Positions 1 through 64,000 of a stretch of 64,000 nt of DNA are shown here, in pieces. A program made the translations under genes and the position numbers. The notes beneath the pieces are model-generated. The model saw only the letters and a program-made list of their open reading frames with translations, made no database searches and had not been told where the DNA came from. Where the stretch lies: positions 3,162,001 through 3,226,000 of the forward strand of contig NZ_CP033969.1 in NCBI RefSeq assembly GCF_003854935.1, in the 5' to 3' direction. The DNA comes from Cupriavidus pauculus (GTDB lineage: Bacteria; Pseudomonadota; Gammaproteobacteria; Burkholderiales; Burkholderiaceae). Each line of letters opens with the position of its first letter. The first letter of the stretch is position 1.

Positions 1-918
1 GTCGATCGACTCGCGCGCCGTGCGGATGCTCGACGTCGGCTTGATCGCCAGCGACACCGTGACGTCCTGGCCGGTCGAAATACCACCGAGCACGCCGCCC
101 GAGTGATTGGTCCGGAAGCCCTCGGGCGTCAATTCGTCGCCATGGACCGTGCCGCGCTGGGCCACGCTGTCGAAGCCGGCGCCAATCTCCACGCCCTTGA
201 CCGCGTTGATACCCATCATGGCGTGGGCGATGTCGGCGTCGAGCTTGTCGAACAGCGGCTCGCCCAGGCCCACCGGCACGCCGCTGGCCACCACCTCGAT
301 CCGCGCGCCCACGGAATCGCCATCCTTGCGCAGCGCGTCCATATACGTTTCGAGCTCGGGCACGATGTCGGCGTTGGCCGCGAAGAACGGGTTCTCGGGT
401 ACGTGCTTCCAGTCCGTGAACGGCACCGCGATTTCACCGAGCTGCGACATGTAGCCGCGAATCTCGGTGCCGTACTGCTCGCGCAGCCATTTCTTCGCAA
501 TGGCCGCCGCGGCCACCACGGGGGCGGTCAGGCGCGCCGACGAGCGGCCGCCGCCGCGGTAGTCGCGGATGCCGTACTTGTGCCAGTAGGTGTAGTCGGC
601 GTGCCCAGGCCGGAAGGTTTCGACGATGTTGCCGTAGTCCTTGCTGCGCTGGTCCGTGTTGCGGATCAGCAGGCAGATCGGCGTGCCCGTGGTCTTGCCC
701 TCGAACACCCCGGACAGGATTTCCACCTGGTCCGGCTCCTGCCGCTGCGTCACGTGGCGCGACGTGCCGGGCTTGCGGCGGTCAAGGTCGATCTGGATGT
801 CGGCCTCGGTCAGCGACATGCCCGGCGGGCAGCCATCCACGACCGCGCCGATGGCCGGTCCGTGCGATTCGCCGAATGTGGTGACAGTGAAAAGCAGGCC
901 GAGGGTATTGCCGGACAT
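1..918 (-). CDS. aroC: Chorismate synthase, 3' part cut by window edge
   Basis: Catalyses the last common shikimate-pathway step, 5-enolpyruvylshikimate-3-phosphate to chorismate, with reduced FMN as cofactor, in the cytoplasm. Reading leftward from the ATG at 918 gives [20 protein letters not shown], the canonical N-terminus, then the conserved [17 protein letters not shown] and [14 protein letters not shown] segments. There are 306 codons before the window edge; the family is about 360 residues, so roughly 55-60 C-terminal residues are missing here. It lies 46 bases downstream of the GST-like gene on the same strand, and that gap holds a TACAAT -10-like box, so it may also be transcribed on its own. 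Identification is secure. Confidence 0.97.
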
Positions 919-952
919 GATCGAAACCGCACAGGAATTGGGGACGGCCTAC

Positions 953-958
953 ATTGTA
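953..958 (-). promoter_or_regulatory. Candidate -10 box for aroC
   Basis: Read on the minus strand this hexamer is TACAAT, one mismatch from the sigma-70 consensus, about 35 bases before the aroC ATG. No good -35 hexamer is obvious, so this is only a candidate; aroC could equally be read through from the genes upstream. Confidence 0.3.
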
Positions 959-964
959 CGGCCA

Positions 965-1732
965 TTAGGCCCCGGCGGCCGCCTCCACCGGGGCCGGCGC
1001 GCCCGATTCCGCCGCAAACACCCCCTGCCCCACAAATTCGGCATAGAACTGCCGCCGCATCCGCGCCAGATAGGCCTGCAGGTTGGCATGGGACTCGGCC
1101 GCCGCCCGGATCGGCGTGTCGAAGACCGGCGTCTGCAGGCTGGCGGCAAAGGCGAACAGCGTGGCGTCCGCGCCGCAGGGGCGCTCGCCCATCAGGTACG
1201 GCTTGTCGCCCAGGATGTCGGCGATGGCCTTCACGCCCTGCACCGCCATCGCGGTCATTTCCTCGGCGCTGTGCCGCCCCAGGCCCTGCGACCACAGCAT
1301 CTGGCGCACCTTGCGCTTCACCAGCGCCTTGACCAGTCCGCGCAGCGGCGCCGGCACCATGCCGAAGAACTGCGCCGGCCCGCGCTCGAAGTTGTCGCCT
1401 TCCAGCCAGCGCACCCGCGCCACGGCCCAGTAAAGATTGTCTTCCAGCAGCTTCTCGACCGCCCAGGCCGTGCCGCGCTCGGCGGCCGACAGCCCGGCAT
1501 CGAAGTCGATGTGGTACGTCTTCTCGATGTGCCAGCGGATCAGCGTGGAATCGGCCACTAGCCGGCCCATGTCGTCCAGGTACGGCAGCTTGCCCTTGGG
1601 CGCCCGGCGCAGGTTGCCGCGCCGCGTCTGGTACGGCAGGCCGGCCAGCTTCAGCAGCATCTCGGCCTTGATGACGAACGGGCTGGCATCGGGCAGGCCG
1701 AACGCCGGCCCGAACGTGTAGAGCGTGATCAT
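965..1732 (-). CDS. Glutathione S-transferase family protein
   Basis: 255 residues. The N-terminus MITLYTFGPAFGLPDASPF with the following KAEMLLKLAGLPYQ is a thioredoxin-fold GST_N domain of the metaxin/Fax-like type, in which the usual CPxx or SPxx stretch is replaced by DASPF. PKGKLPYLDDMG and VADSTLIRWHIE match the cis-proline and glutathione-gamma-glutamyl binding segments (LPYL, DST). The C-terminal half is an alpha-helical GST_C domain. It starts two bases after the stop of the MFS-acyltransferase gene, so the two are almost certainly cotranscribed. Substrate unknown; a role in detoxification or stress is only a family-level guess. Confidence 0.8.
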   Translation of the reverse strand: MITLYTFGPAFGLPDASPFVIKAEMLLKLAGLPYQTRRGNLRRAPKGKLPYLDDMGRLVADSTLIRWHIEKTYHIDFDAGLSAAERGTAWAVEKLLEDNLYWAVARVRWLEGDNFERGPAQFFGMVPAPLRGLVKALVKRKVRQMLWSQGLGRHSAEEMTAMAVQGVKAIADILGDKPYLMGERPCGADATLFAFAASLQTPVFDTPIRAAAESHANLQAYLARMRRQFYAEFVGQGVFAAESGAPAPVEAAAGA

Positions 1733-1734
1733 GA

Positions 1735-3639
1735 TTATTTCCAGTCGCCGCGCAGGGCCAGGACCATCTGCTGCAACCCCTCCGGCGTCGCCGCCTCAGG
1801 GGGCACGGGTTCCCCGACCACCAGTTCCAGCTTGCTCAGCAGGCCGCGCCGGAACGGCCGCGTCATCGCCGGGGCGCCCTTGCGGGAGAAGAAGCTGCCC
1901 CACAGGCCACGCAGCGCCATCGGCACCACCGGCACCGGCGTGCGCTGGATGATCTGCGACACGCCCGAGCGGAACGGGTTGATCTCGCCGTCGGCCGTGA
2001 TCTTGCCCTCGGGGAAGATGCAGACCAGCTCGTCGTCGGCCAGCGCCGCCGCCACCGCGTCGTACGCGCGCGCCAGCAGCTCGGGGTTCTCGCGCGCCGG
2101 GGCAATCGGAATCGCCTTGGCCTGCCGGAAGAACCACGAAAGCCCCGGCACCTTGAAGATGTTGTGGTCCATCACGAACCGCACCGGCCGGGGGCTGGCC
2201 GCCATCAGCACCACCGCATCGGCAAAGCTCACGTGGTTGCAGACCAGCAGCGCCGCGCCCTGCTCCGGAATCCGCTCGGCGTTGATCCGGCGCAACCGGT
2301 AGATCGTGTGCACGAGCAGCCAGGCGATGAACCGCAGCAGGAACTCGGGCACCAGCGAGTAGATATAGATGGCCACCACCGCGTTGAGCAGCCCCACCAC
2401 CAGGAAAAGCTGCGGGATCGAGTAGCCGGCCTGGGTCATGAACACCCCCAGCAGCGACGCGCCGATCATGAAGAAGCTGTTCAGGATGTTGTTGGCGGCA
2501 ATGATCCGGGCGCGGTGCGTGGGCGCGGACCGGCTCTGGATCAGCGCGTAGAGCGGCACGCTGTAGAAGCCGCCGAACATTGCCAGGCAGAACAGGTCGA
2601 ACAGCACGCGCCAGTGTCCCGGCTGGGCCAGGAAGCCGCCCACGCCGCTCAGCATCGCCCCGGCCGACTGGCCCTGCGTGGCGAAGTAGAGGTCCACCGC
2701 GAACAGGGTCATGCCGATCGAGCCGAACGGCACCAGCCCGATTTCCACGTGGCGCCCGGACAGCCGCTCGCACAGCAGCGACCCCGTGCCGATGCCCACC
2801 GAGAACACGGCCAGCAGCAGCGTAACCACGTTCTGGTCCCCGCCCAGCACGTCCTTGGCAAAGCTGAAGAACGACGTCAGGAACGTGGCGCCAAGGAACC
2901 ACAGCCACGAGATGCCCAACAGGCTCAGGAACACCACGCGGCGCTCGCGGGCCAGCATCAGGTTGCGCCATGTCTCGGTGAACGGATTCCAGTTGATGCG
3001 CAGGTCCGGCTGCGGCGCCGGAGACAGCGGCACGCCCTGCGACACCGCCCGCCCCGCCACGGCAATCGCCACGCAGACGATGCCCACGTACAGCGGCCCG
3101 ACCACCGTGCCGTCGGCGCCGGTCAGCCCGGCCATCTCGCCGCCCACCAGCGTGCCGAGCAGGATCGCCACGAAGGTGCCCATTTCCACGAGTCCGTTGC
3201 CCCCCACCAGCTCGGTCTGGTCCAGGTGCTGCGGCAGGTAGGCGAACTTGACCGGCCCGAAGACCGTGGAGTGCAGCCCCATCAGGAACGTGCCCGCGTA
3301 GAGCAGCGGGGCGCTGTGCAGGTAGAAGCCGGCCAGCCCGAGCAGCATGATGGCGATTTCGATCGTCTTGACCAGCCGGATCAGCCGCGACTTCTCGATC
3401 TTGTCGGCGATCTGGCCGCTGGTGGCGGAAAACAGCACGAACGGCGCGATGAAGATGGCCGAGATCAGGAAGGCCGCGCTATGGGCGTCGACGCCCTCGA
3501 ACAGCGTGGCGTGGTAGGTGACCAGCGAGGTGAAGGCGACCTTGAAGACGTTGTCGTTCATGGCCCCGAGGAACTGCGTCCAGAAGAACGGGGCGAACCG
3601 GCGCAGGCCGAGCAGGCGAAACTGGCTTTCTTGGCTCAT
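1735..3639 (-). CDS. MFS transporter fused to PlsC-type acyltransferase (LplT-Aas-like)
   Basis: Two-domain inner-membrane protein of 634 residues. Residues about 10-415 form a multi-span major facilitator domain resembling the lysophospholipid flippase LplT. Residues about 440-634 form a PlsC/LPLAT acyltransferase with the catalytic NHVSFAD motif (H469 to D474) and the FPEG motif near 542-545. In enterobacteria lysophospholipid flipping and re-acylation use LplT plus Aas; here the acyl-ACP synthetase (AMP-binding) domain is absent, leaving transporter plus transferase. I chose the ATG at 3639 (MSQESQF); a TTG nine bases upstream is the only longer alternative nearby and neither has a strong ribosome site. 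It probably leads an operon with the GST gene and possibly aroC. Phospholipid remodelling is the likely role. Confidence 0.88.
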   Translation of the reverse strand: MSQESQFRLLGLRRFAPFFWTQFLGAMNDNVFKVAFTSLVTYHATLFEGVDAHSAAFLISAIFIAPFVLFSATSGQIADKIEKSRLIRLVKTIEIAIMLLGLAGFYLHSAPLLYAGTFLMGLHSTVFGPVKFAYLPQHLDQTELVGGNGLVEMGTFVAILLGTLVGGEMAGLTGADGTVVGPLYVGIVCVAIAVAGRAVSQGVPLSPAPQPDLRINWNPFTETWRNLMLARERRVVFLSLLGISWLWFLGATFLTSFFSFAKDVLGGDQNVVTLLLAVFSVGIGTGSLLCERLSGRHVEIGLVPFGSIGMTLFAVDLYFATQGQSAGAMLSGVGGFLAQPGHWRVLFDLFCLAMFGGFYSVPLYALIQSRSAPTHRARIIAANNILNSFFMIGASLLGVFMTQAGYSIPQLFLVVGLLNAVVAIYIYSLVPEFLLRFIAWLLVHTIYRLRRINAERIPEQGAALLVCNHVSFADAVVLMAASPRPVRFVMDHNIFKVPGLSWFFRQAKAIPIAPARENPELLARAYDAVAAALADDELVCIFPEGKITADGEINPFRSGVSQIIQRTPVPVVPMALRGLWGSFFSRKGAPAMTRPFRRGLLSKLELVVGEPVPPEAATPEGLQQMVLALRGDWK

Positions 3640-3770
3640 CGATGGCAAACAGGAAGTGGACCCCGGTGACCCGCCGGGGCATCAGTTCGCCGCCATCATG
3701 CCAGCACCGGGCATCGCCGGCTACGGCAGAAATCTCAAAATTGGGGGATGCCGGACAGGCCGGCGGGCGG

Positions 3771-4259
3771 TCAGCGCGCGGGCTGCCCGGGCGCCTCGGC
3801 GGCCGGCTGGGCCGGCTGGGCTTTCTCCTCGGGCCAGTCGCGGATGTACGCCTTGAGCATCCGGTTCTCGAAGCTCTGCTCCTCCACCACGGCCTTGGCC
3901 ACGTCGTAGAACGAGATCACGCCCATCAGCGTGCGCTTTTCCAGCACGGGCAGGTAGCGGGTGTGGCGCTCCAGCATCATGCGGCGCACCTCGTTGACGT
4001 CGGTCTCGGGGGTGCAGGTCAGCGGCGCGTCGTCCATGACCTTGCGGATGCTGTGCGGGCCCAGCGTGCCGCGGTTGGCGGCCAGCGTCTCGATGACCTC
4101 GCGGAACGTCAGCATGCCGACGAGATCGCCGTACTCCATGACCACGAGCGAGCCGATGTCGTGCGCGGCCATGGTCTCGATGGCCTGCTCCAGCGGGGTA
4201 TCCGGCGTGACGGTGTAGAGCGTGTTGCCCTTGATCTGCAGGATGTCGCTGACTTTCAT
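3771..4259 (-). CDS. CBS-domain pair protein
   Basis: 162 residues consisting almost wholly of two CBS motifs (about residues 8-62 and 74-130), with typical blocks such as MAAHDIGSLVVMEYGDLVGM and RHTRYLPVLEKRTLMGVISF. CBS pairs usually bind adenosine nucleotides and act as sensors. The C-terminal tail is Pro/Ala-rich (EEKAQPAQPAAEAPGQ). The start at 4259 is supported by GGAGAC eleven bases upstream on the minus strand; longer upstream reading is low-complexity and has no family similarity. No partner domain is present, so the regulated target is unknown. Confidence 0.85.
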   Translation of the reverse strand: MKVSDILQIKGNTLYTVTPDTPLEQAIETMAAHDIGSLVVMEYGDLVGMLTFREVIETLAANRGTLGPHSIRKVMDDAPLTCTPETDVNEVRRMMLERHTRYLPVLEKRTLMGVISFYDVAKAVVEEQSFENRMLKAYIRDWPEEKAQPAQPAAEAPGQPAR

Positions 4260-4462
4260 GATGGTGTCTCCGGGGGTGCCCTGTCTTGCCATGTGCGTGG
4301 CGCGGGCCCGATGGCCGATCCTAGCCCAAACCGCCGTCTCAAGTAAAGCGAGCGCGGCCTCCAGGGCGCCACCCGGGCCGCCGTCCCGCCCGCCGCCGGA
4401 CCGCGGCCGGACGCCCCCGGCACGGCCTGCCAGGCGGCCCGCGCGGCGGGAAATACCCGGTG

Positions 4463-4490
4463 TTGCGCGGGGGGCCCATGGTGCTAGGAT
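4463..4490 (+). promoter_or_regulatory. Candidate sigma-70 promoter for the metY-like gene
   Basis: TTGCGC at 4463-4468 and TAGGAT at 4485-4490 are separated by 16 bases, a plausible sigma-70 pair with moderate matches. It lies about 50 bases before the ATG. No SAM or SAH riboswitch fold was recognised in the short leader. Confidence 0.35.
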
Positions 4491-4513
4491 GCCGGACGAC
4501 AGCCACCACTCGC

Positions 4514-4531
4514 GGCCCGGCGCGCCGGGCC
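4514..4531 (+). promoter_or_regulatory. Perfect GC palindrome in the metY-like 5' leader
   Basis: GGCCCGGCGCGCCGGGCC is an 18-base perfect palindrome ending ten bases before the ATG, where the ribosome site should be; no Shine-Dalgarno sequence is visible between it and the start. It could be an operator or a structure that limits translation, or simply a GC-rich coincidence. Confidence 0.3.
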
Positions 4532-4540
4532 CTTCCCGCC

Positions 4541-5860
4541 ATGTCCACATCGTCTGGCAGCCGCTTCGACACGCTGGCCCTGCACGCCGGCGCCGCGCCG
4601 GACCCCGCCACCGGGGCCCGCGCCACACCGATCCACCTGACCACGTCATTTGTCTTCCGGGACAGCGAGCACGCCGCGTCGCTGTTCAACATGGAGCGCG
4701 CCGGCCACGTCTACTCGCGCATCAGCAACCCCACCGTGGCCGTGTTCGAGGAGCGCGTGGCCGCGCTGGAAAACGGCGCGGGCGCCATCGGCACCGCCTC
4801 GGGCCAGGCCGCGCTGCACCTGGCCGTGGCCACGCTGATGGGGGCCGGCGCCCACATCGTCGCGTCGAGCGCGCTCTACGGCGGCTCGCACAACCTGCTG
4901 CACTACACGCTGCGCCGCTTCGGCATCGAGACCACGTTCGTCAACCCGCGCGACATCGACGCCTGGCGCGCCGCCATCCGCCCGGAGACCCGGCTGCTGT
5001 TCGGCGAGACGCTGGGCAACCCGGGCCTGGACGTGCTCGACATCGAGACCGTGGCGCAGATCGGCCGGGACCACCGCATCCCGCTGCTGGTCGATTCCAC
5101 GTTCACCACGCCTTACCTGCTGCGGCCGTTCGACCATGGCGCCGGCCTGCTCTACCACTCGGCCACCAAGTTCCTGGGCGGCCATGGCACCACCATCGGC
5201 GGCGTGCTGGCCGAAGGCGGCACGTTCGATTTCGAGGCCTCCGGGCGCTTTCCGGAACTGTCCGAGCCGTACGCGGGCTTCCACAACATGGTGTTCACCG
5301 AGGAAAGCACGGTGGCGCCGTTCCTGCTGCGCGCCCGCCGCGAGGGCCTGCGCGACTTTGGCGCCTGCATGAATCCGATGGCGGCCTGGCAGTTGCTGCA
5401 GGGCATCGAGACACTGCCGCTGCGCATGGCGCGCCATGTCGACAACACGCGCCGCGTGGTGCAGTTCCTGGCCGGCCATCCGATGGTCGAGTCGGTGGCC
5501 TATCCCGAACTGGAATCGCACCCCGACTACGCTTTGGCCAAACGGCTACTGCCGCGCGGCTGCGGCGCGGTGTTCAGCTTCAACCTCAAGGCCGACCGGC
5601 AGGCCGGGCAGCGCTTTATCGAAAGCCTGTCGCTGTTCTCGCACCTGGCCAACGTCGGCGACGCCCGCTCGCTGGTCATCCACCCGGCCTCGACCACCCA
5701 TTTCCGCATGGACGCGGCGGCGCTTCAGGCCGCCGGCATCGGCGAGGGCACGATCCGGCTGTCGATCGGCCTGGAGGACCCGGACGACCTCGTCGACGAC
5801 CTCAAGCGCGGTCTCAAGGCCGCCGAGAAGGCCATGGCGAAGGGGGGCAAGGCGTCATGA
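4541..5860 (+). CDS. O-acetylhomoserine sulfhydrylase-type PLP enzyme
   Basis: 439 residues, Cys/Met metabolism PLP family (MetY/MetZ). It condenses O-acetyl- or O-succinylhomoserine with sulfide (or methanethiol) to homocysteine (or methionine) in the cytoplasm. Visible signatures: YSRISNPTVAVFEERVAALE near the N-terminus, the LVDSTFTTPYLLRPFDHGA segment with the PLP-binding Asp, the SATKFLGGHGT motif carrying the Schiff-base lysine, and STTHFRMD near the C-terminus. Length fits MetY (about 430) better than cystathionine gamma-synthase (about 390). The ATG at 4541 starts the conserved SRFDTLALHAG block. Its stop overlaps the next gene's start (ATGA), implying translational coupling. Substrate choice between acetyl and succinyl ester cannot be settled from sequence. 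Confidence 0.9.
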   Translation: MSTSSGSRFDTLALHAGAAPDPATGARATPIHLTTSFVFRDSEHAASLFNMERAGHVYSRISNPTVAVFEERVAALENGAGAIGTASGQAALHLAVATLMGAGAHIVASSALYGGSHNLLHYTLRRFGIETTFVNPRDIDAWRAAIRPETRLLFGETLGNPGLDVLDIETVAQIGRDHRIPLLVDSTFTTPYLLRPFDHGAGLLYHSATKFLGGHGTTIGGVLAEGGTFDFEASGRFPELSEPYAGFHNMVFTEESTVAPFLLRARREGLRDFGACMNPMAAWQLLQGIETLPLRMARHVDNTRRVVQFLAGHPMVESVAYPELESHPDYALAKRLLPRGCGAVFSFNLKADRQAGQRFIESLSLFSHLANVGDARSLVIHPASTTHFRMDAAALQAAGIGEGTIRLSIGLEDPDDLVDDLKRGLKAAEKAMAKGGKAS

Positions 5861-6672
5861 AACTGACCGTTTCCGGCCACGAGGCCTATGCCTACACCGG
5901 CGGCAAGCCGTTCGACCCGGCCCTGCCCTGCGCCGTGTTCGTGCACGGCGCGCAGAACGACCACAGCGTCTGGGCGCTGCAGACGCGCTGGTTTGCCAAC
6001 CACGGGTTTTCGGTGTTGGCCGTCGACCTGCCCGGCCACAACCGCAGCGCCGGCGCGCCGCTGGACACGGTCGAGGCCATGGCCGACTGGATCGTCGCGC
6101 TGCTGGCGGCAGCCGGGGTGACGGCGCCGGCGCTGGTGTTCGGCCACAGCATGGGGTCGCTGATCGCGCTCGAATGCGCGGCGCGGCATCCGCAGGCGGT
6201 GCGCGGCATCGGCCTGCTGGCCACGGCCTATCCGATGAAAGTGTCCGACGCGCTGCTCGACGCCGCGCTGCACCGCGAGGCGGACGCCATTGCCATGGTC
6301 AACCAGTGGTCGATCTCCAGCCTGGCCAGCAAGCCATCGTCGCCCGGCCCGGGCGCGTGGATGCATGGCGGCAGCCAGCGGCTGATGGAGCGCGTGTCGG
6401 CCCGCAACCCGGACGCCCACGTCTTCCACACCGACTTCTCGGCCTGCAACGCCTACGCGCATGGCGAGGAAGCGGCCGCCGCCGTGGCCTGCCCGGCGCT
6501 GTTCGTGGTGGGCAGCAAGGACATGATGACGTCGCCCAAGGCCGCCCAGGCGCTGGCGGCCCGGATGAAGCAGGCCCGCGTGGTCACGGTGCCGGCGGGC
6601 CATGCGCTGATGGGCGAGCGGCCCGACGACGTTCTCGACGCGCTGGCCGCGTTCGCGCGCGCTGCCCGCTGA
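5857..6672 (+). CDS. Alpha/beta hydrolase
   Basis: 271 residues. Alpha/beta-hydrolase features are clear: AVFVHGAQNDHSVW with the oxyanion HG, the nucleophile elbow GHSMGS, a late acid region (VVGSKDMMT) and a catalytic His in AGHALMGERP. The start is the ATG of an ATGA overlap with the preceding metY-like gene. Coupling to a homoserine-ester enzyme raises the possibility of an ester- or thioester-related role, but the closest look is to the generic menaquinone/haloperoxidase-like hydrolase group and no substrate can be assigned. No signal peptide, so cytoplasmic. Confidence 0.85.
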   Translation: MKLTVSGHEAYAYTGGKPFDPALPCAVFVHGAQNDHSVWALQTRWFANHGFSVLAVDLPGHNRSAGAPLDTVEAMADWIVALLAAAGVTAPALVFGHSMGSLIALECAARHPQAVRGIGLLATAYPMKVSDALLDAALHREADAIAMVNQWSISSLASKPSSPGPGAWMHGGSQRLMERVSARNPDAHVFHTDFSACNAYAHGEEAAAAVACPALFVVGSKDMMTSPKAAQALAARMKQARVVTVPAGHALMGERPDDVLDALAAFARAAR

Positions 6673-6704
6673 GCCCAACCCGACTCGCCCCCAAGGAGAC
6701 TGCC

Positions 6705-7022
6705 ATGGCCCAGACCCACGCCAAGGAATTTGCGCGCTTTGCCGACTTCTACCCGTTCTACCTGAACGAGCACCGCAACCGCACTTGCCGACGGCTGCAT
6801 TTCGTCGGGTCGACGCTGGCGCTGGCCTGCCTGGTGGCGCTGGTCGTGACCGGAAATTTCTGGTGGCTGCTGGGCGCGCTGGTGTCGGGCTACGCGTTTG
6901 CCTGGATCGGCCATTTCGGCTTCGAGAAAAACCGCCCGGCCACGTTCCGGCACCCGTTCTACAGCCTGATGGGCGACTGGGTGATGTACGCGGACATCCT
7001 GCGCGGCAAGATCCGCTTCTGA
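6705..7022 (+). CDS. DUF962 / Mpo1-like membrane protein
   Basis: 105 residues. HRNRTCRRLHFVGSTLAL and AWIGHFGFEKNRPATFRHP carry the histidine-rich pattern of the DUF962 family (yeast YGL010w/Mpo1, an Fe(II)-dependent fatty acid alpha-dioxygenase). Two hydrophobic segments lie at about residues 37-55 and 60-75. AAGGAG precedes the ATG by nine bases. It follows the hydrolase by 32 bases in the same direction and is probably cotranscribed. Bacterial function is not established; lipid oxidation is inferred from the yeast homologue. Confidence 0.8.
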   Translation: MAQTHAKEFARFADFYPFYLNEHRNRTCRRLHFVGSTLALACLVALVVTGNFWWLLGALVSGYAFAWIGHFGFEKNRPATFRHPFYSLMGDWVMYADILRGKIRF

Positions 7023-7040
7023 ACCGGCGCCGGCCGTCGG

Positions 7041-9563
<2,523 letters not shown>

Positions 9564-9569
9564 GCGCCC

Positions 9570-11012
9570 ATGTCCGCCATGTCCACCGTGCATTCCGACT
9601 CGTTCCTCGATCTCTGCCGCGCCGCCGTCGGCCCGTCCAACGTGCTGACCGACGCGGCCGACAAGGCGCCCTACCTGACCGACTGGCGCCGCCGCTACAC
9701 CGGTGACGCGCTGGCCGTGCTGCGGCCCGGCAACACCGACGAGGTGGCCGCCGTGATGCACGCCTGCCACGCGCACCGCATTGCCGTGGTGCCGCAGGGC
9801 GGCAACACGGGCCTGTGCGGCGGCGCCACGCCGGCCGGCGGCGACGCGGCCGCGCGCGGCGTGGTGGTGGTGTCGCTCCAGCGGCTGAACCGCGTGCGGC
9901 AGGTGGACCCGCTCAACAACACGATCACGGTGGAGGCCGGCGTGATCCTCCAGCAGTTGCAGGACGTGGCGCGCGAGCATGGCCGGCTGTTCCCGCTGTC
10001 GCTGGCGGCCGAGGGCAGCTGCACGATCGGCGGCAACCTGTCGACCAATGCCGGCGGCACCGCCGTGCTGCGCTATGGCAATACCCGCGAGCTGTGCCTG
10101 GGCCTGGAGGTAGTGACCGCGCGCGGCGAGGTCTGGAACGGCCTGCGCGGCCTGCGCAAGGACAACACCGGCTACGACCTGCGCGACCTGTTCATCGGTG
10201 CCGAAGGCACGCTCGGCATCATCACGGCCGCGGTCATGAAGCTGTTCCCGGCCCCGCGCGCCCGCGTGACGGCGCTGGCCGCCGTGCCAAGCCCGCGCGC
10301 CGCGCTGGCGCTGCTGGCCATCGCCCAGTCCCACGCCAGCGCCATGCTGACCGGCTTCGAGCTGATGTCGGCCATGTGCATGGAACTGGTCACGCGGCAT
10401 TTCCCGCAGCTGCGCTACCCGTTTGCCGAGCACCATCCGCAGGTGGTGCTGCTGGAACTGTCCGACAGCGAGGGCGAGCAGCACGCGCGCGGCATCTTCG
10501 AGACGATGATGGAGGCCGCCCTGGACGCCGGCGTGGTCACCGACGCCGTGGTCGCCGAATCCGTCCAGCAGTCGCGCGACTTCTGGAACCTGCGCGAGCA
10601 CATCCCGCTGGCCCAGGTGGAGGAAGGCAAGAACATCAAGCACGACATCGCCGTGCCGATCTCGCGCGTGGCCGATTTCATCGAGACCACCGACGCGCTG
10701 GTCCAGGACGCCTTCCCGGGCGCCCGCATGGTCACCTTCGGCCATCTTGGCGACGGCAACCTGCACTACAACGTGTCGCCACCGGCTGGCGTCGACCACG
10801 ACCAGTTCCTGCAGCACCAGGACGCCATCAACCTGATCGTCCACAACAGCGTCCAGGCCCACGACGGCTCGATCTCGGCCGAGCACGGCCTGGGCCAGCT
10901 CAAGGTCGAGGAAAACCGCCGCTACAAGAGCGAAGTGGAACTGGCGATGATGCGCGCCATCAAGCAGGCGCTGGACCCGCAGCACCTGATGAACCCCGGC
11001 AAGGTCGTCTGA
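9570..11012 (+). CDS. FAD-linked oxidase of the GlcD / D-2-hydroxyacid dehydrogenase type
   Basis: 480 residues. The N-terminal FAD_binding_4 domain shows VVPQGGNTGLCGGATPAGG (pyrophosphate loop) and GSCTIGGNLSTNAGGTAVLRY. The C-terminal FAD-oxidase domain shows TFGHLGDGNLHYNVS and SISAEHGLGQLK, the metal and substrate region of D-lactate, D-2-hydroxyglutarate and glycolate dehydrogenases. It probably oxidises a D-2-hydroxyacid and passes electrons to a quinone or flavoprotein. It starts six bases after the DUF2069 stop; ATGs at 9570 and 9579 are both possible. No GlcE/GlcF genes follow, so glycolate oxidase is less likely than a stand-alone D-2-hydroxyacid dehydrogenase. Confidence 0.88.
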   Translation: MSAMSTVHSDSFLDLCRAAVGPSNVLTDAADKAPYLTDWRRRYTGDALAVLRPGNTDEVAAVMHACHAHRIAVVPQGGNTGLCGGATPAGGDAAARGVVVVSLQRLNRVRQVDPLNNTITVEAGVILQQLQDVAREHGRLFPLSLAAEGSCTIGGNLSTNAGGTAVLRYGNTRELCLGLEVVTARGEVWNGLRGLRKDNTGYDLRDLFIGAEGTLGIITAAVMKLFPAPRARVTALAAVPSPRAALALLAIAQSHASAMLTGFELMSAMCMELVTRHFPQLRYPFAEHHPQVVLLELSDSEGEQHARGIFETMMEAALDAGVVTDAVVAESVQQSRDFWNLREHIPLAQVEEGKNIKHDIAVPISRVADFIETTDALVQDAFPGARMVTFGHLGDGNLHYNVSPPAGVDHDQFLQHQDAINLIVHNSVQAHDGSISAEHGLGQLKVEENRRYKSEVELAMMRAIKQALDPQHLMNPGKVV

Positions 11013-11032
11013 CCGGGGTGGCCGCGCGGCGG

Positions 11033-12139
11033 CTACTGCCAGCGCGGGCCAGCCGCCTGGGCTGCAGCCTCCTCCGCCGCATCCACCGCATCGGCTTCGG
11101 CCGCCAGCCTGGCCTCGATCTCCGCGATGGACGGCAGACCAGGCGGCAGTTCCGGCATCAACTGGTACTCTGCAACGCCCATCGGCTGGGCCATGCCGCG
11201 CAACGCATACTCGGCCACCAGCCGGTTGTTGTCGCGGCACAGCAGCAGGCCGATGGAAGGCTGGTCGTCCGGGAGCTTGACCTGCGCGTCCACGGCGGCC
11301 AGGTAGAAGCCGAGCTGGCCGGCGTACTCGGGCCGGAACGGCGTCGCCTTGAGTTCGACGACCACGTAGCTGCGCAGCTTCAGGTGGTAGAACAGCAGGT
11401 CGATGTAGAACTCCTCGCCGCCCACGTCCAGCCGGTACTGCCGGCCCACGAACGCGAAGCCGGTGCCCAGCTCCAGCAGCAGCCGCGTCACCTGGTGCGT
11501 CAGCGCCGCCTCCACGGCGCGCTCCCGCGCGTCGTTCGCCAGGTTCACGAAGTCGAAGATGTACGGGTCCTTGAAGACGTCCCGCGCCAGGTCCGACCGC
11601 GCCGGCGGCATGCAATCCGCGAAGTTGTTGACGGCCTGGCCCTGCCGCTGGTGCAGCCGCAGGTCGATCTGCATCGCCAGCACGTTGCGTGACCACCCGT
11701 GCTGGAGCGCCATGCCGGCGTACCACTCGCGCAGCGCGGGGTCCGAAACGCGGTCCAGCAGCGTGCACAGGTGCGGCCATGGCAATTGCGCCGCCGGCTG
11801 CTCCGCCATGGCGCCCTCTGGCCAGGCCTGCGCCAGCGCGCGCATGTGCCGCAGGTTGCCCGGCGAGAACCCCTGCATGTCGGGATAGCTCGCCCGCAGG
11901 TCGCGGGCCAGTTGCTCGATCAGGCCGGGCCCCAGCCCTTCGCGCTGCTGGCTGGCCAGGATCTCGTTGCCGAGATGCCAGTACAGGGCAACCAGTTCCC
12001 GGTTCACCGCCACCAACGCCCGTTGCCGCGCGCCGTCCACGCGCTCCTTCAAGCTGTTCAGCAGCATCTGATACTCCGCGGAAAATGTTGGCACATTGCA
12101 CATCCGATCCATACAAGGGTTCGATTCCGGAGAACCCAT
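11033..12139 (-). CDS. YhcG-type PDDEXK nuclease-domain protein
   Basis: 368 residues. It has the DUF1016 N-terminal domain (VAVNRELVALYWHLGNEI; GFSPGNLRHMRALAQAW) and a C-terminal PDDEXK nuclease fold with the catalytic set D247 (EEFYIDLLFYH) and E262-x-K264 (VVVELKATPF). The family is found as solitary genes and near restriction or toxin-like loci; its biological target is not known. Here it is solitary and convergent with the GlcD-like gene. Start choice is uncertain: ATGs at residues 1, 10 and 13 are all in frame and none has a clear ribosome site. The C-terminal tail is an Ala/Glu-rich extension. Confidence 0.85.
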   Translation of the reverse strand: MGSPESNPCMDRMCNVPTFSAEYQMLLNSLKERVDGARQRALVAVNRELVALYWHLGNEILASQQREGLGPGLIEQLARDLRASYPDMQGFSPGNLRHMRALAQAWPEGAMAEQPAAQLPWPHLCTLLDRVSDPALREWYAGMALQHGWSRNVLAMQIDLRLHQRQGQAVNNFADCMPPARSDLARDVFKDPYIFDFVNLANDARERAVEAALTHQVTRLLLELGTGFAFVGRQYRLDVGGEEFYIDLLFYHLKLRSYVVVELKATPFRPEYAGQLGFYLAAVDAQVKLPDDQPSIGLLLCRDNNRLVAEYALRGMAQPMGVAEYQLMPELPPGLPSIAEIEARLAAEADAVDAAEEAAAQAAGPRWQ

Positions 12140-12198
12140 TGTGTGAGGCGGATGCGGCGGAGTCTATGAGACAACGGGACAATCTGACGCGAGCCAGA

Positions 12199-12561
12199 TC
12201 AATGCAGCAGCGGGCCGTCCCCTGGTGCCGGTGAGTCGAACAACTGGCCGCAGATGGCTTCGCCCTCCTCGGTCAGCCGGGCCGTGCCGCGGCCGTCTTC
12301 CTCCATGGCTGTCTCGACGAGGTCGGCGTCGCCCAGCTGGGTCAGCACGCGGCGCAGCACGCTCATCTGCACGCCGGCGCGCTTGCTGAGCCGGGCCAGC
12401 GACAGGTCCTTGTCCGGCTCGGTCAGCCGGTGCTCCCACAGGGCCTGCAGGATGGCGGCCACCGTGGGGTCCAGGCCCCCGCCTTCCGCCTCCCCATCGT
12501 CCCCGCCGGGCAGGTCCTCGTCCTCGTCGGGTCCGTCCGCCCGGTCCGCGTCGTCCGTCAT
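12199..12561 (-). CDS. Small winged-helix-like protein coupled to a MocR gene
   Basis: 120 residues. The first 30 are very acidic (DDADRADGPDEDEDLPGGDD); residues about 32-105 look like a winged helix (LDPTVAAILQALWEHRL, LSLARLSKRAGVQMSVLRRV, GLVE-like LGDADLVETAMEEDGRG and RLTEEGEAI). GGGAGACG precedes the ATG, which overlaps the stop of the upstream MocR-type gene (ATGA). It may be a DNA-binding partner, but the acidic N-terminus is unusual for one. No named family recognised with certainty. Confidence 0.7.
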   Translation of the reverse strand: MTDDADRADGPDEDEDLPGGDDGEAEGGGLDPTVAAILQALWEHRLTEPDKDLSLARLSKRAGVQMSVLRRVLTQLGDADLVETAMEEDGRGTARLTEEGEAICGQLFDSPAPGDGPLLH

Positions 12562-13988
12562 GTCGTCTCCCTTTCTTGTAATGTCGCCACCAGCTTGCCC
12601 AGCGTGATCACGGCCGATTCCACCTCTTCGGACCACGCGCCGCTGTAGTTCAGCCGGATGCAGTTCGTGTACGTGGGCACCGGCGAGAAGATATGCCCCG
12701 GCGCCACCGTGATGCGCCGCTCCAGCGCCGCGTGGTACAGCGCCATGGCGTCCACCTCCTCGGGCAGTTCCACCCACAGCACGTAGCCGCCCGCCGGGCG
12801 CGACACGCGCGTGCCGGCCGGGAAGAAGCGCCGCACCGCGGCGGCCATGATGTTGGCCTGCTGGGCGTAGGCCTTGCGCACGCGGCGCAGGTGGTAGTCG
12901 TAGCCGTCCTTGCGCAGGAATTCGGCAATGGCGAGCTGCGGGATGGTGGACGTGGTCAGCGTGTTCAGGAACTTGAGCCGCTCCACCTTCTGGCGGTAGC
13001 GGCCCGGCAGCGCCCAGCCGATCCGGTAGGCATTGGTCAGCGTCTTCGAGAACGACGAGCAGTGCAGCACGATGCCCGCCGTGTCGTACGACTTCAGCGA
13101 CGTGGGATGGGCGTCGCCGTAGTACAGCTCGCCGTAGACGTCGTTCTCGATCACCGGGATGTCGCGCGCGGTCAGCAGCGCCACCAGCGCCTGCTTGCGC
13201 TCGTCGGGCATCTGGAAGCCCAGCGGGTTCTGGAAGTTCGGCATCACCATGCAGGCCGCCACGGGCCGCTCGTCGATCAGCCGCGCCAGCGCCTGCACGT
13301 CGATGCCGGCCACCGGGTCGGTCGCCACCTCCACGGCGCGCATGCCCAGCCGTTCGATGGCGTGCAGCATCGCGTAGTAGGTGGGCGATTCCACCGCGAT
13401 CGTGTCGCCGGGCCGGGCCACGGCCTGCAGGCACAGGTTGATGGCCTCGGTGGCGCCGATCGTCACCACCACCTCGTTGGGATCGACCGTATAGCCGTTT
13501 TCCAGGTAGCGGCGCGTGATCTGGCGGATCAGCTCGGGCGATCCGGGCGGCAGGTCGTCCAGCACGCTCCAGGTGTCGTAGCGCTTGCCGATGGTGTTGG
13601 CGTACTGGATGATCCGCTGCCACGGGTAGAGCTTGGGGTCCGGATAGGGCGACCCCAGCGGCACCGCGTCGTCGGCGCGGATCGAGCGCAGCGTGGACAG
13701 CACCAGCGCGCTCACGTCCACGGCCGACGGCCGCGTGGCCGGGCGCGTGGGCTGCAGGTCGATGGCCGGCTCGCCGGGCCGGGCGCGCACGAAGTAGCCC
13801 GACTGCGGGCGGCTTTCCAGGATGCCGCGCGATTCCAGCAGCAGGTAGGCCCGGATCACGGTGGTGATGCTGAGCCGGTGGTGCTGCGCGGCCTGGCGCA
13901 CGGACGGGATCTTCTCGCCGGGCAGCAGCACGCCCTGCTGCACCAGCGCCTCGATATCGGCCGCGAGCTTTTCGTACAGGGTTGCCAA
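12558..13988 (-). CDS. MocR/PdxR-type GntR regulator with aminotransferase domain
   Basis: 476 residues. An N-terminal GntR winged helix (residues 1-70; LLPGEKIPSVRQAAQHHRLS, TTVIRAYLLLESRGILES) is fused to a fold-type I aminotransferase domain, with ITIGATEAINL-like VVTIGATEAINLCLQAV and the PLP lysine in HCSSFSKTLTNAYRIGW. MocR proteins are transcription regulators that sense PLP or amino compounds and seldom act as enzymes. The target operon is not obvious; it is not divergent from a transporter or a PLP-synthesis gene here. It ends in a 4-base overlap with the small winged-helix gene. Confidence 0.9.
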   Translation of the reverse strand: MATLYEKLAADIEALVQQGVLLPGEKIPSVRQAAQHHRLSITTVIRAYLLLESRGILESRPQSGYFVRARPGEPAIDLQPTRPATRPSAVDVSALVLSTLRSIRADDAVPLGSPYPDPKLYPWQRIIQYANTIGKRYDTWSVLDDLPPGSPELIRQITRRYLENGYTVDPNEVVVTIGATEAINLCLQAVARPGDTIAVESPTYYAMLHAIERLGMRAVEVATDPVAGIDVQALARLIDERPVAACMVMPNFQNPLGFQMPDERKQALVALLTARDIPVIENDVYGELYYGDAHPTSLKSYDTAGIVLHCSSFSKTLTNAYRIGWALPGRYRQKVERLKFLNTLTTSTIPQLAIAEFLRKDGYDYHLRRVRKAYAQQANIMAAAVRRFFPAGTRVSRPAGGYVLWVELPEEVDAMALYHAALERRITVAPGHIFSPVPTYTNCIRLNYSGAWSEEVESAVITLGKLVATLQERETT

Positions 13989-14043
13989 CGGGTCTGTCGC
14001 CTTGTCTGGGGGTTATCCGGGAGACAGCCGGACACCCCAGGCG

Positions 14044-14874
14044 TCAGCCTGCGGCCACCGGCGGCTCCGATGCGATTACGGTTCCAGGCGAAGTGTATTC
14101 GACGAAGCCGTCCTGGCGGCAAAAGCTCAGCAGCCGCACGCCGGCCTGTTCCGCGATGCGGATGGCCAGCGACGTGGGCGCCGAGATCGTCGCCAGCATC
14201 GGAATCTGCATCCGCGCGGCCTTGCGCACCAGTTCGTAGCTGGCCCGGCTGGACAGAAACACGAAGCCCTCGCCGAACGCCTCGCGCGCGCGGGCCAGGT
14301 GGCCGATCAGCTTGTCCAGCGCGTTGTGGCGCCCCACGTCCTCGAACACGGCGCGTAGCTGGCCGTCCGGGCCGCACCACGCGGCGGCATGGACGCCGCC
14401 GGTGGCCGCCATCAGATGCTGGCGCGCGCGCAGGTCCGCGGCGGCGCGGCGGATGGCCGCCGCATCGGGTGACACCGGCTGGATGCCGGCCAGCGGCTCG
14501 GGCACCAGGTCCAGCAGGGCCAGGCTCTCGATGCCGCAGACGCCGCAGCCGGTGCGGCCGGCCAGCGTGCGGCGGCGCTGCTTGAGCGCCATGAACGCCC
14601 GCTGACTGACTTCCAGCCGGACCTCGATGCCGTCGCAGCCCGGCTCCACCTCGACGTCGTAGATCTCGTGCACGCCGTCGACGATGCCCTCGGTCAGCGA
14701 GAACCCCGCCGCGAACGGCTCCAGGTCCAGCGGCGTGGCCATCATCACGGCGTGCGAGATGCCGTTGTAGACCAGCGCCACGGGCACTTCCTCGGCCACC
14801 TGGTCGATTTCCAGCGCCACGGCGTCGCCCTGGTGGCGCCGGATCTCGCGCGTGACGTATCCGCGTCCGGCCAT
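14044..14874 (-). CDS. fdhD: Formate dehydrogenase accessory sulfurtransferase
   Basis: 276 residues. FdhD takes sulfur from IscS and delivers it to the bis-MGD cofactor of formate dehydrogenases. The catalytic CxxC is C110-G-V-C113 in GRTGCGVCGIESL, preceded by the family's PLDLEPFAAGFSLTEGI block and followed by GGVHAAAW and EDVGRHNALDKLIG. It lies 19 bases downstream of the FdhF/YdeP-like oxidoreductase and is clearly its maturation partner. Confidence 0.95.
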   Translation of the reverse strand: MAGRGYVTREIRRHQGDAVALEIDQVAEEVPVALVYNGISHAVMMATPLDLEPFAAGFSLTEGIVDGVHEIYDVEVEPGCDGIEVRLEVSQRAFMALKQRRRTLAGRTGCGVCGIESLALLDLVPEPLAGIQPVSPDAAAIRRAAADLRARQHLMAATGGVHAAAWCGPDGQLRAVFEDVGRHNALDKLIGHLARAREAFGEGFVFLSSRASYELVRKAARMQIPMLATISAPTSLAIRIAEQAGVRLLSFCRQDGFVEYTSPGTVIASEPPVAAG

Positions 14875-14893
14875 GGTGCGCTCCCGCCCGGCG

Positions 14894-17203
14894 TCAGGCG
14901 GCGGCGCGCCGCAGCAGCACCGGGATCGACTTCGACGTCGGCGTGCCGGACCGGTCGCCGATGCTTTCCAGCGGCACCAGCGGGTTGGTCTCGGGATAGT
15001 AGGCGCCCAGGCAGCCCGCCGGGATGTCGTAGTCCACCAGCAGGAAGTCCCGCACGTCGCGCGTCACGCCGTCTTCCCAGACGCTCGTGATGTCCACCCG
15101 CTCACCCTCGGCAAACCCCAGCCGCGCGCGGTCGGCCGGGTTGATGAACACCACCCGGCGCAGGCCGAACACGCCGCGGTAGCGGTCGTCCAGCCCGTAG
15201 ATCGTGGTGTTGTACTGGTCGTGCGAGCGCGTGGTCATCATCACCATCAGCGCGTCGCCATGGCGCTCGCGGGCGCGCCGGATCGGCGTGTCCTTGTCGA
15301 TCGGGTGCACCAGGAACTGCGCCTTGCCCGACGCCGTGCGCCACACGCGGTTGCGCGACGCCGGCGTCAGGTGAAAGCCGCCCGGCCGGGCCACGCGCTC
15401 GTTGTAGCGCTCGAAGCCCGGAATCACCTTCTCGACGGCATCACGGATGCGCGCGTAGTCCTGCGCGAACCACAGCCAGTCCACCTTGTTCGACCCCAGC
15501 GTGGCGTCGGCCATGCGCGCCACGATCATCGTCTCCGACAACAGGTGCGGCGACGCCGGCTTGTTCATGCCGTACGAGATATGGACCATGCAGACCGAAT
15601 CCTCCACCGTCACGCCCTGCGGCACGCCGTCCTGCTCGTCGATCTCGGTGCGGCCCAGCGTGGGCAGCAGCAGCGCGTCGCGGCCGATGACCAGGTGGCT
15701 GCGGTTGAGCTTGGTGGCGATGTTGACGGTCAGGTCGCACTGGCGCAGCGCCTGCCAGGTGCGCGGCGTGTCGGGCGTGGCGATCGAGAAATTGCCGCCC
15801 AGCCCCACGAACACCTTGACCTTGCCAGCCAGCATCGCGTTGATCGCGGCCACCACGTCCTGCCCATGATGGCGCGGCGGCTCGAAGCCGAATGTGGCAC
15901 CCAGGCGGTCCAGAAAGGCGTCGTCGGGCTGTTCCTCGATGCCCATCGTGCGGTCGCCCTGCACGTTCGAATGGCCGCGCACCGGCATCAGGCCCGCGCC
16001 GGGCTTGCCGATATTGCCGCGCAGCATCATCACGTTGGACAGCAGCTGGATGGTCCGCACCGACTCCTTGTGCTGCGTCAGGCCCATGCCCCAGCACATG
16101 ATCGTGCGCTCGCTCTTCACGTAGACGTCGGCCAGCGCGTCGATGTCGGCGCGCGTGACGCCGGACTCGGCCACAATGTCGGCCCAGCTCTCGGCGCGCA
16201 GGTCGGCCGCGAAGGCGTCGAAATCGGCCGTGTGCTCGCGGATGAAGTCCACGTCGACCACGCGCTGGCCGCCGGTGGCCACCGCCGCGTCGTCCAGTTC
16301 GATCACGCGCTTGCCCAGGCCCTTGAGCAGCGCGAAGTCGCCGGCCAGCCGGGGCCGCACGAACATCGACGCAATGCGGGTGCCGCCGCCGCCCAGCATC
16401 TCGGTCACGTGCTGCGGGCTGACAAAGCGCTCCAGGCCGCGCTCCTTGAGCGGGTTGATCGACACGATGGTGGCGCCGCGCCTGGACGCATCGCGCAACT
16501 CGTTGAGCATGCGCGGATGGTTGGTGGCCGGATTCTGGCCCCAGACCATGATGGTGTCGGCCAGCTGGAAGTCGTCGAGCAGCACCGTGGCCTTGCCCAC
16601 GCCCACCGTCACCGGCAGGCCGCGGCTGGTGGCCTCGTGGCACATGTTCGAGCAGTCGGGGAAGTTGTTCGTGCCGTACATCCGCACGAACAGCTGGAAC
16701 AGGAACGCCGCCTCGTTGCTGGCGCGGCCGGACGTGTAGAACGTGGCCGCGTCGGGGTTGTCCAGCCGGCGCAGGTGGTCCGCGACCAGGCGGAACGCCG
16801 CGTCCCATTCCACCGGCACGTACTTGTCGGTGGCCGCGTCGTAGCGCATGGGGTGCGTCAGCCGGCCGTGCTGTTCCAGCTCGTAGTCGGACTGCTGCAT
16901 CAGCTCGGTCACCGTGTACCGGGCGAAGAACTCGTTGGTGACGCGCTTGCTGGTGGCCTCGGCCGCCACGGCCTTGACGCCGTTCTCGCAGAACTCGAAC
17001 GTCGAGGCGTGCTGCCGGTCAGGCCAGGCGCAGCCGGGGCAGTCAAAGCCGTCCGGCTGGTTCTGCTTGAACAGCGTCTTGTATTTGCCGCCACCAACCT
17101 TTTCCTTGACGAGGTTGATGGCAACTTGCTTGAGCGCTCCCCAGCCGGCGGCCGGGTGCGTATAGGGCGCGATATGGCCCTTTTCGGGCGTGGGCGAACT
17201 CAT
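14894..17203 (-). CDS. FdhF/YdeP-family molybdopterin oxidoreductase
   Basis: 769 residues. This is a cytoplasmic-type formate-dehydrogenase-like alpha subunit: a Cys pair in DGFDCPGCAWPDR near the N-terminus, FYTSGRASNEAAFLFQLF, NNFPDCSNMCHEATSRGL, MVWGQNPATNHPRML, and a C-terminal molydopterin-binding domain with TRSHDQYNTTIYGLDDRYRG. YdeP-type proteins lack the full ferredoxin-like iron-sulfur domain. Cys in SNMCHEAT falls where the Mo/W ligand would be expected, but I cannot fix the ligand without alignment. With fdhD immediately downstream it is a candidate formate dehydrogenase or related oxidoreductase. The ATG at 17203 opens MSSPTPEKGHIAPYTHPA; longer upstream reading enters repeat DNA and is rejected. 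Confidence 0.88.
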   Translation of the reverse strand: MSSPTPEKGHIAPYTHPAAGWGALKQVAINLVKEKVGGGKYKTLFKQNQPDGFDCPGCAWPDRQHASTFEFCENGVKAVAAEATSKRVTNEFFARYTVTELMQQSDYELEQHGRLTHPMRYDAATDKYVPVEWDAAFRLVADHLRRLDNPDAATFYTSGRASNEAAFLFQLFVRMYGTNNFPDCSNMCHEATSRGLPVTVGVGKATVLLDDFQLADTIMVWGQNPATNHPRMLNELRDASRRGATIVSINPLKERGLERFVSPQHVTEMLGGGGTRIASMFVRPRLAGDFALLKGLGKRVIELDDAAVATGGQRVVDVDFIREHTADFDAFAADLRAESWADIVAESGVTRADIDALADVYVKSERTIMCWGMGLTQHKESVRTIQLLSNVMMLRGNIGKPGAGLMPVRGHSNVQGDRTMGIEEQPDDAFLDRLGATFGFEPPRHHGQDVVAAINAMLAGKVKVFVGLGGNFSIATPDTPRTWQALRQCDLTVNIATKLNRSHLVIGRDALLLPTLGRTEIDEQDGVPQGVTVEDSVCMVHISYGMNKPASPHLLSETMIVARMADATLGSNKVDWLWFAQDYARIRDAVEKVIPGFERYNERVARPGGFHLTPASRNRVWRTASGKAQFLVHPIDKDTPIRRARERHGDALMVMMTTRSHDQYNTTIYGLDDRYRGVFGLRRVVFINPADRARLGFAEGERVDITSVWEDGVTRDVRDFLLVDYDIPAGCLGAYYPETNPLVPLESIGDRSGTPTSKSIPVLLRRAAA

Positions 17204-17440
17204 GGGGGCGGCTTCCAGAACTAGTGCCCGAACGCCCGGCCCGGTTTTCCGTGTGCGCGGGCGCTCGCTGCGATGTTGGCAGACTAGGCCCGGAATGTGA
17301 TCGGAGGGACGTACAGAACGGCTGCGAGAGAAAGAGTACAGTTTGCACGATCGCAATGCACAATGCGAGAACTGTGCTTGTCGAAGGTGCGTGAATGGCC
17401 GTGATTGGCACGCAAAACGCATCAATTGGCGCCGACCGGG
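17204..17440. other. Non-coding leader between the FdhF/YdeP gene and the repeat array
   Basis: No gene seen. AT-richer than its surroundings (17,290-17,420), as expected for a promoter region of the minus-strand oxidoreductase gene; TTGCACGATCGCAA at 17,341-17,356 is an imperfect palindrome that could be an operator, but no specific regulator can be named. Confidence 0.4.
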
Positions 17441-17828
17441 CTCCCCTCTCCCGCGTGCGGGAGAGGGGCTGGGGGTGAGGGCCAGCGCGTGATGCGCGAC
17501 GGATCGCAAGTTGAACCGCCGGGCCCTCTCCCCCGACCCCTCTCCCGCGTTGCGGGAGAGGGGAGAAAACATGGGGCATGTGGATTGTCCGAGAAGACCA
17601 GCGTTCCGGCGGGTTTTCGCTCCCCTCTCCCGCCTGCGGGAGAGGGGCTGGGGGAGAGGGCCAGCGCGTGATGCGCGACGGATCGCAGGTTGAACCGCCG
17701 GGCCCTCTCCCCCGACCCCTCTCCCGCGTTGCGGGAGAGGGGAGAAAACATGGGGCATGTGGATTGTCCGAGAAGACCAGCGTTCCGGCAGGTTTTCGCT
17801 CCCCTCTCCCGCCTGCGGGAGAGGGGAG
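17441..17828. repeat. Tandem 179-bp duplication of a BIME-like palindromic element
   Basis: The block beginning CTCCCCTCTCCCGC recurs at 17,441, 17,620 and 17,799, a period of exactly 179 bases, giving two nearly identical full units and a third partial one. Each unit is itself palindromic: a hairpin (CCCCTCTCCCGC...GCGGGAGAGGGG), the tag GCTGGGGGAGAGGGC, a central segment with ATGCGCGACGGATCGCA, the reverse complement of the tag, and a second hairpin, then a 55-base spacer. Copies differ at only a few positions, implying a recent duplication. Open frames crossing it are artefacts. Confidence 0.9.
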
Positions 17829-17850
17829 CCAACCAAACGGGGGAAATAAC

Positions 17851-18768
17851 TCAATCCGGCTGCTGCGGCGTTGCCTGGATGATGTCTTCGAGCTGGGCGC
17901 TCATCGGGATGCCCAGCCGTTCGCCGGTGGGCAGGCGGTTCAGGAACCACTGCTTGTACAGCCGGTCAAGCTCGCCCGACGTGATCAGGTCGCGCACGGT
18001 CTTGTCGACGATGGCGGCGAACTGGGGGTCGCCCCGGCGCAGCATGATGCCGTAGGGGTCGTAGGACAGGAATTCGCTGGTCACCAGAAACTGCCGGCCG
18101 GCGTTGTGGCGGGCCAGGAAGCCGTACAGCAGCACGTCGTCGCCGGCGTAGGCATCGGCGCCGCCGTGGCGCAGCACCTCGAAGGCGTCGGCGTGGTCGC
18201 GGGCGCGGATCAGGTTGATGCCGAGCTGGAAGCGCCTGGACAGGTCCTCGATGGTGCTGGCATTGGTGGTGCCGGCCGTGGCCACCACGGTCCGGCCCTT
18301 GAGGTCCCGGAACGTCCGGATCGGCGAATTGCGCGGCACCATCAGCTTGGTGCCGGCCACGAAGATGACCGGCGAGAACGCCACGGTGCGCAGCCGTTCG
18401 GCGTTGCGCGTGGTCGATCCGCACTCCAGGTCCGCCTTGCCGGACGTGATGGCGTCGAAGCGGTTCTCGGACGTCACCGGCACCCACTGCACGGCCACGT
18501 CGCGGCTGATCTCGGCCGCGGCCGCCTGGACGATTGCCTGGCAGATGTCGATCGCGTAGCCGATCGGCCGCCTGGCCTGGTTCAGGTACGAGAACGGCAG
18601 CGACGACTCCCGATAGCCGATCGTCAGCACGCCGGTGTCCCGCGCCTTCTTGAGCGTGCCGCTCAGCGCCACGGGCTCCTGCGCCGCAGCCAGCGCGGGC
18701 GCCAGCGCCAGCAGCACGGCCAGCATTGCACCGATCCACCCCCTGTCCAGCCGCATCCGTCCGCGCAT
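17851..18768 (-). CDS. Periplasmic amino-acid-binding protein (GltI-like)
   Basis: 305 residues. Signal peptide at residues 1-29 (hydrophobic core AMLAVLLALAPALAAAQ). The mature part is an SBP_bac_3 domain: LTIGYRESSLPFSYLNQARR, PIGYAIDICQAIVQA, then ECGSTTRNAERLRTVAFSPV, close to glutamate/aspartate-binding GltI. It has no ABC permease or ATPase nearby; instead its start is five bases after the stop of a DAACS symporter gene, so the pair is one transcript. It may present dicarboxylates or acidic amino acids to the symporter or act as a sensor; that coupling is inference. Confidence 0.88.
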   Translation of the reverse strand: MRGRMRLDRGWIGAMLAVLLALAPALAAAQEPVALSGTLKKARDTGVLTIGYRESSLPFSYLNQARRPIGYAIDICQAIVQAAAAEISRDVAVQWVPVTSENRFDAITSGKADLECGSTTRNAERLRTVAFSPVIFVAGTKLMVPRNSPIRTFRDLKGRTVVATAGTTNASTIEDLSRRFQLGINLIRARDHADAFEVLRHGGADAYAGDDVLLYGFLARHNAGRQFLVTSEFLSYDPYGIMLRRGDPQFAAIVDKTVRDLITSGELDRLYKQWFLNRLPTGERLGIPMSAQLEDIIQATPQQPD

Positions 18769-18772
18769 GGCG

Positions 18773-20068
18773 TCAGGCCTCCGCCGTGGTGCGTGGCTCC
18801 TCGCCCGGTATGTCTTTCTCGGTCTCCGGCACGGGCCCGGCGGCCAGTTGCCCTTCCCACTTGGCCACCACGGCCGCCGCAATCGAGTTGCCGACGGCGT
18901 TGGTGGCGGATCGTCCCATGTCCAGGAACTGGTCGACCCCCATGATCAGCAGCAACCCCGCCTCCGGAATGCCGAACTGGTTCAGCGTGGCCGCAATCAC
19001 CACCAGCGACGCGCGCGGCACGCCGGCCATGCCCTTGGACGTCAGCATCAGCAACAGCAGCATCGTGATCTGCGTGCCCAGCGGCAAGTGGATGTCGTAC
19101 GCCTGGGCGATGAACAGCACCGCGAACGTGCAGTACATCATCGACCCGTCCAGGTTGAACGAATACCCCAGCGGCAGCACGAAACTGGAGATCTTGCGAT
19201 TCACGCCAAAGCGGTCCAGCGAATCCAGCAGCTTCGGGTAGGCGGCCTCGGAACTGGCCGTGGAAAACGACAGCAGGAACGGCTCGCGGATCAGCCGGAT
19301 CAGCTCGAACACGCGCCGGCCCAGGAACGCGAAGCCGGCCAGCGTCAGCAGCCCCCAGAGCACGAACAGCGCCAGGTAGAAGCTGCCCATGAACTTGGCA
19401 AAGGTAATCAGGATGCCCAGCCCCTGCGTGGTCACGGTCGACGCGATGGCCGCGAACACGGCCACCGGGGCCAGCCACATCACCGCGCCGGTGATCTTGA
19501 GCATGATCTGCGCCAGGTCCTCGATCACGCCGGCCATGCGCTGGCCGCGCTCGCCCAGCGTGGCAATGGCGGTGCCAAAGAAGATCGAGAACACCACGAT
19601 CTGCAGAATCTCGTTGTTGGCCATCGCCTCGGCCACCGACTTGGGCACCAGGTGCGAGACAAAGTCCTTCAGCGTGAACGCGTTGGTCTTGAGGTTGGTG
19701 GCGGCGCCCACGTCGGGCAGCGGCAGGCCGATGTTCACGCCCGGGTGCAGCAGCGTGGCCATGATCAGCCCCAGCGTCAGCGACACCAGCGACGCCGTGA
19801 TGAACCACGCCAGCGCCTTGACGCCCACGCGGCCCACGGTGCTGGCATCCCCCATGTGGGCGATGCCGATCACGAGCGTGGAAAACACCAGCGGCGCGAT
19901 GATCATCTTGATCAGCCGCAGGAACACGTCGGTGACGATGGAGATATACCCGGCGATCTCCTTGGCCACCTTGGGGTCCGGAAACGCCGTGTTGCACCCG
20001 TAGCCGACCACGGCGCCCAGAATCATCGCGATCAGGATCCAGGTCGTGATACTCGACTTCTTGCTCAT
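18773..20068 (-). CDS. Dicarboxylate/amino acid:cation symporter (DAACS family)
   Basis: 431 residues, inner membrane, eight transmembrane helices plus re-entrant loops expected. Family hallmarks are present: the serine-rich STASSEAAYPKLLDSL loop, VLPLGYSFNLDGSMMYCTF, and a late LLLIMGVDQFLDMGRSATNA containing the substrate-binding Asp/Asn region. Probable Na+- or H+-coupled uptake of glutamate/aspartate or C4-dicarboxylates. AAGGAGA lies just upstream of the ATG. The gene directly downstream encodes a GltI-like binding protein. Confidence 0.92.
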   Translation of the reverse strand: MSKKSSITTWILIAMILGAVVGYGCNTAFPDPKVAKEIAGYISIVTDVFLRLIKMIIAPLVFSTLVIGIAHMGDASTVGRVGVKALAWFITASLVSLTLGLIMATLLHPGVNIGLPLPDVGAATNLKTNAFTLKDFVSHLVPKSVAEAMANNEILQIVVFSIFFGTAIATLGERGQRMAGVIEDLAQIMLKITGAVMWLAPVAVFAAIASTVTTQGLGILITFAKFMGSFYLALFVLWGLLTLAGFAFLGRRVFELIRLIREPFLLSFSTASSEAAYPKLLDSLDRFGVNRKISSFVLPLGYSFNLDGSMMYCTFAVLFIAQAYDIHLPLGTQITMLLLLMLTSKGMAGVPRASLVVIAATLNQFGIPEAGLLLIMGVDQFLDMGRSATNAVGNSIAAAVVAKWEGQLAAGPVPETEKDIPGEEPRTTAEA

Positions 20069-20293
20069 GACGTCTCCTTGGGGGGCGGCCGGGCGGGCGT
20101 CCTGCGCCGGGGTCTGCACCTAACCATAGGATGCCGGGGCGCCATTGGGCAAACCCCGAAACGCTTTTTGCCGGCCCGCCGCCCCGCCACGACGCCTACA
20201 TGCGGATACAAAACCGCTTGTGCCGGCACATAAACGCGATACGCGTGGTCTGCACTATCGTCTGCACGATCAACTTCGATACGGTGCGACGAC

Positions 20294-21034
20294 ATGGAAC
20301 GCAACGCAGCGACGGCAGCCCCGGCTGCCCTGGTATTTGGTGGATCCCGCGGCATTGGCGCCGCCATCGCACGGCGGCTGGCCCGCGACGGCTTTCGCGT
20401 GGCGCTGACCTACGCCACCAGCCCCGGCAAGGCCGCCGAGGTGGTTGCAGCCATCGAGGCCGACGGCGGCCAGGCCGTGGCCATTGCCGCCGACAGCGCC
20501 GATCCGGCCGCGATCCGCGCCGCTGTGCGGCAGGCCGTGGCTCGCTTTGGCGCGCTGGACGCCGCCGTGGTCAACGCCGGCCTGCTGCGGCTGGGCCGGC
20601 TGGAGCAGTTCACCGACACCGACCTCGATGCCATGCTCGACGTCAACATCCGGGGCGTGTTCGTGGCCATCCAGGCGGCGGCCGGCGCCATGCGCGACGG
20701 CGGCCGGATCATCACCATCGGCAGCAACACGGCCATCCGCACCGGCTCGGTGGGCGGGGCGGTCTACGCCATGACCAAGGCGGCCGTGGCGTCGCTGGTG
20801 CAGAACCTGGCGCTGGAACTGGCGCCGCGCGGCATCACGGTCAACAACATCCAGCCCGGCCCGACCGAGACCGACATGACATCGTCGATGGTCGAGCACC
20901 TGATCGCGCGGATCCCGCTCGGCCGGATCGGCCAGCCCGACGAAATTGCCGGCCTGGCGGCGTGGCTGGCCAGCCCGGCGTCGGCCTACATGACCGGCGC
21001 CAGCCTGACCATCGACGGCGGCTACGTGCTTTGA
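20294..21034 (+). CDS. SDR-family oxidoreductase
   Basis: 246 residues, classical short-chain dehydrogenase. Cofactor motif [18 protein letters not shown] (TGxxxGxG variant with GGS), NAG motif in [14 protein letters not shown], and the active site Ser (IGSNTAIR) with YxxxK in [11 protein letters not shown]. The GGSRGIG start and PGPTETDM tail resemble E. coli BdcA as well as FabG-like reductases. It lies alone on the plus strand and its 3' end overlaps the convergent LysR gene by 13 bases. Substrate unknown. Confidence 0.85.
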
Positions 21035-21954
21035 GCGCCCCGGCCTTCGGCAAAGATGCCCATGCGGTGCTGGATGAACGCCAGCACCTCCTGCGCGGCG
21101 GCCGGCAGCGGCCGTCCGGCCTTGACCAGCAGCCGCGCCTGCGTGCCGCGGCACAGCGGGTGGTCCACCGGCACCGTCGCCAGGCTGCCGGCGGCCACCT
21201 CGCGGTAGGCAGCAAACTGGCCGATCAGCGTGACAAAGTCGTCGTAGGCCACGAACTGCTTGAGCGCGGACAGCGAGTTGGTCACCAGCGTGGGCCGGAT
21301 GCGGATGTTCTCGGCAAACTCCAGCATCCGTGCCGCGTGGCCGATGCCGTACGACTCGGGCATCAGCGCCAGCGGATAGGCCATCACGTCATGCAGCGTG
21401 GCCGGCCCGCCGCGCAGCGCCAGCGGGTGGTCGTGGCGGGTCAGCAGCACGATGGGCTGCGACGCGCTGGCCCGGTACTCGATGCGCGGGTGCAGCGGCG
21501 GGTTGTAGGCCAGCCCGATGTGCGCGCGGCTTTCCGCCACCTCGTTGAGCACGTCGTCCACGGGCAGGATCTCCATGCGGATGTCGACCATCGGGTATTG
21601 CGCGCAGAACGGCGCCACCACCTCGTTGACCAGCGCGTCGACGTAGCCCTCGCTCAGCACGATCTGCACCATGCCCTGCTGCAGCCCCTGCAGCGCGTGG
21701 AGCTGGTCTTCGAGCTTTTCCTGGTGCGAGCGGTAGCCGCGCCAGAACTCCAGCAGGTGCGCCGCCGCCTCGGTGGGCCGCACGCCGCGCGCCTGGCGCT
21801 CGAACAGCGTGGTGCCCAGTTCCTCTTCAAGCAGCCGGATCTGCCGCGTGATGACCGACGGCGACGTGTTCAGGCTTTCCGCCGCGCCCCGGATCGTGCC
21901 GTGCGCCAGCACCTCCCGGAAATAGCGCAGCCGCTGCTGGTTGATTTCCCGCAT
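21022..21954 (-). CDS. LysR-type transcriptional regulator
   Basis: 310 residues. N-terminal winged helix at about 5-64 ([40 protein letters not shown]) followed by a LysR substrate-binding domain ([33 protein letters not shown]). It is divergent from an MFS-transporter/creatininase unit with 164 bases between starts, the standard arrangement for autoregulation plus activation of the divergent operon. The effector is probably the MFS substrate or a product. Its 3' end overlaps the SDR gene. Confidence 0.9.
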
Positions 21955-22118
21955 ATCCCGCCTCTTTGTTGCGTAAGCGTCACCCAGGCATGGTCGCCAA
22001 GTGGACTGTTGCCCTGGGAAGAACGAAGTGTGGATTTTGTTGCTGTTGGTGTCAGTCTACGCGGCTGCCACTATCCAAGCCAATCCCACAACCATCACAA
22101 CGCTCTGGAGACTGGCAA

Positions 22119-23414
22119 ATGTTAGTGATGTCCAACCCCGCCGCCGTCGACGGCACCGCCGCGCTGTACCAGAAGATCAACCTGCGGCTGCTGCCGTTCC
22201 TGCTGGTCTGCTACCTGTTCGCCTACCTGGACCGCGTCAACGTCGGCTTTGCCAAGCTGCAGATGCAGGGCGACCTGGGCTTCTCCGACGCCGCCTACGG
22301 CGTGGGGGCCGGCATCTTCTTCATCGGCTACGTGCTGTTCGAGATCCCGAGCAACCTGATGCTGCCGCGCGTGGGCGCCCGCAAGACGTTCAGCCGCATC
22401 CTGGTGCTCTGGGGCATCACGTCGGCCTGCATGATGTTCGTGCGCGACGTGCCCACGTTCTACGCCATGCGCTTCCTGCTGGGCGTGTTCGAGGCCGGCT
22501 TTGCGCCGGGCATGATCTATTACCTGTCCTGCTGGTACGGCCCGCAGCGCATGGCGCGCGCCATCGCCATCGTGTTCCTGGCCGGCCCCATCGGCGGCAT
22601 CATCGGCGGCCCGCTGTCCGCGTGGCTGATGACCGCGCTGGCCGGCCACGCCGGGCTGGCCGGCTGGCAATGGATGTTCCTGGTCGAAGGGCTGCCCTGC
22701 CTGGTGCTGGGCGTGCTGGCCTGGAAGCTCGTGCCCGACCGTCCCGCCGACGCCCACTGGCTGACCAGCGACGAGAAGCGGCTGCTGGAACAGGAACTGG
22801 CCGTGCCGGCCGCGCACAAGCACTCGTTCGGCGCCGTGGCGCGCGACTGGCGCATCTACGTGCTGGCCACCGCCTACTTCTGCGTGATCGCCGCCATCTA
22901 CGCACTGAGCTTCTGGCTGCCCACGCTGATCAAGGCCCAGGGCGTGACCGACACCGTGCAGCTGGGCTGGTACGCCGCCCTGCCCTACGTGGGCGGCGCC
23001 ATCGGCATGCTCTACATGGGCCGCCGCTCCGACCGCAAGGGCGAACGCCGCTACCACGCCGCCATCCCCGCGCTGGCCGGTGCCGCGCTGCTGGCCGGGA
23101 CGACGCTGGCCGACGGCCACCTGGCGGCCACGCTGGTGTTGCTGACGCTGGGCACCACCACGCTGTGGATGACCTACACCGTGTTCTGGGCCATGCCGTC
23201 CGAATACATCAAGGGCCCGGCCGCCGCCGGCGGCATCGCGCTGATCAACACCATCGGGCTGTCGGGCGGCTTCTGGGGCCCGGCCATCATCGGCTGGGCC
23301 AAGACCGCCACCGGCAGCCTGCATCCCGGCGTGCTGGTCATGGCGGCCATGCCGCTGGCCGCCGCGCTGATCATCCTGGCCATGCGCATGCCGACCCGCG
23401 CGGCGCATGCCTGA
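22119..23414 (+). CDS. MFS transporter, anion:cation symporter type
   Basis: 431 residues, about 12 transmembrane helices. N-terminal INLRLLPFLLVCYLFAYLDR and VNVGFAKLQMQ are the ACS/phthalate-permease signature, and the gene shows the conserved EIPSNLMLPRVGARKTFSRI loop. Substrates in this family are mostly organic anions. GGAG is eight bases before the ATG at 22,119. It is followed 50 bases later by a creatininase-family amidohydrolase, so the pair probably imports and hydrolyses one compound. Confidence 0.9.
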   Translation: MLVMSNPAAVDGTAALYQKINLRLLPFLLVCYLFAYLDRVNVGFAKLQMQGDLGFSDAAYGVGAGIFFIGYVLFEIPSNLMLPRVGARKTFSRILVLWGITSACMMFVRDVPTFYAMRFLLGVFEAGFAPGMIYYLSCWYGPQRMARAIAIVFLAGPIGGIIGGPLSAWLMTALAGHAGLAGWQWMFLVEGLPCLVLGVLAWKLVPDRPADAHWLTSDEKRLLEQELAVPAAHKHSFGAVARDWRIYVLATAYFCVIAAIYALSFWLPTLIKAQGVTDTVQLGWYAALPYVGGAIGMLYMGRRSDRKGERRYHAAIPALAGAALLAGTTLADGHLAATLVLLTLGTTTLWMTYTVFWAMPSEYIKGPAAAGGIALINTIGLSGGFWGPAIIGWAKTATGSLHPGVLVMAAMPLAAALIILAMRMPTRAAHA

Positions 23415-23464
23415 GGCCGGCCGATAACCACCCGACACCCCCCACGTCCAACAAGGAGTGAACC

Positions 23465-24214
23465 ATGCTGCTGTACTTTTCCACCTGGTCAGAAGTCGAA
23501 CAGTATCTGCAACGCAGCCGCACCATTGTCGTGCCGATCGGCTCGAACGAGCAGCACGGCCCCACGGGCCTGCTGGGCACCGACTGGATGTGCCCGGAGA
23601 TCATCTGCCGCCATGCCGAACAGCAGGCCGACATCCTGGTGGCGCCGACGTTCAACATCGGCATGGCCCAGCACCACCTGGGCTTTGCCGGCACGATCTC
23701 GCTGCGCCCGTCGACGTTCATCGCCGCCATCGTGGACTGGACGCGCTCGCTGGCCCGCCACGGCTTCGAGAAGATCCTGTTCCTGAACGGCCACGGCGGC
23801 AACATCGCGTCCATCGAGGCCGCGTTCTCCGAGCTCTACGCCGAGTCCAGCTTCGCGGGCCGCCGCGCCGGCTTTGCGATGAAGCTGACCAACTGGTGGG
23901 ACCTGGAAGGCGTCAACGACCTGGCCAAGGAAATGTTCCCGACCGGCCACGGCGCCCACGCCACGCCGTCCGAGATCGCGGTGACGCAGTACGCCTACGC
24001 CCACGCCATCAAGCACGCCGACTACTCGCCGCGCATCGCCCCGTCCGGCCCGATCCGCGAAGCGCTGGACTTCCGCGCCCGCTTTCCCGACGGCCGCATG
24101 GGCTCCGATCCGAACCAGGCCACGCCGGAAAAGGGCCGCGCCCTGGTGGAACTGGCAGCCACCAGCCTGGTGAAGGAACTGGCGGCCTTCGGGGCGGAGA
24201 AGGTGCCGGGGTGA
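23465..24214 (+). CDS. Creatininase-family amidohydrolase
   Basis: 249 residues, about the family's usual length. Metal-ligand pattern visible: E29-x-H31 in PIGSNEQHGP, D40 in LLGTDW, H70/H71 in MAQHHLGF, and GHGGN at 109-113, followed by ATPSE. The family comprises creatininase, MftE-like peptidases and FAPy-deformylase-like enzymes that hydrolyse cyclic amides. AAGGAG precedes the ATG. Together with the MFS transporter and the divergent LysR gene it forms a probable uptake-and-degradation unit; the actual substrate is unknown. Confidence 0.87.
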   Translation: MLLYFSTWSEVEQYLQRSRTIVVPIGSNEQHGPTGLLGTDWMCPEIICRHAEQQADILVAPTFNIGMAQHHLGFAGTISLRPSTFIAAIVDWTRSLARHGFEKILFLNGHGGNIASIEAAFSELYAESSFAGRRAGFAMKLTNWWDLEGVNDLAKEMFPTGHGAHATPSEIAVTQYAYAHAIKHADYSPRIAPSGPIREALDFRARFPDGRMGSDPNQATPEKGRALVELAATSLVKELAAFGAEKVPG

Positions 24215-24243
24215 GCTGTTGCGCTTGAATTGCCAATGGTTGT

Positions 24244-24370
24244 CTCCCCTCTCCCGCAAGGCGGGAGAGGGGCCGGGGGAGAGGGCATGGCTGTGCAAGC
24301 CACGACATGTCGCATTGTGAGCCGCTGACCCTCTCCCCCAACCCCTCTCCCGCGCGCGGGAGAGGGGAGC
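24244..24370. repeat. BIME-like composite palindromic repeat
   Basis: Same family as the array at 17,441. A hairpin at 24,244-24,271 (CTCCCCTCTCCCGC-aag-GCGGGAGAGGGG), the tag GCCGGGGGAGAGGGC, a 50-base unique centre, the inverted tag and a second hairpin (CCCCTCTCCCGCGCGCGGGA) ending in GAGGGGAGC. A single unit here. It sits between convergent genes, where such elements can act as transcript ends. Confidence 0.8.
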
Positions 24371-24409
24371 AAAACCCGGCGGAAGCCCACCCGCCAACCA
24401 CGCCCCGCC

Positions 24410-24946
24410 CTACCGCCGCCCCGCCATCGCTTCGAACACCCCGTCCCGGATCACCAGCGCGTGCATCAGCGCGGCAGCCAAATGCAGCAGGACCACGGCG
24501 AACAGCGTGAGCCCGAGCCATGTGTGCAACGTCCGCAGCAGCGCGAACGCGGTGACGTTGGCGGGCAGCAGCGGCGGCAGGTGGAAACTGCCGGCCATCG
24601 TCACCGGGTAGCCGCCGGCCGACAGCATGGCCCAGCCCACCAGCGGCATTGCCAGCATCAGCGCGTAGAGCACCGCGTGCGATGCCTTGGCGACGAACCG
24701 TTGCGCGGCGGGCATGTGGGCCGGCAGCGGGGGCACGCCGCGCCGCAGCCGCACGGCCAGCCGGACGATGACGAGCAGCAGCAGCGCGATGCCCAGCGGC
24801 CGGTGCAGCGCCACGAGCGTGTCATGCGCGCGCGACACCGTAAACACCATTCCCACGCCGACGAACAGCATCGCCAGGATCAGCACGGCCATCAGCCAGT
24901 GCAGCAGCTTCTGCACGCCGCTGAATTGAGTCGAAGTTGCCTTCAT
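24410..24946 (-). CDS. Cytochrome b561
   Basis: 178 residues, inner membrane, four hydrophobic helices. Haem-ligand histidines lie in the expected places: LLHWLMAVLILAML (helix 1), LVALHRPLGIALLLL (helix 2) and LRTLHTWLGLTLFAVVLLHL (helix 4). It transfers electrons between the quinone pool and a periplasmic partner. It lies ten bases downstream of a catalase-related peroxidase, an arrangement suggesting it supplies electrons for periplasmic peroxide reduction. Confidence 0.9.
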   Translation of the reverse strand: MKATSTQFSGVQKLLHWLMAVLILAMLFVGVGMVFTVSRAHDTLVALHRPLGIALLLLVIVRLAVRLRRGVPPLPAHMPAAQRFVAKASHAVLYALMLAMPLVGWAMLSAGGYPVTMAGSFHLPPLLPANVTAFALLRTLHTWLGLTLFAVVLLHLAAALMHALVIRDGVFEAMAGRR

Positions 24947-24956
24947 GCCGGGTTCC

Positions 24957-26036
24957 TCACTGGATGGCCTTCGGTTCGCGGGCGGCGGTTGCCTCCTCGC
25001 GCGTGCGGCGCTGGTACGACACCGCGTAGGCGGCCGAGCGCGCCGCCAGCAGCGGATCGGCCGACGTGGCGATGCCTACCGGCAGCACGGTCGGGTCGAA
25101 GTTGACGTCGCGGCACGGGCCGTCGTCCTGCGCCGTGGCGCGTTCCAGCACCAGCGTGCCGGCGTCGATCTGCGGGCGGTCGTCGGGCCAGACCTGCGTG
25201 GCGTCGTCGGTGACATCGCCGGGCGCGCCCAGCGTCAGCACCAGCCGCCAGCGCAGCGGCCCGGCCTGCAGCCGCTGCATCAGGTCCGCCGCCAGGAACG
25301 ATGCCTGCCCGCGCTCGGCCGCGCTCACCGGCGCGTACGGCAGCTCCGGCTGCACCGCCCAGCGCACGGCCTGCCGCTTGCCGCCGGCATCGACCAGGTA
25401 GAACGCATTGACGCTGTAGTACGCGGCATTGGCAAAGCTGGACGAAGGCGGATGCGCCTGGATCCAGCCCTGGAACGCGGCCAGCGCCGGCGCGCCGGCG
25501 GCAAACGCCTTGAGCCTGGCGGGATCGGGCTTGTGGGTGGCGGGATCGGGCTGACTGGCCTGCAGCAACTGGTAGAACTGTTCCGGCGTGTGCACCGGAA
25601 AGCGCGGTACCGAGTTCATGCCGGTGCGCCACTGCTGGCCGTCGGCCTGCGTGAACATCAGCGCCAGGCTGCGGATCGGCACGCTGCCGTCGGGCGCCAG
25701 CGGATTGCCGCCGGGCAGCGCAAAGCGCCCGGTCACCGGCGTGCGGCCGGGCGCGAACACGCCCGCGCTGGACACCTGCGCGGCCGCGCCGTTGCTGTCG
25801 AAGTAGCCGGCCACGCACACGCCCTTGGCGTGGTTGCGGCGATAGCCCGCGTGCAGGCCGTCGTTACGCTGGAACTGGTCGACAATGGCGCGCGTGGATA
25901 GCCGCTGCGGGCCGATCCAGCCGCCCGTGTAGGCAAAGCCGCCCGCCAGTACCAGCACGATGGCGCCGATGGCGCCGAGCCGGCATGGCACGCAGATGGG
26001 CTTGCCCGGGTGGGAATGTGGGGTGTTGTCGGTCAA
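24957..26036 (-). CDS. Periplasmic catalase-related haem peroxidase (SrpA-like)
   Basis: 359 residues, the shortened catalase type (full catalases are about 480 or more). One membrane anchor or uncleaved signal at about 21-40 (AIGAIVLVLAGGFAYTGGW). Catalase-fold features: YRRNHAKGVCVAGYFDSNG with the distal-side His, SLALMFTQADGQQWRTGMN, and RRTREEATA at the end. Such proteins lack much of the C-terminal domain and act as peroxidases. Cotranscribed with cytochrome b561 directly downstream. Confidence 0.88.
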   Translation of the reverse strand: MTDNTPHSHPGKPICVPCRLGAIGAIVLVLAGGFAYTGGWIGPQRLSTRAIVDQFQRNDGLHAGYRRNHAKGVCVAGYFDSNGAAAQVSSAGVFAPGRTPVTGRFALPGGNPLAPDGSVPIRSLALMFTQADGQQWRTGMNSVPRFPVHTPEQFYQLLQASQPDPATHKPDPARLKAFAAGAPALAAFQGWIQAHPPSSSFANAAYYSVNAFYLVDAGGKRQAVRWAVQPELPYAPVSAAERGQASFLAADLMQRLQAGPLRWRLVLTLGAPGDVTDDATQVWPDDRPQIDAGTLVLERATAQDDGPCRDVNFDPTVLPVGIATSADPLLAARSAAYAVSYQRRTREEATAAREPKAIQ

Positions 26037-26106
26037 GGGGGGCTCCCGTCGAGTGTGGACTCATCGGGTATACGCCCAAACCGGGGCGTCTATTCCCCCC
26101 GCCCGC

Positions 26107-26129
26107 AAAAAGCCCGGCCGGGACCGGGC
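26107..26129 (-). terminator. Rho-independent terminator of the YdfG-like gene
   Basis: On the minus strand GCCCGG-TCCCGG-CCGGGC is followed immediately by TTTTT, 15 bases after the stop at 26,144. A six-pair GC stem with a U-tract is a good intrinsic terminator, separating this gene from the catalase gene downstream. Confidence 0.8.
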
Positions 26130-26143
26130 GATTCGACAAACGC

Positions 26144-26899
26144 TTACGGCTTCTCGCGGTGAATCGAGAGCGCGCTGAACGACTGCGTTACCGGCATCAC
26201 TTCCAGGTAGTTGATGTTCACGCGCGCCGGCAGCGTGGCGGCCCAGAACACGGTCTCGGCGATATCGTCGGGCGTCAGCGCGTCGGCGCCTTCGTAGACC
26301 TTTTCCACGCGCGACTGGTCGCCACGGAAGCGCACGGCCGAGAACTCGGTGCCGCCCACCAGCCCTGGCGCCACGTCGGTCACGCGCACGCGCGTGCCGG
26401 TCAGGTCTGCGCGCAGGTTCAGCGAGAACTGGTGGACGAACGCCTTGGTGGCGCCGTAGACGTTGCCGCCCGGGTAGGCGTAGGCGCCGGCCACCGAGCC
26501 GATATTGACCACGTGGCCGCGATTGCGCGCCACCATGCCGGGCAGCACCGCGCGCGTCATGTAGGTCAGGCCCTTGATGTTGGTGTCGACCATGGTGTCC
26601 CACTGGTCGACGTCGGCGCGGTGCGCCGGCTCCAGCCCCAGCGCCAGCCCGGCGTTGTTCACCAGCACGTCGACGTCGGCATAGTCGGCCGGCAGGCCGG
26701 CCACGGCGGCCTCCACAGCGGCGCGGTCGCGCACGTCCAGCACCAGCGGCAGCACGTTGTCGCGGCCCAGTTCATCGACCAGTGCCTGCAGGCGGTCTTC
26801 ACGGCGGCCCGCGGCGATGACGCGATGGCCGGCGCCGACAAAGCGGCGGGCGATGGCGGCGCCAAACCCCGCGGTGGCACCGGTGACGAATACGATCAT
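26144..26899 (-). CDS. YdfG-like SDR (3-hydroxy acid dehydrogenase)
   Basis: 251 residues. Rossmann motif MIVFVTGATAGFGAAIARRF at the N-terminus, NNAGLALGLEPAH, and catalytic S/YxxxK in NIGSVAGAYAYPGGNVYGATK. The LALGLEPAH and VAPGLVGGTEFSAVRF blocks are typical of YdfG, an NADP-dependent dehydrogenase of L-allo-threonine, serine and 3-hydroxypropionate/malonic-semialdehyde type substrates. Monocistronic, ended by a clear terminator. Confidence 0.92.
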   Translation of the reverse strand: MIVFVTGATAGFGAAIARRFVGAGHRVIAAGRREDRLQALVDELGRDNVLPLVLDVRDRAAVEAAVAGLPADYADVDVLVNNAGLALGLEPAHRADVDQWDTMVDTNIKGLTYMTRAVLPGMVARNRGHVVNIGSVAGAYAYPGGNVYGATKAFVHQFSLNLRADLTGTRVRVTDVAPGLVGGTEFSAVRFRGDQSRVEKVYEGADALTPDDIAETVFWAATLPARVNINYLEVMPVTQSFSALSIHREKP

Positions 26900-27080
26900 G
26901 GTTAGCTCTCCAGCTTCAGACAGGTTCGGCCACGGATACTACACCGTCACCCGGGGCGACGGCAGCGGCGGCCGCGGCAATCCATGGATTTCCCGACTGC
27001 CGGCTGTGATGCCAGGGCATCTCGCGCATCGAAGGCCGGGGGCGCGGGCTTGACGCACTGGCACGCCTGCGCGGCCCGGC

Positions 27081-27722
27081 TCACAGCGGCTGCCAGCCCC
27101 CGCCGGTGGCCACCATCTCCTGCTTCAGTTCCAGCGTCCCGCTGCCGCGCATCACGCGCGCCAGCACGGGAAAGGCGCCCTGCACCATCGCGTCATGCGC
27201 CCACGGCGCCGGCTCCAGCGTGTACGTGTAGCGCACGGTCGTGGCCAGCCGGGCCGGCTTGTCGGCGGTGTCGTGGGGCTTGTCCCAGCCGGTGACCCGC
27301 GCCACCCGCACGTGGCCGTAGCAGAGGTCGGGCGCGTCGGCGCCGGCCGTGCGGGCGGCCGTGCGCGGATGGGGATTGAGCTGCTGGCGGCCCTTGTCGG
27401 TCAGGTCGTAGCGCAGCGCCTTGACCACCTCGTCGGTACCGTCCTGGTGGTGCAGCGTCATCTGGGCCGGCACGTGCGCCACCAGCCCCGCGTGTTCGAG
27501 CGCCGGCATCTGGATGCCATCGCGCAGCTGCGTGGCGCCCGGGCCGTCCGGCACGTCGACGGGCCAGGCATGGCGGCCGATGCAGAGGTCGCCGTGCGCC
27601 TGCAGGTGCTGGTCCAGCGCGGCGCGGAAGCCGGCCTCGCTGGCCATGTCGGGACGGTCGCAGCCGGCCAGCAGCAGCGTGGTGGTGGCCGCCAGCGCGG
27701 CCAGGGTCAGGATCGGTTTCAT
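27081..27722 (-). CDS. Putative lipoprotein
   Basis: 213 residues. Lipoprotein signal with lipobox LLLAGC (Cys at residue 20). The mature part has no recognised domain; it contains a few cysteines (GDLCIGRH, PDLCYGHV) that could form a disulfide. Its ATG overlaps the stop of the cytochrome c peroxidase gene (ATGA), so it belongs to that unit. Function unknown. Confidence 0.75.
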   Translation of the reverse strand: MKPILTLAALAATTTLLLAGCDRPDMASEAGFRAALDQHLQAHGDLCIGRHAWPVDVPDGPGATQLRDGIQMPALEHAGLVAHVPAQMTLHHQDGTDEVVKALRYDLTDKGRQQLNPHPRTAARTAGADAPDLCYGHVRVARVTGWDKPHDTADKPARLATTVRYTYTLEPAPWAHDAMVQGAFPVLARVMRGSGTLELKQEMVATGGGWQPL

Positions 27723-29107
27723 TGGACTTCGGCGGTGTTGGCGGCGCCCGGCTTGCGGGCGGCGGGGTCGGCCATCGCGTTGGCGACGGTATGCGCATGC
27801 GCGCCGCTGGCGTCGGGCCCGGGCGGCGGCACGTAGCCATCGGTCAGCGTCTTCAGGAAGGCAACCAGGTCCTGCATCTCCTGGTCGGTCATCGGCGGCG
27901 GGCTGCCGGCACGGCGCTTGTCCAGCGGCATCTGGCCGTCGATATTGGCGCGGTAGCGGGCCGGCAGGTCGTTGAACTTGGCCACCCGGCCCTGCGCATC
28001 GCGCGGATACCAGTCCTGCGGCGCGGTGTCGCGCGTGTTGTAGAAGCGCACCACCTCTTCCAGCGACCTGAACACGCCGTTGTGCATGAACACGTGGCGC
28101 GTGGCGACGTTGCGCAGCACCGGCGTCTTGAACATGCCGCACGTGGCGGCGGCGCCCTTGTCGCGGCCGGGCCGGTGGTCGGTGCGCAGCGGCCCGCACA
28201 GCCCCAGGTCGAAGTACCGGGGGTCGGCGTTGGCCGGGATGGCCGGATTGCGCGGCACGCCAATGGCCGAGAACGAGTAGTCGCTGGTCATGTCCTGGCT
28301 GCCGTCGTTGCCGCCGCCCAGCAGGTGGCAGGCCATGCAGTTGCCCTTGTTCGGGTCCAGGAACACGCGCAGGCCGCGCACTTCGGCATCGGTCAGCGCG
28401 CCGCCCACCTTGTTGTTGCGGTAGCGGTCGAACTTGCTGCTGTACGGGTGGAAGCTGCGGTCTTCCACCTGGAACGCCTGCAACGCGGCGCCGACCAGCG
28501 CGAACGCCTTGTCGGTATCGTCCAGCGCGGCGGGGCCGTAGGCGGCCCGGAACGCGGCGGCGTTGGGGCCGTGGCGCACGGCGTCCACCACGGCGGCCTT
28601 GTCGCGGGCGGCCATTTCATTGGCGGCCAGCAGCGGGATGGCGGCCTGCTCGGCGATGGTGTTGGCGCGGCCGTCCCAGGTCAGGCCGCCGCCGGGACCG
28701 GGCGGGCTGATCATGTCGGGGTTCTCGAACGTGTCCGAGTACGGGTTGGTGTACTCCTTGTACATCAGCGTCGGCACGGCGCGCGTGCCGGGCTGCCTGC
28801 CATCGGCGCCGCCAAGCTGCACGGCCAGGTCGTTGGCCGGGGCAAAGGCGTGCTGGGGGTCGTGGCAGGTGGCGCACGACATCGTGCCCGACCCGGACAG
28901 CGACCGGTCGACGAACAGCACGGCGCCCAACTGCGCGGCGGGCGACAGCGGCGATTGGGGGGACGTTGGCGCGGATGGCGCGGACACGCGCTGCACGGCC
29001 GGCGGCGCGGCGGCGGCCCGGGGCGCCTCGGTGGCCGGCTTGCAGGCGGCCAGCGCAAGGCAAAGCATGGCCGCGGCACGGCGCGCGGCAAATCTGGAAT
29101 GACGCAT
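27719..29107 (-). CDS. Di-haem cytochrome c peroxidase (MauG/CcpA family)
   Basis: 462 residues. Two haem c sites: CATCH at 78-82 (SGTMSCATCHDPQHAF) and CMACH at 257-261 (NKGNCMACHLLGG). The N-terminal LCLALAACKP looks like a lipobox, so it is probably a lipid-anchored periplasmic protein. It either reduces hydrogen peroxide or modifies a protein, as MauG does. The C-terminal 40 residues (PDASGAHAHTVANAMADP) extend beyond the catalytic domain. Flanked by a phosphoesterase upstream and a coupled lipoprotein downstream. Confidence 0.9.
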   Translation of the reverse strand: MRHSRFAARRAAAMLCLALAACKPATEAPRAAAAPPAVQRVSAPSAPTSPQSPLSPAAQLGAVLFVDRSLSGSGTMSCATCHDPQHAFAPANDLAVQLGGADGRQPGTRAVPTLMYKEYTNPYSDTFENPDMISPPGPGGGLTWDGRANTIAEQAAIPLLAANEMAARDKAAVVDAVRHGPNAAAFRAAYGPAALDDTDKAFALVGAALQAFQVEDRSFHPYSSKFDRYRNNKVGGALTDAEVRGLRVFLDPNKGNCMACHLLGGGNDGSQDMTSDYSFSAIGVPRNPAIPANADPRYFDLGLCGPLRTDHRPGRDKGAAATCGMFKTPVLRNVATRHVFMHNGVFRSLEEVVRFYNTRDTAPQDWYPRDAQGRVAKFNDLPARYRANIDGQMPLDKRRAGSPPPMTDQEMQDLVAFLKTLTDGYVPPPGPDASGAHAHTVANAMADPAARKPGAANTAEVQ

Positions 29108-29187
29108 GGTTCAAGGGGCCGGTGGCAGCCGGCCCACGGGCAGGGGAAGAAAGGCAACCGCCCGGTTGGGCGGCTGCCGCGACGCCA

Positions 29188-31407
29188 TCAGGACTTGATG
29201 GCCCAGATGCTGGTCTGCGAGGCATCCGGCCCCGTGGCCGTGTTGTTGCCCGTGCCCACCGACCCGCTGCCGCTGCCGCCGGCCACGCTGCCGCCCGATT
29301 GCAGGTCGCCCGCCTTGACCACGTACTTGTGGTTCATCGGCCGCACCGAGTCGAAGTGCGTGTTGGCGCTGCCCGAGTACTCGGCCAGGTTGGCGAGGTT
29401 GTCGGCGATGTACTGCTCGGTGTACTTCGACCGGTTCATGTACGACGTGGCCACGCCCGGATCGGCCAGCCCGAACATGTCCTGCATCGTGCGCACGAAC
29501 GAGAAGTGGCTGTAGGCGTCGGAGTCCACCACCTGCTTCGGCGCGCCCGGCTGGTTCGTCAGCACCGCGAAGATCGTCGGGCCGTCGCCCTTGTTGCCGC
29601 CGTTGTAGCGCGGCACGGCCGAGGTGATGCCCTCGCCCAGCGGCGCGCCGCTGGTGGCGCCGCCGCCCACGTTCCAGCCGCAGCACGACGAGCTGCCGAA
29701 GAAGCTCGACCCTTCGTCGAACAGCATGACGATGGCCGTGCGGCGGTTGGTGTTCTTCCAGACCGGCGACGCCTGGATCGCGTCCACCATGTACTTGGCG
29801 TACGCGTCGCCGCGCGCGATGTTGGTCGACGCGCACGGGCCCACGCCGTGGATGTCGTCGCACTGGTCGGGCACCACGTAGTTCAGCGCGCCGATGTCAC
29901 CGCTCTTGAGGTCGTCCTCGAACTGGTGCGTGTTCCACTTGATGCCGTTGGCCGACGCGTACGACGCGATCGACGCATCCCACTCGCCGCCGCCCATCGA
30001 GCGCGCCAGGTTCTTGAAGAAGTCCGGACGGTTGCGCACCTCGTCAAAGTTCACAGCCGGGTGGTGCTTGGTCTTGTACAGGCCGGCCGGCATGGCTTCG
30101 GTGACGCCCGACGTGGGGTTCACGCCGGTGATGGCGGCGTTGGCCACGCCGTCCTTGCGCGGGTCCTGGCCGGGGTTCATCGACTCGCTGTAGACGCGCG
30201 TGCTCATGCCGGCGTTGTACATGGCCGTGAACATGTTGCGGCGGCCCTTGAGGTTGTGCACCTTCGTGTCGGCGTTGCAGGCGTTCAGCGGCACGAACGT
30301 GTCGGTCGGCTGGTTGGCCGTGTCGCCGGCGGGCAGGCAGTTCCACGCGTTGTCGTCGGCCACGCCCCAGTCGTCGGCGCTGGCCAGCGAGATGTAGTTC
30401 GGCTCGCTGGGGTTGCCGGTGGAGAAGTAGTTGGCCGCCTTGTTGCCTTCGGTGTGCAGGTACTTGTAGAAGTTCGGGTAGGCCGGGTTGTCGATCGTCT
30501 GGTTGCTGTGGTTCTCGAAGATCACCACGAACAGGTGGTCGTAGCGCGGGATGCCCTCGGGGTTGAACGCGGCCTCCTGGGCCGACTTCAGCGTGGTCAC
30601 CGGGTCGGTGGCGCTGTCGCTGACGAAGCCACGATCCAGGATCTTCGATGCCAGCGCGTAGCGGGTGGCCAGCGTGTTGTCTTCCACCAGCAGCGCGCGG
30701 GCCGCGGCGGCGTCGGCCACGGCGGACGGCTGCGCCACCACGTCGTCGGCCTTGACGGTCACGTCGGCGGTGCCGCCGGCCAGGGTCAGGCGGCCGGCGA
30801 TGGCGGTGCGGGCATCGGCGTAGGTCATCGACTCCGACTCGGTCAGCCGCACCACCTCGGTCGACAGCGGGCTGATGGTCACGCTGGCGCCGTCGGCGGC
30901 CTGCGCGGCGGCGCTGCGCAGCACCATCTTGGCGGCCACCTTGGTGGCGCCGGTGGCCGGGTCGTTGTAGGTGGCGTCGGTGTCCACCACGGCCACCAGG
31001 CTCGCCGGCGGCGTAGTCAGCGTGAAGCGGCCGCTGGCGTCGGTGCGCGTGCTGGCCTCGCCGGCATCGCAGACGCCATTGCCGTTGGCATCGGCGCAGA
31101 CCGTGGCGTTGGCGTACGTGACCGGCACGAACGACTGGTCGACGGCGTCGCCCGTGGTGCTCTTGGCGTAGTCGACGCCCGATGCCGACGAGCTGGCAAA
31201 GCCGGTGGGGTTCTTGACGGCTGCGCCACCCACCACGCCGCTGACGGTCTGGGTGGGGGTGTTGCCGCCGGTGTTGCCCGTGCCGCCGCTGCCGCCGGTG
31301 CTGCCGGTGGTGGTGCCAGAGGAATCGTCACCGCCGCAGGCGGCCAGCAGCGCGGCTGCCGCCAGCGCGGTAAGCAAGGGGACGAAGGTGGAGTGTTTAG
31401 GGTGCAT
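29188..31407 (-). CDS. Secreted lipoprotein of the phosphoesterase (PLC/AcpA) family
   Basis: 739 residues. Lipobox LAAACGGD at the N-terminus, then a Gly/Thr/Ser-rich linker (residues 28-55), a region of about 200 residues with Ca-binding-like ADANGNGVCDAGEA and SDRFTLTTPP-type segments, then from about residue 285 a phosphoesterase domain: DHLFVVIFENHSNQTIDNPA, STGNPSEPNYISLAS, and MLFDEGSSFFGSSSCCGWN. This is the family of phospholipase C and acid phosphatase AcpA. The ATG at 31,407 starts the signal peptide. It is followed by the cytochrome c peroxidase and lipoprotein, an arrangement that is probably a cell-surface unit. Confidence 0.85.
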   Translation of the reverse strand: MHPKHSTFVPLLTALAAAALLAACGGDDSSGTTTGSTGGSGGTGNTGGNTPTQTVSGVVGGAAVKNPTGFASSSASGVDYAKSTTGDAVDQSFVPVTYANATVCADANGNGVCDAGEASTRTDASGRFTLTTPPASLVAVVDTDATYNDPATGATKVAAKMVLRSAAAQAADGASVTISPLSTEVVRLTESESMTYADARTAIAGRLTLAGGTADVTVKADDVVAQPSAVADAAAARALLVEDNTLATRYALASKILDRGFVSDSATDPVTTLKSAQEAAFNPEGIPRYDHLFVVIFENHSNQTIDNPAYPNFYKYLHTEGNKAANYFSTGNPSEPNYISLASADDWGVADDNAWNCLPAGDTANQPTDTFVPLNACNADTKVHNLKGRRNMFTAMYNAGMSTRVYSESMNPGQDPRKDGVANAAITGVNPTSGVTEAMPAGLYKTKHHPAVNFDEVRNRPDFFKNLARSMGGGEWDASIASYASANGIKWNTHQFEDDLKSGDIGALNYVVPDQCDDIHGVGPCASTNIARGDAYAKYMVDAIQASPVWKNTNRRTAIVMLFDEGSSFFGSSSCCGWNVGGGATSGAPLGEGITSAVPRYNGGNKGDGPTIFAVLTNQPGAPKQVVDSDAYSHFSFVRTMQDMFGLADPGVATSYMNRSKYTEQYIADNLANLAEYSGSANTHFDSVRPMNHKYVVKAGDLQSGGSVAGGSGSGSVGTGNNTATGPDASQTSIWAIKS

Positions 31408-31753
31408 GGATGGGGCTCGCCAGGACACGCGCGATCGTTATGGTTGGACGCGCTGGATCTAGTGGGATGCCGCACCGAAGCCGATGCCGTCGCCTTGGGG
31501 TGGCGGGTGGGGCCGCCTGCGCCGGACGCCTTCGCGGCCGGGGCCAGCGCGTACGCCCTTCCCGACCAGTGCAGCGGCCCCGATGCTAGGAATCCAATGT
31601 GACCGTTTCATGCACGCCGCCAGCCGCCTGGTTACAGGACATTTCAACCACACCGATCCTGATACAAAGTGGATACGTTGTTGCCACGCGCCCGACCGGG
31701 GCTGGATACTTGGCGCCGCGCCCGCCTGGCGGCGCCCCGTGTGACAACCGCCC
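31408..31753. other. Divergent intergenic region, no gene seen
   Basis: 346 bases between the minus-strand phosphoesterase and the plus-strand dioxygenase; it must hold both promoters. I see no clear -10/-35 pair, and no two-half-site Pho box despite the phosphoesterase context. Confidence 0.4.
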
Positions 31754-32701
31754 ATGCAAGCCCCAGCCACCCCTGCCCCGTCCTCCAACCCGCCCCGCCA
31801 GCTTGCCAAGGTCCATTTCTCGCCCGAGCTGCGCGACTGGATCGTCGATGCGCTGCGGCGCGGCGGCCCGCCGGCCGAGATCACCGCCGCGCTGGTCGGG
31901 CAGCGCTTTGACCCGGCCGTGGCCGGCCAGCTCGTGCAGGCGTTCGACCGCGTGCTGCGCGACGGGCTGCCGATGCCCGAAGGCTTCGTCACGATCGAGC
32001 GGACGCCCCCGGCGCCCGGCGCGGCCCGGCTGCCGCGCACGGCCGTGCTCGATGGCGGGGACCGTGCCGTGCACGTGCTGTCGCGCACGGACCGGCCCGT
32101 GGTGGCGGTGCTGGAAGCGGTACTGACGCCGGCCGAATGCGACGCGCTGGTGGCGGCGGCGCGCCCGCGCCTGGCGCCGTCGACGCTGGTGGACCCGCGC
32201 ACCGGCGAGCACGTGGTCAGCCCCGACCGCAGCAGCCAGGGCATGTTCTTCCGGCTGGCGGAATCGCCGCTGCTGGCGACGATCGATGCGCGCGTCGCCG
32301 CGCTGATGCGGATGCCCGTGGAACACGGCGAGGGCCTGCAGGTGCTGCACTACGGCCCCGGCGCCCAGAGCCGCCCGCACTTCGACTTCCTGATGCCGGA
32401 CAACCCGTCGAACCAGGCGTCCATCGCGCGCAGCGGCCAGCGCGTGAGCACGATGGTGATCTACCTGAACGACGTGCCCGAAGGCGGCGAGACCGTGTTT
32501 CCAGAGATCGGCCTGTCGGTGTTGCCGCGCAAGGGCAACGCGCTCTATTTCGAGTATTGCGACGACGGCGGCCAGTTGGACGGCCGCACGCTGCACGCGG
32601 CGGCCGCGGTGGTGCGCGGAGAGAAATGGGTGGCGACCAAGTGGATGCGGCAGCGGCGCTTCGTGTCCGCCGCCGACGACGCGCGCGCCGCGTCGATGTA
32701 G
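31754..32701 (+). CDS. Prolyl 4-hydroxylase-type 2OG-Fe(II) oxygenase
   Basis: 315 residues. C-terminal P4H domain with Fe ligands H209-x-D211 in QSRPHFDFLMP, H281 in LDGRTLHAAAAV and the 2-oxoglutarate-binding Lys in RGEKWVATKW (K291). The N-terminal 115 residues contain a conserved ELRDWIVDALRRG helix common in proteobacterial P4H-like proteins. It hydroxylates an unknown substrate, possibly a protein prolyl residue. No signal peptide. Confidence 0.88.
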   Translation: MQAPATPAPSSNPPRQLAKVHFSPELRDWIVDALRRGGPPAEITAALVGQRFDPAVAGQLVQAFDRVLRDGLPMPEGFVTIERTPPAPGAARLPRTAVLDGGDRAVHVLSRTDRPVVAVLEAVLTPAECDALVAAARPRLAPSTLVDPRTGEHVVSPDRSSQGMFFRLAESPLLATIDARVAALMRMPVEHGEGLQVLHYGPGAQSRPHFDFLMPDNPSNQASIARSGQRVSTMVIYLNDVPEGGETVFPEIGLSVLPRKGNALYFEYCDDGGQLDGRTLHAAAAVVRGEKWVATKWMRQRRFVSAADDARAASM

Positions 32702-32746
32702 GGCTGGCACCACGCTGGCCGGCCAGCCGGCCGTGGCCGTGCCGCT

Positions 32747-33169
32747 TCAGCCGGGCGGCTGCGGCGCCGGGGTGCCGGGCTGCGGCGGCGGCGCGGGCGG
32801 ACAGGGCCCGGCGCCGCCCTGCCCCGTGTTCCGGAACGTGACCACCAGCCGGCTGTCCTTGGCCATCATCAGCGTGTTGCCGTAGGTCAGGGTCGGCATG
32901 AACGCGATGTCGGGCGCCACGGCCACGGGCGGCTGCCGGGCCGCGTCGACGGTCAGCACCAGCTCGACGGTGTAGGTATCCACGCCCACGCCGCGCCCCT
33001 GCGGCGCCTGCGCAAACTGCTGCTGGAACGCGCACATGTCGCGCGTGATGGCGTCCAGCGCGGCCTGGATCGGCACATTCTTGCCCGGTGGAATCGGGGC
33101 CGTGTTGCAGCCGGCCAGCCACAGCGCGGCCAGGCCGGGGACGACGGTGTGGCGCATGGGCCGGATCAT
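32747..33169 (-). CDS. Small lipoprotein with a Pro-rich tail
   Basis: 140 residues. Lipobox WLAGCN with Cys at about residue 21. The middle is hydrophilic with no known domain; the last 25 residues are proline-rich (PCPPAPPPQPGTPAPQPPG). AGGAGG stands ten bases before the ATG at 33,169, a strong ribosome site that fixes the start; a longer frame upstream is not supported. Function unknown. Confidence 0.78.
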   Translation of the reverse strand: MIRPMRHTVVPGLAALWLAGCNTAPIPPGKNVPIQAALDAITRDMCAFQQQFAQAPQGRGVGVDTYTVELVLTVDAARQPPVAVAPDIAFMPTLTYGNTLMMAKDSRLVVTFRNTGQGGAGPCPPAPPPQPGTPAPQPPG

Positions 33170-33237
33170 CGGTGCCTCCTGTTCGCACGGCGCGTTCGAT
33201 GCGAAGCACTCTAGTGCCCAATGCCCCGCCCGCTCCA

Positions 33238-33253
33238 TTGGCCCAAAGGCCAA
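33238..33253. promoter_or_regulatory. Perfect inverted repeat, possible operator
   Basis: TTGGCC-CAAA-GGCCAA, six-base arms, sits in the 186-base divergent region between the lipoprotein and the solute-binding protein gene. A TACAAT box follows at 33,286-33,291, about 65 bases before the binding-protein ATG. Regulator unknown. Confidence 0.35.
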
Positions 33254-33355
33254 CCCCCGCCGGCGCGCACGGCGCGGCCACGGCCTACAATGTCGCGGCG
33301 GCGGCCGGCACGTCACACGGCCCGGCGCCATTCCATCGCCAACAGAGGAGCCTCC

Positions 33356-34090
33356 ATGACGGCTGACAAGACCCTTCTCGACGCCTTTGCGCCCACCGGC
33401 GTGCTGCGCGCGTCGATCAACCTCGGCAACCCGGTACTGGCCCAGCGCAAGGACGGCGGCGGCGCGGGCGGGGTGTCGGTGGACCTGGCCACGGCGCTGG
33501 CCGGGCAACTGGGTGTGCCGCTGGAACTGGTGGTGGTGGAGACGGCCGGCAAGTCGGTGGACGTGGTGACCAGCGGCCAGGCGGACATCGGCTTCTTCGC
33601 CATCGATCCCAAGCGCGGCGCCACCATTGCGTTCACGCCGCCGTACGTGCTGATCGAAGGCTACTACCTGGTGCGCGACGCCTCGCCGGTGCGCCACAAC
33701 GCCGATGTCGACCAGCCGGGCCGGCGCGTGGTGGTCGGCCAGGGCAGCGCCTACGACCTGTACCTGACGCGCGAGCTGCAGCACGCGGAAATCGTGCGCG
33801 CGCCGTCGTCGCAGGCGGTGGTGCGGACGTTCCTCGATGGCGGCCTCGACGTGGCCGCCGGCGTCAAGCAGCAGCTCCAGGCCGATACGGCCGGCATGAG
33901 CGGCCTGCGCCTGCTGGACGAGCGCTTCATGGTGATCCGCCAGGCGATGGGCGTGAACCGGGCGCGCGGCGAGGCGGCGGCCGCGTACCTGTCGGCATTC
34001 GTGGAAGCGATGAAGGCGTCGGGCAAGGTCGCCCAGGCGCTGCAGCGGCACGGCATCGCGGGCGCCAACGTGGCGCCGGCCGGCGAGTGA
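33356..34090 (+). CDS. Solute-binding domain protein without signal peptide
   Basis: 244 residues, SBP_bac_3 fold (VLRASINLGNPVLAQRKDGG, SVDLATALAGQLGVPLELVV, DVVTSGQADIGFFAIDPKR). Unlike ordinary ABC binding proteins, the ATG at 33,356 (preceded by AGAGGAG) gives MTADKTLLDAFAPTG with no hydrophobic leader, and upstream in-frame residues are Arg/Pro-rich, not a signal. It may act in the cytoplasm as a sensor or enzyme such as a cyclohexadienyl-dehydratase-like protein; that is speculation. No transporter genes adjoin. Confidence 0.8.
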   Translation: MTADKTLLDAFAPTGVLRASINLGNPVLAQRKDGGGAGGVSVDLATALAGQLGVPLELVVVETAGKSVDVVTSGQADIGFFAIDPKRGATIAFTPPYVLIEGYYLVRDASPVRHNADVDQPGRRVVVGQGSAYDLYLTRELQHAEIVRAPSSQAVVRTFLDGGLDVAAGVKQQLQADTAGMSGLRLLDERFMVIRQAMGVNRARGEAAAAYLSAFVEAMKASGKVAQALQRHGIAGANVAPAGE

Positions 34091-34109
34091 GCGTGCCCGG
34101 CGCGGGCCG

Positions 34110-35375
34110 TCAGGCCCCGAGGTAGGCCGCCGCGCCCAGCCCGGCGGTGCGCCCGCTGGCCAGGCAGGCCGTCAGCAGGTAGCCGCCGGTGGGGGCCTCC
34201 CAGTCCAGCATCTCGCCGGCGCAGAACACGCCGGGCAGCGCGTCCAGCATCAGCCGGTCGTCCATCGCCTCGAAGCGGACGCCGCCGGCCGTGCTGATGA
34301 CCTCGTCGATCGGCCGCGCGCGCAGCAGTTGCAGCGGCAGCGCCTTGATGGCCGCCGCCAGCGCCACGGGGTCGTGCATCGCTTCCTTGGACAGCACCTC
34401 GCGCAGCAGCCGCGCCTTGACGCCCGTGATGCCGAGCCGGCTCTGCAGATGGCTGGACACCGAGCGCGCGCCACGCGGCCGGGCCACTTCGGCGGCCACC
34501 TGCGCGGCCGTGCGTCCCGGCGCCAGGTCCAGCGTGATCGTCGCCAGCCCCTGCGCGTCGATCTGGTCGCGGATCGGCGCGGACAGCGCGTAGACCAGGC
34601 TGCCTTCGATGCCGGTCTCGCTGATCACGAATTCCCCCTGCCGATGCCAGACGGTGCCATCGGGCGCCGTCACGCCGATCGCCACGGCCTTGACCGGATC
34701 GCCCGCATGCTCGCTGCGGAACAGCGGGCTCCACGCCACGTCGAAGCCGCAGTTGGCGGGCCGCAGCGGCGCCACGTCGACGCCGCGCGCCGCCAGCAGC
34801 GGCATCCACGCGCCATCGGACCCCAGCCGCGCCCAGCTACCCCCGCCCAGCGCCAGCACCACGGCGCGCGCGGCCACGTGGGTCTCGCCATCGCGCGTGG
34901 CGAAGCGCAGGCCGTGCCAGCCATCGGCGCCCGGCGTGAAGCCGGTCCAGCGGTGCCGCACGTGCACGCGCACGCCGGACTCGCGCAGCCGGTGCAGCCA
35001 CGCGCGCAGCAGCGGCGCGGCCTTCATCTCGGTGGGAAAGACGCGGCCCGAGCTGCCGACGAAGGTGTCGATGCCGAGGTCGTGGACCCAGGCCCGCAGC
35101 GCGTCGGCGCCAAAGTCGTCCAGCAGCGGCCCGATGCGGTCCGCGCGGGCGCCGTAGCGGGCCACGAAGGCGTCGGCCGGCTCAGAGTGGGTGATGTTCA
35201 TGCCGCCCTTGCCGGCCATCAGGAACTTGCGTCCCACCGACGGCATGGCGTCGTAGACGTCCACCGCCACGCCGCGCGCGGCCATTTGCTCGGCCGCCAT
35301 GAGCCCGGCCGGCCCGCCGCCGATGACGACGGCGCCAGGCAGGCGGACAGGATCGGAAGAGGCGGCAGCGGACAT
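34110..35375 (-). CDS. HI0933/YhiN-type flavoprotein
   Basis: 421 residues. FAD Rossmann motif VVIGGGPAGLMAAEQMA, then the family-defining VGRKFLMAGKGGMNITHSE, and a second FAD contact at the end (AGEMLDWEAPTGGYLLTA). This is the HI0933/YhiN family, here of the TIGR03862-like group; function not established. The ATG at 35,375 gives a short tail before the Rossmann strand. It is divergent from the MatC-like permease, 407 bases away. Confidence 0.87.
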   Translation of the reverse strand: MSAAASSDPVRLPGAVVIGGGPAGLMAAEQMAARGVAVDVYDAMPSVGRKFLMAGKGGMNITHSEPADAFVARYGARADRIGPLLDDFGADALRAWVHDLGIDTFVGSSGRVFPTEMKAAPLLRAWLHRLRESGVRVHVRHRWTGFTPGADGWHGLRFATRDGETHVAARAVVLALGGGSWARLGSDGAWMPLLAARGVDVAPLRPANCGFDVAWSPLFRSEHAGDPVKAVAIGVTAPDGTVWHRQGEFVISETGIEGSLVYALSAPIRDQIDAQGLATITLDLAPGRTAAQVAAEVARPRGARSVSSHLQSRLGITGVKARLLREVLSKEAMHDPVALAAAIKALPLQLLRARPIDEVISTAGGVRFEAMDDRLMLDALPGVFCAGEMLDWEAPTGGYLLTACLASGRTAGLGAAAYLGA

Positions 35376-35430
35376 GGGCAGGCGGACGGGCGATGAAAAA
35401 GGCGGACGGCCGCCCGGCAGGCGGCAAGCC

Positions 35431-35447
35431 GGCGCATTATATGCGCC
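35431..35447. promoter_or_regulatory. 17-base palindrome in the divergent region
   Basis: GGCGCAT-TAT-ATGCGCC has perfect seven-base arms and an AT-rich core unusual in this GC-rich region, 56 bases before the flavoprotein ATG and near its probable promoter. It looks like an operator for a dimeric regulator; which one is unknown. Confidence 0.4.
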
Positions 35448-35640
35448 CGCCGCCCGCCGGGTGCCGGCCAGGCCCTCTGTGCGGCACGGCGGGCGCTGGC
35501 ACCGGGCCGATGCTTTCGCTGACCGTAATGGTCCGGAACGCACCTTAATTGATACCGGCGGCGCGCTTCCCTATCTTCTAGCCAACGACAAAGCGCGCGC
35601 CCGGCCCACCGCGGCGGCCAAGACAACATCCGGAGACACC

Positions 35641-35691
35641 ATGCCCAAGCCATTCCCCCGCCGCGTGCGCCCGCGCCACCACGCCCGGTAG
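35641..35691 (+). CDS. Possible leader peptide upstream of the permease gene
   Basis: A 16-codon frame, MPKPFPRRVRPRHHAR, preceded by GGAG five bases before the ATG, which is better than most starts nearby. Five Arg, two His and one Lys codon. A strong hairpin begins six bases after its stop and the permease ATG follows 91 bases later, an arrangement like translational or attenuation leaders. Not proven; it may be chance. Confidence 0.35.
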   Translation: MPKPFPRRVRPRHHAR

Positions 35692-35696
35692 CCCCC

Positions 35697-35714
35697 GGCC
35701 GGCGCCCGCCGGCC
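35697..35714 (+). promoter_or_regulatory. Hairpin after the leader frame
   Basis: GGCCGGC-GCCC-GCCGGCC, a seven-pair perfect GC stem with a four-base loop, placed just after the putative leader's stop and before the permease start. No U-tract follows, so it is not an intrinsic terminator. Confidence 0.4.
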
Positions 35715-35782
35715 AGCCCCACCCTTTCCAACTGTCCATCGATGGCGGCAGCCGCGACGGCTGCCCTGCCAGGGAGCAGGCC

Positions 35783-37123
35783 ATGCTGCAGCACATTGTT
35801 TCCATTTCGGTCCTCGGGCTGATGTTCGTGATCGCCACCGTCCTGCCGGTCAACATGGGGGCGCTGGCATTCGTCGGCGCCTTCCTGGTCGGCACCCTGC
35901 TCGGCGCCATGCCTGCCAAGAGCATCCTGGCGGGATTCCCGGCCGACCTGTTCCTGACGCTGGTGGGCATCACCTACCTGTTCGCGGTGGCGCAGAACAA
36001 CGGCACCATCGACTGGCTGGTGCGGCAGGCCGTGCGGGCCGTGGGCGGGCGCATCGCCGCCATCCCGTGGATCATGTTCGGCATCGCGGCGGTGCTGACG
36101 TCGGTGGGCGCCGTGAGCCCCGCCGCCGTGGCCATCATCGCGCCCATCGCGCTGGGCTTTGCGGCCAAGTACAACATCAACCCGCTGATGATGGGGCTGA
36201 TGGTCGTGCACGGCGCGCAGGGCGGCGGCTTCTCGCCGATCAGCATCTATGGCGGCATCACGAACAAGATCGTCGAGAAAGCCGGGCTGCCGCTCAACGA
36301 GATGGCCACGGCCTTTGCCAGCCTGGGCGTGAACCTGCTGGTGGCGCTGGGCCTGTTCGTGGCGCTGGGCGGCATGCGGCTGCTGCGCGCCCCGGCGCTG
36401 CCGCGCACGGTTGCGGCCGGCCCCGGCGTGGCCGCCATCGACCCGCCGTTCCAGGCGCGCGTGGCGACGGCCGGCATGGCAGACCCGCTGGGCCCTTCGG
36501 CCACGGCCGCGCGCGCCGAGGCCGAGCAGCCCGGCACGCCGTACCAGTACCTGACCGTGCTGGGCCTGGTGGCGCTGGCCGTGCTGACGCTGTACTTCAA
36601 GCTCGATATCGGCTTTGTGTCGCTGTCGATTGCCGTGCTGCTGACGCTGGTGTCGCCCAACCTGCAGAAGGCGGCGCTGACGCAGGTGTCGTGGCCCGAG
36701 ATCATGCTGATCGTGGGCGTCAGCACCTACGTGGGCGTGATGGAGAAGATGGGCACCATCGCCTTTGTCGGCCACAGCGTGGCCGGGCTGGCGTCGCCGC
36801 TGATGGCCGCGCTGCTGCTGTGCTTCGTCGGCGCCGTGGTCTCGGCGTTCGCATCGTCCACGGCCGTGCTGGGGTCGCTGATCCCGCTGGCCGTGCCGTT
36901 CCTGCAGCAGGGGTCCGATGTCAGCGCCATCGGCTTCATCGCTGCCATGGCCGTCTCGTCGACCATCGTCGACGTCAGCCCGTTCTCCACCAACGGCGCC
37001 CTGGTGCTGGCCAACGCGCAGGGCGTGGACCGGCACGCGTTCTTCCGCAAGCTGATGGTCTACGGCGCGCTGGTGACCATCGTGGCGCCAGTGGTGCTCT
37101 GGTTCGCGTTCGTGGTGGTCTGA
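35783..37123 (+). CDS. MatC/SLC13-type permease
   Basis: 446 residues, about 11-12 membrane helices. The N-terminal half matches the dicarboxylate-carrier MatC N-terminal domain (LAFVGAFLVGTLLGAMPAKS, FPADLFLTLVGITYLFAVAQ, VSPAAVAIIAPIALGFAAKY); the second half shows SSTIVDVSPFSTNGAL, typical of ion-transporter/SLC13-like carriers. Probable Na+- or H+-coupled uptake of malonate or a related carboxylate. Residues about 205-250 form a hydrophilic central loop. Preceded by a leader frame and hairpin. Confidence 0.85.
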   Translation: MLQHIVSISVLGLMFVIATVLPVNMGALAFVGAFLVGTLLGAMPAKSILAGFPADLFLTLVGITYLFAVAQNNGTIDWLVRQAVRAVGGRIAAIPWIMFGIAAVLTSVGAVSPAAVAIIAPIALGFAAKYNINPLMMGLMVVHGAQGGGFSPISIYGGITNKIVEKAGLPLNEMATAFASLGVNLLVALGLFVALGGMRLLRAPALPRTVAAGPGVAAIDPPFQARVATAGMADPLGPSATAARAEAEQPGTPYQYLTVLGLVALAVLTLYFKLDIGFVSLSIAVLLTLVSPNLQKAALTQVSWPEIMLIVGVSTYVGVMEKMGTIAFVGHSVAGLASPLMAALLLCFVGAVVSAFASSTAVLGSLIPLAVPFLQQGSDVSAIGFIAAMAVSSTIVDVSPFSTNGALVLANAQGVDRHAFFRKLMVYGALVTIVAPVVLWFAFVVV

Positions 37124-37269
37124 GGCCGGGCTTCACATGCCGGACACATCGGCGCGGCAGTGTATGGCTGCATGCAAGGGGCGCCCCGGCCCCCGTTGAT
37201 TCGGCAACCGCTGGGTACGGCCGGTCCGCATTGGTGTCAACCCTATCTCGCGTCGCGCGTCATATTGGT

Positions 37270-37980
37270 ATGGAATTGTCGAAGACCGCTGCATCCCGAC
37301 ACCCCAAGTCCACCGAGAACGACGTGCACACCTCTGCCGACTCCATGTCGTCCGACATCTATACGCGCGACGGCACCGCCATCGCCGTGTTCCATGGATC
37401 CACCGGGCACGGCCTGCTGGCCTATGGCGGCCAGCCCGGCATGCCGGCCGGCTTTGTCGACATCGGCCCGGACGGGCACGGCACCGAGTACCAGCCATTC
37501 GAAGGCACGGTGCGCAAGGTGACCGTGACCGTGGCGCGGACCGCGCAGGCGGTGGAGATCCGGCTGGCGCGTGGCGACGATGACCACGCACACCATGAAA
37601 CCCAGGGCTGGACGCTGGGCCGCGACGCGCCGGCGCCAGATGCGCGGGCGCGGCTCGCGGGCGTCTATCGCGGCACCGTGCATGCGCAGGGCGAGGCCGG
37701 CACGATCGACGTCAGCATTGACGAGGCGGGCCGGATCGCCACCCGCGTACCGGGCAACTGCGCCGTGTCCGGCCAGTTGTCCGATGCCGCGGCGGCACGC
37801 CAGCCCCGCGCGTACCCGCTCTCGTCTGCCGTCTCGCTGCGCGTCTCCGGCCCCCGCCACTGCCTGCCCGGCGGCAAGGCGTTGACCGGCGAATGCCTCG
37901 GCTTTGGCCCGCGCCTGCTGGCCGTCTGCCGTACCGACGCCGGCGGCATGCTGTTCCTCGGCGAGCGCACCGACGCCTGA
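37270..37980 (+). CDS. Hypothetical protein
   Basis: 236 residues from the ATG at 37,270, or 211 from the ATG at 37,345; neither has a good ribosome site. No signal peptide, no recognised domain. Features: VFHGSTGHGLLAYGGQPGM, a His/Asp-rich GDDDHAHHETQGW (about 110-122), then two Cys in PRHCLPGGKALTGECLGFG. It faces the YbjN-like gene tail to tail with 35 bases between. A coding gene is likely from codon usage, but function is unknown. Confidence 0.6.
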   Translation: MELSKTAASRHPKSTENDVHTSADSMSSDIYTRDGTAIAVFHGSTGHGLLAYGGQPGMPAGFVDIGPDGHGTEYQPFEGTVRKVTVTVARTAQAVEIRLARGDDDHAHHETQGWTLGRDAPAPDARARLAGVYRGTVHAQGEAGTIDVSIDEAGRIATRVPGNCAVSGQLSDAAAARQPRAYPLSSAVSLRVSGPRHCLPGGKALTGECLGFGPRLLAVCRTDAGGMLFLGERTDA

Positions 37981-38015
37981 CGCCTGAGCCCGGACGCCGG
38001 GCCGGCGCGGCCGGG

Positions 38016-38486
38016 TTACGCCTCCGCCGGCACGGACGCCGGCTGGCTGTCGGACGCACTGCGCAGGTGCAGCAGGAACTCGCCGGTCATCATCACCCAC
38101 AGCCGCAGCATCGACGCCACGTGCGCGCGGCTGACGCCGTCGTACAGCGTCACATCCATCTCCAGCACGATCAGTTCGCCATGCGTCGCCAGCCGGGCAA
38201 AACGCTTGCCGCGATGCCAGCCATCGAGCACGTCGCGCGGCATCTCGCCGCCGGCCACGCGCAACGCGCAACTGAGCGTGAAGTCGGCGTACTGCCCGTC
38301 CGCCACGGCATTGCCCCAGAGCACCTGGAACCCCACGCCATGGCTGGCGCTGTGCAGATGGACGTGGCCGTCGCGTTCGGCGGTGGTCACCGCGCAGCCG
38401 GCGGCGCGGATTGCGTCGGCCAGCGTGTCGGCGTCGATGGCGGACAGCAGGTCCGTGGGACTGGTGGTATCGGTCATGGTCGTCAT
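38016..38486 (-). CDS. YbjN-like (type III secretion chaperone-fold) protein
   Basis: 156 residues. DLLSAIDADTLADAIRAAGC, followed by LHSASHGVGFQVLWGN and LEMDVTLYDGVSRAHVASML, matches the pattern of YbjN/Tir-chaperone-like domain proteins of Burkholderiaceae. Its ATG overlaps the stop of the coiled-coil gene (ATGA), so it is the last gene of the eight-gene envelope operon. YbjN family members affect motility and surface traits in enterobacteria; its function here is unknown. Confidence 0.72.
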   Translation of the reverse strand: MTTMTDTTSPTDLLSAIDADTLADAIRAAGCAVTTAERDGHVHLHSASHGVGFQVLWGNAVADGQYADFTLSCALRVAGGEMPRDVLDGWHRGKRFARLATHGELIVLEMDVTLYDGVSRAHVASMLRLWVMMTGEFLLHLRSASDSQPASVPAEA

Positions 38487-39139
38487 GGCGTGGCGGCGGG
38501 CACGCCCGTGGCGGCCCGCGGATCGAATCGGTTCTCGTGCAGGCGGTCGCCGTAGTCCTGCGCCGCGTTCTCCAGCCGCACGCGCATGCCGGCCGCCAGC
38601 GGCTGGCGCAGCGCCACGGCGTCGGCGATGTCAAAACGCTCGTACGCGGCCAGGATCTCCTTGCCCGTGGCCAGCAGGTTCGCGTTGCGGGTGCCGCACG
38701 CCTGGAGCTGCGCGTCGCGCTCGCGCAGCGCATCGGCCAGCTTGCCGCGGTCCTGCGTGGTCGCGGCCAGTTGCTGCTGCAACGTGCGCGCGGCCTCCTG
38801 CGATGCCTCGCGCTTCTCGTCGGCGGCCCGCGCCTGGGCGGCGGCGCCCTCTTCCACCTGGCGCTGCCGCGCGGCCAGGCCCTGCGCGCGCTGGCGCGCC
38901 GCGTCAAGATCGCCGCGCAGCCCGGCCAGTTCCTTGCGCGCGGCATCGCGGTCGGCCTCGGCCCCGCGCAGCGCGGCATGCATCGTCGATTTCTCCGCCT
39001 GGAGCTGCTGGTTCTGCGCGTTCAGCGTGCGCAGCTGCGTGCGCAGCCGGTCTTCCAGCGAGCCCTGCGCCTGCGCGAGCGCCGCCACCGGTATCGCGCA
39101 GAGCACCGCGCACCATGCCGCCTTCTGGATGGGTCCCAT
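38483..39139 (-). CDS. Secreted coiled-coil protein
   Basis: 218 residues. Signal peptide at about 1-23 (AAWCAVLCAIPVAALAQAQ). Residues about 28-160 are almost continuous heptad-like helix rich in Ala, Arg, Gln and Glu (LRTLNAQNQQLQAEKSTMHA, LRERDAQLQACGTRNANLL), so a periplasmic coiled coil. GAGGAA precedes the ATG. It starts eight bases after the porin stop and overlaps the YbjN-like gene. It could be a scaffold or spacer between the porin or TonB and the peptidoglycan; that is inferred from position. Confidence 0.8.
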   Translation of the reverse strand: MGPIQKAAWCAVLCAIPVAALAQAQGSLEDRLRTQLRTLNAQNQQLQAEKSTMHAALRGAEADRDAARKELAGLRGDLDAARQRAQGLAARQRQVEEGAAAQARAADEKREASQEAARTLQQQLAATTQDRGKLADALRERDAQLQACGTRNANLLATGKEILAAYERFDIADAVALRQPLAAGMRVRLENAAQDYGDRLHENRFDPRAATGVPAATP

Positions 39140-39147
39140 GATGTTCC

Positions 39148-40899
39148 TCAGAACTTGGCGTTCAATTCCAGCATCAGCACGTTGATGGCCAGCGGATCGC
39201 CGTAGACCTCGCGGCCGCTCAGCCAGCGGGCCTGCAGCCAGGCGTGCTTGTCGATGCCATAGGCGGCGCCCAGGAAATAGCCCTTGGCGTTGGTCCCGCC
39301 CAGGCGGAAGTCCGGGTCGGTGAAGCCATCCGGCACGGCGTCCGGCTGCAGGTACTTGTAGCCGAGCAGGAAGTTCCACTGGCCCCGCGCGGAGATCGTC
39401 TGGTTGCCGAAGATCGCGCGCAGCAGGTAGCCGTTCGGGCCGCTGCGCCACTTGTCCTTGTACTCGGCCACCGGCGTGGACCCGTCCACGCCCTCGTAGT
39501 GGTTGGCCGGGTACGCGCGCGGGTCCTGGAACGCGCGGTCCTTGTCGTACGCCAGGTTGCGCACGTAGCTGGCCTGCAGGCTGAACGGCAGCCTGAAGAC
39601 CTGGGTGTCCCACTGCGCGGTCAGGTTCAGCGGACGGAAGTTCTGCGTCAGGCCAAAGAACTGCGGGTTCGACGTGTCGTCGACGTTGACCGGCACGTTG
39701 TTGCGCAGCCCGAACACCGTGTTGCCCTTCTGCATGAAGGCCGGGCGCGTGTTGTCGGTGTCGCAGGAAGGCGCCGATGTGAGGCACGGCGACGAGAACG
39801 CCCCGCGCATGCCGGTGAAGTGGTAGTAGGCGATGGCACCCTTGACGCGGTCCGCGCCCAGCTTGCCCTCGGCGCCGGCCTGCAGCGCGAACAGCCAGCT
39901 CGCATGGCTGTCCTTCTCCGGGCTGTTTTCCGGGAAGTTGTCGGCGCCGTAGTTGACCGGGAATACGCCGCCGGTCACGAACGCCGTGACGCCGCGATTG
40001 CCCACCGGCTTGAGCCAGCGGCCGGCGATGCCATCGAAGTTCAGGTCGTTGGCGAACAGCAGGTCCGCGTTGTCGAGCGAATAGAACGGGTTGCCGAAGC
40101 GGCCGGCCGTGACGCGGAAGGCTTCGGTGAAGCGGTAGTCCAGGTAGGCCTGGTCCAGCCAGATGCTCTTCTTGGCAAACCCGCCGCCCAGCGTCTGCGT
40201 GGTCGACACCGGCCCGTTGCTGCTGCCCGTGCCCAGCCGGATGCCCGCCGTGAGATCGTCCGAGATTGCCGCGGTCACGCCCAGCCGGGCGCGGATGCGG
40301 AACAGGTCGTTCTGGTCCTCGGTGGTGTTCAGCAGCGGCGGCAGCACACCGCTGGCGTTGTTCATGTTGACCGGGCCGTTCGCGTTGATGGCCGCGTAGT
40401 CCACGGCCGGCGCGTTGCCGCTGCCGTACAGGTTGGCCTGGTAGCGCACGCGCACGTCGCCCGATACCGTGATGCGCGACACCCAGTCCGGGAACGTGTT
40501 GGGCTGCGCCCAGTTTTCCGCCCTGGCCTGCGCGATGACTTCCTGCTTGACCTCGTCGCGGATCTCCGCGCGCACGCGGGGCGACACGTACGGCACGCGC
40601 ACGTCGCCCGGTTGCGCAACGGCCGCACCGGCCACGCCCGCCACGCCACCCGCGGCCAGCGCCGTGCCGCCGCCAGTCGGTGGCTGCGCGGCGGCGCGGG
40701 CCTGGGCCAGCAGCGCGTCGCCCTCATCCCTGGTCAGCGTCCCGCGCATCACCAGGATGCGGATCAGGTTCTGCGTGACGTCGCCCGATGGCGCGCCGGC
40801 CGCGGCCTGGGCCCACGCCGGCTGGCCGCACATGGCCAGCAGCAGCGCTGCCGCCAGCGGTTGCAGTACAGGCCGGCGCACGCGCATTGCCTGGTTCAT
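39148..40899 (-). CDS. Large outer-membrane porin (Porin_5-like)
   Basis: 583 residues. Signal peptide ending near AWAQA (about residue 31). Residues about 38-135 form a helical N-terminal extension ending in EIRDEVKQEVIAQARAENWA, a probable periplasmic coil; residues 140 onward alternate short amphipathic strands and end in MLELNAKF with C-terminal Phe, the beta-barrel assembly signal. It resembles the putative-porin family found with TonB systems. Cys in PCLTSAPSCDTDNTR may close a surface loop. Lies in the TonB-ExbBD-FhaC operon. Confidence 0.85.
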   Translation of the reverse strand: MNQAMRVRRPVLQPLAAALLLAMCGQPAWAQAAAGAPSGDVTQNLIRILVMRGTLTRDEGDALLAQARAAAQPPTGGGTALAAGGVAGVAGAAVAQPGDVRVPYVSPRVRAEIRDEVKQEVIAQARAENWAQPNTFPDWVSRITVSGDVRVRYQANLYGSGNAPAVDYAAINANGPVNMNNASGVLPPLLNTTEDQNDLFRIRARLGVTAAISDDLTAGIRLGTGSSNGPVSTTQTLGGGFAKKSIWLDQAYLDYRFTEAFRVTAGRFGNPFYSLDNADLLFANDLNFDGIAGRWLKPVGNRGVTAFVTGGVFPVNYGADNFPENSPEKDSHASWLFALQAGAEGKLGADRVKGAIAYYHFTGMRGAFSSPCLTSAPSCDTDNTRPAFMQKGNTVFGLRNNVPVNVDDTSNPQFFGLTQNFRPLNLTAQWDTQVFRLPFSLQASYVRNLAYDKDRAFQDPRAYPANHYEGVDGSTPVAEYKDKWRSGPNGYLLRAIFGNQTISARGQWNFLLGYKYLQPDAVPDGFTDPDFRLGGTNAKGYFLGAAYGIDKHAWLQARWLSGREVYGDPLAINVLMLELNAKF

Positions 40900-40932
40900 T
40901 GCTTTCTCCTCATGATCCGAATGTCCATGTCG

Positions 40933-41613
40933 TCAGGGGCGCCGCGCCTGCATCGCGACGCGCGCCGGAAAGGTCAGTCCCGCGGGCGGCTTCTCGTCGA
41001 CCTGGCCCACGGCGCGCAACGCCGCCAGCAGGGCCTCGTCGGTCTTCGCATCGCCGCTGGAGCGCACCAGCTCCACGCGGGTGATGCGTCCGCCATCGTC
41101 GAGCCACAGGTGCAGCAGCAGTTGCGGATAGGCCAGCCGCGCGGTCGCCGGGTCGCGTTGCACCGCGCGCTGCAGCGCGTAGGCCAGGTACTGGCCGTAC
41201 GTCGCGTTGCCGGCACGGCCGCCGCCGCTGCCCCCACCGCCCATGCCGCCACCGCTGCCGATCTGGATGCCCCCGGCGCCGGCCTGGGCATCCGCGTTCA
41301 TCGTCACGCTCTCGGGTGCGTCGTTGGCGGGCTTGGGCGCCTCGGCCGGCTTGGCTGGCTCCATGGGCTTTGGCTCGGGCGCCTGCATGCGCTCCTTCAC
41401 CTCGGGCGGCTTCTGTTCGGGCGGCGGCGGGGGCGGTGGCGGCGGGGGCGGCAGCGCCACCATCGGCGGCAGGCGCGGTGCCTCGCGGCGCGCGGCGGCC
41501 TTGTCCGCCGACCATTGCCAGACCAACCAGCCAACCAGCGCCACCACGGCCAGCGCCAGCGCGGCCAGGGCGGCCCGGCGTCTGCGGGCGGCTGGGGACG
41601 GGTGCGAATCCAT
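40933..41613 (-). CDS. TonB-like energy transducer
   Basis: 226 residues. One N-terminal membrane helix (about 14-35, ALAALALAVVALVGWLVWQW), a Pro-rich periplasmic spacer with eleven consecutive prolines (about 55-65) and PEPKPMEPAKPAEAPKPA, a Gly-rich stretch (IQIGSGGGMGGGGSGGG), then a C-terminal TonB fold (YPQLLLHLWLDDGGRITRVE, SSGDAKTDEALLAALRAVG). TonB couples the ExbBD motor to outer-membrane proteins. It lies three bases after exbD. No TonB-dependent receptor is in the window, so its outer-membrane partner may be the porin or the FhaC barrel; this is inference. Confidence 0.88.
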   Translation of the reverse strand: MDSHPSPAARRRRAALAALALAVVALVGWLVWQWSADKAAARREAPRLPPMVALPPPPPPPPPPPEQKPPEVKERMQAPEPKPMEPAKPAEAPKPANDAPESVTMNADAQAGAGGIQIGSGGGMGGGGSGGGRAGNATYGQYLAYALQRAVQRDPATARLAYPQLLLHLWLDDGGRITRVELVRSSGDAKTDEALLAALRAVGQVDEKPPAGLTFPARVAMQARRP

Positions 41614-41616
41614 GGC

Positions 41617-42024
41617 CTAGTTGCTCTGCTTGCCGGTCACCAGGCCCACCTGCTGCAGTTCCAGCCGGCGCAGCAGGTCCAGCACTTCCACCACCTTGCG
41701 GTACTGCACGCCAGCGTCGCCCTTGACGATCACCGGAAAATCGGGCGTCAGCGCGCGCTGCGAGCGCAGGCGGTCTTCCAGCTCGGGCAGCGTCACGGGC
41801 ATCGCGTCCAGGTAGACCTGGCCAGAATCCGACACCGTGATGGCCTTGACCTTCTGCTCGGACAGGCTGGCCGATGCGCTGGCCTTGGGCAGGTCCACCT
41901 TGATGCCCTGCACGGCGGCCGTGGTCATCAGGATGAAGATGATCAGCAGCACGAACGCCAGGTCCAGCAGCGGCGTGATGTTGATGTCGTCGTAGGGCTT
42001 GTCGTCGTCATGCGCGGCGGCCAT
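41617..42024 (-). CDS. exbD: ExbD-type biopolymer transport protein
   Basis: 135 residues. The single membrane helix contains the essential proton-path Asp (D21) in DINITPLLDLAFVLLIIFIL; the periplasmic part has LPKASASASLSEQKVKAITV and VVEVLDLLRRLELQQVGLVT, the standard ExbD layout. The start at 42,024 follows AGGAGA. Forms the inner-membrane stator with the ExbB-like protein encoded 25 bases upstream and drives the TonB-like protein. Confidence 0.93.
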   Translation of the reverse strand: MAAAHDDDKPYDDINITPLLDLAFVLLIIFILMTTAAVQGIKVDLPKASASASLSEQKVKAITVSDSGQVYLDAMPVTLPELEDRLRSQRALTPDFPVIVKGDAGVQYRKVVEVLDLLRRLELQQVGLVTGKQSN

Positions 42025-42049
42025 GGCGGTTCTCCTTGGTCCGTGCGGC

Positions 42050-43957
42050 TCAGACGTTGCCGCGCCCGTCGGCCGGCGCGGCCGGTGACAGGCCCACGCT
42101 GCCGCCGCCGCGCTGCGCCGGCACCAGGCCCGCCTCGGCAAAGCGGCGCATCAGCTCGGCCACGAAGCGATCCATGTGCGCGCCGGCATCGGCGCCGGCC
42201 TCGGCCAGCAGCGTCTCGGGCATCGCGTGCAGCTCGGCCAGCCGCGTCACGAACTCGTCGACGAACACGTCCATGTCGGCGCTGACGTTCTTGTTGCGCG
42301 TGAGCAGGTAGTTGTAGGAAAACAGCGCCGGGATGGCGACGAACAGACCCACCACAGTGGCCACCAGCGCGGCGGCAATGCCGGGTGCGATCGCGTTGAT
42401 GTTGACCTCGCCGGCCAGCGCCACGGCCGCGAACACCAGGATGATGCCGACCACCGTGCCCAGCAGGCCCAGGTACGGGCCGCCCGAGATCGAGATCGTC
42501 AGCAGCACCAGCCCGCGGTTCAGCCGCTGGTTCTCGCGCACCCGGGTGGCGTCCATCGATGCGCGGATCGCCTCGATCGTCTCGGTGGTCACGGTCTGCG
42601 TGCCCTCCTGCTGGCGCCGGGTGCGCAGTTCGTTCACTGCCACCTGGTACAGGCGGTACAGGCTCGAATCGCGCATCGTGCGCTCCAGCGCCGCGTTGGC
42701 CGGTATCGCCTCGGCCAGCGCTTCGAGCCGGTGGCCGATCTTGCGGAACTGCTCGATGAAGGCGTCATTGGCGCGCGACACCCGGCCAACATAGGTTGCC
42801 TTGGTATAGGTCACCCACCACGACAGCACCGACATGATCGCCAGCAGGCCGATCACGACCCAGGCATCGACCGGCACGTTTGTCAGGATGAAACCGATCT
42901 CGCCAAAGCCGCCGCCGGCCTGCTTCTCGTCGGGCCCGTAGGCCACCAGCTTCGACTCGCTGCCCTGCATGGCCGCCTCGGCGGCCAGCAGCGCCGTGGG
43001 CCGGCGCACGCGCGAGACGCGCAGTTCGTCGACGTCCGCCACCAGGGCGGGCAGGTCGCCGGACGGATCGGCGCCCACCGTGGCCGGGCCGGTCAGCGCC
43101 GGCAGCGCCGCCGCCAGCTTCGCGGCTTCCTTGCCGTTGACCAGCAGCGCGATCTCGCCGTTGCCGGCCGCGACGGCCACATGGGTCCACTGCTGCGCGC
43201 CGATGGCCTGCTGCGCGGCGGCCTGCTGCGCCCCCAGCCGCACGTACGGCACGCCATTGGCCAGCCCCACGACCAGTGCATTGCCGGCGTCACGGCGCAC
43301 GAATAGCGCGCCGCTGGCATTGGCGTCGGTGCGGATCCAGGCGCCCATCGTCAGCGCGCCGCCCGGGCCAACCTTCAGCGATTCGCTGGCAGGCAGCGCC
43401 ATGCCCTGCTTGCCGTCGAGCTTCGCCGCCTGGCCGATCAGCCCCTCGCCCACCGCCACGCCGCCCTGGGCGTTGTTGTGGTACGCGGTGGCATCGGCCG
43501 GTGCCGTGCCCGACGCGCCATCGAAGTGGTAGACGGCCGTGTAGTCGGCATCGAACGGCGACGCGGCGCCACCACCCGGCGTGGCCTTCTGGTTGCCGTA
43601 GTACATCCACAGGTCCTGGCGCGCACCGCCGGCCACGGCCGGCACGTCGACCCACACCAGCGCCATGCCGAGCAGCGGGTCGAACTGTTCGACCTGGGCG
43701 GCAAGCGGCGTCTTGTCGTCGGCGGCCACGAAGCGCAGGTCGGCGCCCTTCTCGTGCACGCCATCGAACTGGAAGTTGCCCGCATGCAGCCGCACCAGCA
43801 CCGGCACGCGCCCGAGCGGTTCGGCGATGTTGGCGCCGTTCGGCGTGGTATCGACCGAAACGGGCTTGCGGTAGGACCATTCCTGTTGCCACCACGCTTG
43901 CGCCGCCTGCGGCAGCAGGCCGGCGGCGAGGGCCAGGGAGAGAAGCAGTTTACGCAT
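42050..43957 (-). CDS. DUF2341-LamG-ExbB fusion protein
   Basis: 635 residues against about 240 for ordinary ExbB. Signal peptide 1-22 (LLLSLALAAGLLPQAAQA). Residues about 23-150 are a DUF2341 domain (WWQQEWSYRKPVSVDTT, RFVAADDKTPLAAQVEQFD, LWMYYGNQKATPGG). Residues about 155-345 are a LamG/concanavalin-like domain (TAVYHFDGASGTAPADATAY, MGAWIRTDANASGALFVRR, DELRVSRVRR). From about 370 comes ExbB/TolQ with three membrane helices (WVVIGLLAIMSVLSWWV; YLGLLGTVVGIILVFAAVAL; IAPGIAAALVATVVGLFVAI). The motor subunit therefore carries a large periplasmic carbohydrate-binding-like ectodomain. Start at 43,957. Confidence 0.92.
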   Translation of the reverse strand: MRKLLLSLALAAGLLPQAAQAWWQQEWSYRKPVSVDTTPNGANIAEPLGRVPVLVRLHAGNFQFDGVHEKGADLRFVAADDKTPLAAQVEQFDPLLGMALVWVDVPAVAGGARQDLWMYYGNQKATPGGGAASPFDADYTAVYHFDGASGTAPADATAYHNNAQGGVAVGEGLIGQAAKLDGKQGMALPASESLKVGPGGALTMGAWIRTDANASGALFVRRDAGNALVVGLANGVPYVRLGAQQAAAQQAIGAQQWTHVAVAAGNGEIALLVNGKEAAKLAAALPALTGPATVGADPSGDLPALVADVDELRVSRVRRPTALLAAEAAMQGSESKLVAYGPDEKQAGGGFGEIGFILTNVPVDAWVVIGLLAIMSVLSWWVTYTKATYVGRVSRANDAFIEQFRKIGHRLEALAEAIPANAALERTMRDSSLYRLYQVAVNELRTRRQQEGTQTVTTETIEAIRASMDATRVRENQRLNRGLVLLTISISGGPYLGLLGTVVGIILVFAAVALAGEVNINAIAPGIAAALVATVVGLFVAIPALFSYNYLLTRNKNVSADMDVFVDEFVTRLAELHAMPETLLAEAGADAGAHMDRFVAELMRRFAEAGLVPAQRGGGSVGLSPAAPADGRGNV

Positions 43958-43989
43958 GACAGGGCTCCGTCGCGCACCTTGCGGGCGCA

Positions 43990-45582
43990 TCAGAAATTGG
44001 CGCGGACATTGAAATTGACGGTCAGGGAGCCGGCTTCGGTCCGTTGCGCGTCGCGCAGCGGCCAGCCGAAATCGAGCTTGCCGGTGACCGCGCGGTACAT
44101 CCGGAAGCTGGTGCCAAAGCCCACGCCCAGCAGCGTGTAGCTGCGGCGCTGTTCGGGCAGCGGGTCTTTCAGGCGCAGCGTGGCGGCGTCCAGGAAGCCG
44201 TAGACGCGCCATTCGTCCACGCCGGCCCAGAGCCAGTCCGCGTACGACGGCGATCGCACCTCCAGCGAGCCCAGCACGCCGTTGTCCGACGTGGCCTCGG
44301 CCGAGTAATAGCCGCGCACGCTGGTGGCGCCGCCGGCCGCGAACTGCTCGCTCGATACCAGCGGCCCCGACGAGACCTGCGCCGCGCCGCGCGCGTAGAG
44401 CTGCGCGCCGCTGCCGAGTGTCTGCGTGTGCGAGCCATCGGCCTTCAGGTACATGAAATCGGGCGACGCGCGGTAGCGCTTGGCGCCAAAGTCCTGCGCG
44501 CCGCTGCCGATGCCGGTGCCCATCACCGCGGACAGCGCCAGTGCGCTCTGCGAGCGCTCGCTGAAGCGGTAGCCGTTGAACGACAGCGTCATCGGCACGT
44601 AGTGGATCGGCACGTCCGAGCTGCTGCCGCCCAGCGAGACCTTTTCCTTGAGGTCCTTGAAATCGAACCCCAGCCCGACGGAGCCGGTCCAGTCACCGGT
44701 CTGCGGCAGCGCGTAGTTGCCCTGCAGACCCACCGCGTAGCCGTTGCCGAGCACGCTGGTGCCGCCCACCGTCGCCACGTTGCTGTCCGACGTATAGCCG
44801 GTGGCCTGCACGCTGAACGGCGAGTTCCGGAACGGCGCCAGGTAGCTGAACGACCAGACCCGCGCCTCGCTGAGCGCCTGCGGGGCGCCAAAGAACGTGA
44901 CCGACGCCTGGTGGCCGCGCTGCCAGAGGTTGTCGTGGCTCAGCGTGGCCGACGCCCGCAGCGCGTGGGTATCCACGCTGTGGTCGTTGTTCAGCGACAC
45001 GCTGCCGCCGAGCGGGTTGTGGTCTTCCACCTTCAGTTCGACATCGACCGTCTGCGGCAGCGACCCCGGCCGCACCATCGGCACCACCTGCCGGTTGGGC
45101 GTGGTGTTCAGGCTCGTGAGCTGCTGCTGCGCGGCGTTGAAGTCCGGCACGCCGCCTTCGGCCAGCGACGGTACGGCGTCACGCACCATGGCGGGCGAGT
45201 AATGCTCGGCACCCACCACGCGCAGCCGGCCCACGCGGGTTTCCACCACCTGCAACACCACCACGCCGCCGGTCACGCGCTGCTCGGGCAGTTCCACCAC
45301 GACGGACTGGTAGCCGCGGTCCTGATAGCGCTTTTCCAGCGCGGCGCGCGCGGCCTGGACGTCGTCGACGGAACGGTCGGGGCCCAGGAACGGCTCGATC
45401 GACGTCTCGATCTCCACGGCATCGAGCACAGTGTTGCCGCGCACCACGTACTCGTTGACGTCGAAGCGGGCCGGCGCGGCCTGCGCGGCGGCGGCGCCGG
45501 CGTGCGCCACCATGATCAGCAGCATCGCCGCACGCGACAGGCGCGAGCGCTCCCCGATCCCGTGTTGCCGGGACATTTCCAT
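43990..45582 (-). CDS. FhaC/ShlB-type two-partner secretion translocator
   Basis: 530 residues. Signal peptide about 1-36. Two POTRA-like domains (DVNEYVVRGNTVLDAVEIET at about 40; VGRLRVVGAEHYSPAMVRDA at about 125), then a 16-strand barrel beginning near LGGSVSLNNDHSVDTHALRA, with the conserved VRGY of the L6 loop in GGATSVRGYYSAEATSDNG, and C-terminal Phe (NFNVRANF). This is an Omp85-family TpsB, exporting FHA-type proteins through the outer membrane. Its probable partner is the FHA gene starting beyond 64,000. It lies between a parvulin and the ExbB fusion. Confidence 0.92.
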   Translation of the reverse strand: MEMSRQHGIGERSRLSRAAMLLIMVAHAGAAAAQAAPARFDVNEYVVRGNTVLDAVEIETSIEPFLGPDRSVDDVQAARAALEKRYQDRGYQSVVVELPEQRVTGGVVVLQVVETRVGRLRVVGAEHYSPAMVRDAVPSLAEGGVPDFNAAQQQLTSLNTTPNRQVVPMVRPGSLPQTVDVELKVEDHNPLGGSVSLNNDHSVDTHALRASATLSHDNLWQRGHQASVTFFGAPQALSEARVWSFSYLAPFRNSPFSVQATGYTSDSNVATVGGTSVLGNGYAVGLQGNYALPQTGDWTGSVGLGFDFKDLKEKVSLGGSSSDVPIHYVPMTLSFNGYRFSERSQSALALSAVMGTGIGSGAQDFGAKRYRASPDFMYLKADGSHTQTLGSGAQLYARGAAQVSSGPLVSSEQFAAGGATSVRGYYSAEATSDNGVLGSLEVRSPSYADWLWAGVDEWRVYGFLDAATLRLKDPLPEQRRSYTLLGVGFGTSFRMYRAVTGKLDFGWPLRDAQRTEAGSLTVNFNVRANF

Positions 45583-45611
45583 ACCTGCCCTCTTTGTGGA
45601 TGCGGGCGCTG

Positions 45612-46526
45612 TCAGCGCACGGCGGAAATCACGCTGTCCAGCGCGGCCTTGTCGATGGCGTTGGCGCCCTGCGCGCTGACCTGCTGCCGCAGGTACTGCT
45701 GGGCGGCGTCGGCCTCGTACTGCTGGCGCATGGTGGCGCGCAGCCGGTCGCGCACCTCGGCCAGCGGACGCAGGCCCGCCTCGCGCACCTCCAGCAGCTT
45801 CAGCACATGGAAGCCGTTGGGCGTGCGCACCGGATCGGACACCGCGCCCGGCTTCATGCCAGCCACCGCCGCGCGGATCTCGGGAATCATCTCGGCCTCG
45901 GATACCCAGCCGGTGTCGCCGCCGCTGGCGGCCGAGCGCGGCTCCTGCGAGCGGGCCCGGGCCAGCGCGGCAAAGTCGCCACCGCGCGCCTGCCGGGCCA
46001 GGTCGTCGGCATCCTTGCGCGCCTTGGTCACGGCCGCGTCGTCGCCGGTGGCCGCCACGAAGATCTGCGCGATGTGCCACGCCTTCGGCGCCGTGAATGC
46101 CGCCTTGTTGGCGTCGTAGGCGGCCTGCAGCTCAGCGTCGGACGGGTAGGCCTGCGGCGCCTGCGAGATCGATTCCAGATAGCTGCGCACCACCACCTGC
46201 TGGCCGGCGTCGCGCGCCATGGCGGCCACGTCAGGCTTCTTCGCCCAGCCCTTGGCCTCGGCTTCGGCCAGCACGGTCTTCTGCGCCAGGCGGCCCTGCA
46301 CCAGCCGCTCCAGCAGTGCCTTGTCGGCGGCCAGGCGCTGGCGCGCGGGGGCGTCCAGGCCGCGCAGGAACGTTTCCAGCTCGTCCTGGGTCACAGTGGC
46401 ACTGCCGCTGCGCGCCACCACCTTGTCGGCGCCCATCGCGGACGTTGCCAGCGCGGCACACAGCACGGCGGTGCCGGCGTGGAACGCCACGCCAACGCGA
46501 ATATGTCTCAACTGCAGCTTGCGCAT
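45612..46526 (-). CDS. Periplasmic parvulin-type peptidyl-prolyl isomerase
   Basis: 304 residues. N-terminal signal (VGVAFHAGTAVLCAALATSA), an SurA/PpiC-like helical chaperone region (LETFLRGLDAPARQRLAADK), then a Rotamase domain at about 155-250 (KAWHIAQIFVAATGDDAAVT, SGGDTGWVSEAEMIPEIRA, GAVSDPVRTPNGFHVLKLLE). SurA-like PPIases escort outer-membrane and exported proteins through the periplasm. ATG at 46,526 with GGAGG nine bases upstream; a TTG at 46,556 is a less likely start. First gene of the eight-gene operon. Confidence 0.9.
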   Translation of the reverse strand: MRKLQLRHIRVGVAFHAGTAVLCAALATSAMGADKVVARSGSATVTQDELETFLRGLDAPARQRLAADKALLERLVQGRLAQKTVLAEAEAKGWAKKPDVAAMARDAGQQVVVRSYLESISQAPQAYPSDAELQAAYDANKAAFTAPKAWHIAQIFVAATGDDAAVTKARKDADDLARQARGGDFAALARARSQEPRSAASGGDTGWVSEAEMIPEIRAAVAGMKPGAVSDPVRTPNGFHVLKLLEVREAGLRPLAEVRDRLRATMRQQYEADAAQQYLRQQVSAQGANAIDKAALDSVISAVR

Positions 46527-46589
46527 GGCAAGGAGCCTCCGGTAGCGTTCGCTCAACGACGGTCCTGGCCTTTACCACGGAGCACAGCG

Positions 46590-46958
46590 TTGAAAAAACT
46601 TCTGGGATTTGCAATGGCGGCGATTCTTGCGGCGCACGGTGACGTGGTTGTTGCGGAATCTGGGCAGATTGCCGACGCGCAACACGGCGCTGCGTGCGTC
46701 AGCGTCGAAGTCAATGGACAACGCGCGCCAGCGCTCGATTGCCTGAACGAGCGGCTGGCGCGCGGGGTGCAGGCGCAGCGCCCGCCGGAGGCCGCGACGC
46801 CGGGCGAGCAGGCGGCCGGCCGCCCATCGAACCAGCTCGGCCTGTTCAACTATTCGGCCACGGCCAACCGCATGGGCAACACCTTCGGCACGTCGGCGCA
46901 GGCGCAGCGGCCACCCGAACGGGTGACGTTCATGCCCGCCGTGGGGCCCCGCCGATAA
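46590..46958 (+). CDS. Small secreted protein with a TTG start
   Basis: 122 residues starting at TTG 46,590, chosen because GGAG lies seven bases upstream and the next residues (KKLLGFAMAAILAAHGDVVV) form a signal peptide; a later ATG would destroy it. Mature part contains a Cys pair (GAACVSVEVNGQRAPALDCL), two copies of QAQRPPE (VQAQRPPEAA and AQAQRPPERV), and LGLFNYSATANRMGNTFGTS. No known family. It is divergent from the FhaC/TonB operon, 63 bases from it. Confidence 0.65.
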   Translation: MKKLLGFAMAAILAAHGDVVVAESGQIADAQHGAACVSVEVNGQRAPALDCLNERLARGVQAQRPPEAATPGEQAAGRPSNQLGLFNYSATANRMGNTFGTSAQAQRPPERVTFMPAVGPRR

Positions 46959-47382
46959 CGTAACAATGCCCTCCCCTTCGTCGGTGGGGACTGGTGCCAC
47001 GCAACGCCAGCGCCACCGGACGCCGCCGGCAATTGGGTAATGAAAATGGCAATGAATGTCCAGATCGTGTAACGATTCCGACACGGACCTCACATAGCAT
47101 CGACTGCGACCTGGCCCCTTGCACGCACCGAGCGCTTTACCGGGAGGCAGTTTGATGAAGCGTTCACGTCTCGCAAGGCGTGCACGGCCAGGGAGCGCGA
47201 GGCAGTCCATTTTTCGCGTCTGAGCCGCCATTCCAACCATACGCAGCCAACGCGCCCGCACGCTTGCAGCGGACGCGCTTTGTCACGGCTAGCCAAGCGG
47301 CCATTCCATCTTCACGGACCCCCCTTGCCGCTCCTGCCGGTCAGCCCGGCAGTCGCCTGTTTCGTCGCAATAAAAGGGATAA
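46959..47382. other. Long intergenic region with one candidate small ORF
   Basis: 424 bases between the small secreted protein and the Phd-like gene. It is AT-richer in 47,030-47,105, likely a promoter zone. Apart from the 22-codon frame at 47,155 I see nothing that I can name. Confidence 0.4.
47155..47223 (+). CDS. Candidate small basic peptide
   Basis: 22 residues, beginning MKRSRLARRARPGSARQS, with eight Arg and Lys. GGGAGG lies seven bases before the ATG, the best ribosome site in this region. No homologue known to me. Could be a leader or regulatory peptide, or chance. Confidence 0.3.
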   Translation: MKRSRLARRARPGSARQSIFRV

Positions 47383-47613
47383 ATGCAAATGACGGAAAAC
47401 CAATGGGTCATGAACGTGACGAAGTTCAGTTCTAACCCGTCGAGGGCCCTTGAGGCCGCGCAGGAACAGCCGGTACTGGTCATCCGGCACCAACGGCCGC
47501 ACGCCTACCTGGTGTCAGCCGCATGGTGGCGGGAAGTGATGACGCTGCTGGCCGAAAGCAAGGCAAACCTGGCAGACCAGGGCACGCTGCCCGGCGACTT
47601 CGGCAGCAACTGA
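47383..47613 (+). CDS. Phd/YefM-like antitoxin, no toxin seen
   Basis: 76 residues. NVTKFSSNPSRALEAAQEQP, then VLVIRHQRPHAYLVSAAWW, follows the Phd/YefM antitoxin pattern (N-terminal DNA-binding strand and helix, then a hydrophobic 'pavLv' strand). The normal toxin partner (Doc or YoeB type) is not next to it, and the next gene is gspF, so it is an orphan antitoxin or a stand-alone regulator. Starts at 47,383 or 47,389. Confidence 0.68.
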   Translation: MQMTENQWVMNVTKFSSNPSRALEAAQEQPVLVIRHQRPHAYLVSAAWWREVMTLLAESKANLADQGTLPGDFGSN

Positions 47614-47871
47614 ACGGCACGCCCCGCGCCGCCAATCCCCTGGCGGCCGTCCCCTCCCCGGCCCCGGCGGCCAACCCCCGGCACGGGGGGCAATGTTTCA
47701 GATTCCTGACATTTCTTTCGCACGCAAATGGAATATTTTGTGGCCCGGTGTTCGCGCCCGCGCCGTGCGTGATGGTTCGATGGCAAAACCTGCCCCTTTG
47801 CCGCCACGGTTGTGCCGCAGTGGGCCGATATGTTGGTGGGGTTAGCCGCCCCGACCAACCAGGAGCCCAGC

Positions 47872-49080
47872 GTGCCCGCATTCCGCTATGAAGCTGTCGA
47901 TCTGGGGGGGAAGGTGCATCGCGGCGTGCTGGACGCCGAGGGCAGCAAGGCCGCGCGCGGCCAGTTGCGTACGCGGGGGCTGACGCCGCTCAAGGTGCTG
48001 CCGCTGGCCACGGCGGCCGGGCAGCAGATGACCCTGTTCTCGCCCCGGCTCGGCGCGCAGGAGCAGGCCCTCTTCACGCGGCAGCTATCGAGCCTGCTGA
48101 CGGCCGGGCTGCCGCTCAACGAGGCGCTGGCCGCGCTGGCCGACCAGGCCGAACGCAGCTACATGCGGCAGCTGTTGAGCGCCATCCGGGCCGACGTGGT
48201 GGGCGGCCAGTCGCTGTCCAGCGCGCTGCAGCAGCATCCGCGCGACTTCCCGGACATCTACCGCGCGCTGGTGTCCGCCGGCGAGCACAGCGGCAAGCTG
48301 CACCTGGTGCTGACCCGGCTGGCCGACTACGTGGAAAGCCGCAACGCGCTCACGCAGAAGATCAAGCTCGCCTTCACGTACCCGGCCGTGGTCACCGTGG
48401 TGGCGTTCGGCATCGTCGTGTTCCTGCTGACCTACGTGGTCCCGCAGGTGGTGGGCGTGTTCACCACCACCAGGCAGAAGCTGCCGCTGATCACCGAAAT
48501 CATGCTGGCCTGCAGCGATTTCGCGCGCGAATGGGGCTGGGCCGCCGCGCTGGGCGTGGTGGCGCTGGGTTGGACCGTGCGGCGCTTCCTCGCGCAGCCC
48601 GGGCCGCGCCATCGCTGGCACGTCTGGCTGTTGACCGCCCCGCTGCTGGGCAAGCTCGTGAGCGGCTACAACACCGCGCGCTTTGCCAGCACGCTGGCCA
48701 TCCTGACCAGCGCCGGCGTGCCGATCCTGCGCGCGCTGCAGGCCGCCGGCGAGACGTTGAACAACGTCGCGCTGCGCGCCACGGTTGAAGACGCCATCTC
48801 GCGCGTGCGCGAAGGCACGTCGCTGGCCCGCGCGCTGGCGGTGACCAACCGGTTCCCGCCCGTGCTGATCCACCTGATCCGTTCCGGCGAGGCCACCGGC
48901 AATCTGCCCGACATGCTGGAGCGCGCCGCGCAGGGCGAAGCCAGCCAGCTTGAGCGGCGCACCATGTTCATCACCGGCCTGCTGGAACCCGCGCTGATCC
49001 TGGGCATGGGGCTGATGGTGCTGATGATCGTACTGGCCGTGCTGATGCCGATCCTCGAAATCAACCAGATGGTGCGCTAG
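47872..49080 (+). CDS. gspF: Type II secretion inner-membrane platform protein GspF
   Basis: 402 residues, the usual GspF length. Two T2SSF domains (FTRQLSSLLTAGLPLNEALA at about 69; FASTLAILTSAGVPILRALQ at about 270) and three membrane helices (about 170, 225, 380). The start is GTG at 47,872 with AGGAG six bases upstream and the standard MPAFRYEAVDLGGKVHRGVL N-terminus. It begins the gspF-H-I-J unit; gspE and gspD are not in the window. Confidence 0.93.
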   Translation: MPAFRYEAVDLGGKVHRGVLDAEGSKAARGQLRTRGLTPLKVLPLATAAGQQMTLFSPRLGAQEQALFTRQLSSLLTAGLPLNEALAALADQAERSYMRQLLSAIRADVVGGQSLSSALQQHPRDFPDIYRALVSAGEHSGKLHLVLTRLADYVESRNALTQKIKLAFTYPAVVTVVAFGIVVFLLTYVVPQVVGVFTTTRQKLPLITEIMLACSDFAREWGWAAALGVVALGWTVRRFLAQPGPRHRWHVWLLTAPLLGKLVSGYNTARFASTLAILTSAGVPILRALQAAGETLNNVALRATVEDAISRVREGTSLARALAVTNRFPPVLIHLIRSGEATGNLPDMLERAAQGEASQLERRTMFITGLLEPALILGMGLMVLMIVLAVLMPILEINQMVR

Positions 49081-49629
49081 ATGGGCCGCCTGCGTAACGC
49101 CTGGACGTGGACGGCCAGCCCGGCGGATGCGGGCACGATGCCGACGTCGGCCACCGGGAAACGCCGCGCCCGGCGCCCGCGCGGGTTCACGCTGCTGGAA
49201 CTGCTGGTGGTCATCGTGATCGTCGGCGTGGTCAGCGGCATGGTGGCCGTCAACGCCCAGCCCAGTCCCGGCCAGCTACTGGCGCAGCAAGCGCAGCGGC
49301 TGATCTGGCTGATGCAGGGCGCGCACGACGAGGCCCGGCTGCGCGGCGCGCCGATTGCCTGGGAAGCCGATGCGCGGTCGTGGCGGTTCCTGATCCGCGA
49401 CGGCTCGCGCTGGCTGCCGCTGCGCGACGACACGCTCGTGCCCGGTTCCTGGGGCACGCCGCTGGCCGCGCTGCAGGTGTCGCAGCCCGGTGCGCCGGTG
49501 CAAAGCGGCGGCGCCCGCATCCTGTTCGGGCGCGAGGCCGTGGAGCCGACGCTCGACATCCTGCTGCAACGCGACGGCGCGACGGTGCGCATCGTCACCC
49601 TCGCGCCGGGCCGCTATGCCGTGCAATGA
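49081..49629 (+). CDS. gspH: Minor pseudopilin GspH
   Basis: 182 residues from the ATG at 49,081 next to the gspF stop; an ATG at 49,138 would shorten the leader to 16 residues and is possible. Type IV prepilin site RRPRG/FTLLELLVVIVIVGVV, followed by a C-terminal domain with WGTPLAALQV as in GspH. The 14-base overlap with gspI shows coupling. Confidence 0.85.
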   Translation: MGRLRNAWTWTASPADAGTMPTSATGKRRARRPRGFTLLELLVVIVIVGVVSGMVAVNAQPSPGQLLAQQAQRLIWLMQGAHDEARLRGAPIAWEADARSWRFLIRDGSRWLPLRDDTLVPGSWGTPLAALQVSQPGAPVQSGGARILFGREAVEPTLDILLQRDGATVRIVTLAPGRYAVQ

Positions 49630-49984
49630 CCGCGCCGGCTTCACGATGATCGAGGTGCTGGTGGCGCTGGTGATCGTCGCCGTGGCGCTGGGCGCCTGCA
49701 TGCGCGCCGCCGGCATGATGGCCGACAGCAGCGACGCGCTGCGCGCCCGCACCGTGGCCGGCTGGAGCGCCGCGAACCGGCTGGCCGAGCTGCGCCTGGC
49801 CGCCGCGCCGCCCGCGCCGGGCACGCGCCGTTTCGGCTGCAACCAGGGCCCGGTGGCGCTCGACTGCGAGGAAAGCGTGATGGCCACCAGCGACCCGCGC
49901 CTGCTGCTGGTGACCGTAGCCGTCTACCGGTCCGGCGACGCCGGCACGCGGCTGGCGCAGCTTGCCCAGGTACTGCCCCGATGA
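49616..49984 (+). CDS. gspI: Minor pseudopilin GspI
   Basis: 122 residues. The leader is short, MPCNDRAG, followed by the prepilin site FTMIEVLVALVIVAVALGAC with Glu at +5. The body (NRLAELRLAAAPPAPGTRRF; GCNQGPVALDC) is GspI-like and carries two Cys. Its ATG at 49,616 lies inside gspH and its stop overlaps gspJ's ATG (ATGA). Confidence 0.85.
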   Translation: MPCNDRAGFTMIEVLVALVIVAVALGACMRAAGMMADSSDALRARTVAGWSAANRLAELRLAAAPPAPGTRRFGCNQGPVALDCEESVMATSDPRLLLVTVAVYRSGDAGTRLAQLAQVLPR

Positions 49985-50613
49985 AGCCGCGCGGATTCAC
50001 GTTGATCGAAATGGTGATCGCCGTGGCGCTGCTGGCCATCGTGGCGCTGATGTCCTATCGCGCGCTGACCGGCATCATCCGCGGCCAGCAGGGTGTGGTC
50101 GATACGATGACCGACCTGCGCGAGGCCGACCGCCTGTTCGACCAGCTCGCCATCGACCTGGCCGATGCGGTGCCCGACGCCGACCTCGGGGCCCATGCCA
50201 TCGCGTTCGACGCCACGCAACTCCGCATCGTGCGCCGCGCGGACGGCAGCGCCGATGGCGAGGGGCCGCCGCGCTGGCAGGCCGTGCGCTACCGCAGCGC
50301 CGAAGGCGTGCTCTGGCGCGAACTGTCGTCGCCGCTGGCCAGCCGTGCCGAGGCACGCGCCGCCCTGTCGGCCGCGCCGGTCGAGCGGCAGGCGCTGGTC
50401 GGCCGCGCCGCCGGCATGCAGGTGCGCGGCTGGCTGTCCGATGGCGCGCGGCGCGGCTGGGCCGCCACCGATGGCGAGCGCAAGCCCCCGGCCGCCCCGC
50501 CCGGCACCGCGCCCACGCAGCCGCGCAACGCCGTGGGCGGCATCGAGATCGTCGTCCTGGCGGGCGCGCCGCCGAGCGCCTACCGGCGCGTCATCGCGGC
50601 GGCGCAGCGCTAG
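49981..50613 (+). CDS. gspJ: Minor pseudopilin GspJ
   Basis: 210 residues. Prepilin start MKPRGFTLIEMVIAVALLAI, then a GspJ-type domain (SYRALTGIIRGQQGVVDTMT, LFDQLAIDLADAVPDADLG). Coupled to gspI. Unusually, gspK does not follow on the same strand but converges from the right with 19 bases between stops. Confidence 0.87.
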   Translation: MKPRGFTLIEMVIAVALLAIVALMSYRALTGIIRGQQGVVDTMTDLREADRLFDQLAIDLADAVPDADLGAHAIAFDATQLRIVRRADGSADGEGPPRWQAVRYRSAEGVLWRELSSPLASRAEARAALSAAPVERQALVGRAAGMQVRGWLSDGARRGWAATDGERKPPAAPPGTAPTQPRNAVGGIEIVVLAGAPPSAYRRVIAAAQR

Positions 50614-50632
50614 GCCGGTGCCGGGGCGAGCG

Positions 50633-51592
50633 TCATGGCGCCGCGTCGTCCGGCTCGCGCACCCAGAGCACGCGCGTGCGCACGGCCACGCCGATGCCGC
50701 TGCGGTACAGCAGCGCCTGCACGCGGCGCACGGCGCGCCCGCTGCGTACCGTTCCATGGACGATGAAGTAGTGGCTGCCCGCGTCCAGCATCAGGCCCTG
50801 GAGTTCGCCGCCCGCCGGCGTCATCGCCGCCGCCCGCAGCGGCAGGTCGCTCACGCCGCGCCAGTAGGCACGATCGCGATCGGCAATCAGCGTGCTGGCC
50901 TGCGACACCGTCAGCCCCGGCACGAAGGCCGCCAGCAGTTCCGGCCCCGCCGTGTTGATGTTCAGCGACGTCGGCTCGGGCAGCGCCACGACGAACGGCG
51001 CCAGCCGGGCCACCGCCTGCGGCGTATAGCCCCGCACGGCGCGCAGGTCCGCGGCGCGCAGCAGCGGCAGCGGGCCGTCGGGACGCAGTGTGCGCAGGAT
51101 GTAGTCCGCCGTCGGCGCCGCCAGGCTGGTGTCGAGCGACAGCGACGCCAGCAACCGCCGATACGCCTGCACGCCCACGGCGCTCACGCCGGGCGGCTCG
51201 GTCAGGCTGGCGGCCGTGACCAGCGTCATCAGGTTGAAGCGCCCCTGGGCATCCTCGATCTCGGCACCTACCTCGATGTCCCCGGCGCCGGACAGCGTCG
51301 CATGCGATGCCGCCGCCGCGCCGATCCACGCCGCCAGCGGCGCCGGCGGGCGTGGCTCGGCCCAGCGCTGGCGCAGATGATCGATCGACGACTGCGTGCC
51401 GCTTTCCTGCACGATGGCCACCGCCCACGCCGTGATCGCGTCCTGCATGGCCTCGCCCTGCGCCCGCAGCCGGCGCGATTCCACGGCGCGCGTGGACGCC
51501 TGCTGCTGCACGAACATCGTCGTCACCAGCGTCACGCACAGCGCCACCACCAGCAGCGCCGTGACCACGGCCGCACCGCGCTGGCGCGGCAT
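50633..51592 (-). CDS. gspK: GspK-type minor pseudopilin
   Basis: 319 residues, near the normal GspK size. N-terminal RQRGAAVVTALLVVALCVTL is the GspK prepilin segment (G/A cleavage, no Glu at +5, as in GspK). The body shows GspK-like blocks (SIDHLRQRWAEPRPPAPLAA, EIEDAQGRFNLMTLV, PTSLNINTAGPELLAAFVPG). Its ATG overlaps the stop of the CoiA-like gene (TGATG). It faces gspJ tail to tail; in most T2SS loci gspJ and gspK are codirectional, so the region has been rearranged. Confidence 0.88.
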   Translation of the reverse strand: MPRQRGAAVVTALLVVALCVTLVTTMFVQQQASTRAVESRRLRAQGEAMQDAITAWAVAIVQESGTQSSIDHLRQRWAEPRPPAPLAAWIGAAAASHATLSGAGDIEVGAEIEDAQGRFNLMTLVTAASLTEPPGVSAVGVQAYRRLLASLSLDTSLAAPTADYILRTLRPDGPLPLLRAADLRAVRGYTPQAVARLAPFVVALPEPTSLNINTAGPELLAAFVPGLTVSQASTLIADRDRAYWRGVSDLPLRAAAMTPAGGELQGLMLDAGSHYFIVHGTVRSGRAVRRVQALLYRSGIGVAVRTRVLWVREPDDAAP

Positions 51593-52341
51593 CACGATCC
51601 CCGTCCGGACAGCCACGCCCAGCACGCCTCGACATCGGCGGCCGGCATTCCGGGGCGCGGCCCGGCCAGGAAGCCCAGGTCCAGCGCCACCTCCTCCAGG
51701 TGGAACATGTGGTGCTGCGACGGCACCGTGGCCAGGCGCGGCCGGGCGTAGTACGCCTTGTAGAAGCGCGGCGCGGGGTCGCGCAGCGCCTGCACGTCCG
51801 CCACGCTGCCGGCCGATCCGTCGAACCAGAACCGCACGGAACTGCCGCCATGCCGCGTGCCGCGTTCGCCGGGCAGGAAGCCCGCCATCGCCAGTTGCAG
51901 ATACGGCACCAGCGCCGGGTGCAGCCCGGCCTGGCGCCAGAGCCCGCCCTGCGTGGCCAGTTCGGCCAGCGACAGGAAGCGCTCGACCGGCATCGATGGC
52001 AGCAGGTCGTCACGCCGCATCCGCTGCAGATGCCATTCCCAGCGCGACACATAGGCGTGGCGCTGGGCCACCGACACGTGGACGTCCGGCGACGGGTCGA
52101 TCCGCAGCCCGTCGGGCAGGTCGCCGTGCCGCACCAGCGGGCACGGCAGGCGGCAGTTCGCGCCATGGCTGAAGCGCGGGCGAATGCGGGTACTGAGCGC
52201 GCCGATCAGCAACAGCGCGCGGTGGCACAGCGGGCAGCGCGGCTGCGGGGCCTCCCCCTGCAGGGCCCGGGCGCCGTACTCGTCGAGATAGGCCTGGACC
52301 GAGATCATGCGCGCGTCTACCGGATGCAATGCGAGTTTCAT
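51592..52341 (-). CDS. Unknown protein with a CoiA-like zinc motif
   Basis: 249 residues. Near the N-terminus PRCPLCHRALLLIGALSTRI, followed by PRFSHGANCRLPCP, has the Cx2C...FxH...C spacing seen in the CoiA competence-protein zinc finger. The rest (WEWHLQRMRRDDLLPSMPVE, MFHLEEVALDLGFLAGPRPG) has no recognised domain. Its stop overlaps the gspK start, so it is translated with that pseudopilin. Start at ATG 52,341. The role is unknown; the CoiA resemblance is pattern level only. Confidence 0.6.
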   Translation of the reverse strand: MKLALHPVDARMISVQAYLDEYGARALQGEAPQPRCPLCHRALLLIGALSTRIRPRFSHGANCRLPCPLVRHGDLPDGLRIDPSPDVHVSVAQRHAYVSRWEWHLQRMRRDDLLPSMPVERFLSLAELATQGGLWRQAGLHPALVPYLQLAMAGFLPGERGTRHGGSSVRFWFDGSAGSVADVQALRDPAPRFYKAYYARPRLATVPSQHHMFHLEEVALDLGFLAGPRPGMPAADVEACWAWLSGRGS

Positions 52342-52785
52342 GGGCGTGTGCCTGTCGAAACGTCGATGGGCCACAGCCGCTCCCCTGAGTCGAAGCCGGA
52401 ATGCAGTTGTTGTGCTCGCGGGCGTCGTGGCCGGCGATGTGTGCCACGTTACAAAGCAGGATTTGCGCGGCCGTGACCGAATCTGCGAATATCGCGAAAC
52501 ACATCCGCCCCGCTCCGGTCATACAGGGGCCGCGCCCCCCGCATCCGGCGCACCCCGCCTTCGTCCGCCGTCCGCCTCATGCTCCGCAGGGCCGGCCGGC
52601 GCGCGTCAACATAACGAAATGGCATGAGCCAGTTTCGTCATCTCTTCACAGTGCCATCCGTGGGCTTTCATCGCTGTTGCCAAGAATGCCGTCTGCGGGC
52701 ATGACGCCACAGCAGCGTCACCCGCGGCTTCACCAGTCATGCATGTCATCCATTCCATGCTTTCCACCCAACAGGGAGTTGCACT
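52342..52785. other. Divergent promoter region, no gene seen
   Basis: 444 bases between the CoiA-like gene and the PstS-like gene. AT-richer in 52,600-52,780. CAGTCAT at 52,734 and ATGTCAT at 52,743 resemble Pho-box half sites but are two bases apart instead of four, so PhoB control is not established. Confidence 0.4.
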
Positions 52786-53961
52786 GTGAAACTGAAGCAC
52801 GCACTGATCCAGGCCGCTTGCGCGGCCGCCGCTTTCTCGGCGACCGCCGTCATGGCCCAGACCGTCGTCGGTGGTGGCGCCACGCTGCCCGAATTCCTGT
52901 ACAAGCAGGAAATCCAGCAGTTCCCGGCCGATTACTCGTACGCCTCCACGGGTAGCGGCGCCGGCAAGACGGCCCTGCTGACGAACAACCCGGCCGCCTT
53001 CAACACCGCCACCGGCCGCAACGACACCGTCGTGCACTTCGCCGGCAGCGACTCGGTGCTGTCGTCGACCGAAATCAGCAACTTCAACACCGCCGCCGCT
53101 GGCCCGCTGGTGCAAATGCCGTCCGTGGCCACGGCCGTCGGCATTCCGTTCAAGAACGGCCTGGCGAACCTGACGCTGAGCACCGACCAGCTTTGCGGCA
53201 TCTTCTCGGGCAAGATCAACGACTGGAACGCCATCAACGCAGGCTTCCCGGCCGGCACGGCCATCAAGGTCGTGTATCGCGGCGACAGCAGCGGCACGAC
53301 GGAAATCCTGACGCGCCACCTGGCTGCGGTCTGCACCACGGGCACCTCGGGCAACTCCAACGTGGCCTTCACGGCCGGCACCACGTTCGCCAACAACTTC
53401 CCGGGCGGCGTGCCGAGCAACTTCTCGGCCGCCACGGGCAGCGGCGGCGTGCGCGACGCCGTGGATTCGCTGGGCAACGCCATCGGCTACCTGAGCCCGG
53501 ACTACATCAATGCCACCCTGGCCCCTTCGTCGACGGTTGCGACCAAGAACCTGCCGGCTGCGCGTCTGACCAACAAGAACAACGGCGTGTCGTACACCCC
53601 GACCGCCGCCAACACCACGGCTGGCCTGTCGACGGCCACGCTGGGCGCGAACCTGGCCCTGCCGGCAAGCTGGGCGCCGACCGTGGCGAACCCCGCCTCG
53701 GGCTACCCGATCGTGGGTTTCACGTTCCTTGACCACGTTCAGTGCTACGCCGATGCGAACGTCCGGAGCAAGATCCTGGCGTTCCTGGATGCACACACGA
53801 ACTACACGTCGGCTCAGGTCAATCGCATCAACGGCAACGGCTTCGCGCCGCTGCCGACCGCGATTGTCGACGCCATCCGTGGCAATCTGCTGGCCAACAA
53901 CAACTCGCTGAACCTGAACATCGGCAACGCCACCGCCTGCGCTGGCAAGGCTGGTCGCTGA
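52786..53961 (+). CDS. Secreted PstS/DING-like phosphate-binding-fold protein
   Basis: 391 residues. Signal peptide about 1-24, cut after AVMAQ. The mature N-terminus TVVGGGATLPEFLYKQEI is the PstS/DING type (GxGAT), followed by ASTGSGAGKTALL, AGSDSVLSSTEI and YRGDSSGTTEILTRHL, which contain the Ser/Thr/Arg/Asp phosphate contacts of PstS. GTG start at 52,786 with AGGGAG eight bases upstream. No PstCAB transport genes adjoin. In Pseudomonas related PstS-like proteins are type II secretion substrates, and this gene sits in a T2SS locus; its being a substrate is inference. A strong terminator follows. Confidence 0.88.
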   Translation: MKLKHALIQAACAAAAFSATAVMAQTVVGGGATLPEFLYKQEIQQFPADYSYASTGSGAGKTALLTNNPAAFNTATGRNDTVVHFAGSDSVLSSTEISNFNTAAAGPLVQMPSVATAVGIPFKNGLANLTLSTDQLCGIFSGKINDWNAINAGFPAGTAIKVVYRGDSSGTTEILTRHLAAVCTTGTSGNSNVAFTAGTTFANNFPGGVPSNFSAATGSGGVRDAVDSLGNAIGYLSPDYINATLAPSSTVATKNLPAARLTNKNNGVSYTPTAANTTAGLSTATLGANLALPASWAPTVANPASGYPIVGFTFLDHVQCYADANVRSKILAFLDAHTNYTSAQVNRINGNGFAPLPTAIVDAIRGNLLANNNSLNLNIGNATACAGKAGR

Positions 53962-54011
53962 TGGTCTGACGGGAGGCGCCTCCGCACGGGGGCGCCTGCC
54001 AACGGCAAGAA

Positions 54012-54044
54012 CCCCGCGCGCCGCAAGGCGTGGCGGGGATTTTT
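54012..54044 (+). terminator. Rho-independent terminator after the PstS-like gene
   Basis: CCCCGC...GCGGGG enclosing CGCC-GCAA-GGCG (a GNRA tetraloop; one bulged G) is followed by ATTTTTATC. Located about 50 bases after the stop at 53,961; a second, imperfect GGCGCC stem lies between. Strong intrinsic terminator. Confidence 0.85.
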
Positions 54045-54090
54045 ATCGTCTGCATCAGGGCCGGAATCGCGGCCGGAAGGCGGGTCTTTC

Positions 54091-54142
54091 GCCCCACCCC
54101 CGCCCCGCCCCGCCCCGCCCTCCCCCGCCGTGCGGGAGAGGG
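54091..54142. repeat. CGCCC runs and a half BIME-like hairpin
   Basis: Low-complexity CGCCC repeats (54,091-54,120) lead into CCCTCCCCCGC-cgt-GCGGGAGAGGG, an 11-pair hairpin with one G-T pair, related to the repeats at 17,441 and 24,244. It sits between the convergent PstS-like and Hint genes and may end the Hint transcript. Confidence 0.6.
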
Positions 54143-54152
54143 CAGCCAAGCG

Positions 54153-55595
54153 TCAGGCGGCCATGCGCGCGACATGCAGCGCCGGCGCCTGCCACGACAC
54201 CATCTGCATGACGGTAGTGATCTCGATCATGGCCGGTGCATCGCTGGCCAGCAGCGCCAGCCGGGCGTTGCCGTTCGTCCAGCGCCACGGCGTGGCGCCC
54301 TGCGTCTCCAGCGGATAGAACCCCTGCGCGAACGCATCGCCGTCCAGCGGCAGCGGTTGGCCGTTCACACGTACCTCGCTGATGCACACGCCCAGCTCGC
54401 GCCCGTCCTGCGCGTCGGCGAACAACTGTGCCAGCACGCCGCTGCGCGAGGCCAGCGCCACCTCGCCGGTGCCGGCCGGGACGACGAACCACTGGCGCTG
54501 GCCGTGGCCGTGCAGTGCCTGCATGCGGGCGCCTTCCACCGTCAGGTGCAGGTCCGCATCGGTCTCGCGCCGGTAGCCAAGCGCGATGGCGCGGTCCAGC
54601 AGCATGTGGCGCACCTCCACCAGTTGCGGGCCCGCCATCACGCACGGGGCGCAGGCGTTCTCCCAGCTTTGCGGATCCAGGCGGCCGTGCAGCGCGGCGT
54701 GCTGGCCGGCATTGGCAAAGGCGTTGCGGTTGCCGTCATCGAGGTAGCTTTCGCACGGCAGGTCTTCGGCCAGCAGCACGTCGTGGGCATCGAGTTCGAC
54801 GTGGTAGTAGTCCACCGTCTGCACGCTTTCCTGCACGATGGTGGCGCCGTTGAGCAGGAAGCCCGCCGGGATCAGCACGCCTTCGACATAGATCGCATGG
54901 CCGGGCGACACGACCAGGTCACGCGCCGGGCGGCCGTCGGCAAACGCATGCGCCTTGATGCGGATCGGCAGGACTTCCCAGGGGCGCGGGTGACGGGCGC
55001 AGTTCACGTGGCTGTGGCCGATCCACCGTACTTCGCGCGCCTGCCCGGCAGCCGTCAGCACGACGTCTCCTTCCTTCAGCGCTTCGACTGCAATCGTGCC
55101 ACCTACCGTCGCAAGCCGGGTGCCCGCCGCAAAGCAGGGAGCAGGCGGCTCGAAAGCCGGCTGGCCTGCATTGTCCAGCACGGTGTTGGCCGGCATGTAA
55201 CCCAGCCCGTTTTCCTCATTGACGTACATGTCATCGGTCGTCAGCAGGATGTACTCGCCAAAGTTGTTGACGAGCACGATGGCATCGGCGCTGGTCGCCA
55301 CCACCCGAACGCCGGTCATCTGCAGGTAGTGTTGCGGCCCGGCCATGGGGCCGTTCAGATAGGTGGTATCGATGCTAAAGTTGTAGGTTCCGTTCCCCGC
55401 GTCAGTAATGGTGAGCGTGATGGGCCCCCGCTCGATGCCACCGGCCATCTCGCGCGGAATGTCGGCGCTGTAGTCATTGCTCTGGGCCGGCAAGGTCCAT
55501 GTCCCGTCGCCGTTGTCAACGGGCGGGCTGAACAGGTAGGCGTAGTTTCCCGCCTGAATCTCGACACCGTTGTACTGCATCAAATCGATCGCCAC
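54153..55595 (-). CDS. Hint_2 (Hedgehog/intein-type) domain protein
   Basis: 480 residues. Residues 154 to about 300 form a Hint_2 domain: it opens at C154 (CFAAGTRLATVGGTIAVEAL), continues with KEGDVVLTAAGQAREVRWIG and VSPGHAIYVEGVLIPAGFLL, and ends near HDVLLAEDLPCESYLDDGNR. Such domains in bacteria process or cleave secreted proteins by an N-S acyl shift. The N-terminal 150 residues are a beta-rich domain of unknown kind. GTG start at 55,595 with GAGGAG seven bases upstream. No signal peptide seen. It lies 44 bases after the FHA gene, same strand; it may act on that exoprotein or on other surface proteins. Confidence 0.88.
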   Translation of the reverse strand: MAIDLMQYNGVEIQAGNYAYLFSPPVDNGDGTWTLPAQSNDYSADIPREMAGGIERGPITLTITDAGNGTYNFSIDTTYLNGPMAGPQHYLQMTGVRVVATSADAIVLVNNFGEYILLTTDDMYVNEENGLGYMPANTVLDNAGQPAFEPPAPCFAAGTRLATVGGTIAVEALKEGDVVLTAAGQAREVRWIGHSHVNCARHPRPWEVLPIRIKAHAFADGRPARDLVVSPGHAIYVEGVLIPAGFLLNGATIVQESVQTVDYYHVELDAHDVLLAEDLPCESYLDDGNRNAFANAGQHAALHGRLDPQSWENACAPCVMAGPQLVEVRHMLLDRAIALGYRRETDADLHLTVEGARMQALHGHGQRQWFVVPAGTGEVALASRSGVLAQLFADAQDGRELGVCISEVRVNGQPLPLDGDAFAQGFYPLETQGATPWRWTNGNARLALLASDAPAMIEITTVMQMVSWQAPALHVARMAA

Positions 55596-55639
55596 TTCAA
55601 ACTCCTCGTCCGTTCATGAATGATTGAATCGCGTGCGCG

Positions 55640-58600
55640 CTATTGCCCGCCCTCCCCGAAACCGAGCACCTGGACCGACACGACCGACGGCATGCGTTCC
55701 TTCGCATTGGCCGTCTGCTGGCGGGCCAGGTCTTCGGCCGCCTGGTTCACCGCGCTTGCCGCGGCACTGGCCGACGTCAGCGCACCGACGTTGACGCTGG
55801 CCATGGCCGGCAGCCCGGTTGCCTTGCCCTGTACCTGGATGTTTGCCGCGTTCACCACTTGCAGCGCCGCCAGGTTGACGTTGCCCGAGACGCGGATGCC
55901 TGCCTCGCCCGCGTCGATGGTGCCCAGCGGCGCGATCAGGTCGATGTCGCCGGGCGCGATCTCCGGAATCGGATTGAGCGTGGCGATGCCGGCGCCGGTG
56001 CTGGGCACCGTGGGCGACAGCGTGACATTGCCCACGTCGTCATAGAGGCGCCGCGGCGGCGAGAACACCACCGTCGTCTTGGCCCCGCGCCCGGCGTTGA
56101 TGTCGCCCGTGGCCGACCACGCCGTGATGTCGCCGCCGAACGTGGTGAAGATGCGCGACAGGCCCAGCAGGATGCTGTCGCGCGAGTACATCCGGATATC
56201 GCCGGTGCCCTGCGTCAGCAGGCCCGACGATGCCGGCGGCACCACGCCTTCCACGCCGATCACGGTCCGGCCGCCTGGCGTCAGCGTCTCGACATGGCCG
56301 CCGAAGTCCGTGCGGATGCCCGAGCCCCCGAACAGCGTGATGTCGCCGTCGTAGGCAATGGCATTGCCCCGGCCGTCCTGGGCCGGGAACAGCGTGGCGA
56401 TGGCCTGGCGCCCGCGCAGGTAGCTGCCCGCGCGCCGGCCGGACGCATCCGTGTACTCGCGGCCGCTCGCGCGCAGCTCGTTGAAGTAGACCTCGCGCAC
56501 GAAGATGCCCTGCTCGGCCGGCGACAGCGCCAGGAAGCGCTCGACCGCCCCGCCGGTGCCGCCCTCGCCGTAGCGGGCCGCCAGCCATGCGGCCAGTTCC
56601 TTCTCGTAGGTCCGGGCCACCCTGCCCGCGTTGGCCGGATCGTCAAGCCCGTAGGCGGCGTCGGCCGCGTTGCCGGCCGAGAAATAGCGACGCGCGAACG
56701 CGCCGTAGTCCGGGCCGCTGGCGCCCACGCCGGCCATGGCGACGATCGACGCCCCGCCCGAGCGGTTGGCCGGATCGACGTTGACGATGGCGCCCAGGCT
56801 TTCGATCGATCCCTTGTCCGCCTGGTACAGGTTGCGCCCGGCGCGCACCTCCAGCAGGCCGGGCCCTGCCACGTTGAAGCTCGACTGCACGATGTCGCGG
56901 CCCGCCGACACCACCGAGATGTCGTGCGGTGCGGCGTGGACGAACAGGTTGCCGGTGTACGCGCTGCCCGGCAGTCCGGACCCGGCCACCTGGCCCGGCC
57001 GGGTGCCAGCGCCCACGACGTCGCGGCCGGCCTGCACCCACACCGGACGGCTGCCGACATACCAGGTGTCGCCGGGCGTCACCGCATTGCCGCCGAAGGA
57101 CACGATCTGCCCCGTGCGCAGCCCCACCACGTCGCCATCGACGGCATAGAAGCGCAGCGGGTCGCGCGCGCCATCATCGCCGGGGGCCTTGTAGGTGTTC
57201 GGCTGGTACGTGAAGAGCCAGTTGCGGCGGGCATTGACCGAGGCGCCGCCCGACGACGCCACGTTGGTCACGATCCCGACCGTACTGTCGCCGGACCGTG
57301 CCTCGAAGGCCGGATGGAACGGCGTCGGCAGCAGGGCGGGGTCGGCCCCCGACACGTTGACCGGAAAGTCCCGCGCGCGGATATCGCCGGCGGCCAGCAT
57401 TTCCAGGGTGCCCGAGCGCGTGGGCGCCAGCAGCAACGCGCGGGTTTCCGAAGCGTCGCTCTTGCCATAGAAGATGCTGCCGCTCGCGGCCTCCACACGC
57501 AGGGCGCCCGGATAGAGATAGCCGCCGTCGGTATCGAAGCCGCCCGACAGCGAGGCCGGGCCCCGCTGCATCTGGATGGGCGATACGTTCCCGCCGCTGG
57601 ACGCCAGCGACAGGCCGCTGCGGTCGGTCCACAGCGAGAACCAGCTGTAGCCGCCGCCCGCAAAGGCCCGGCCCTGCGCCTGGAACGGTGTGGTGCTCGC
57701 CAGCCGGGCGCGTCCCGGGTCCAGGGCGCCGGTCAGCACCAGGTCGCCGCGCGTCGTCACGGCGACCTCTCCATCGCCCGGTGCGACGTAGATGCCGCCG
57801 CCAATCGTCGGATCGATCAGCCTGGGGGCGGTACCCTGCCAGCGCGGGTCGGAGGGATCCGTGCCGCCCGTCCCCGACACATACCCCACCGACGCCGCCG
57901 CCAGCACGGTGTTGCCGCGCAGGTTGACCACCGAGCCAGACAGGTCCGGCGCATTCGTCAGGTCGCCAGCACCCTGCGACAGTGTCTGCCCCGGGTTCCA
58001 GGCCCCGCCGATGCGGACGTCGAGACGGCCCCCGCCGGTCTGCACGAGCGCGCCGTCGACCACCCGTCCGCTGCCGCCCGATACGATGTTGAGCCCGCTG
58101 CTGCGCAGGACCTCGCTGTTCCCGCGGTCGGACAGCACGCCGGCATTGCCACCGACATCGACCCGCACATTGCCGCCGCCCAGCGCGCCGATGCCGGTAA
58201 AGCCGATGACCTGCGTGTTCCTGCCCGGCGCATCGACGCCATACGGTTGCGCATACGTGCCGAAGTTGATCCACCAGGCCGTGCGCTGGCCGATCTCGTC
58301 GCCGCCCTGCCGCCACAGCCAGTTGCCGATCAGGTTGCTCGCCACCATGCCGGCAAGCGGACCGGCATTCTGCGTCCCGATCAGGTCGCCCCGCAGGTCG
58401 CCCTGCGCGGCGACCCGCACGTCGCCGCCGCGCTGCGGATACCACGCCTGGTAGTTGCCGTTGCCGACCAGCGCCTCGTAGCCCGCCGCCACCCCCGCGC
58501 CCAGCACCGACCCGTTGCTGGCGCCCCGCGCCAGGTTGAACGGGTCGCTGCCATTGGCGCCGATGCCGGCTGCCTGCGTGCCCGCGGTATAGACGCCGTA

Positions 58601-61600
58601 GGGTGTGGCCTGGAAGACGTCGCCGCCGGCCAGCATGTCCAGGTCGCCGGTGCCGGTACGGACCACGCTGAACACGGGCTGCCTGACCGTGCTGCGGATC
58701 GATGTGTAGTGATAGTCCGACAGCCGGATGCTGCCCGCGCCGCCCAGCCCGCTGGGGGCCTGCAGCGTGCGCGTATCGGCCGAAGCCGTATCCGCGCCGC
58801 CCGCCAGCCGCATCGACCACGAGTCCGAACCCGCCGCCAGCATCGGCGCCACTGCCCACAGCCGGCCCTGGCTGCCCGCCACCGTCGGCCGCAGGTCGAT
58901 GCTGGCCACCGTGCCGGTACCCGCCGCATTGGCGAACTGCAGGTTGATGCCCGGCGGCAGCTTGGTGCCGGACGGCACCTGCACATTGGCCGCCAGGCTG
59001 GCCGCGCCGGAGAAGATCGACAGCGGCGTGCCGGCGGGCACCGTGAACGCCTGCACCTGCAGCAGCACGGGCAGCACCGTGCCGGCGTCGAGCTGGCTGC
59101 CGCGCGCCAGGCTGGTGGCCTGTGCGATCACCGTGCCGGCCGCAAAGCGCACGCTGCCGTCCGGATTGCGCACGGCGGCGCGCAGCGTGGTGCCGGCCGG
59201 AATCGTCGCGGCCGCGTTCAGCGCCACGCGCGTGGGCACTTCCACGCCGGCCTTCAACCCCGTGGCCCGCACCGGGATGTCGAAGCCGAGCGCGCCATTG
59301 ACGTTGGTGAACGATGTCACCACGCCCGACGTGGCGCCGCGCAGCGTCACGGCCACCGGCAGCACCAGCTCGCCGCGCGACGGCTCAATGCCGGCCGCGA
59401 GCTTCCAGTTGGCATCGTCGGGCGTGGCAACGGGCGGCGCAAAGCCGTCGGTGATGCTGCCGAAGATGTTCAGGTCGCCGCCCGCGCGCAGCACAAGGGC
59501 ACCCGGCTCGCCGCTGCCGCGCACGCTGGTGGCGTTGGGGCCGTAGCGGTAGCCGGACAGGTCCACGTCGCCGCTGACGGTCAGGTTGCCGTTGGCCGTG
59601 CGGCTGGCGATCTCCACGCCGGGCCGCAGGTGATAGGCCGCGCCATAGCTGCGCAGGCCAGCCAGCCGCGCCAGCAGGCCGGCGTTGCGCTGGGCGCCAT
59701 CGATGAACGCCAGGCTGTCCTGGTGCAGCGAATCGAGGTACGCCTGCGTGACGATCTGGTTGGTCCGGCCGTCGAGCGTCGGCACGGGGTCCGCCGGCGC
59801 GTTGTCGTAGCGCCAGAAGCCCTGCACCGCGATGCTGGCCGCGCCATCCACGGTGATCGGCCCCGACGCTTCGATGCGCATGTCGTTGGCCGTGGCCGAT
59901 CCGGCCCGGCCGGCATCGAGCACCAGCCGGCCGCGCGCCACGGCATCGGCCGAGCGCAGGTCGACGTGCGCGCCGGGCGCCAGCGTCAGCGTGCCGCCGG
60001 CCGCTGACAGCGCCACGGTGGCGCGGTTCGTCGCGTCGATGGGCTGGCCGTAGCCGTCCACATCCAGCGTCGTCGCGTGGGCGTCCAGCAGCGCGCCGCC
60101 GGCAATCGTCAGGTTGTCGCGCGCGGCCAGCCGGATGCTGCCCGGCGACGTGCCGCTGGCGTCGACCTTGCCGTTCACGGTCAGGCTGCCGCCGTCCGCC
60201 GACACCGTCACCGCATGGGCGCGCAGTTCGTCGCCAATCACGAGGTCGCCCTGCTTCACCACGAAGCTGCGCGCGCCAAACACGACGCCGTCGTTCAGGC
60301 GCCGGTTCAGGCCACCAAAGTCCGCCAGCACGCGCGCGCGGATGTCGATCGCGCCGCTGGCCGCCGGGTCCACCCCGTCACCGGCGCCGCCGTCGATGCG
60401 GCCCGCCAGGTCGACGCGCCCGGCACCTTCGCCCAGCGCCGTGACCTGGATGGTGCCGGCCGCCGCGCCCAGCGGCGCGGACACGTCGATGCGCGACCCC
60501 GCCGCCTGCGTGACGTTGCCGCTGGCGCTCTCCAGCACCAGGTCGCCGCCCGGCGTGGCGCGGGTCTGGTCGAAGTACGTCTTGTCGCGGCCCGCCAGGT
60601 CGATCTGCGCCGCGTCGGTCAGCGTGATGTCGCCGGTGGCCGTCGCCACGAGCTTGCCACTCGGCAGCGCCACGTGCGACGCCAGCGTGACGGTGCCGCC
60701 GCGCAGGCCGATCTCCGCGCCGCGCGCGCCGGCGCCGGCCGCCGCGTCCTGCTGGCCGGGCTGCTGCGCCACGGTCAGCGCCCCGCCCGCCACGTACTGC
60801 GTGACCGATCCCGCGTCGCCCATCAGCAGCGGGGTGTTCAGGTTCAGATTGCCGCCGCTGTACTGGTAGCCCTGCCCCGGCACATAGCTGCCCTGCGCCT
60901 GCCACGCGGACAGCGTGTTGCGGTGGTTGGCCGAGATACTGCGGGCCGCTGTCAGGTTGGCGGTGGAGAACCCGAGGATCATGTGATTGAGATTCAGCCG
61001 GGAATCGGGCGCCGCAAAGCTGGCATAGCCCAGCACGATGTCGTCGGCCACGAGGTTCAGCGTGCCGCGTCCCATGCCCGCGCCGCCGTCCAGCACCGCG
61101 CCCGGCCGCGCGCTCGACGGCTGCGTGGTCGTGTTGTAGGCCACGCCGTCGCTCACGCCGCTCCAGATCAGCTTGCCGGCCGTCAGCGTGGCCACGTCGC
61201 CCGCCTCGCCCCGGCCGTAGATCGCCGGCGTGGTCAGGATCAGCTCGCCCAGGCGCGATTTGCCGGTGGCGGGGTCGATGGCGCTCACGTCCACCGTGCC
61301 GAAGAAGTTGATCGCGCTGCTGGCGCCCAGCCGCAGCGACGCCAGCGCGGGCACGCCGGGCTCGTCGTTGCCGGCCAGCAGGCGGTCCAGCAGCGCCTGG
61401 TTGAACTGCAGCCCGGCCGGCAGCACGTTGTCCCGCGCCGCGGCGGCCAGCGCGCCGGCGCTGCCGATATTGATGCTGGACCCGGACAGGCTCAGCTCGC
61501 GCGCGCCGAAACGCAGCGCATCGTCCATCGTCAGCGTGCCGGCGCCCTGCAGCATCAGCGCCAGCGACCCCTCGGTGTAGAGGCGCGCCGCGCCGATGCG

Positions 61601-64000
61601 GATGCCGCCGCTCTGGGCCGAGACACTTTCCGTGCGCAGGTCCAGCCAGTTGTTGGACAGCGCCAGCACGGGCAGCGCATTGACGCCGTTGGCCTGGCCC
61701 GCGCGATAGACATAGCCGTCCGCCGATCGGAACGGCGTGGCGGTGCCCATGCCGAGCGTGTCCAGCCGCGCGCCCGACTCGATCGTGATGCCGCCGACGC
61801 CGGCGGTGGCGATGATCTCCGGCGCGCGCACGACGCTGCCCTCGCGGACGTTCAGCGCCCGCGTCATCGTGTTGATCGAGAAACTGCCCGGGTTCGCGGC
61901 CTCGGCAACGATCGTGCCGCCCAGCACCAGCCGCGGCGCCTGCAGCGCGTTCAGGCTGCGGTCCGTGACCGACGCCATGCCGTCGGTCGCCGCCGTGCCC
62001 GCCGGACGCACCTCGACCGGGGTCGTGGCCAGCGTGGCGTCGACCGTCACGTAGCCGGGATTCCGCCCCCCGCTGGCGGCGTCGAACACCGCGCGGCCAT
62101 CGAACGTGAGCGCGTCGCCGGGCGTCGCCGGCACGCCCAGCTTCAGGTTCAGCGCGTGGCCGTCGGAAGGCAGGGCCGCCAGCGGGTTGCCCAGCGTGCT
62201 GGCCTGCTCGCGCGCAAAGTCGGCATAGCCGGTTTCGTTGTACTGCGCGTACTTGCGCACCGTATCGGCCCCCGTGACGATCACGCGCGTGGGCTGGGCG
62301 TCGCGCACGGCGCCATTGGCCACGCCCTGCACCGCCGACACCGCGTACGACCCGTTGCGCAGGGCCAGCACGCCCTGCTGGGCCAGGCTGGCCGTGCCGC
62401 CCAGTTCCACGCGGAACGCGCCGGGCATCAGCGCATAGCTGGCCGGCATCAGCGTATAGGTGCCCGCCGGCAGGCCCGGCACGCCGGACGGCACCGTGAT
62501 CTGGCGCCCCACGCCGGGAGCGTTGCGCGCGGCAGCATCCACCGGCGCGTAGGCGGCCTGCATGGACGGCACGATCGCATAGACCGCGTTGCCGGCATCG
62601 CTGAACGTATTGGCCGGGCTGGCATTGGCCAGCGCCGTGTTCAGCACGTCCACCGATCCGCCGCGCCCGCTCACGAACGCCACGCCGCGCAGGTCGCCGC
62701 CGCCCGAGAGGTCGAGCAGCGCGCCCTGTTGCACGTCGATATGCTGCCCGATGACGTTGATGGCGCTGTCGGCCAGCCTGACCTCCTGCGTGGTGCCATC
62801 GGCCTTGCGGTACGTGTACGTGATGCCGTCCGTGGTGCCACCGTACGGCAGGCTCAGGCCGGCGCCGCTGACCGAGGTGATGCTGCCCGGCAGGAACGCC
62901 ACCGTGTCGGTGACAAACGGCTTGTCGCCGATGGCCTCGCTGACGTTGCCCACGCCGATCTGGAGCTTGCCCAGCGGCGCGCGCAGCACGGCGCCCTGCC
63001 GCACGTCGGGCGCCTGGATCGTCAGGCTGCCGAACACCGCCAACGGTTGCGCCGGCGCGTCGGCCGTGGTCCGGCCCAGCGCGATGCGCTCGGTGGCGAA
63101 CAGCGATGCCGTGGCCGAGGACACCGGGTAGATCTGTGCCGCATCCAGCGTCAGCACGCGCGATGCGCGCAGCGCGCCGGCCAGCCGGATATCGCCCTGG
63201 CTCGTGAAGTCCACGCTGCCGAAGCCGGCACGCGCCACGGCCATCTGCCTGCCGTTGGCCAGCTGGACGTCGCCCGTCATGCCGGCGAGGTCGATCGTGC
63301 CCAGGTCGATCAGGCTGGCCCGCACCGACAGCGACGCGTCGGTCTCTGCCCGCGCGCGCTGGAGCTGTGGCTTCACCACCGGATAGGCCCGGCTGTCCGT
63401 GACGGTCGACGCGCGCGGTGCCGCATCCAGCGCCACGTACGGGGCCGACAGCGTCACGTGGGTGTCCGGCACGACCGCGCCCGCCAGCGACGCCGCGTCG
63501 ATCCAGCCAGCGCCGACATGCAGGCTCTGCCGCATCGCAAGGTCGACGCTGCCCACGAATCCCACCGCGTCCACCGATACCAGCGACAGGTCGTCGAAGC
63601 GCCCGGCCGCAATGCGGTCGACGCTGATCGCGCCGCGCCCCAGCGCGTACGGGGTGGACGCCTGGTCATGCTGGCTGACCAGCAGCTCGCGCGGCACACG
63701 CGCTGCGTCGGGCAGCGCCGTGTCGCGGTACAGCGGCGATTGCAGTTCGAGTGTCAGCGCCCCGCCGCGCGCGGTGGCGCCGCCGGCCGCCGCGGTCATC
63801 CGGCCGTCCAGCGTGAAGCCGCTGAAGCTGCGCACGGCGATGCGGCCGCCACCGCTCGCGGCGTCGTACACGGCCTGGAACATCGGATCGAGCCGGTTCG
63901 ATACCGCGCCCGTTGCCAGGCTTGCCGACGTGCCCGATGCATCGAGCACCGCGCCGGCGCGCACGATCACGAACGCATCGGACGACACCGGCGCCCGGGT
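55640..64000 (-). CDS. Filamentous haemagglutinin-family exoprotein, N-terminus beyond window
   Basis: 2,786 residues in the window with no stop and no true start; the frame continues past 64,000, where the TPS secretion domain should lie. The body is repeats of short beta strands with G-D/N turns (AGGDLNIFGSITDGFAPPV, GGDVRVAAQGDLRGDLIGTQ), as in FHA beta helices. The C-terminal part (about 56,350-55,640 on the DNA) matches the DUF3739 module (RMYSRDSILLGLSRIFTTFG, ITAWSATGDINAGRGAKTTV, PGDIDLIAPLGTIDAGEAGI) and ends in SVVSVQVLGFGEGGQ. I see no Cys in the translated segment. Probable substrate of the FhaC-type translocator at 43,990. A mature surface adhesin or cell-wall-like fibre is inferred from the family. 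Confidence 0.9.
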   Translation of the reverse strand, partial: TRAPVSSDAFVIVRAGAVLDASGTSASLATGAVSNRLDPMFQAVYDAASGGGRIAVRSFSGFTLDGRMTAAAGGATARGGALTLELQSPLYRDTALPDAARVPRELLVSQHDQASTPYALGRGAISVDRIAAGRFDDLSLVSVDAVGFVGSVDLAMRQSLHVGAGWIDAASLAGAVVPDTHVTLSAPYVALDAAPRASTVTDSRAYPVVKPQLQRARAETDASLSVRASLIDLGTIDLAGMTGDVQLANGRQMAVARAGFGSVDFTSQGDIRLAGALRASRVLTLDAAQIYPVSSATASLFATERIALGRTTADAPAQPLAVFGSLTIQAPDVRQGAVLRAPLGKLQIGVGNVSEAIGDKPFVTDTVAFLPGSITSVSGAGLSLPYGGTTDGITYTYRKADGTTQEVRLADSAINVIGQHIDVQQGALLDLSGGGDLRGVAFVSGRGGSVDVLNTALANASPANTFSDAGNAVYAIVPSMQAAYAPVDAAARNAPGVGRQITVPSGVPGLPAGTYTLMPASYALMPGAFRVELGGTASLAQQGVLALRNGSYAVSAVQGVANGAVRDAQPTRVIVTGADTVRKYAQYNETGYADFAREQASTLGNPLAALPSDGHALNLKLGVPATPGDALTFDGRAVFDAASGGRNPGYVTVDATLATTPVEVRPAGTAATDGMASVTDRSLNALQAPRLVLGGTIVAEAANPGSFSINTMTRALNVREGSVVRAPEIIATAGVGGITIESGARLDTLGMGTATPFRSADGYVYRAGQANGVNALPVLALSNNWLDLRTESVSAQSGGIRIGAARLYTEGSLALMLQGAGTLTMDDALRFGARELSLSGSSINIGSAGALAAAARDNVLPAGLQFNQALLDRLLAGNDEPGVPALASLRLGASSAINFFGTVDVSAIDPATGKSRLGELILTTPAIYGRGEAGDVATLTAGKLIWSGVSDGVAYNTTTQPSSARPGAVLDGGAGMGRGTLNLVADDIVLGYASFAAPDSRLNLNHMILGFSTANLTAARSISANHRNTLSAWQAQGSYVPGQGYQYSGGNLNLNTPLLMGDAGSVTQYVAGGALTVAQQPGQQDAAAGAGARGAEIGLRGGTVTLASHVALPSGKLVATATGDITLTDAAQIDLAGRDKTYFDQTRATPGGDLVLESASGNVTQAAGSRIDVSAPLGAAAGTIQVTALGEGAGRVDLAGRIDGGAGDGVDPAASGAIDIRARVLADFGGLNRRLNDGVVFGARSFVVKQGDLVIGDELRAHAVTVSADGGSLTVNGKVDASGTSPGSIRLAARDNLTIAGGALLDAHATTLDVDGYGQPIDATNRATVALSAAGGTLTLAPGAHVDLRSADAVARGRLVLDAGRAGSATANDMRIEASGPITVDGAASIAVQGFWRYDNAPADPVPTLDGRTNQIVTQAYLDSLHQDSLAFIDGAQRNAGLLARLAGLRSYGAAYHLRPGVEIASRTANGNLTVSGDVDLSGYRYGPNATSVRGSGEPGALVLRAGGDLNIFGSITDGFAPPVATPDDANWKLAAGIEPSRGELVLPVAVTLRGATSGVVTSFTNVNGALGFDIPVRATGLKAGVEVPTRVALNAAATIPAGTTLRAAVRNPDGSVRFAAGTVIAQATSLARGSQLDAGTVLPVLLQVQAFTVPAGTPLSIFSGAASLAANVQVPSGTKLPPGINLQFANAAGTGTVASIDLRPTVAGSQGRLWAVAPMLAAGSDSWSMRLAGGADTASADTRTLQAPSGLGGAGSIRLSDYHYTSIRSTVRQPVFSVVRTGTGDLDMLAGGDVFQATPYGVYTAGTQAAGIGANGSDPFNLARGASNGSVLGAGVAAGYEALVGNGNYQAWYPQRGGDVRVAAQGDLRGDLIGTQNAGPLAGMVASNLIGNWLWRQGGDEIGQRTAWWINFGTYAQPYGVDAPGRNTQVIGFTGIGALGGGNVRVDVGGNAGVLSDRGNSEVLRSSGLNIVSGGSGRVVDGALVQTGGGRLDVRIGGAWNPGQTLSQGAGDLTNAPDLSGSVVNLRGNTVLAAASVGYVSGTGGTDPSDPRWQGTAPRLIDPTIGGGIYVAPGDGEVAVTTRGDLVLTGALDPGRARLASTTPFQAQGRAFAGGGYSWFSLWTDRSGLSLASSGGNVSPIQMQRGPASLSGGFDTDGGYLYPGALRVEAASGSIFYGKSDASETRALLLAPTRSGTLEMLAAGDIRARDFPVNVSGADPALLPTPFHPAFEARSGDSTVGIVTNVASSGGASVNARRNWLFTYQPNTYKAPGDDGARDPLRFYAVDGDVVGLRTGQIVSFGGNAVTPGDTWYVGSRPVWVQAGRDVVGAGTRPGQVAGSGLPGSAYTGNLFVHAAPHDISVVSAGRDIVQSSFNVAGPGLLEVRAGRNLYQADKGSIESLGAIVNVDPANRSGGASIVAMAGVGASGPDYGAFARRYFSAGNAADAAYGLDDPANAGRVARTYEKELAAWLAARYGEGGTGGAVERFLALSPAEQGIFVREVYFNELRASGREYTDASGRRAGSYLRGRQAIATLFPAQDGRGNAIAYDGDITLFGGSGIRTDFGGHVETLTPGGRTVIGVEGVVPPASSGLLTQGTGDIRMYSRDSILLGLSRIFTTFGGDITAWSATGDINAGRGAKTTVVFSPPRRLYDDVGNVTLSPTVPSTGAGIATLNPIPEIAPGDIDLIAPLGTIDAGEAGIRVSGNVNLAALQVVNAANIQVQGKATGLPAMASVNVGALTSASAAASAVNQAAEDLARQQTANAKERMPSVVSVQVLGFGEGGQ

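Follow-up and report, generated by a model that had tools for sequence, protein, structure and literature searches.

A DUF3739 two-partner secretion cargo paired with a dedicated Ton/Tol-type motor: a candidate energised variant of type Vb secretion

Comparison of the window, i.e. the whole stretch of 64,000 nucleotides of Cupriavidus pauculus DNA that was analysed, with other genomes indicated that a two-partner secretion (TPS) exporter (TpsB), a Ton/Tol-type motor and a cargo protein (TpsA) carrying DUF3739 very likely form a dedicated functional unit. It is plausible that this motor powers export of the cargo. The reading that we prefer, with a probability of about 0.5, is that the exporter is equipped with its own motor, porin and helpers for the DUF3739 TpsA and that the pull of TonB-ExbBD drives export. 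The locus is not new, since its genes, going by their descriptions, correspond to P. aeruginosa PA0691-PA0699 (phdA, pdtB, exbB2, exbD2, tonB4, porin, PA0697, YbjN and PPIase, with PdtA as the cargo, according to the portions consulted of PMC4971064 and PMC7035377). The gene set has thus already been published as the pdt locus, and the new element, as far as genome sequences go, is the strictness of the pairing of cargo and motor, which makes the energy need of such protein export worth testing. If the DUF3739 cargo never occurs without its own proton motor, these would be defined and genetically simple systems for testing the view of type V secretion as energy-free and, if our reading is true, the locus might represent a novel application of TonB-type motors, which would serve export rather than import. 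In P. aeruginosa, the homologue is described as part of the regulon of a virulence regulator, PUMA3 (PMC7035377, in part), and the energy question is therefore of practical interest; the same excerpt calls exbB2-exbD2-tonB4 "still uncharacterized".

The operon consists of eight minus-strand genes running from 46526 to 38016, all intact and free of internal stops, with intergenic gaps of 29, -1, 25, 3, 33, 8 and -4 bases. This confirmed the gene number and the gap range (-4 to 33) given in an earlier note on this DNA, and the identities of seven products were borne out by Pfam matches above the curated cut-offs, on which all our domain calls in the operon are based. The first gene (45612..46526, ATG start at 46526) encodes a PA0699-like periplasmic peptidyl-prolyl isomerase of the PpiC type with a signal peptide (Rotamase_2, 75.4 bits, cut-off 27). 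The second (43990..45582) encodes a PdtB-like outer-membrane translocator of 530 amino acids composed of a signal peptide, a POTRA_2 domain (61.5 bits) and a ShlB barrel (66.7 bits, cut-off 22.7), which identifies it as a type Vb exporter; the profile of the TpsB alignment (A3) matched CdiB and FhaC in the PDB. The third gene (42050..43990) encodes an ExbB/TolQ-type motor subunit of 646 amino acids that joins a DUF2341 and Laminin_G_3 ectodomain to MotA_ExbB in one protein. It is followed by genes for an ExbD/TolR-type subunit (41617..42024, 135 amino acids, ExbD 102 bits) with the Asp motif TPLLD and for a TonB-like force transducer (40933..41613, 226 amino acids) made of a membrane helix, a polyproline linker and a TonB C-terminal domain (TonB_2, 22.8 bits, cut-off 22; TIGR01352, 30.2, cut-off 27.1). 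The last three genes encode a Porin_5 outer-membrane porin of 583 amino acids (39148..40899, 570 bits), a PA0697-like coiled-coil protein of 218 amino acids with a signal-peptide-like start and no Pfam match (38483..39139) and a PA0698-like YbjN-like protein of 156 amino acids (38016..38486, YbjN 30.3 bits, cut-off 22).

The naming of the motor subunits as ExbB and ExbD held in so far as they match MotA_ExbB and ExbD in Pfam, but the TolQ (146 bits) and TolR (93 bits) models scored higher than those of ExbB and ExbD, all of them below their equivalog cut-offs. Residues T512 and T545 of ExbB were invariant in 16 alignment rows, and the ExbD motif T-P-x-x-D was present in 111 of 113 locus matches (67 distinct sequences, overlapping loci being counted separately), the two exceptions (V-P-M-L-D) both coming from a single gene of G215. 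The membrane Asp of ExbD/TolR and the pore Thr of ExbB/TolQ, which we take to be the motor residues of Ton/Tol systems, are thus kept. Five other MotA/TolQ/ExbB matches, one of them weak, are found in the genome, so the motor of the operon is an extra one.

The exoprotein that had been placed at the right edge was recovered there as a TpsA of 4009 amino acids (55640..64000, minus strand, continuing past the edge of the window). A TPS domain near its N-terminus (residues 166-414; PF05860, 81 bits) makes it a type Vb cargo, and DUF3739 occupies residues 3845-3954. Its gene lies about 9 kb from the start of the operon, past type II secretion genes (47812..51625, with GspF and GspH matches on the plus strand and a GspK match on the minus strand), a PstS-like gene and a Hint_2 gene, and is therefore outside the operon. 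The most conserved 200 residues of the cargo are the C-terminal ones (0.71 and 0.73 against two cargos of G343), and they include a conserved terminal strand, PSVVSVQVLGFGEGGQ (55643..55690, minus strand). An N-terminal extension was rejected as a universal feature of the cargo, its motif F-[SN]-x-A-W being present in five of nine motor-associated rows (L190 and L224 among them represent a single gene of G079) and missing in G418, G079 and L134 (G215).

The results of our phylum survey showed that the DUF3739 cargo occurs in 14 of 398 Pseudomonadota genomes and that DUF2341, the ectodomain of ExbB, occurs in 13 of these 14 and in none of the 384 others (Fisher 1.7e-23 on 13/1/0/384, uncorrected for relatedness). 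In the fourteenth genome (G343), the C-terminal half of ExbB was found at a contig start, the gene being cut by the contig end. In the sampled genomes, judged by these matches, no member of this cargo class was seen without the motor, and the functional connection of TpsB and motor with the DUF3739 protein, as suggested in the earlier note, is well supported. The genus sample of 61 genomes, which has G000 and G045 in common with the phylum sample, had the cargo in 11 genomes and a strong DUF2341 match in the same 11, with 22 DUF3739 matches for 11 strong DUF2341 matches and a ratio of up to 8:1, reached in the 730-contig draft genome G006. Weak DUF2341 matches were seen in four genus genomes (G020, G025, G041 and G060), and the neighbourhoods of those in G060 and G025 contained no machine genes.

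ShlB-type TpsBs of any kind, taken as a control, were present in 177 of the 398 genomes, and the TpsB profile gave at least 556 bits in 13 cargo genomes and 348 bits in the next genome. All motor-linked TpsBs of the tree (n=17) were on one side of a branch with an SH-aLRT of 100; this tree included 15 of 33 candidate canonical loci, six having no match to the TpsB model and 12 being dropped for tree size, and L008 was also omitted. By these comparisons, conservation of the gene set extends across Pseudomonadota and the motor-linked TpsB subfamily makes up one branch. The ExbB, ExbD, TonB and porin models had no match beside TpsB in the 10 genomes with the next-closest TpsBs, several of these neighbourhoods being short or lying at a contig end. 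Lack of the FhaC plug helix (H1) was discarded as a mark of motor-linked TpsBs, as the helix also seems to be missing, by eye on A3, from one motor-free TpsB (G353, locus L213).

Gene order was kept in the best 80 of 132 relatives: TpsB, ExbB and ExbD were consecutive in all 80 loci, TonB, porin and coiled-coil genes followed in a row in 78 (the other two, L011 and L080, stop at contig edges), and YbjN and PPIase were present in 76 and 75, respectively. Such an arrangement among relatives is, on gene order, far beyond chance. The refuting condition named in the earlier note, FhaC and the TonB genes being kept apart in related genomes, came out mostly in favour of the link in the 14 cargo genomes, where TpsB adjoins ExbB in 10 and TpsA is placed between TpsB and the motor genes, directly before ExbB, in two (G079 and G418). 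Against it, G327 has its exporter and its motor at different loci; contig ends make G343 unjudgeable.

In the energised export that we propose, the isomerase and the coiled-coil protein would hold the cargo export-competent and TpsB would, in the usual way, bind the TPS domain at the N-terminus. ExbBD would drive TonB, which may then pull on the POTRA domains of TpsB or on the conserved C-terminal strand of the cargo, and this pull would start, complete or release the passage of the roughly 4000-residue chain. The result would be type Vb secretion in an energised form. Like classical TPS systems (FhaC/FhaB, CdiB), it has a POTRA-barrel TpsB and a TPS-domain TpsA, but it adds a dedicated motor, TonB and a porin, and its cargo carries DUF3739 and a conserved strand at the C-terminus, with an N-terminal extension ahead of the TPS domain in some members. 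Precedents argue for motor-powered export. According to the portion consulted of PMC6434023, secretion of a protein through the outer membrane in the Oar/PopC system of Myxococcus xanthus needs TonB-ExbBD, although the outer-membrane component there is a TonB-dependent transporter with a plug and not a TpsB. SiiAB of Salmonella is a related proton-motor pair working with protein secretion, although of type I and not TPS, and the excerpt of PMC12204202 mentions no TonB partner. Against such export, translocation in type V systems is said to use no external energy source and has been reconstituted in liposomes (PMC5422565, in part), insertion mutants of P. aeruginosa tpsB and PA0695 (the tonB homologue) were as virulent as the wild type in zebrafish when VreI was overproduced (PMC2729926, in an excerpt that gives no secretion readout), and the G327 loci are separate. 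Co-occurrence and operon linkage are also expected from a role of the motor before or after export. Our searches of open-access papers yielded neither a secretion nor a proton-motive-force experiment on a TPS-linked motor, and no paper containing DUF3739; no TonB box was noticed on TpsB in A3.

Conservation of the porin equals that of the motor genes, Porin_5 following TonB in 78 of 80 loci, and this also fits a role in uptake. A surface TpsA would catch a ligand, as HxuA does haemopexin, and TonB would energise import through the porin, the operon combining display of the catcher with import; we consider this unlikely. HxuABC couples TPS with a TonB-dependent transporter, but the excerpt of PMC5422565 describes a three-gene operon and mentions no motor genes. 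The P. aeruginosa homologue is induced by phosphate limitation and adjoins a secreted phosphatase (PMC4971064 and PMC7035377, both in part), and the window contains the PstS-like gene. However, none of the eight operon proteins had a Pfam match to a plugged TonB-dependent receptor, the porin was modelled with 16 strands and N-terminal helices, closest to OmpM1 and then to other porins (low confidence, pLDDT 55.7), and the fact that one motor is accompanied by several cargos in some genomes suits a shared exporter better than a single ligand.

Conservation of the cargo's C-terminal 200 residues would also suit a motor that acts after export on a periplasmic tail of TpsA, keeping the displayed fibre in place, retracting it or releasing it, a reading that we hold to be slightly more doubtful still. 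A residue pattern is published for the D-box of TonB, which ExbD binds by strand addition (PMC10907165, in part). This pattern was found in 45 of 47 cargo tails when Gly is counted as hydrophilic (zeta) but in 22 of 47, the window's own excluded, when it is not; since the tails share ancestry, these counts reflect conservation and not independent origin. None of six tails from other TPS cargo, taken from ORFs chosen by position and only partly confirmed as TpsA, had the pattern. Other possible functions of the strand are capping of the beta-helix and recognition by TpsB, and the model of the DUF3739 region was poor (pLDDT 51.5), with no fold match at E 0.001.

The least probable reading is that the motor stabilises the envelope in a Tol-like way or transduces a signal, sharing its regulation with the exporter without touching it. 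This agrees with the higher TolQ/TolR scores, with P. aeruginosa VreA, which has both a signalling and a TolA/TonB-like domain (PMC2729926, in part), and with the STN and TonB_2 gene of G260, but it predicts neither that motor and cargo share the same genomes nor that TpsA directly precedes ExbB in G079 and G418.

By description and not by PAO1 sequence, the pdt locus has the same core order (TpsB-ExbB-ExbD-TonB-porin-PA0697 type-YbjN) and a PPIase, and type II secretion genes are close by in both; a putative Phd/YefM-like, PhdA-like gene of the window (47383..47613, plus strand) matches PF02604 at 24.1 bits, below the cut-off of 29.8. The two loci differ in that the PPIase comes first here and the cargo is 9 kb away, past the type II secretion genes. 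A VreA-type regulator (STN plus TonB-like domain) was not found in this genome, whose two STN matches lie in frames of 762 and 874 amino acids, and a scan with a pho-box consensus gave no good match, the best ones being scattered and covering 10 of 14 positions. In G260, a gene with STN and TonB_2 adjoins the locus.

The eight minus-strand genes described in the earlier note at 38016..46526 (a PPIase, the outer-membrane translocator TpsB, ExbB, ExbD, TonB, a porin, a coiled-coil protein and a YbjN protein) were all present in the window sequence, uninterrupted and closely spaced. Domain assignments with Pfam and NCBIfam showed that the ExbB gene carries DUF2341 and a laminin-G-like part N-terminal to the motor domain (Pfam). 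The TolQ model outscored ExbB on this motor domain and the TolR model outscored ExbD on the partner protein, in both cases below the equivalog cut-offs (NCBIfam). In the TonB-like protein, a membrane helix is joined by a long polyproline linker to a C-terminal TonB domain that scored barely above cut-off. The same threonines occupy positions T512 and T545 of ExbB in 16 of 16 aligned rows, and the T-P-x-x-D motif of ExbD was found in 111 of 113 locus hits (67 distinct sequences), a count that leaves out three other ExbD-family genes of genome G343; V-P-M-L-D replaces it in the other two hits, which are one gene of G215. We take these threonines and motif residues to be proton-carrying. The genome contains five further MotA/TolQ/ExbB matches, one of them weak, so that the motor of the operon appears to be an extra, dedicated one. 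Divergent from the operon lies a small frame of 121 aa with a signal-peptide-like start (46593-46958, plus strand) and without a Pfam match.

Relatives of the window's ExbB numbered 132 among the genome contigs, and the best 80 of these (78 Pseudomonas, one Cupriavidus, one Luteibacter) were analysed. TpsB, ExbB and ExbD were consecutive in all 80 loci; TonB, the porin and the coiled-coil protein continued the row in 78, the other two ending at contig edges, and YbjN and the PPIase were present in 76 and 75, respectively. Identity to the window's ExbB was 80% at locus L008 and 53% at L012, where TpsB was 50% identical; genome G004 falls in the window's genus. By published description, this gene content is common to the window and to PA0690-PA0699 of P. 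aeruginosa, for which parts of PMC2729926, PMC4971064 and PMC7035377 give pdtA, phdA, pdtB, exbB2, exbD2, tonB4, a porin, PA0697, a YbjN protein and a PpiC isomerase, with the hxc type II system adjoining. The window locus itself thus belongs to a known kind, and a section of PMC2729926 had already pointed out that homologues of TPS, ExbBD and PA0696 go together in several genera. A passage of PMC7035377 describes exbB2-exbD2-tonB4 as a putative TonB system, still uncharacterised.

Motor and cargo also occurred together. DUF3739, the C-terminal domain of the exported TpsA, was found in 11 of 61 genus genomes, and strong DUF2341 matches (E < 1e-15) in the identical 11; weak matches (1e-7 to 1e-10) occurred in four further genomes, all without DUF3739, and no machine genes lay in the surroundings inspected in two of these four. 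The totals of 22 DUF3739 and 11 strong DUF2341 matches make several cargos per machine possible. Genome G006, a draft in 730 contigs, has eight DUF3739 matches and one of DUF2341. In the phylum sample, DUF3739 was present in 14 of 398 genomes, and DUF2341 in 13 of these and in 0 of the 384 others; in the seeming exception, G343, the C-terminal half of ExbB opens a contig and is followed by ExbD, TonB and the porin. Fisher test values for this co-occurrence ignore common descent; the patchy distribution in the genus would argue against shared ancestry alone.

TpsB adjoins ExbB in G000, G045, G383, G437, G154, G190, G361, G451, G215 (twice) and G260, TpsA is placed between them in G079 and G418, and contig ends obscure the arrangement in G343. 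The only counter-example to linkage is G327, with TpsB and ExbB at separate loci, which nonetheless has TpsB, cargo, porin, ExbB, ExbD and TonB. ShlB-type TpsBs were found in 177 of the 398 phylum genomes, among them the 13 with both DUF3739 and DUF2341. With at most three candidates scored per genome, the motor-linked TpsB profile gave at least 556 bits in 13 of the 14 cargo genomes, no match in G343, and 348 bits in the next genome. The ExbB, ExbD, TonB and porin models had no match around TpsB in the ten next-scoring genomes, several of whose neighbourhoods were short or at contig ends (one was a 6 kb contig). In a tree of 49 TpsBs built by a quick method, a branch with SH-aLRT 100 separated the 17 motor-linked proteins from all others. 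We conclude that exporter, motor and DUF3739 cargo very probably form a single functional unit (probability about 0.85).

For motor-driven export of the cargo, the odds are about even. The main points against it are that type V secretion is described as energy-free, and was reconstituted so, in portions of PMC5422565, and that no secretion data for motor mutants were found in the open-access literature searched. The motor might instead serve uptake, handle the cargo after its export, or have a role in the envelope. The porin model, a weak one (pLDDT 55.7), has 16 strands and N-terminal helices, with the OmpM1 attachment porin as top fold match, and the modelled structure does not resemble a plugged TonB-dependent receptor; the partner of TonB would then be TpsB, the cargo tail or the periplasmic part of the porin.

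The cargo tail offers a lead to a possible contact with ExbD. Conservation of the window's cargo against the two G343 cargos was highest in the last full 200-residue window (0.71 and 0.73), the TPS-domain region coming second (0.55-0.69), and the C-terminal region was 62-69% identical between the window and Pseudomonas (alignment A4), against 50% for TpsB and 53% for ExbB in the comparison with L012. A strand of the form S-V-F-T-V-Q-V-L-G-F-G lies beyond DUF3739 in 47 distinct tails, of which 27 fit a strict expression and 44 a looser one, the other three being visible variants; 41-64 more residues follow it in most tails and few in the window's. From its sequence, this strand is a candidate D-box-like element for ExbD, which binds the D-box pattern of TonB (part of PMC10907165). 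The D-box-type pattern fitted 45 of 47 tails if glycine was counted as hydrophilic; if it was not, 22 of 47 fitted, and the window's own tail did not; the proline stands immediately before the motif in E. coli but, where present, three residues before it in the cargo tails.

The window's exoprotein (4009 aa in full) begins beyond the window and ends at 55640, with the TPS domain close to its N-terminus and DUF3739 close to its C-terminus. Between operon and cargo lie genes for type II secretion, one for a PstS-like binding protein and one for a Hint_2 protein. The last (54153-55595, minus strand, 156 bits) comes immediately after the cargo gene on the same strand and is a possible processing partner of the cargo. 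The PstS-like PBP_like_2 protein (52786-53961, plus strand, 87 bits), between the type II genes and the cargo, recalls that the P. aeruginosa locus, too, is linked to phosphate. Elsewhere, a Capsule_synth capsule synthesis gene (L226:12737-14839, plus strand) adjoins a cargo gene start, a tandem pair of ExbD genes (L131:7223-8062, G418) adjoins the TpsA-ExbB operon, and a VreA-like protein with STN and TonB_2 (L133:3705-4562, G260) is close to the machine. Weak TonB-model matches lie beside cargo genes in loci L142 and L143 and upstream of TpsB in L037, L048 and L071, and one in L132 has no Pfam family.
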